Origin: an uncultured beta proteobacterium | GTDB taxonomy: Bacteria > Pseudomonadota > Gammaproteobacteria > Burkholderiales > Rhodocyclaceae | DNA length: 21,094 nt | Reading direction: 5' to 3' | Assembly: GCA_903932755.1 (NCBI GenBank) | Contig: CAIZHL010000425.1 | Span: 1 to 21,094, forward strand | Part shown: piece after piece, positions 1 to 21,094 of the stretch | Layout: each line of letters begins with the position of its first letter | Numbering within the stretch: position 1 is the first letter of the stretch | Notes under the pieces: generated by a model | Database searches by the model: none | Told to the model about the DNA's origin: nothing | The model's input: the letters and a program-made list of their open reading frames with translations, nothing else | Translations under genes and position numbers: made by a program

Positions 1-1695
1 GAAGCATCCAACTGGCATCCCCTGACCTGGCTGTCCTACCTCATCGATTCCTCGCTGTTCGGTGCCTGGGCCGGCGGCTACCACCTGACCAGCGTGGCCT
101 GGCACCTGGCGACGACGCTGCTGGTCTACCTGCTGCTGCGTCGCCTGAGCGATGAGATCTGGCGACCGGCTCTTGTGGCGATGCTCTTCGCGGTCCATCC
201 GCTGCACGTCGAATCGGTGACCTGGGTTTCCGAGCGCAAGGACGTGCTGTGCGCCTTTTTCGGCCTGCTGGCCATGCACGCCTACATCGCCTATGCCAGG
301 GCGCCGTCGCTCGGCCGCTACCTGCTGGTGGCGGCGGCCTTCGTCTGTTCCCTGCTGTCCAAGCAGATGCTGGTGACGCTGCCCGCCGTCCTGCTGCTGC
401 TGGATTTCTGGCCGCTGCGGCGGCTGGATCCGTCCAACTGGCGGCAGCGGGTGCTGGAAAAGCTGCCCCTGCTCGGATTGGCCGCGGGCGCCGCTTACCT
501 GACCGTGCTGGCGCAGTCGGAAGGTGGTTCGGTGCGTTCGCTGGAACAACTGCCGCTGCTGACGCGGCTGGCCAATGCGATCTCGTCCTACGGCATCTAC
601 CTGCAAAAGCATCTGTGGCCGTCCGATTTGAGTTTTTTCCAGGTGATGCGTCCGCCGTCGATGCTTTGGGTCGGACTGGTCTTCGTCCTGGTTGTCGCCG
701 TGGCCGCCCTGGCATGGCGCCTGCGCGAGCGCGTGCCGGCCATGCTGGTCGGTTGGCTGTGGTTTCTCGGCACGCTGGTGCCGGTGATCGGCATCGTGCA
801 GGTGGGGGACCAGGGCTGGGCCAGCCGCTACAGCTACTTCCCGTCGATCGGCCTGTTCCTGATGCTGGCCTGGTTGCTGCCGGTGCCCGATTTCGCGACG
901 GCGCGCCGCCAGGCTTTCGTGCTGGTCGCTGCGACGCTCGCGGTCGTCATGACGTTTTCGGTGCGCGCCTTCATCGAGGCCGGCTACTGGCGCAATTCGG
1001 ATACCCTCTTCACGCGCGCCATCAGCCTCGATCCGGGCAATTTCGTCGGCCATACGCTGCTGGCCTCGATCTATGCCCAGCGCGGGGCGCGGCAGCAGGC
1101 CGAGTATCACGCGCTGGAGGCCGAGCGGACGTCCGGCGGGCCCGGCGGAGCGACCGCCAACGCGCTCGTCGCACTGTCGCGCGTGCTGATGGAAGTCGGC
1201 CGTTTCGAACAGGCGCACGATGCTCTGGAGCGCGCGCGGGTAATCATTCCAAAGTCGCCCATGCTGCACTACAACCTAGGCACGCTGGAACTGATGCGCG
1301 GGATACCGCTGGCGTCGCTGCCGCATTTCGATCAGGCGATCGCCCTGAGCCCGGAGTACTCCGAGGCGCTCAACAATCGTGGTGTGGCGCTGGTTCGCCT
1401 CGGCCGCCTCGAGGAGGGCGTGGCGGCCCACCGGCGTGCGATCGAGACGGATCCCTACAACTATCAGGCGCAATTCAATCTCGGTGTTGCACTGGCCGCC
1501 GCAGGCCGCAGCGGCGAAGCGCTGGCGGCCTTCGAGGCCTCGGCCGCGCTGGTGCCGCGCGACATCCGGCCGAAGCTGAAAATCGCGGCGCTGCTGCGCG
1601 CAATGGGACGTCACGACGAAGCCCGTGCCGTGTATCAGGCCATACTGGCGATCGAGCCGGCGAACGCTGCGGCGCGCCTGGAAGCTTCACGCTAG
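1..1695 (+). CDS. Membrane glycosyltransferase-like protein with C-terminal TPRs (5' end missing)
   Basis: The reading frame is open from the first base, so the N terminus lies upstream of the window. The visible 564 residues begin with SNWHPLTWLSY, and HPLHVESVTWVSERKD follows near residue 65. These motifs are typical of bacterial TMTC-like (GT-C fold) proteins annotated as O-mannosyltransferase or TPR proteins. Several hydrophobic membrane segments follow up to about residue 330. The C-terminal 220 or so residues are TPR-like, for example HYNLGTLELMRG and AQFNLGVALAAAGRSGEALA. Such proteins are thought to transfer a lipid-linked sugar on the outer face of the membrane, with the TPRs binding a partner or acceptor. 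Acceptor and sugar cannot be read from this sequence. It converges with the cytochrome gene on the other strand. Family call fairly sure, activity inferred. Confidence 0.8.
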   Translation, partial: EASNWHPLTWLSYLIDSSLFGAWAGGYHLTSVAWHLATTLLVYLLLRRLSDEIWRPALVAMLFAVHPLHVESVTWVSERKDVLCAFFGLLAMHAYIAYARAPSLGRYLLVAAAFVCSLLSKQMLVTLPAVLLLLDFWPLRRLDPSNWRQRVLEKLPLLGLAAGAAYLTVLAQSEGGSVRSLEQLPLLTRLANAISSYGIYLQKHLWPSDLSFFQVMRPPSMLWVGLVFVLVVAVAALAWRLRERVPAMLVGWLWFLGTLVPVIGIVQVGDQGWASRYSYFPSIGLFLMLAWLLPVPDFATARRQAFVLVAATLAVVMTFSVRAFIEAGYWRNSDTLFTRAISLDPGNFVGHTLLASIYAQRGARQQAEYHALEAERTSGGPGGATANALVALSRVLMEVGRFEQAHDALERARVIIPKSPMLHYNLGTLELMRGIPLASLPHFDQAIALSPEYSEALNNRGVALVRLGRLEEGVAAHRRAIETDPYNYQAQFNLGVALAAAGRSGEALAAFEASAALVPRDIRPKLKIAALLRAMGRHDEARAVYQAILAIEPANAAARLEASR

Positions 1696-1699
1696 CGAC

Positions 1700-1738
1700 G
1701 GCGAACGGCGTCCGCCGTGTCGCCAGCGCCGACTTTTG
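1700..1738 (+). terminator. Possible terminator hairpin between convergent genes
   Basis: GGCGA plus ACGGC (1700-1709) can pair with GCCGT plus TCGCC (1714-1724), with one bulged G and a 4-nt loop. A short TTTT follows at 1735-1738, about 10 nt after the stem. The stem is strong but the T-run is short and distant, so this is a weak intrinsic terminator at best. Its place just after the stop at 1695 supports the call. Confidence 0.35.
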
Positions 1739-1741
1739 GTC

Positions 1742-2380
1742 CTAGCGCCGGCGCTTGCGGCCGGTTTGCGGCGCCACCTGGTCCTGGGCGGCAAAGAAAT
1801 GGGCGATGGCGGTGAGGTCGTCGTCGCTAAGATCCTTGTAGGCACCATCCATCAGGAATGGAAACTTGCGCTCACCCGACTTGAAGGCCAGGGTCTGGGC
1901 GACCAGATAAGTCATGTCCTGCGCCGCCATCAGCGGAGCTTCCTTGTCCGAATCGCGGCCGTTGTCGAGGTGGCAGTCGGCGCAGCGATTCTGGTAGAGG
2001 GTTTCGCCGCGGGCGACGAGTTCGGGTTTGGTTGCCGACTTCGGACGCTGGGCCTTCTGTTCCGCATAGTGTTTGGCCAGCGGTGCGACATTGGCCGCGG
2101 CGATGTCGCGGTGCGTTTTCACATTGGTCGAGCGCTTGCCTTCGCGAAAGGCGTTGAGCATGTTGCCCAGCAATCCTTCCGCCTGACCGTTGATATGGGG
2201 CACTCCGGGCTTGAAACCGAGGCCATCGCTGCCATGGCATTCGGTACAATCGGCGATTGCACCTGCCGGCGCCGCGGCCTGCGCGAAACTGGCTGCGGAA
2301 CCGAACAGCAACGCCGCGGTCACTAGGCAGTTGGCGAGACGGACTTTCCCGGTGCTTGCAGTTGGCGAATTCTTTTCCAT
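1742..2380 (-). CDS. Diheme cytochrome c, c4-like
   Basis: A 212-residue exported protein. The N terminus has a signal peptide (hydrophobic stretch about residues 16-30, ending SFAQAAA). Two heme c sites are visible: CTECH (45-49) and CADCH (133-137), each starting a class I cytochrome domain, as in cytochrome c4 and c553-type diheme carriers. The role would be periplasmic electron transfer, probably towards a terminal oxidase. In domain 2 a likely Met ligand is present in FLMDG (Met177). In domain 1 the usual Met between the GKR segment and the last helix is not evident, the local sequence being THRDIAAANVAP. The C terminus is basic (GRKRRR). The gene is divergent from the maturation cluster. 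No good ribosome binding site precedes this ATG. The specific partner is unknown. Confidence 0.85.
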   Translation of the reverse strand: MEKNSPTASTGKVRLANCLVTAALLFGSAASFAQAAAPAGAIADCTECHGSDGLGFKPGVPHINGQAEGLLGNMLNAFREGKRSTNVKTHRDIAAANVAPLAKHYAEQKAQRPKSATKPELVARGETLYQNRCADCHLDNGRDSDKEAPLMAAQDMTYLVAQTLAFKSGERKFPFLMDGAYKDLSDDDLTAIAHFFAAQDQVAPQTGRKRRR

Positions 2381-2477
2381 GACGATGACCCAGAACGAAA
2401 GAGTGGCGACATTTTACCGGCTGGCGGAGTCGAGGTGCGCGATGCGGGGCACCGAAGCCGAGGGTTGATATCAGGAT
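2381..2477. promoter_or_regulatory. Divergent promoter region, cytochrome c / ccm cluster
   Basis: This 97-bp gap separates the minus-strand diheme cytochrome from the plus-strand maturation cluster, so it should hold both promoters. On the minus strand, TAAAAT (plus-strand 2411-2416) is a 5/6 match to a -10 box at a sensible distance from the ATG, but no clear -35 is seen. For the plus strand I see no convincing promoter. AGGA at 2473-2476 lies only one base before the ATG at 2478, so the ribosome site is poor. Confidence 0.3.
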
Positions 2478-3293
2478 ATGGAACAACGGGAACTGCAGAT
2501 TCTCTGGGTGGCGGTAGTGGCCTACGTGCTTTCCGGCGTGACGGCGATTTTCGGCGTGGTGCTGAAAAAATCGCCGCATCGCTTCGTCCTCGGCAGCCTG
2601 GTCCTGGGCCTCATATTGCTCAGTGTTTCCCTGGGCTTGCGCTGGGAACGCCTCGGGCATGGCCCGTTCATCACCATGTTCGAAATCCTGGCGAGCAATG
2701 TCTGGAGCTTCGGCCTGATCTTCGCCTTCGCCTACTGGCGCTACCCGGCTATCCGCGGCACGGCGGCGGTGGTGATGCCGATCATTTTCATCATGCTGGG
2801 CTGGATGACCTTGTCCAGCACCCACGAAGGCCATTTCCCGCGGACCTTCCGCACGCCCTGGCTGTACATCCACGTCGGGCTGTCGAAGGTATTCCTTGGC
2901 ACGGTGCTGGTGGCGGTGGGCATGGCCGGGGTGATCCTGCTGCGCCGCGCCGGGGTCGGCGTTTCGCGGTTCGCCGGTCTGCCGGCGGACGAGCGCCTCG
3001 ATGATCTGGCCTATCGCTTCATGGCGCTGGGCATCATTTTCCAGACCCTGATGCTGATTTCCGGTGCGATCTGGGCGCAGGACGCCTGGGGCCGCTACTG
3101 GGCCTGGGATCCGCTGGAGACCTGGTCCTTCATTACCTGGATCATGCTGGCATTCGCCTTGCATTGGCGTTTGACCATGAAAAGCTCGCCCGTGGTCGGT
3201 TCCTGGATGATTCTTGCGGTTTTCGTCTTTGCCTTCCTGACATTCTTCGGCATCCCCTTCATTTCCGACTCGCCGCACAAGGGCGCGGTATGA
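2478..3293 (+). CDS. ccsA: CcsA-type cytochrome c biogenesis / heme-handling membrane protein
   Basis: A 271-residue polytopic membrane protein. The tryptophan-rich WWD segment is WGRYWAWDPLETWSFITW (204-221). The WDPxETW form matches CcsA/ResC (System II, often labelled CcsB in databases) rather than CcmC. Two flanking His fit the conserved heme ligands: His132 in YIHVGLS and His229 in ALHWRL. The family binds heme and presents it at the outer face of the membrane for attachment to apocytochrome c. No CcsB/ResB partner is next to it. Instead it heads a run that continues to ccmFGHI. The stop overlaps the next start (ATGA, 3290-3293), which suggests translational coupling. An in-frame TGA at 2466 fixes the start at 2478. 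The family call is firm, but whether it works as CcsA or stands in for CcmC is inference. Confidence 0.85.
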   Translation: MEQRELQILWVAVVAYVLSGVTAIFGVVLKKSPHRFVLGSLVLGLILLSVSLGLRWERLGHGPFITMFEILASNVWSFGLIFAFAYWRYPAIRGTAAVVMPIIFIMLGWMTLSSTHEGHFPRTFRTPWLYIHVGLSKVFLGTVLVAVGMAGVILLRRAGVGVSRFAGLPADERLDDLAYRFMALGIIFQTLMLISGAIWAQDAWGRYWAWDPLETWSFITWIMLAFALHWRLTMKSSPVVGSWMILAVFVFAFLTFFGIPFISDSPHKGAV

Positions 3294-4687
3294 GGCTGGC
3301 CGCCATGCTGTCGCCGCAGCGCCACGAGGCGGGGGCGCAACTGGCGCTGGGCTGGCTGGTGCTGGCAACCGCCGCCGTGGCGGCCTCGGCGCTGTTCGCC
3401 ATCCTCATCGTCATGGCGCGCGTTCCGGGCCTCGGCGCCTTGTTTCCGGGAACGGAGTTCTATCGCGTGGCGCTGACACTGCATGTCAATCTGTCGCAGT
3501 GGGTCTGGTTCATGGCCTTTGCCGGCATGCTCTGGAGCCTCGCTGCGCGGCGGGCGCCGGGCGGCTGGGGCTGGACGGCGCTGGCGCTGGCGGCGCTGGG
3601 CGCCTTGCTGATGGCAGCGTCTCCGGCGCTGGGCGCAGTGCGCCCGCTCATGAGCAATTACATGCCGGTGCTGGACAACCCGGTATTCCTGACGGGACTG
3701 GCGATTTACGGGCTGGCGGTGCTGATCAGCGCCTCGGCGGCGCTCGCGGATTGGCCATGGCGGCCGACAGGGCAGGAAAGCGGCAGCGTTCGCCGTATCG
3801 CCGGCGCCGACTTTTCACCGGAGTCGCTCGACGGCGTGCTGCGGCTGGGTTTGTGGCTGGCGGCGGCGGTGGTGCTGACCGCGCTGGCGGTACTGGCGGT
3901 GACCTGGTGGCAGGTGTCGGCATCTTTCTCCGGTCATGCGCTGTTCGAAACCCTGTTCTGGGGGCCGGGCCATATCTGGCAGTTCTGCCTCACCACCTTG
4001 ATGCTGCTGGCCTGGCTGGGGCTGTGCCCGCCGGCACTGGCGCTGCCGTCGGCGCGCCGGCTCAAGTGGCTGCTCTTGCTGGGCGCGGCACCCGGTTTGG
4101 CCGCCCCCGTGCTGCTGGTGCTGGGACCTGCCAGCGGCGAATATTTCGTCGCCTTCACCCGGTTGATGCAATGGACCAGTTGGGAAGTGCCGCTGCTGCT
4201 GGGCGGCATCCTGCTGGTGCTGCACTGGCGCATGAAGGCGGTGCCGGCCGCCGGATTTTCGCTGTCGCTGCTGCTGCTGGTATGCGGCATCGTGCTGGGT
4301 ACGATCATCGACGGCCAGACGACCCTGGTGACCGCGCATTATCACGGCACGATCGGCGCCGTGACGCTGGCCTTCATGGGGCTGACTTACGCCGTCCTGC
4401 CGATCCTGGGCCATGTCATGCCGCCGCCATCGCGCGTCGGCTTGCAGTTGCGCCTGTATGGCTATGGCATTCTGATGATGATGTCCGGTCTGGCCGGAGC
4501 GGGGCTGATGGGCGCGCCGCGCAAGATGGCGGGCAATGTCGGCGTCGAGTTCAGCGTCGAAGCGGTGTCGCGGGTGTTCCTCGGCCTCGGCGGCAGCCTG
4601 GCCACGGCGGGCATCCTGATGTTCCTTTACTTGGTGCTGCGCCAGATGTGGCCCGGCGTTTCGCTGCGGGTGGCGCGCCATGGCTGA
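3290..4687 (+). CDS. Heme-copper oxidase subunit I-like protein lacking the helix VII CuB ligands
   Basis: A 465-residue protein with about 12 hydrophobic segments. It shows subunit I landmarks: LHVNLSQWVWF (His65, helix II low-spin heme ligand), FWGPGHIWQF (His228, helix VI CuB-ligand position) and TAHYHGTIGAV (His350 and His352, helix X). The helix VII His-His pair is absent. The cbb3-type AGPHHLHY position reads LGPASGEY here, with Ala281-Ser282 in place of the two His. It therefore probably keeps two hemes b but cannot build a normal CuB centre, which argues against oxygen or NO reduction. The start at 3290 overlaps the ccsA stop, and the 3' end overlaps the next gene by 8 bp. The context suggests a part in cytochrome c maturation, perhaps heme reduction. 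Homology is clear, function is inference. Confidence 0.75.
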   Translation: MRLAAMLSPQRHEAGAQLALGWLVLATAAVAASALFAILIVMARVPGLGALFPGTEFYRVALTLHVNLSQWVWFMAFAGMLWSLAARRAPGGWGWTALALAALGALLMAASPALGAVRPLMSNYMPVLDNPVFLTGLAIYGLAVLISASAALADWPWRPTGQESGSVRRIAGADFSPESLDGVLRLGLWLAAAVVLTALAVLAVTWWQVSASFSGHALFETLFWGPGHIWQFCLTTLMLLAWLGLCPPALALPSARRLKWLLLLGAAPGLAAPVLLVLGPASGEYFVAFTRLMQWTSWEVPLLLGGILLVLHWRMKAVPAAGFSLSLLLLVCGIVLGTIIDGQTTLVTAHYHGTIGAVTLAFMGLTYAVLPILGHVMPPPSRVGLQLRLYGYGILMMMSGLAGAGLMGAPRKMAGNVGVEFSVEAVSRVFLGLGGSLATAGILMFLYLVLRQMWPGVSLRVARHG

Positions 4688-5240
4688 GCCCTCCACGATT
4701 GCGGCGCGACGCGGGCGGGATCTGCGCGTTGTCGGCCTGGTGGTAACGGTGCTGCTGGTGGCGGGCGGCGGCTATCTGCTCGACCGGTGGATCAACGACA
4801 GCGGCGAGCCCGGACTCAAGGCGCATGTGGACCAGAAGCGCAAGGAAGAAATCGACATCCGCTTCAAGCAGGGCGTGATCATGCTGCATGCCAAGGAATA
4901 CGAGCACGCCATGACCGCCTTCAGCCGTGTCCTGGATCTGGCGCCGGGCATGCCGGAAGCCCATGCCAACATGGGATTCGCCATGCTGGGCCAGAAGCGC
5001 TACCGGGAAGCCCTGGATTTCTTCGATCGTGCCACCGAGATCAATCGCAATCAGTTGAATGCCTATTTCGGGATGGCCGAGGCACAGGAAGGTTTGGGCA
5101 ACTATCGTGGCGCACTGGAGGCGATGGAGGCCTGGCTGCACCGGGCCAAGCCCGACGATCCTTTCCGCCGACGCGCGGAAGCGGGAGTCTGGGAATGGCG
5201 GGACAAACTCGCAAGGGACGCCAAGCCCGCCGCCAAGTAA
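4680..5240 (+). CDS. Membrane-anchored TPR protein in the ccm cluster
   Basis: A 186-residue protein with one N-terminal membrane segment (about 17-36, VVGLVVTVLLVAGGGYLL). About three TPR units follow at 57-88, 90-122 and 123-155, with the typical A-x-GxA and P/N-x-A-Y patterns (EAHANMGFAMLG, NAYFGMAEAQEGLG). The topology predicts a periplasmic TPR domain, as in the chaperone part of CcmI/NrfG that holds apocytochromes. It starts inside the end of the oxidase-like gene, so the two are probably co-translated. ccmF follows after 66 bp. A second TPR protein, CcmI, is encoded at the end of the cluster, so this one may hold a different client or scaffold the upstream pair. No known gene name is supported. 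Confidence 0.75.
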   Translation: MAEPSTIAARRGRDLRVVGLVVTVLLVAGGGYLLDRWINDSGEPGLKAHVDQKRKEEIDIRFKQGVIMLHAKEYEHAMTAFSRVLDLAPGMPEAHANMGFAMLGQKRYREALDFFDRATEINRNQLNAYFGMAEAQEGLGNYRGALEAMEAWLHRAKPDDPFRRRAEAGVWEWRDKLARDAKPAAK

Positions 5241-5306
5241 AATGCGGCACGCAACTTGCGTTACAACACGGCTCAACGTCGTGTGACGGACCCACGGGGG
5301 TAAACG

Positions 5307-7283
5307 ATGTATCCGGAAATTGGTCATTTTTCATTGATCCTGGCCCTGGCGGTGGCGCTGGTGCAAGGCGTCGTGCCCATCGTCGGCAGCCTGCGCGGCG
5401 ACATGCGCCTGATGGGCATCGCGCGGCCCGCTGCCGCAGCCCAGTTCCTGGTGATGCTGACCGCGTTTGCCTGCCTCGTCATCTCGTTCGTGGGCAACGA
5501 TTTTTCGGTGCTTTACGTCGCGCAGAACTCGAACACCATGTTGCCGACCTTCTACAAGGTGGCGGCGGTGTGGGGTGGTCACGAAGGCTCGATGCTGCTC
5601 TGGGTGTTCACCCTGTCGGTGTGGACCGTCGCGGTGGCCGCCTTCAGCCAGCGCCTGCCGCTGGAGACGGTGGCCAATGCGCTGGCGGTCATGGGACTCA
5701 TCACGGTCGGCTTCGTGATGTTCCTCTTGTTCACTTCGAATCCCTTCGATCGCCTGATACCCGCGGCCGTTGACGGGCGTGACCTCAATCCGCTGCTGCA
5801 GGATCCGGGCATGGCGATCCATCCGCCCTTGCTCTACATCGGCTATGTCGGCTTTGCCGTGGCCTTTGCCTTCGCGATTTCGGCCCTGATTTCAGGTCGC
5901 CTGGATGCGGCCTGGGCGCGCTGGTCGCGGCCGTGGACCACGGTGGCCTGGCTTTTCCTGACATTGGGAATCGCCATCGGCTCGTGGTGGGCGTATTACG
6001 AACTGGGCTGGGGCGGCTGGTGGTTCTGGGATCCGGTGGAGAACGCCTCCTTCATGCCCTGGCTGGTCGGCACGGCGCTGATCCATTCCCTGGCGGTGAC
6101 CGAGAAGCGCGGCGGATTCAAGAACTGGACGGTGCTGCTGGCGATCATGGCCTTTTCGCTGTCGCTGCTGGGTACCTTCCTGGTGCGCTCAGGCGTGCTG
6201 ACCTCGGTGCACGCCTTCGCCACCGATCCGAAGCGCGGCATATTCATTCTGGGTTTCCTGGTCGCGGTGATCGGCATCTCGCTGCTGCTGTATGCGTGGC
6301 GCGCGCCGTCGGTCGGCATGGGCGGCAAATTCGAGCTGTGGTCGCGCGAGACCTTTCTGCTGGTAAACAACGTGCTGCTGGTGGTCGCCGCAGGTGCGGT
6401 ATTGCTGGGCACGCTTTACCCGCTGTTCCTCGATGCGCTGGGCCTGGGCAAGGTCTCCGTGGGGCCGCCGTATTTCGAGGCGGTGTTTGCGCCGCTGATG
6501 GCGCCGCTGGTGTTGTTGATGGGCCTCGGACCCTTCGCCCGCTGGAAGCAGGCGCGCTTCATCGATTTCTGGCCGCGACTGCGCTGGGCGGTGGGGGTCG
6601 CCGTGCTTGCAGCAATTGCGTTGCCCTTGGTGCTGGGGCGCTGGTCTCCCCTGCTGGCCTTCGGTTTGTTGCTGGGCTTCTGGGCCGTGGCGTCTAGCGT
6701 TACCGTGCTGGCCCAACACCTGCGCGAGCGCGGCGGCGATGCGTCTTTCGGCCAGCGCCTGGCGTCGGTGCCGCTGGCCAAATGGGGCATGCTGACCGCC
6801 CATGTCGGCATCGGCGTGTTCATCTTCGGCGTCACCCTGGTCAAGGGCTACGAGACGGCGAGCGAAGTGAAAATGAGACCGGGTGAAACGGCTTCTGCGG
6901 GCGGCTACGATTTCAAGCTGATCGAGATCGGCGAGCGGCGCGGGCCGAACTACATGGCGGTGCGGGCGACGATGAACGTCACGCGCGACGGCAAGCCGGT
7001 CACCGTGATGCATCCGGAAAAGCGCATGTATTTCGTACAAAAGATGCCGATGACCGAAGCGGCCATCGATACCAACCTGTTTCGCGATCTGTATGTTTCG
7101 CTGGGCGAACCGGTGGACGATGTTTCGTGGATCGTGCGCGTCCAGCACAAGCCGCTGATCAGCTGGATCTGGGGCGGTTGCCTGTTGATGGCGCTCGGTG
7201 GATTGCTGGCGGCGTCGGATCGCCGGTACCGGATCCGGCAGCGCGAGGATGTCGCGGACACTCGTCCCGCTGTGACGGTTTAA
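5307..7283 (+). CDS. ccmF: Cytochrome c heme lyase subunit CcmF
   Basis: A 658-residue polytopic protein, close to the usual CcmF length of about 650. The WWD signature WGGWWFWDPVENASFMPW lies at 235-252. All four His important in CcmF can be placed: His172 (IHPPLLY), His261 (ALIHSLAV), His302 (TSVHAFATDP) and His499 (LTAHVGIGVF). CcmF takes holo-CcmE heme, reduces it and, with CcmH/CcmI, ligates it to the CxxCH of apocytochrome c on the periplasmic side. A GGGGG tract lies just upstream of the ATG, giving an acceptable ribosome site. ccmG follows 9 bp after the stop. The gene looks intact. ccmABCDE are not in this window. Confidence 0.97.
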   Translation: MYPEIGHFSLILALAVALVQGVVPIVGSLRGDMRLMGIARPAAAAQFLVMLTAFACLVISFVGNDFSVLYVAQNSNTMLPTFYKVAAVWGGHEGSMLLWVFTLSVWTVAVAAFSQRLPLETVANALAVMGLITVGFVMFLLFTSNPFDRLIPAAVDGRDLNPLLQDPGMAIHPPLLYIGYVGFAVAFAFAISALISGRLDAAWARWSRPWTTVAWLFLTLGIAIGSWWAYYELGWGGWWFWDPVENASFMPWLVGTALIHSLAVTEKRGGFKNWTVLLAIMAFSLSLLGTFLVRSGVLTSVHAFATDPKRGIFILGFLVAVIGISLLLYAWRAPSVGMGGKFELWSRETFLLVNNVLLVVAAGAVLLGTLYPLFLDALGLGKVSVGPPYFEAVFAPLMAPLVLLMGLGPFARWKQARFIDFWPRLRWAVGVAVLAAIALPLVLGRWSPLLAFGLLLGFWAVASSVTVLAQHLRERGGDASFGQRLASVPLAKWGMLTAHVGIGVFIFGVTLVKGYETASEVKMRPGETASAGGYDFKLIEIGERRGPNYMAVRATMNVTRDGKPVTVMHPEKRMYFVQKMPMTEAAIDTNLFRDLYVSLGEPVDDVSWIVRVQHKPLISWIWGGCLLMALGGLLAASDRRYRIRQREDVADTRPAVTV

Positions 7284-7292
7284 GGAGTTTCA

Positions 7293-7823
7293 ATGAGGCG
7301 TTTTCTTTTTCCCCTGGCAATTTTCATCGTACTCGTCGGCTTTCTCGCGGCCGGCTTGCGCCTGAACCCGCGTGAGGTTCCGTCTCCGCTGATCGGCAAG
7401 CAGGTGCCGAATTTCCGCCTGGCGCAGTTGCATGCCGGCGACAAGTTCATCTCGGCCGAGGACATGCGCGGCAAGGTCTGGCTGCTCAACGTGTGGGCCT
7501 CGTGGTGCGTCTCCTGCCGCCAGGAACATCCGGTGCTGATTGATTTGAACCAGCAGAAGAAAATCGCCATTGTCGGACTCAATTACAAGGACGACCGGGC
7601 TGCGGCGATGGCCTGGCTGACCCAGCACGGCGGCGATCCCTACCTGGTGTCGGCGGTTGATGCCGACGGCCGCGTGGGCATCGACTTCGGCGTGTATGGC
7701 GTACCCGAAACCTTTCTGATCGACAAGAATGGCGTGATCCGCTACAAGCATATCGGTCCGGTCACCGCGGAAGCCCTGAAGACCAAGATCCTGCCGCTGG
7801 CAGAGGAGCTTGCGCGTGGTTGA
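7293..7823 (+). CDS. ccmG: Thiol:disulfide interchange protein CcmG/DsbE
   Basis: A 176-residue membrane-anchored thioredoxin-fold protein. An N-terminal hydrophobic anchor (about 5-20) precedes the periplasmic domain. The active site is WASWCVSCRQEHP (Cys72, Cys75), and the cis-proline motif is GVPETFLID (Pro138), both diagnostic of CcmG/DsbE. It reduces the disulfide in apocytochrome c CxxCH motifs, or in CcmH, before heme attachment, fed by DsbD/CcdA. A good AAGGAG (7282-7287) lies 5 bp before the ATG and overlaps the ccmF stop. The end overlaps the start of ccmH. The gene looks intact. Confidence 0.96.
   Translation: MRRFLFPLAIFIVLVGFLAAGLRLNPREVPSPLIGKQVPNFRLAQLHAGDKFISAEDMRGKVWLLNVWASWCVSCRQEHPVLIDLNQQKKIAIVGLNYKDDRAAAMAWLTQHGGDPYLVSAVDADGRVGIDFGVYGVPETFLIDKNGVIRYKHIGPVTAEALKTKILPLAEELARG
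7803..7808 (+). promoter_or_regulatory. Ribosome binding site that sets the ccmH start
   Basis: GAGGAG lies 7 bp before GTG at 7816 but only 1 bp before the in-frame TTG at 7810. This favours GTG 7816 as the ccmH start. Confidence 0.6.
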
Positions 7824-8340
7824 TCGGCTGAGTCGTTTGCTTGCGGTGACGGAAAAGTCGGCGCTGGCGCTACGGCGTTTCCTGATTGTGGTGTTGCTGC
7901 TCCCGGGCTTGCAGTTCGCAAATGCCGCCGAGGGAATGGCACAGCCGGTCGGCGATCCGGTGGTGGAGGCGCGGGTGAACAAGTTGGCCGAGGAGTTGCG
8001 CTGCCTGACCTGCATGGGGCAGAGCATCGCCGATTCGCAATCGTCGTTTTCCAACGACATGAAGCGCGAGATCCGCAGCATGATCGTCGCCGGCAAGAAC
8101 GACAAGGAGATCATGGACTTCATGGTCCAGCGCTACGGCGATTTCGTGCTCTACCGGCCGCCGGTGAAGAACACCACCTGGCTGCTGTGGGGCGGGCCCT
8201 TCCTGTTGCTGATCCTGAGCCTGGTTTTCCTGGCGATGAAACTGCGCAAGCGCGGCGGACAGGTCGCCGCGGAACTCACCGCCGGCGAGCATCAGCAGGC
8301 CATTGAACTTCTGGGTAAACGCGAGGCTGATCGCCCATGA
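7816..8340 (+). CDS. ccmH: Cytochrome c maturation protein CcmH
   Basis: A 174-residue protein (short, single-domain CcmH/CycL type). A signal-like hydrophobic stretch (about 21-37) ends near FANAAEG. The redox motif LRCLTCMGQ holds Cys63 and Cys66, matching the family LRCxxCQ pattern. A C-terminal membrane segment (about 121-142, WLLWGGPFLLLILSLVF) anchors it. CcmH handles the apocytochrome thiols together with CcmG and forms the ligation complex with CcmF and CcmI. The GTG start is chosen from the ribosome-site spacing; a TTG at 7810 would add two residues. It overlaps ccmG by 8 bp, and ccmI by 4 bp (ATGA, 8337-8340). The separate ccmH and ccmI genes differ from the fused E. coli CcmH. Confidence 0.95.
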   Translation: MVDRLSRLLAVTEKSALALRRFLIVVLLLPGLQFANAAEGMAQPVGDPVVEARVNKLAEELRCLTCMGQSIADSQSSFSNDMKREIRSMIVAGKNDKEIMDFMVQRYGDFVLYRPPVKNTTWLLWGGPFLLLILSLVFLAMKLRKRGGQVAAELTAGEHQQAIELLGKREADRP

Positions 8341-9599
8341 CTACTTTTGTAATCGTTGCCATCCTTTTGACGCTGGCAGTGCTGGCGCTGTTGCTGGTTC
8401 CCTTGCTCCTGAAAGAGCGCAAGCAGCGGCTGGGCAGTGCCAGCCAGTTGAGCGTTGCGGTATTGCGCGACCAGTTGGACGATCTCGAAGCCCAGCGCAA
8501 GGCGGGAACCCTCGACCCGAAGGTATTTGCCGAGGAGCAGGCCGAGCTCGAGCGTCGCGCGCTGGAAGACGGCGTCGGTGTCGCAAAATCCTATTCCACC
8601 GGACGCAAGTTGACGCTGGCGATTGGCCTTGGTGTCGGCTTGCCGGCGCTGGTGGTCGTCCTGTATTTCCTGCTTGGCTCGCCGGAAGCCATGAAGCCGC
8701 AGCAAGCCGCGGATGCGGGCGGTTCGGCGGGAGCACACTCACTTGGGCCGCAGCAGATCCAGGCCATGGCCGCGAAACTGGCCGAGCGGCTGCAGGCCAA
8801 TCCCGATGATGGCGAAGGATGGCTGATGCTGGGACGGTCCTATTCGACGCTCGGTCGCTATCCGGAAGCCGCGGCGGCGCTCGGACGCGCGACCGCACTG
8901 CTGCCGCCCAACGCCAACCTGCTCGCCGATTACGCTGATGTCATGGCGATGGCACAGGGGCGCCGGCTCGGCGGTGAACCGGAGAAGATCATTGCCCGCG
9001 CCCTGGCCATCGATCCGCGTCACATCAAGTCGCTGGCCCTGATGGGTTCGGCGGGCTTCGAACGCGGCGACTTCGCTTTCGCGATTCAGCAGTGGCAAAA
9101 GATACTGGCCCTGGTCCCGCCGGATTCTCCGGCGGCGCAGAGCATCGGCAACAGCATCGCGGATGCGCAGCGCCGGATGGGCGGCGTTCCGCTGCAGGCG
9201 GGCGTCGTACCGGGCGCAGCGGCACCGGCGGCATCACCGGCCGGAGCCGCGGCGGGGCCATCGGTATCCGGCACCATCGTTCTTGCTCCCGAGCTGACCG
9301 GCAAGGCGCCGGCCGATGCCACGCTGTTCGTCTTCGCCCGCGGCACGGACGGATCGAGGGTTCCGCTGGCGATGGCTCGCATCAATGCCGCCAGGTTGCC
9401 CTACGAATTCAAGCTTGATGATTCGATGTCGATGATGCCTACCGCACGGCTTTCTTCGGCCAAGTCGGTCGTGATCGGCGCGCGCCTGTCCCGCAGCGGT
9501 GACGCAGGGGCCAAGCCAGGCGATTTCGAAGGTTTTTCGGCGCCCGTGGCGGTGGGCGCCAGCGGCGTGAAGGTGACGATCGGCACCGTCGTCAAGTGA
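8337..9599 (+). CDS. ccmI: Cytochrome c maturation protein CcmI (apocytochrome chaperone)
   Basis: A 420-residue protein with the CcmI layout. TM1 (about 2-25) is followed by a cytoplasmic helical loop (LRDQLDDLEAQRKAGTL, about 43-59), TM2 (about 92-114) and periplasmic TPRs (about 138-280, e.g. EGWLMLGRSYSTLGRYPEA). An Ala/Pro/Gly linker leads to a C-terminal beta-rich domain (about 305-420) beginning VSGTIVLAPEL. CcmI binds the C terminus of apocytochromes c and delivers them to CcmF/CcmH. The start overlaps the ccmH stop. It is the last gene of the cluster and converges with a minus-strand Sel1 gene 29 bp away. Confidence 0.95.
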   Translation: MTTFVIVAILLTLAVLALLLVPLLLKERKQRLGSASQLSVAVLRDQLDDLEAQRKAGTLDPKVFAEEQAELERRALEDGVGVAKSYSTGRKLTLAIGLGVGLPALVVVLYFLLGSPEAMKPQQAADAGGSAGAHSLGPQQIQAMAAKLAERLQANPDDGEGWLMLGRSYSTLGRYPEAAAALGRATALLPPNANLLADYADVMAMAQGRRLGGEPEKIIARALAIDPRHIKSLALMGSAGFERGDFAFAIQQWQKILALVPPDSPAAQSIGNSIADAQRRMGGVPLQAGVVPGAAAPAASPAGAAAGPSVSGTIVLAPELTGKAPADATLFVFARGTDGSRVPLAMARINAARLPYEFKLDDSMSMMPTARLSSAKSVVIGARLSRSGDAGAKPGDFEGFSAPVAVGASGVKVTIGTVVK

Positions 9600-9614
9600 G
9601 GCCTTGCGGGGCCT
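9599..9614. terminator. Small hairpin between convergent genes
   Basis: AGGCC (9599-9603) pairs with GGCCT (9610-9614) over a 6-nt loop, directly at the ccmI stop and facing the minus-strand Sel1 gene. The stem is only 5 bp and there is no T-run on either strand, so its role as a terminator is doubtful. Confidence 0.2.
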
Positions 9615-9628
9615 TGCCCTCGGCCGGC

Positions 9629-10195
9629 TCAGCGTTTGGGTTTTGCTGCAGGGCGCGTGATCGATTTTTCAGTAGTTTCCAACGCCTTGCGCGCTTCGAC
9701 ATGGCCCTTGCCTGCGGCGACGCGAAACCAGCGTATGGCTTCGTTGCGGTCTTCGACGACGCCCTTGCCGGCGATGAAAAGCAGGCCCAGCGTGTAGGCG
9801 GCTTCGGCATGGCCGGCACTGGCAGCCTGGAAGTACCAGGTGGCGGCCTCCCGGTCGGGATCGGCGACACTTTTTGCTGCGGTGTTGCCGAACAGGTAGG
9901 CATGTGCGATCTGGTACATGGCTTCGGCGTTGCCGCTGGCAGCCGATTTCTTCCACCAGTAAATCGCTTTGTTTTCGTCCTCGCTGACTCCCTTGCCATG
10001 AAAATACAGGTCGCCAAGGCGAAGCTGCGCCAGCGGGTTGCCTTCGTTGGCAAGCTTTGTCAGGATTTCGATGGCCTGGGCATTGCCGCCGGCCTCAAGT
10101 ACCTTGAGCGCATCGTCGAGCGGTGCGGCATTGGCCGCAGGGATTGGCAGGAAAGCAAAGGCAAGGGCGAGCGGCGCGGTCCATCTGGAATACAT
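9629..10195 (-). CDS. Exported Sel1-repeat protein
   Basis: A 188-residue protein. The signal peptide (MYSRWTAPLALAFAFLPIPAANA, with an AxA cleavage site) predicts export. The mature part is built of Sel1-like (SLR) helical repeats of about 36 residues, e.g. AQLRLGDLYFHGKGV, AMYQIAHAYLFGN and AAYTLGLLFIAGKGV, each followed by an A-x-x-W(F) helix (AIYWWKKSA, AATWYFQAA, AIRWFRVAA). Sel1 proteins act as scaffolds for protein-protein contacts. The ligand here is unknown. AAGGA lies about 7 bp before the ATG on the minus strand. It is divergent from the histidine kinase gene, so the two probably share a control region. A second exported Sel1 protein lies just past the two-component genes at 13254. 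Confidence 0.85.
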   Translation of the reverse strand: MYSRWTAPLALAFAFLPIPAANAAPLDDALKVLEAGGNAQAIEILTKLANEGNPLAQLRLGDLYFHGKGVSEDENKAIYWWKKSAASGNAEAMYQIAHAYLFGNTAAKSVADPDREAATWYFQAASAGHAEAAYTLGLLFIAGKGVVEDRNEAIRWFRVAAGKGHVEARKALETTEKSITRPAAKPKR

Positions 10196-10219
10196 CTAGG
10201 TTTCCTTGAAGGTCATGCA

Positions 10220-10271
10220 TAGCGGACAAGTCGGACATCTTTGATAATTGTACCTTCCCTGTTGTGTCCGC
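10220..10271. promoter_or_regulatory. Divergent control region with repeated GCGGACA motifs
   Basis: The 102-bp gap between the minus-strand Sel1 gene and the kinase gene holds GCGGACA (10222-10228), TCGGACA (10231-10237) and the inverted copy TGTCCGC (10265-10271). The first two are direct repeats 9 bp apart. The first and third form a 7-bp inverted repeat. Between them lie a plus-strand GATAAT (10243-10248) and an overlapping minus-strand TACAAT, both -10-like but without good -35 boxes. This looks like a regulator-binding region. The motif is short and also occurs in coding DNA, so chance is possible. Confidence 0.35.
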
Positions 10272-10297
10272 CGAACCTTTCGTCCGCACCCTGATCC

Positions 10298-11824
10298 ATG
10301 CTGCAAGACAACGACGCCAGCTCAGACACCCCGAACTCGCCTCCGGCGGCCAGGACACGCGGCGTGCGGCCGACGAACTTTGCCAGAACCGGTTCGTGGG
10401 TAATCGGCGGCCTGCTCGTCTACATGCTTTTGGCAACGGCAGTCATCGGCTGGGAAAGGAAATTGCTGTTCGATGCCGTGCATGAAATCGAAGCCGTACA
10501 TGTTCTCGACGAAGACCAGATCGCCTTGAACTTTACAGTTTCCCACGCCATCCTCGCTGTCAATGAACACTACTTCAGTGAAGACCTTTCGCGTTCGGCA
10601 GCGATCCTGATCCTGGAACTGGATACGGTCACTTCGCGGCTTGGCGGCGTAAAGAGTAGCCGGGTTGACCTTGCCCGCCACATTGACGTTCTGTTCCGCT
10701 TCAAAGCGTCGCTGCAGCGAGACCCGTCCCGTGCCGTGATCGCCGGACTCCGGGAAGCACTGCACCAGCTCGTACTCGATCTCGATGTCCTGACGTCAGC
10801 CATTCGCGATCGCAAGCAGACTGTCATGCAGAGCTACCGCGAAACGTTTCATCGCCTGACCCTGGAACTATTCGTGATGATGGCGCTGGGCGTTGGAATT
10901 TTGGGCGCTGTAGCCAGCCTGTTTTTCCGGCATCTTTCGCGTGACATCGGCGCCGTCAAGCAGCGTGCCGGAGAAATCGTGCGCGGTTACCGCGGCGAGC
11001 CGCTGGCGGTGACGCGCGGGGACGAGTTGGGGGAACTCATGTCGGCGGTCAACGACATGGAAGCTGAACTCAAGTCTCGCGAGAACCAGCTGGAGTTGTC
11101 ACGTCAACAACGGTTCCATACCGAGAAAATGGCGGCGGTCGGTTCGCTGGCTGCAGCAGTGGCACATGAAATCAACAATCCGCTGGCCGCGATCGTGGGC
11201 GTGGCGGAAAGCCTCGTCAACGAGCGAAATCAGGGCTGCCATGCGGCGCGGCGCGCCGATCAGCAGATTGACCTGATTCTCGATCAGGCGCGCCGTGTGA
11301 TGACGATTACCCGGCAGATTGGCGAGTTCTCGCTGCAGCGTCCGCTTGAACCGGCGCTGATCGACGTCAATACCCTGGTTCGGAGCACCTGCAATTTCAT
11401 CAGTTTCGACAAGCGCTTCCGCGGCATCGTGCTGAAACAGGATCTGGCTGACGGCCTGCCGGCACCACTGGTGGTTTCGGACCATGTCGTCCAGGTCTTG
11501 ATGAATCTGCTGATCAATGCCGCCGACGCACTCGAGGGGAGGGAAGGCCTGGCACCCGCGATCAGGGTTGAAACACGTCTCGCCGGACGTGTTGTGGTGC
11601 TGGCGGTGACGGACAATGGCCCGGGAATTGCTTCAGAAAACCTTGTGAGAATCTTCGAAACCCACTTCACAACCAAGCCTCCCGGGCGTGGTTCAGGTTT
11701 GGGCTTGTCACTGTGTCGCAGCCTCATGCAACAGGACGGCGGGGAGATCGAAGTCAAATCTGCAGTGGGGCAGGGAACCACTGTACGGGTCATGTTGCCG
11801 GTCCCGGCTGAGCCGGTGCTTTAG
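10298..11824 (+). CDS. Membrane sensor histidine kinase, NtrB/AtoS type
   Basis: A 508-residue kinase. TM1 (about 34-52) and TM2 (about 189-210) enclose a periplasmic domain of about 135 residues, mostly helical by its look, for which I recognise no named fold. HAMP-like sequence follows TM2, then a short coiled coil (about 252-275). The HisKA H-box is VAHEINNPLAAIVG with phospho-acceptor His290. ATPase motifs are the N-box LMNLLINAADALEG (401-414), G1 DNGPGI (439-444) and G2 GRGSGLGLSL (463-472). This form of H-box and ATPase pairs with sigma54 activators. The cognate regulator starts 10 bp after its stop. No Shine-Dalgarno is evident before the ATG, and an in-frame TGA at 10292 rules out an earlier start. 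The signal sensed is unknown. Confidence 0.92.
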   Translation: MLQDNDASSDTPNSPPAARTRGVRPTNFARTGSWVIGGLLVYMLLATAVIGWERKLLFDAVHEIEAVHVLDEDQIALNFTVSHAILAVNEHYFSEDLSRSAAILILELDTVTSRLGGVKSSRVDLARHIDVLFRFKASLQRDPSRAVIAGLREALHQLVLDLDVLTSAIRDRKQTVMQSYRETFHRLTLELFVMMALGVGILGAVASLFFRHLSRDIGAVKQRAGEIVRGYRGEPLAVTRGDELGELMSAVNDMEAELKSRENQLELSRQQRFHTEKMAAVGSLAAAVAHEINNPLAAIVGVAESLVNERNQGCHAARRADQQIDLILDQARRVMTITRQIGEFSLQRPLEPALIDVNTLVRSTCNFISFDKRFRGIVLKQDLADGLPAPLVVSDHVVQVLMNLLINAADALEGREGLAPAIRVETRLAGRVVVLAVTDNGPGIASENLVRIFETHFTTKPPGRGSGLGLSLCRSLMQQDGGEIEVKSAVGQGTTVRVMLPVPAEPVL

Positions 11825-11830
11825 GAGAAG
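11823..11830 (+). promoter_or_regulatory. Ribosome binding site setting the GTG start of the regulator
   Basis: AGGAGAAG overlaps the kinase stop codon and lies 7 bp (from AGGAG) before GTG 11835. It fixes the regulator start and suggests translational coupling with the kinase. Confidence 0.65.
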
Positions 11831-11834
11831 TCGC

Positions 11835-13202
11835 GTGCATGTACTGATCATCGACGACGAACTGGCATTGAGGCAGATAATTGCCGCTACGGTGCGTCGT
11901 GCCGGATATTCGGTGGACATGGCTGCGGGAGTCAAGGAGGCCGCCGGCAAGCTGGTTCGCGGTGACGTCGATCTGGCGATTTGCGACATCAAAATGGAAG
12001 ATGGTGACGGGGTCGAACTGGTGCGCAGCATGAAGAGTGCGGGCGTCCCGACCATTTTCATCATGGTGACCGCGTTTGCTTCGGTGCAGACCGCGGTCGA
12101 AGCCCTGCGTGCCGGCGCCATGGACTACATGGTCAAGCCGGTCGACAGCGAGGAACTCTTGTATCGCCTGCGCCAGGCGCAGACTCTGCTTGGATTGAAG
12201 GCCGAGAACGTTGCGCTGCGCAAGTTTGTCAGCGGCGAACGGGAAAATGTCCGCTTCAAATTTACGTCGGCACCGATGGCTGCGGTAGAGCGCCTCGCCA
12301 CCCGCGTGGCGGCGATCGGCAGTACGGTCATGATTACCGGCGAGAGCGGCACCGGCAAGGGCGTCCTGGCGCGGTTCATCCACGATCAAAGTTCTCGCGC
12401 CGAGGCGCCGTTCATTCCCGTGAATTGCAGTGCCATACCCGAAACCCTGCTGGAGAGCGAGCTCTTCGGCCACACCAAGGGTGCATTCTCGGGAGCTGTT
12501 CAGGCGCGCAAGGGCCTGTTTGCCCAAGCCGATACCGGGACGCTGTTTCTCGACGAAATCGGCGAATTGCCCTTGCACATGCAGACCAAGATGCTGCATG
12601 TCATCGAAGACAAGGAAATCCGTCCCGTTGGCGGCGAACAGTTGCGGAAAGTCGATACGCGCATCGTGGTGGCGACCAATCGGGACCTGCCGGCGATGGT
12701 TGCGGCAGGAACGTTTCGCGAAGACTTGTTTTTCCGGATTTCCCAGTTCCATATTGATCTGCCTCCGCTGCGGGACCGCGGAGAAGATGTTTTGCGCCTG
12801 ATCCGGTTTTTTCTCGAGACGGCGAAACCAATGGGAGAGGCCGGGATCGAACTTGATCCTGAGGCGGAGGAACTGTTGCTGGAATACCGCTGGCCGGGGA
12901 ATGTCCGCGAACTCGAAAACGTTATCGGCCGGGCCGTGATCATGGCGGACGGCGGACGCATCACGGTCGGCGATCTGCCGCCAGGCCTGTCGGTTCAGGG
13001 CAAAAAGCCGTCGCGCGAACAAAAAGTCTTTTCTGCAGGTGGCAGCTTGCGTGATCAGGTTCGACGAGCGGAAGCTGATATCATTTTCCGCGTTCTCAAG
13101 GAATGCGGCGGGGATCGCAAGGCCGCCGCGCAGCAGCTTGAGATCGGCCTGTCGAGCCTGTACCGCAAAATAGAAGAGTTCGAAGCGTTGCGAGTAAGCT
13201 AG
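11835..13202 (+). CDS. Sigma54-dependent response regulator, NtrC family
   Basis: A 455-residue regulator with three domains. The receiver domain (1-115) has acidic pair Asp7-Asp8, phospho-acceptor Asp51 (AICDIKM) and Lys101 (MVKPVD). The AAA+ domain (about 140-375) has Walker A GESGTGKG (169-176), the sigma54-contact loop GAFSGA (217-222), Walker B GTLFLDEIGE (235-244) and WPGNVRELEN (353-362). The loop carries Ser where GAFTGA has Thr. The C-terminal FIS-type helix-turn-helix (about 426-449, DRKAAAQQLEIGLSSLYRKI) binds DNA. Phosphorylated by the adjacent kinase, it would activate sigma54-RNA polymerase at distant promoters. A GTG start is used. The following gene cluster is a likely but unproven target. 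A hairpin with T-run follows the stop. Confidence 0.95.
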   Translation: MHVLIIDDELALRQIIAATVRRAGYSVDMAAGVKEAAGKLVRGDVDLAICDIKMEDGDGVELVRSMKSAGVPTIFIMVTAFASVQTAVEALRAGAMDYMVKPVDSEELLYRLRQAQTLLGLKAENVALRKFVSGERENVRFKFTSAPMAAVERLATRVAAIGSTVMITGESGTGKGVLARFIHDQSSRAEAPFIPVNCSAIPETLLESELFGHTKGAFSGAVQARKGLFAQADTGTLFLDEIGELPLHMQTKMLHVIEDKEIRPVGGEQLRKVDTRIVVATNRDLPAMVAAGTFREDLFFRISQFHIDLPPLRDRGEDVLRLIRFFLETAKPMGEAGIELDPEAEELLLEYRWPGNVRELENVIGRAVIMADGGRITVGDLPPGLSVQGKKPSREQKVFSAGGSLRDQVRRAEADIIFRVLKECGGDRKAAAQQLEIGLSSLYRKIEEFEALRVS

Positions 13203-13205
13203 TCT

Positions 13206-13233
13206 GCTTGCCGGTTTGGCAGGCAACCTTTTT
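13206..13233 (+). terminator. Intrinsic terminator after the two-component genes
   Basis: GCTTGCC (13206-13212) pairs with GGCAGGC (13218-13224), seven pairs with one G-T wobble, over a GGTTT loop. TTTTT follows at 13229-13233. It sits 3 bp after the regulator stop, so it probably separates the two-component genes from the exported-protein cluster, although the stem is modest. Confidence 0.5.
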
Positions 13234-13253
13234 GGTGTTCATGGGGTGAGTTG

Positions 13254-13907
13254 ATGGTGATGGCCGGAATCAAAACGTACTTCAGCGGTTGGCGGATTGC
13301 ACTGGCGCTTGTCCTTGGCGCGTGCATCGGGTCTGCCAATGCCGGACCCGCCGAAGACTATGCCGCCGGAATGGTTTCATACCAGCGCACGGACTTTTTT
13401 GTGGCGGTACCGCTGTTGCGCAAGGCGGCCGATGCCGGACATATCGAGGCCGCGGTAGTCCTCGCAACGATCTATGATGGCGCGGAGCAGGATGAACAGG
13501 CAGTCATCTACTTCAGGAAGGCAGCCGACGCGGGCAGTGCGGAAGGCATGTACGGGCTGGGCAACATGCTGGCCGCCGGGGAGGGCACTGCGAAAGATGT
13601 CGTTGCGGCCAAGGCTCTCTTTGTCAAGGCGGCCGATGCAGGACACGTCACCTCCGTGCAACTCCTGGCTCAAGCTTATCTTCGCGGCGAATTGGGCATT
13701 CCCGAGGAACAGCGCAAGGGTGCGGAGGCGCTGAAGTGGATCACGGCCGCCGCCGACTTGAATTTCATTCCCGCACTTGAGGCGTTGCAGCAAGCCTATC
13801 TTTCGGGTGACTACGGACTGACGGTGGATCCTGTGAAGTCTGAACAGATTAAACAGAAAATCATCAGCCTCAAACCGGTTCCGCCGAAAAAACGTCGAAG
13901 GGGGTAA
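13254..13907 (+). CDS. Exported Sel1-repeat protein
   Basis: A 217-residue protein. The signal peptide has a hydrophobic core (about 13-26, WRIALALVLGACIG) and ends near GSANAGPA. Sel1-like repeats follow: AAVVLATIYDGAEQ, GMYGLGNMLAAGEGT and SVQLLAQAYLRGELG, each with a KAADAG-type helix end. The C terminus is very basic (PPKKRRRG). Such proteins are periplasmic scaffolds. It begins a run of exported redox proteins and ends 5 bp before a monoheme cytochrome gene, so it is probably in one transcript with it. GGTGA (13245-13249) sits well for ATG 13254. A TTG at 13251 and an ATG at 13260 are other possible starts. It is clearly related in type to the Sel1 protein at 9629, but the repeats differ in spacing. 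Confidence 0.82.
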   Translation: MVMAGIKTYFSGWRIALALVLGACIGSANAGPAEDYAAGMVSYQRTDFFVAVPLLRKAADAGHIEAAVVLATIYDGAEQDEQAVIYFRKAADAGSAEGMYGLGNMLAAGEGTAKDVVAAKALFVKAADAGHVTSVQLLAQAYLRGELGIPEEQRKGAEALKWITAAADLNFIPALEALQQAYLSGDYGLTVDPVKSEQIKQKIISLKPVPPKKRRRG

Positions 13908-13912
13908 GCATT

Positions 13913-14227
13913 ATGAGAAAAGGGACAATCGCATCAGCCATGTCGTTCGGGCTGGTCGTCTTCAGTCTTGCGCAGAACGCGCAGGCTATTGATTTGCAGC
14001 GGGGGCAGCGCCTTTACAACCAGCGCTGCGCCGGATGCCATGGCTTGACAGGGGTACCGACAATTCCGCAGGCGCCCAGTTTTGTCACCAAGGAGCGCCT
14101 GATGCAGCCGGATATGGTTCTTCTGCAGCGGGTGCAGATGGGAAAAAACAGTTGCCCGCCTTTCATGGGTTCGCTCAAGAACGACGAGATTCTTGATGTG
14201 TTGCAATACGCGCGGCAGATGCGCTGA
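13913..14227 (+). CDS. Small monoheme cytochrome c
   Basis: A 104-residue exported class I cytochrome. The signal peptide (about 1-25) ends at AQNAQA. The heme site is CAGCH (39-43). The usual sixth-ligand region, typically MPPF in such proteins, reads SCPPFMGSL here: Cys81 is at the usual Met place and Met85 lies four residues later. Either could bind iron, or Cys81 could do something else. The last helix (about 90-101) is normal. It would carry electrons in the periplasm, perhaps to or from the triheme protein encoded downstream. A G-rich ribosome site (AAGGGGG, about 13899-13904) precedes the ATG. The propeller gene begins 13 bp after the stop. Confidence 0.88.
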   Translation: MRKGTIASAMSFGLVVFSLAQNAQAIDLQRGQRLYNQRCAGCHGLTGVPTIPQAPSFVTKERLMQPDMVLLQRVQMGKNSCPPFMGSLKNDEILDVLQYARQMR

Positions 14228-14240
14228 GGGAGTCCGTCTG

Positions 14241-15308
14241 ATGCTGTTCTGGAATGCCCGTCGCAAGCTGATCCCCATCATTGCAGCGTTTGGTCTGCTT
14301 TCCGGGCCGGTACTGGCTCAGGGAACCGAGAAGGTGATCGACCGGTTCGAAACCGGCAACAACACCTATGTCCGTTCCCTGTTGCACGACAAGGCTGGAA
14401 ATTCGCTGTGGGTCGGCACCTCCGTCGGCGCAATGGAGATCGATCTCAAGACCGCCGCGCCGCGCAAGACATTCACCCGAAACGACGGCCTCGCCAACGA
14501 ATATGTTTTCGCCCTGGGCATCGACTCGCAGGGCTACACCTGGTTTGGCACCAACGCCGGCGGCGCATCCCGCTACAAGAACGGCAAATGGAAGACCTAT
14601 TTTCCGATGCATGGACTTGCCGACTACTGGATTTACTCCTTCGCCAATGACAAGAATGGAAATCTCTGGATAGGCACATGGGCCGGCGCCAACATGTTCA
14701 CCGTCAAGACCGGGAAGTTCACCACTTACGTCAAGGAACTGATCAACGAGTGGGTATATGGCCTCGGTGTCGATAGAGAAGGGCGTGTCTGGTTCGGCAC
14801 CGAAGGCGGTGTTTCGATGTACGACGGCAAGCGCTGGAAATCCTGGACCCACAAGGACGGGCTCGGTGCGGATAATCCGGCAGGACTGCCGACCAGTCCG
14901 AATACCGGCCTTGGCACCCGTTCGCGCCATGACCTGGCAACTGAAGCGCAGGGCATGGGTACCTACAATCCCAATTATGTGTTCTCGATCCTCGTCGCCC
15001 GAGACAACAGTATTTGGGCCGGTACCTGGGGTGGCGGCGTCAGTCGCTGGGACGGCAAGCGCTGGACCAGTTTGGCAACGAAGGACGGCCTGGCCGGCAA
15101 TATCGTCTATTCGATCGCCCAGGATGACAGTGGCGTTTTCTGGTTCGGCACCGACAAGGGGGTCTCGCGCTATGACGGCAAGACGTGGCGAACCATCGGT
15201 ACCAAGGACGGCTTGCTGGATGAAAACGTCTACGCGCTGGCGCTGACGCCTGGAGCGAACGTCTGGGCCGGGACGAAGCGTGGTGTAGTGAGGATAGCGG
15301 TCAAGTGA
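14241..15308 (+). CDS. Exported seven-bladed propeller protein (Reg_prop type), copy A
   Basis: A 355-residue protein with a signal peptide (about 1-26, ending PVLAQ). Seven blade signatures of the type LWxGTxxGxxRYDG are visible at about 56, 100, 142, 183, 258, 300 and 341 (e.g. RVWFGTEGGVSMYDG, SIWAGTWGGGVSRWDG). The repeat is that of two-component regulator propellers, normally the periplasmic sensor half of hybrid kinases, but here no kinase follows. An insert of about 35 residues lies between blades 4 and 5 (about 208-242) and ends with YNPNYV. Start 14241 has GAGGGAG upstream. Its stop overlaps the next start (GTGA), so it is coupled to copy B. Likely role is ligand or partner binding in the periplasm. 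The ligand is unknown. Confidence 0.85.
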   Translation: MLFWNARRKLIPIIAAFGLLSGPVLAQGTEKVIDRFETGNNTYVRSLLHDKAGNSLWVGTSVGAMEIDLKTAAPRKTFTRNDGLANEYVFALGIDSQGYTWFGTNAGGASRYKNGKWKTYFPMHGLADYWIYSFANDKNGNLWIGTWAGANMFTVKTGKFTTYVKELINEWVYGLGVDREGRVWFGTEGGVSMYDGKRWKSWTHKDGLGADNPAGLPTSPNTGLGTRSRHDLATEAQGMGTYNPNYVFSILVARDNSIWAGTWGGGVSRWDGKRWTSLATKDGLAGNIVYSIAQDDSGVFWFGTDKGVSRYDGKTWRTIGTKDGLLDENVYALALTPGANVWAGTKRGVVRIAVK

Positions 15309-16552
15309 ACTCCATGAAAACTCCTGAACTGAGAATCGGTCGGCTTGCGGCCGCACTGCTCGCACCTTGTGCTTTTTTTGCGGCGGGCGCCGCGATTTCG
15401 GCCGATGCGCCGAAACAGCCAGTCCCGGCAGTTGCTCCGGCAACCGGGACAGCGGCCAATGCGGCCCTGGGGGCAAATCACCCGCCGATCGCACAACCTG
15501 CACGTGAAGGCAAACTGACGGTAGATGACAAGGCGAAGTTCACGCATTTTCGGGTCGGCAACAAGAACGTCAAGTCCCTTTACAACGATGGTGGAGTGAT
15601 CTGGGTCGGCACTACCGGCGGTGTCGTGCGCTATGACACCAAGAACGACAGCTTCAAGCTCTTCGATACCAAGAACGGATTGCTGTCAAACGGCATGTTC
15701 TTCGTTGGCAAGGTCAAAGACAAGATTGCTGTCGGCACCTATGGCGGCGGGCTTTCCCTGCTCGATGAAAAAACCGGCAAGTGGAAGACCTACAACATCC
15801 CGGAAGGCCTCGGCGATGCATTCGTCTATGACGTGATTACCGCAAAAAATGGCGATATCTGGATCGCGACCTGGTCGGGGGCCAACCGCATCCGTGGCGG
15901 TGATCTGGACGATCGCAGCAAGTGGGATCTATATACCGTCGACAACACCAAGGGCGGCTTGCCCAACGACTGGGTCTATGGACTTGCAGAGGGCAAGAAC
16001 GGCGATATCTGGCTGGCGACCGAAGGCGGCATGGCGCGCTTCGCAAAAAACCGGTGGGAAAACTGGAATCACGCCAAAGGCATGGGTGCATCCTACGACC
16101 GGGTCAAGAAGGACATCGCCTTCAAAAGCGATCCGGGCAAGCAATCTGTGCATCACGCGAAACAGAAAGAGGAAATGGGTTTGCAGGATGTCGACGTAGC
16201 CTATAACCCGAACTACATTGTTGCTCTCGAGGTCGATGCCGCCGGACAGGTATGGGCCGGAACCTGGGGCGGAGGCTTGTCGAGATTTGATGGGCAGCGC
16301 TGGCAAAGCTATACGACTACCGAAGGCTTGCCCGGAAATCATGTGTTTTCCCTGCACCTTGATCCCAAGGGGGAACTCTGGATCGGAACCAACAATGGCC
16401 TTACCCGCTGGCAGAAAGGCAAGTTTGCCAAGGCGCTGACGACGGCCGATGGATTGTTTGCAAACAACATATTTGCCATGGCTTCCGCAGCGGATGGCTC
16501 ACTTTGGGTCGGCAGCTATGGCGGTGTTGCCCATTTGAGGCGGGGAAAATAG
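15305..16552 (+). CDS. Exported seven-bladed propeller protein (Reg_prop type), copy B
   Basis: A 415-residue paralogue of the preceding gene. A signal peptide (about 12-33) is followed by a Pro/Ala-rich stretch (about 36-68) that copy A lacks. Seven blade signatures lie near 99, 141, 184, 234, 315, 357 and 399 (VIWVGTTGGVVRYD, QVWAGTWGGGLSRFDG, SLWVGSYGGVAHL). As in copy A, an insert sits between blades 4 and 5 (about 258-298), but here it is charged and contains VHHAKQKE before the shared YNPNY. No kinase or output domain is present. The GTG start at 15305 overlaps the upstream stop; ATG at 15314 is an alternative start. A gap of 58 bp separates it from the triheme cytochrome gene. Fold call is strong, function unknown. 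Confidence 0.85.
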   Translation: MNSMKTPELRIGRLAAALLAPCAFFAAGAAISADAPKQPVPAVAPATGTAANAALGANHPPIAQPAREGKLTVDDKAKFTHFRVGNKNVKSLYNDGGVIWVGTTGGVVRYDTKNDSFKLFDTKNGLLSNGMFFVGKVKDKIAVGTYGGGLSLLDEKTGKWKTYNIPEGLGDAFVYDVITAKNGDIWIATWSGANRIRGGDLDDRSKWDLYTVDNTKGGLPNDWVYGLAEGKNGDIWLATEGGMARFAKNRWENWNHAKGMGASYDRVKKDIAFKSDPGKQSVHHAKQKEEMGLQDVDVAYNPNYIVALEVDAAGQVWAGTWGGGLSRFDGQRWQSYTTTEGLPGNHVFSLHLDPKGELWIGTNNGLTRWQKGKFAKALTTADGLFANNIFAMASAADGSLWVGSYGGVAHLRRGK

Positions 16553-16610
16553 GCCGGCTTGGCGCCAGCCTGCACGGCCATTGATGACTCGGTCAGGCAG
16601 AAGAACTTTC

Positions 16611-17270
16611 ATGCCCGAACGGACCGTCGTTGGAACAGCGCGGTTTTGTATCAAAGGGTTGCGCATGGCGGTGATCCTCCTGTTGCTTGGTTCGGCGCTA
16701 GGAGTCGCCTTCGCAGGAGAAAGCAAGCTTTTCGCGTTTCTCAAGGCGGCGCCGAATGTGCCGCCGGTTGAGGACACTCCGGCGGCAGAGGTTTCCGAGC
16801 CCGAACTGCACCCGGCTCGCGCCGCCCTGGAGCGAAATCGCATATATGACGAATCAAACCCGGATTTTTTGCGCCTTCAAAGAATCGATGACGCCACACG
16901 ATACTTGAAGCGCGATGTGGTCGGTTTTCCGGACTGGATGGCTGCCCTACGTTCCGGAGCGATCGTTCCGAGGGCAGGGCTGTCCTCCGCGGACAAGATG
17001 AACGTGCTGGACCTTGATGTCGTGATGAAGAACACAAAGGAAATGCCTTATGTCCGTTTTCCTCATCAGTCTCACACGCTTTGGCTCGACTGCTCGAACT
17101 GCCATCCGGTTCCATTCGTCCCGAAGTCCGGTGCAAATCCTGTTTCGATGAACGAGATATTTCGCGGACAATATTGCGGTATGTGCCACGACCGCGTAGC
17201 GTTCATTACCTTCTTTTCCTGCGACCGGTGCCATAGCATCCCGCATGGGCCGGTATCCGGCGGGAAGTAG
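16611..17270 (+). CDS. c7-type triheme cytochrome (nanowire 3-heme domain)
   Basis: A 219-residue exported protein. An N-terminal signal has a basic region and hydrophobic core (about 11-36, GLRMAVILLLLGSALG then AFAG). About 110 residues of linker without heme sites follow. The C-terminal domain has three heme sites: CSNCH (161-165), CGMCH (189-193) and CDRCH (204-208). Three further His (152, 155, 212) are available as distal ligands, so all three hemes can be bis-His. The spacing matches the c(7)-type triheme domain known from multiheme electron-transfer proteins. It likely moves electrons in the periplasm. ATG 16611 gives the best signal peptide. ATG 16584 and 16665 are also in frame. It follows the propellers and precedes a lipoprotein gene by 74 bp. 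Confidence 0.88.
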   Translation: MPERTVVGTARFCIKGLRMAVILLLLGSALGVAFAGESKLFAFLKAAPNVPPVEDTPAAEVSEPELHPARAALERNRIYDESNPDFLRLQRIDDATRYLKRDVVGFPDWMAALRSGAIVPRAGLSSADKMNVLDLDVVMKNTKEMPYVRFPHQSHTLWLDCSNCHPVPFVPKSGANPVSMNEIFRGQYCGMCHDRVAFITFFSCDRCHSIPHGPVSGGK

Positions 17271-17295
17271 CCAATGCTGCGCTCGCCACATCTAC

Positions 17296-17312
17296 TTGGC
17301 AACTTCTGGGCA
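17296..17312 (+). promoter_or_regulatory. Candidate sigma54 -24/-12 element
   Basis: TTGGCAACTTCTGGGCA has GG (17298-17299) and GC (17310-17311) exactly 10 bp apart, with a perfect TGGCA at -24. The -12 side reads GGGCA instead of TTGCA, so the match is partial. The lipoprotein ATG lies 34 bp downstream of the GC. The sequence is intergenic, and a sigma54 activator is encoded 4 kb away. Confidence 0.3.
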
Positions 17313-17344
17313 GCAGGTGTCCCGCGGCACCTGAAACTGCGGCG

Positions 17345-17824
17345 ATGATGATTTACGGGGCCGGCGTGATCGCAGTTGTCGCAGTGGCATTGGTCGCCTT
17401 GCAGGGTTGTGCGCCAAGCAAACAGATTGATCCCGGTGCGGTGCGGGAGCGGAGCGACATTCACGAGCGCCTGTCGGAAGCCATCGGTCGCGACGGTTTT
17501 GATTACCACATGCTGACGCGACGGGACGGGCCTGAGCATATCGATGTGATCAATATCAAACTCAGCCTGGACAGTCTCAAAGGCCGACACCTCAGCCTAG
17601 AAAAGCTGATGACGGATATCGGCCGGGTCTGTTCGCGTCTATCCTATGCGCATCTGCCGGTTCGGATCCGGATCGGCGCTGATGATGAGGATGACCAGAT
17701 GTATTTGTATGCAGTCCTGGCGACTACGGTGAAGGGGCGCGACAACATTACGTTGATCCCTGTTACGGATTCGCGCAACGAGGTCATCATCACGATTCGC
17801 CATCCCGCGTTGGGGGGCAATTGA
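17345..17824 (+). CDS. Putative lipoprotein of unknown function
   Basis: A 159-residue protein. The N terminus is hydrophobic (about 4-20) and ends in VALQGC, a plausible lipobox with Cys22, though Gln at -2 is not the usual residue. The mature part is mixed alpha/beta by its look and rich in charged residues, with no heme motif, no CxxC and no domain I recognise. Visible segments are HIDVINIKLSLDSL, LPVRIRIGADDEDD and EVIITIRHPALGG. ATG 17345 is used, with ATG 17348 next to it. No clear ribosome site is present. It follows the triheme cytochrome and may be its membrane tether or partner. That is only inference from position. Confidence 0.65.
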   Translation: MMIYGAGVIAVVAVALVALQGCAPSKQIDPGAVRERSDIHERLSEAIGRDGFDYHMLTRRDGPEHIDVINIKLSLDSLKGRHLSLEKLMTDIGRVCSRLSYAHLPVRIRIGADDEDDQMYLYAVLATTVKGRDNITLIPVTDSRNEVIITIRHPALGGN

Positions 17825-17970
17825 TCCTGCCCTACGTACTCAGCCAACCTGAACAGTGGATTTGAATCAGCCCCGACATTTGTACTGGACAATCGTTGCG
17901 CGCTGCCGGAACCTGGAGTTCTTTGGGCAGTTTCGAACCAAATTCGCCCCCTGGGGTCAACGATTTCCTA

Positions 17971-18011
17971 GCGGACACGTTATTTGCTAGAGTTGCACCC
18001 GGCCCCCGGGT
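17971..18011 (+). promoter_or_regulatory. Candidate promoter/operator region upstream of the HiPIP gene
   Basis: A sigma54-like string GACACG-TTAT-TTGCT (17974-17988) has a perfect -12 box and CACG, but the normally invariant GG reads GA. It overlaps a GCGGACA (17971-17977) of the kind repeated ahead of the kinase gene. Just downstream, ACCCGG (17997-18002) and CCGGGT (18006-18011) form a perfect 6-bp inverted repeat with a CCC spacer, near the expected transcript start. No good sigma70 promoter was found in the 216-bp gap 17825-18040. Confidence 0.3.
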
Positions 18012-18040
18012 TTGGGGGGTACTAAACTGGAGATATTTCA

Positions 18041-18304
18041 ATGGATCAGTCTCGCCGTAACATGCTTAAGCTGGGCGCCGCCGCCCTGGCAATGATTCCC
18101 GTGGTTTCGATCGCCGCCAAGAACGATGCGATGCGCACATCGATGAAGTACAAGGATTCGCCCGAGGGCGACAAGACCTGTGCTACCTGCATTCAGTTCG
18201 TTCCGGGCAAGTCTGCTGCGGATATGGGCGGTTGCAAGATTTTCCCGGGCGACACCGAAGTTTCGCCCAAAGGTTATTGCGTGGCCTGGGCAAAGAAGGC
18301 CTGA
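18041..18304 (+). CDS. High-potential iron-sulfur protein (HiPIP)
   Basis: An 87-residue protein with a Tat signal (SRRNMLKLG, twin Arg5-Arg6) and cleavage probably near VSIAAKNDA. Four Cys fit the HiPIP [4Fe-4S] pattern: Cys47 and Cys50 (CATC), Cys65 (MGGC) and Cys80 (KGYC). The typical YKDSP and YCVAW segments are present. HiPIPs are folded and loaded in the cytoplasm, exported by Tat, and carry single electrons in the periplasm to reaction centres or terminal oxidases, mostly in proteobacteria. GGAG (18029-18032) lies upstream of the ATG. The gene stands alone: a 216-bp gap precedes it and a strong terminator follows. It may take electrons from, or run parallel to, the c-type cytochromes of the upstream cluster. 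Confidence 0.95.
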   Translation: MDQSRRNMLKLGAAALAMIPVVSIAAKNDAMRTSMKYKDSPEGDKTCATCIQFVPGKSAADMGGCKIFPGDTEVSPKGYCVAWAKKA

Positions 18305-18318
18305 CCCGTCAAGCTTTC

Positions 18319-18346
18319 AAAAAAGGGCGGCAACGCCCTTTTTTTT
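18319..18346 (+). terminator. Strong intrinsic terminator after the HiPIP gene
   Basis: AAAAAA-GGGCG (18319-18329), loop GCAA (18330-18333), CGCCC (18334-18338) and eight T (18339-18346). The A- and T-runs extend the GC stem, so it may work on both strands. It lies 14 bp after the stop. Confidence 0.92.
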
Positions 18347-18386
18347 CGACCATGTTTCGTCCATGGTCAAGCCTGGGAAACCTTTG

Positions 18387-18415
18387 TTCACACGATTCCT
18401 GAGAATGATTATGTT
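18387..18415 (+). promoter_or_regulatory. Candidate sigma70 promoter with overlapping Fur-box-like site
   Basis: TTCACA (18387-18392, 5/6 to the -35 consensus), a 17-bp spacer, then TATGTT (18410-18415, 4/6 to the -10). TGAGAATGATTATGT (18400-18414) matches 12 of 14 defined positions of the 7-1-7 Fur box and covers the -10, as expected for repression by iron-loaded Fur. It faces the PAS sensor gene, about 150 bp upstream of its likely start. Confidence 0.45.
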
Positions 18416-18564
18416 TAGGCTTGATATTTGCGTGTAGCCACCAATCTTCCGGCTCCGATCAGCACGCTTGCCTGAAACGCCTTGCCTTACTGCTTTGTTC
18501 AAGGGAAAGTGCGTTCATTAGTCTTCGCGAGCCCGGTAAAGTTTTCTCATTATTTGGAATCGCT

Positions 18565-21094
18565 TTGCCAAACTTGATAAGGATCCTTCAGAAAATTGCA
18601 GCCGGCAAGCTCGGCGCATTGGCTGTGGCCGGGCTTGCGGGGATCTTTTTCATGGTTCCGGTGGGAAGCTATTACACACGGGATCACCACGGACTGGGCG
18701 AGCGTGTCCGGGATGCGGAACGGGATATGCAACTCCGCGCCACGCTGGCCGAGACCCTGCTGAGACAGGCGCTGCTTGCTCCTGATCTGCTGATCGTGGC
18801 TATTGGCCCGGATGCAAGCGTTTCTCCGAAGGCATGGGGAGCCGCTGCAGGGGCGGTTCTGAAAGCCAATGAAATCATCGGTCGCCTGGAAATCGTTCCG
18901 GAAGGCCAGCCGGGCTTAAAAGTGGCAAGAGGTGAAGCTTCCGCCAACCTTAGTATGCTGAATGCCACCCAATGGTCCGCGCCTGTTGAGTCGGGCGGGA
19001 GCCTGGCTAGCGATGGACTGCCGATTGTTTCGGCCAACAGGACGTCCTTCTCTGCGACGCAGGCTGTGCGTTTGCAGCACGCCAACGGGCGGTCGCAGCC
19101 ATGGGGGTATATCGTTGCCACGGTGGAACTGGCGGAGCTTTCGCGAATCATGAGGCTTGAAGACCTCTCGGCCCTGGGCTATTCGATACGCATGGATTAC
19201 ATTCAGAAGGGCGCCGTTGAGGGCCGGGAACTCATTGCGGTGGGTGGCGATTTGAGGGCCAACGCGTTCAGCTGGGAGCTGCGTCTGTCGCAGGGGGATC
19301 GGCTATGGCTGCGCGAGAGTCCGCCGGCGAATTGGACCGCGCCTCCAATCGCCCTAACCGAGCTGATACTGCTGCTTGTGGGAGGGTTGCTCGTCAGTTT
19401 GCTGACCTACCTCCTGCTTCGTCGTTCCGCCGAAATGAGTGCACAGGTTGCGCTGCGGACATTGCAACTGGCCCTGGACAAGGAGACGCTGAAGTCTGAA
19501 GTCGAGCGGCGCAAGCAAAGCGAGATCGAACTGCGGGAATCGCATGGTTTGCTCGACTCGATCTTTGAGCACATCCCGAGCATGATCATGCTGAAACGCG
19601 CCTCCGACCTCAAGGTGGTGCGCGTAAATGGGTTCGGTGAATCTGTTTTTGGCAAGTCGAAGGCGAAACTGCTGGGACTTTCGAGCAATGATTTGTTCCA
19701 GGGCGAACCGGCACAAAGCGATATTGAAACCGATCTGGCGGTAATCCGGGACGGTGGGCTTGTCGAAATTCCCGAGCAGCTCGTTGAATTGCCGGACGGA
19801 ACTGCCCGTTGGTTAAAGGTAAAGAAGATAGCCCTCTTCGATGCTGCCGGAAAGCCGTCCCACGTACTCGAGATCGGTGAAGACATAACGGCCCACAAGC
19901 ACCTTGATGAGGCACTGACCGAGAACCTGAATTTTGTCGAGCAACTGCTGGCTGCCATTCCGACGCCGGTTTTCTTCAAGGATGCCAACCTCTCCTACAT
20001 CGGCGTCAATAAGGCTTTCGAGGACTTTTACGGTACCTCTGGCGAGGCCCTGATCGGAAAGACGGTTTACGACATCGCGCCGCCGGATCTGGCTGAGGTT
20101 TATGACAAGGCGGACAGGGAGTTGCTGGCTAGCGGAGGCAGGCAGACCTACGAGACCCGGGTCCGGTGTGTCGATGGCTCAGAAAAGGACGTCGTGTTCT
20201 TCAAGGCGGTATTCTCCACGACGCATTCCGAAGTCGGAGGTATTGTCGGCATCCTGCTTGATGTTACGCAGCAAAAGGCCGCCCAGCGGCACATCCTGCG
20301 CCTGAACCGGACACTCGGGGTAGTCAGCGAGACCAACGAGGCCATATTGCGGACCCGCGACTGTCCGGTCCTTATTCAGGAGACCGTGGACATTCTTCAC
20401 GCGGTTGGAGGCTTCCCCCTTGCCTGGGTATACGCAAACGGCGATGAATTGCCCGCGATGGTGGTGGTAGGCGACCATGTCGATCTGGCGACGGGAATTA
20501 CTGCGGCCTTGCGCGGCGACGTTTGGCGCGAACCTTCGAGGAAAGCTGAGCTCGACGTCGGACATTGCAGTTTCTTTGCTTCTCTTGCCGACTGCGACAA
20601 GACGCTGGCGGGGAGCCCGTCGGGCTTTGAGGCACACGGTCTGGCGCATTTGCCTTTGCGAATCGCGGGCAGGATAGCGGGCGGCATCTGCATTGTCGGC
20701 CTGAGCGAAGATCTGGCGGACACCGAGGAGCAGAGGCTTCTGGCGAGTCTCGCCGAGAGCGTCTCGCATGCTCTGGACTCGATCGAGCAGGAGCGGGCGC
20801 GGCAGATAGCGGAACGCAAACTGGAATTGGCCGCCCATGTCTTCGAGAACAGTGCGGAAGGGGTCATGATCACCGACCGCGACAACAAGATTTTGATGGT
20901 CAATCGGCGTTTCTCGGAAATTACCGGTTATTCCGCCGAGGAAGTTACCGGCAAGTCGCCGAGCCTGCTGAATTCCGGGCAGCAGGACAAGGCCTTTTAC
21001 AACAACATGTGGCGTTCGTTGACCAATCGCGGCGAATGGCACGGCGAGATTCGCAACCGGCGCAAGGACGGCGAGGTCATCGTCGAATGGATGA
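18565..21094 (+). CDS. Membrane PAS-PAS-GAF-PAS sensor protein (3' end missing)
   Basis: The frame is open from 18409 to the window end, so the output domain is not seen. No ATG fits: the first in-frame one (18652) lies inside TM1. TTG 18565 (GGAA 5 bp before) or TTG 18574 is the probable start. From 18565, TM1 is about 16-32 and TM2 about 261-283. Between them is a periplasmic domain of about 228 residues whose end (PWGYIVATVELAELSR, LEDLSALGYSIRM) resembles CHASE-type sensors. A coiled coil (about 288-330) leads to PAS1 (about 325-445), PAS2 (about 450-575, PTPVFFKDANLSYIGVN), a GAF-like domain (about 579-750) and PAS3 (about 754 onward, GVMITDRDNKILMVNRRFSEITG). This order is common in GGDEF/EAL c-di-GMP enzymes and in hybrid kinases. 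The first is my preferred guess. Confidence 0.85.
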   Translation, partial: MPNLIRILQKIAAGKLGALAVAGLAGIFFMVPVGSYYTRDHHGLGERVRDAERDMQLRATLAETLLRQALLAPDLLIVAIGPDASVSPKAWGAAAGAVLKANEIIGRLEIVPEGQPGLKVARGEASANLSMLNATQWSAPVESGGSLASDGLPIVSANRTSFSATQAVRLQHANGRSQPWGYIVATVELAELSRIMRLEDLSALGYSIRMDYIQKGAVEGRELIAVGGDLRANAFSWELRLSQGDRLWLRESPPANWTAPPIALTELILLLVGGLLVSLLTYLLLRRSAEMSAQVALRTLQLALDKETLKSEVERRKQSEIELRESHGLLDSIFEHIPSMIMLKRASDLKVVRVNGFGESVFGKSKAKLLGLSSNDLFQGEPAQSDIETDLAVIRDGGLVEIPEQLVELPDGTARWLKVKKIALFDAAGKPSHVLEIGEDITAHKHLDEALTENLNFVEQLLAAIPTPVFFKDANLSYIGVNKAFEDFYGTSGEALIGKTVYDIAPPDLAEVYDKADRELLASGGRQTYETRVRCVDGSEKDVVFFKAVFSTTHSEVGGIVGILLDVTQQKAAQRHILRLNRTLGVVSETNEAILRTRDCPVLIQETVDILHAVGGFPLAWVYANGDELPAMVVVGDHVDLATGITAALRGDVWREPSRKAELDVGHCSFFASLADCDKTLAGSPSGFEAHGLAHLPLRIAGRIAGGICIVGLSEDLADTEEQRLLASLAESVSHALDSIEQERARQIAERKLELAAHVFENSAEGVMITDRDNKILMVNRRFSEITGYSAEEVTGKSPSLLNSGQQDKAFYNNMWRSLTNRGEWHGEIRNRRKDGEVIVEWM

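Follow-up and report, generated by a model that had tools for sequence, protein, structure and literature searches.

Subunit I of the heme-copper oxidase (HCO) and NO reductase superfamily (PF00115) has a 12-helix fold, in which one histidine of helix II and one of helix X bind the low-spin heme, a second histidine of helix X binds the high-spin heme, and a histidine of helix VI together with a His-His pair of helix VII binds CuB. According to the available part of PMC8756737, the active site contains a tyrosine in the oxidases and a Glu, Asn, Gln or Asp in the NO reductases (NOR).

The systems that attach heme to c-type cytochromes include the System II synthase CcsBA (ResB-CcsA) and the System I synthase CcmF/NrfE, which has its own heme b. 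Heme has to be ferrous to be attached. In the available parts of PMC10663686 and PMC6299221, the electron donor of CcmF is described as unknown, a part in holding the heme reduced is ascribed to the His pairs of CcsBA, and no HCO-like partner of CcsBA is mentioned; PMC6299221 gives the potential of the CcsBA heme as -115 mV. Also relevant here are the genes for undecaheme electron transfer (Uet), described as a cluster in Tenderiales and Gallionella, whose gene list in the part of PMC10734462 that was available includes a tetraheme cytochrome, a PPIase, a triheme cytochrome, NHL proteins and an 11-CXXCH cytochrome.

The locus

The window, that is, the whole stretch of 21,094 nucleotides that was analysed, comes from the genome of an uncultured beta proteobacterium (70% complete, 603 contigs). 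Its features are collected in Table 1. The gene of interest, which we call HCOL, starts with an ATG at 3290 and codes for a membrane protein of 465 amino acids. An earlier note on this DNA had given its coordinates, its overlaps with ccsA and with a TPR gene, and a ccmF gene downstream, all of which are correct: the overlap with ccsA is 4 bp (ATGA; ccsA ends at 3293), that with the TPR gene is 8 bp (4680–4687), and ccmF starts at 5307. These overlaps suggest that ccsA, HCOL and the TPR gene are probably co-translated. The dN/dS ratio of HCOL lies between 0.12 and 0.27 across six pairwise comparisons, and purifying selection acts on the gene.

Table 1. Features of the window, with the codons of the positions discussed in the text
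Feature	Position	Strand	Evidence or remark
TPR-rich membrane protein, ORF of 533 aa whose start, near the contig edge, is unsure	94..1695	+	Pfam TPR
Diheme c-type cytochrome	1742..2380	-	CXXCH at 2248 and 1984 (minus strand); PF00034 47.3 bits
ccsA, System II cytochrome c synthase subunit	2478..3293	+	PF01578 94.4 bits; TIGR03144 131 bits, under the 187.6 cut-off
HCOL, predicted HCO subunit I fold without helix VII CuB His pair	3290..4687	+	PF00115 35.0 bits; model; PDB matches; invariant His
Codon H65, helix II low-spin heme ligand position	3482..3484	+	118/118; aligned to COX1 helix II His
Codon H228, helix VI, single CuB-site His left	3971..3973	+	118/118; aligned to COX1 helix VI His
Codon L275, place of the first helix VII CuB His (second = gap)	4112..4114	+	hhalign and joint alignment
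Codons H350-Y351-H352, helix X HxH, ligand positions of both hemes	4337..4345	+	118/118; aligned to COX1 HxH
TPR protein, N-terminal hydrophobic stretch 17-35, then TPR domain	4680..5240	+	Pfam TPR; some relatives have an HCOL fusion
ccmF, System I cytochrome c synthase, NrfE-like	5307..7283	+	PF16327, PF01578; TIGR00353 760 bits
ccmG/dsbE, thioredoxin-like	7293..7823	+	TIGR00385
ccmH	7810..8340	+	PF03918
ccmI/cycH	8337..9599	+	TIGR03142, PF23892
Sensor histidine kinase	10298..11824	+	HATPase_c, HisKA; similar genes in L114, L155
Sigma-54 response regulator, which probably starts further in	11688..13202	+	Response_reg, Sigma54_activat
Sel1-repeat protein	13251..13907	+	PF08238; same order in L114
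Monoheme c-type cytochrome	13913..14227	+	PF13442, CAGCH
Two Reg_prop beta-propeller proteins	14193..16552	+	PF07494; same order in L114
Triheme c7-type cytochrome	16581..17270	+	PF14522, three CXXCH; BLAST relatives are trihemes of Uet-type loci

The source genome has six COX1-type matches, which we take to be HCOL itself, an aa3-type subunit I with the His pair, a NOR-like subunit I, a cbb3-type fragment, the match on contig C185 and a fragment of a more distant relative (set B, see below), the aa3, NOR and cbb3 labels being derived from motifs.

Family and metal ligands

The Pfam COX1 model (PF00115) matches HCOL barely above its cut-off of 34.8 bits, and no NCBIfam model, including the curated ccoN model, matches it at E 0.01. 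Searches of the PDB sequences with HCOL (P0001) or with its profile returned no oxidase, so that its HCO identity could be recognised in the PDB only by comparing folds. The structure model (protein only, without cofactors; pLDDT 88.7, pTM 0.90) has the 12-helix fold of HCO subunit I, and its PDB fold matches agree with this, the VIA and Foldseek matches giving ranges rather than residue pairs. The model and these matches bear out the first claim of the earlier note, that the protein is a homologue of heme-copper oxidases. No relative of HCOL was found in plasmid records.

The family alignment comprises 118 of 121 proteins, three short fragments being left out; a relative from a named, culturable organism is P0077 of Azospira restricta. 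The four histidines that had been picked out in helices II, VI and X (H65, H228, H350 and H352) are invariant in all 118. H65 and H352, which align with COX1 histidines, occupy the positions of the low-spin heme ligands, H350 aligns with the COX1 HxH at the position of the high-spin heme ligand, and H228 aligns with the helix VI histidine, the sole histidine of the CuB site that remains.

The helix VII pair, on the contrary, is found at its place in none of the 118 proteins. Its absence had been seen in the earlier note, which located it at Ala281-Ser282; this mapping does not stand, since both hhalign against a set of true COX1 (98.5%, E 2e-15) and a joint alignment with COX1 put the pair at Leu275 and a gap, about six residues before, but the conclusion is unchanged. 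The note had also stated that CuB histidines elsewhere in the protein, or homologues with a full site and oxidase activity, would speak against it. No further histidine column exceeds 57/118, which leaves no room for three conserved CuB histidines elsewhere in HCOL and led us to reject conserved metal ligands elsewhere in the family; as said above, none of the relatives has the pair at its place. A His-His sequence within the equivalent of residues 255–300 occurs in a single protein (P0073, at 286), some 11 residues beyond where the pair would lie. The position of the active-site tyrosine (H228+4) is occupied by Phe232, at least 90% conserved as Phe. At position 285, 88 of the 118 proteins have Tyr and 6 have His; position 397 is always Met. 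The idea that HCOL could be an sNOR was dropped, the active-site Asn that the available part of PMC8756737 lists for sNOR being missing from HCOL.

Compared with the described members of the superfamily, HCOL has the same fold, the same histidines at the heme positions of helices II and X and one helix VI histidine, but it has neither the helix VII pair at its place nor the tyrosine, and Pfam recognises no COX2-like gene in the window. As judged from the alignments and the model, it is a branch of the HCO family that has been stripped of its CuB pair. The chemistry of O2 or NO has most likely been lost, since both the CuB pair and the active-site tyrosine are gone.

Gene neighbourhood

Nineteen named loci from metagenome assemblies share the order ccsA, HCOL, TPR gene and ccmF, followed by ccmG, ccmH and ccmI where the contig reaches that far. 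The survey of genomes that the earlier note had called for thus finds the gene next to ccsA and ccmF: ccsA, the TPR gene and ccmF are each present in 18/19 loci, the misses being contig ends. ResB is encoded upstream in 18/19, either directly before ccsA or up to about 3.6 kb away, and was confirmed by Pfam in the three loci tested; in Sulfuritalea-type loci, ResB and ccsA are separated by other genes, a point against the maturation role discussed below. In one relative (L015), the place equivalent to that of the TPR-rich gene at the left edge of the window, between ResB and ccsA, is occupied by an ORF of cluster 30.

Not all of the cluster is fixed. G061 and G366 have the order ResB-CcsA-HCOL-TPR-redoxin and G267 has ResB-CcsA-HCOL-redoxin-TPR; CcmF, CcmG, CcmH and CcmI are absent from the stretches read of these three genomes. 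The setting proposed in the earlier note, a Ccm cluster, therefore holds for the link with ccsA and the TPR gene, but ccmF is not a fixed neighbour. By gene order, the constant partners of HCOL are CcsA, ResB and the TPR protein.

HCOL and the TPR protein are separate in the window, G061, G366 and G267, and fused in P0093, P0098 and P0110 as well as in G497, G535, G379 and G510; loci with a fusion are L091, L110, L111 and L154. In P0093, P0098 and P0110 the TPR part comes after a hydrophobic stretch and would therefore be periplasmic, provided that HCOL shares the topology usual among HCO.

Possible role in cytochrome c maturation

The reading that we favour, with a probability of about one half, is that HCOL is a copper-free b-heme protein which stands beside the ResB-CcsA synthase and the TPR protein, and most likely passes electrons from quinol to the synthase side. 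The conserved histidines would hold two hemes, one of them a bis-His low-spin heme b, in a protein sitting in the membrane next to CcsBA and the TPR protein. Electrons from the quinol pool would flow through HCOL to the synthase side, where they would either keep the heme iron ferrous or feed a thiol step. Such a supply would be most useful where many hemes have to be attached to each protein, as in the undecaheme and triheme cytochromes of Uet-type loci. The parts of this proposal are not equally firm. The partnership with CcsA, ResB and the TPR protein is fairly well supported, while we infer that heme is bound, that quinol may be the donor and that the task may be the reduction of heme or thiols.

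A role of this kind resembles what is described for CcmF/NrfE, in that both would handle heme or electrons in the membrane for cytochrome c synthesis and both are encoded in the same gene cluster; they differ in family and motifs, and CcmF is itself a synthase. The earlier note had suggested that an oxidase subunit has been reused in cytochrome c maturation. The tie to maturation is supported by the order ccsA-HCOL-TPR, by ResB in 18/19 loci, by the TPR fusions and by the relation with CcsA described below. HCOL is not a single case, however, but belongs to a wider copper-less set.

Relation to undecaheme cytochrome loci

In 8 of the 19 named loci, an 11-CXXCH cytochrome, NHL proteins and triheme c7 cytochromes are encoded before ResB, and further Uet-type loci with HCOL are L110, L111, L114, L154, L155 and probably L058. 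In other loci, the gene before ResB is a piece of an undecaheme-like cytochrome at the contig end (G267) or a 24-CXXCH protein (L017). In the genome of the window, contig C118 carries three ORFs with three CXXCH each, NHL, an 11-CXXCH gene and ResB, which ends 435 bp from the contig edge. It probably lies to the left of the window, since this ResB sits at the contig end and the query used returned no other ResB in this genome, which is 70% complete; adjacency is deduced from this position, with no joining read. Both contigs end before the UetA/UetB/UetC part. In G497, the contig reaches further, and the genes upstream of HCOL code for a tetraheme cytochrome (at the place of UetA) and a PPIase (at the place of UetB), both recognised by Pfam, a 697-aa ORF at the place of the UetC porin, which has no Pfam match, then trihemes, two NHL proteins and the undecaheme cytochrome. 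This locus is similar to the Uet list in the available part of PMC10734462, the likeness being one of gene content.

The main rival explanation starts from these loci: HCOL may be the inner-membrane electron gate of a Uet-type pathway, between the quinone pool and the periplasmic trihemes, and its place among maturation genes would be incidental. An HCO fold with two heme positions would suit this function, as would the number of Uet-type loci, the upstream genes of G497, and the fact that the sister set B is found in respiratory operons. We nevertheless consider it unlikely, at about half the weight of electron donation to the synthase, since HCOL is placed between ccsA and the TPR gene and fuses to TPR, and for two further reasons.

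First, HCOL is missing from many Uet-type loci. Among 20 Uet-type regions that were fetched, 13 show ResB and CcsA, and only two of these have HCOL; in the other 11, it was not found by profile search either. Adding L110, L111 and L114, which were picked for having HCOL, gives 5 loci with and 11 without it, a count that should not be read as a rate. An undecaheme match was obtained in 53 genomes (40 from the class sample and 14 from the order sample, which both include the genome of the window), and HCOL lies beside the undecaheme gene on the same contig in five of these 53 (G061, G366, G379, G497 and G535), the window's own genome being a sixth if C118 is adjacent. The 11 loci without HCOL and the small number of pairings count against the favoured reading too, as maturation can run without HCOL; with many Uet-type loci having ResB and CcsA but no HCOL, it is an accessory rather than a universal requirement. 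For the same reason we abandoned the idea that the undecaheme cytochrome strictly requires HCOL.

Second, where HCOL is present it sits after CcsA, and its presence follows the type of CcsA rather than that of the undecaheme cytochrome (UetJ). We compared the proteins of 13 Uet-type loci with HCOL and 11 without. The similarity of CcsA to the CcsA of the window is 1.01–1.46 bits per residue in the former and 0.49–0.94 in the latter, with no overlap, and that of ResB is 0.53–0.82 and 0.27–0.58, nearly separate. The undecaheme cytochrome gives no separation (p 0.45), nor does the TPR protein (p 0.20, with 7 loci lacking HCOL), the latter being a point against the favoured reading. On the trees, the presence of HCOL requires two changes for CcsA, three for ResB and four for UetJ, of which 1, 1 and 2, respectively, are forced by well-supported branches. 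G061 and G366 group with loci lacking HCOL by their undecaheme cytochrome and with loci having it by their CcsA; G729, which lacks HCOL, falls inside the HCOL-containing group on the CcsA tree. This relation with CcsA is support and not proof: the loci are related and not phylogenetically independent, so that it may reflect shared descent.

Copper-less relatives

The HCOL profile matches 47 of 369 genomes sampled from the class and 34 of 399 sampled from the order (E 1e-20). Its more distant matches form what we call set B. All four histidines are kept in 119 of the 120 set-B proteins listed (P0131 being left out), and, as in HCOL, the helix VII pair is absent from its aligned place, in the 119 proteins as well as in the 29 remote loci read. 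The ligand pattern of HCOL is therefore no product of chance. The two groups differ in that position 285 is His in 109/119 set-B proteins and position 397 is His in most, as opposed to mostly Tyr and always Met in HCOL. A His-His sequence at the equivalents of 278–286, 3 to 10 residues beyond where the pair would lie, occurs in 11/119.

The neighbours differ too. In the loci read, set-B genes lie with those of a cytochrome b-ferredoxin protein (weakly like ExtP, under the cut-off of that model), SCO1, CtaB or CtaA, and a small protein without Pfam match that is presumably FixH-like. A full-site COX1 stands beside the set-B member in L056, L063, L066, L068, L071 and L112; the one that was aligned has Gln at H+4. 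Set B thus lies in respiratory-type operons, which would suit a respiratory function as well and counts against the favoured reading.

On a tree of 71 rows rooted on full-site COX1, the synthase-linked set is mostly apart from set B. The rows linked to Uet-type loci need five label changes, P0130, P0132 and P0133 falling inside them, and G366, G061, G510 and G147_53 have long branches and an unsure placement, so that a single recruitment is not proven. The HCOL of G497 and G535, both Uet-linked, are 41% and 40% identical to the set-B member of L071. Taken together, the comparisons show that HCOL is not an isolated oddity but one branch within a broader copper-less set.

We tentatively extend this to a broader proposal, to which we give somewhat less credence than to the role of HCOL itself: the HCO superfamily may contain a large copper-free, di-heme lineage that handles electrons without any gas chemistry, one branch of which would have become a dedicated electron donor of CcsBA, the first HCO-derived cytochrome c maturation factor, and would answer the question of where these bacteria get the reducing electrons for heme attachment. 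Should the branch of the window indeed donate electrons to CcsBA, the source of heme reduction in cytochrome c synthesis would become directly testable, and maturation would be linked to loci of extracellular electron transfer. We found no title or abstract opening that names an HCO without a copper site beside ccsA, a weak indication as subscription journals were thinly covered. Named proteins of set B bear the public names cbb3-type, cytochrome c oxidase subunit I or hypothetical protein; surveys of respiration that are based on annotation may therefore count non-working oxidases, since proteins so named have no copper pair.

Alternative functions

Three other functions appear less probable than a Uet gate. 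HCOL could be a heme carrier or a docking scaffold that hands heme to CcsA and the TPR protein, or positions them, with no redox work; the gene order and the TPR fusion would fit this. We regard this as rather improbable, because the buried bis-His hemes of known HCO members are held tightly. Moreover, CcsBA carries heme unaided in known systems, according to the available part of PMC6299221.

HCOL may also have remained an enzyme, one whose active site holds heme alone or whose metal ligands are provided in some other way. The invariance of H228 and H350 implies that a pocket of the high-spin type may remain, and the histidines at 285 and the His-His sequences at 278–286 of set B may form another metal site. 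In the HCOL family, position 285 is mostly Tyr, there is no second or third conserved CuB histidine and H+4 is Phe, which makes this very improbable.

Least probable of all is a sensory function, in which HCOL would detect O2, NO or the redox state of quinone and inform the adjacent two-component system: a histidine kinase and a sigma-54 regulator do follow the cluster in the window, L114, L155 and L058, but a similar pair follows Uet-type loci that lack HCOL (L144, L145 and L147), and the fusion partner of HCOL is TPR, with no signalling domain.

Copper-less proteins named as oxidases

The helix VII pair of CuB His residues is missing at its place across the class-wide set of heme-copper oxidase (HCO)-like proteins (loci L027-L055, proteins P0128-P0247). 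Part of this copper-less set is named cbb3-type or cytochrome c oxidase subunit I, so that oxidase counts taken from annotation may be inflated.

In set B, the more distant copper-less relatives of HCOL, the position equivalent to residue 285 of HCOL is a His in 109/119 proteins, and 11 of the 119 have a His-His within the positions equivalent to 278-286, shortly after the place of the lost pair. In set B this region could be an alternative ligand site.

Copper-less HCO relatives also occur in operon-like gene groups (L071, L056, L063, L066, L068 and L112), whose gene content differs from locus to locus. The COX1 of L071 has a Gln at H+4, four residues after the helix VI His, which is the residue that an excerpt of PMC8756737 lists for eNOR.

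Gene neighborhoods and the rest of the genome

Upstream of ResB, a radical SAM gene and a gene for a DegT-type aminotransferase are present in place of the undecaheme cytochrome genes in the relatives' loci L014, L015, L016, L018, L021, L022 and L024. In L017 the place of the undecaheme cytochrome is occupied by an ORF with 24 CXXCH motifs. The two Reg_prop genes of the window are found again in the same order in L114, and similar genes are present in L144, L145, L146 and L155.

Outside the window, contig C566 of the same genome carries part of a copper-less HCO of the B type together with a ferredoxin-reductase gene. The genome also holds another System I set besides that of the window, since ccmH and ccmI also accompany a further ccmF that shares 64% identity with the window's copy (L109).

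Coordinates of the features discussed
Feature	Location	Remarks
Operon-like group	L071:1-7332	COX1 of full-site type, CtaB, SCO1, copper-less HCO relative, cytochrome b-ferredoxin protein with weak similarity to ExtP, small protein lacking a Pfam match
24-CXXCH ORF	L017:2063-5113	1016 residues; before ResB
Two Reg_prop beta-propeller proteins	window 14193-16552	after cytochrome genes
HiPIP-type iron-sulfur protein	window 18041-18304	downstream of cytochrome genes; possible Tat signal
B-type HCO fragment	L006:109-498	also L075
Second ccmF	C92:3830-5737
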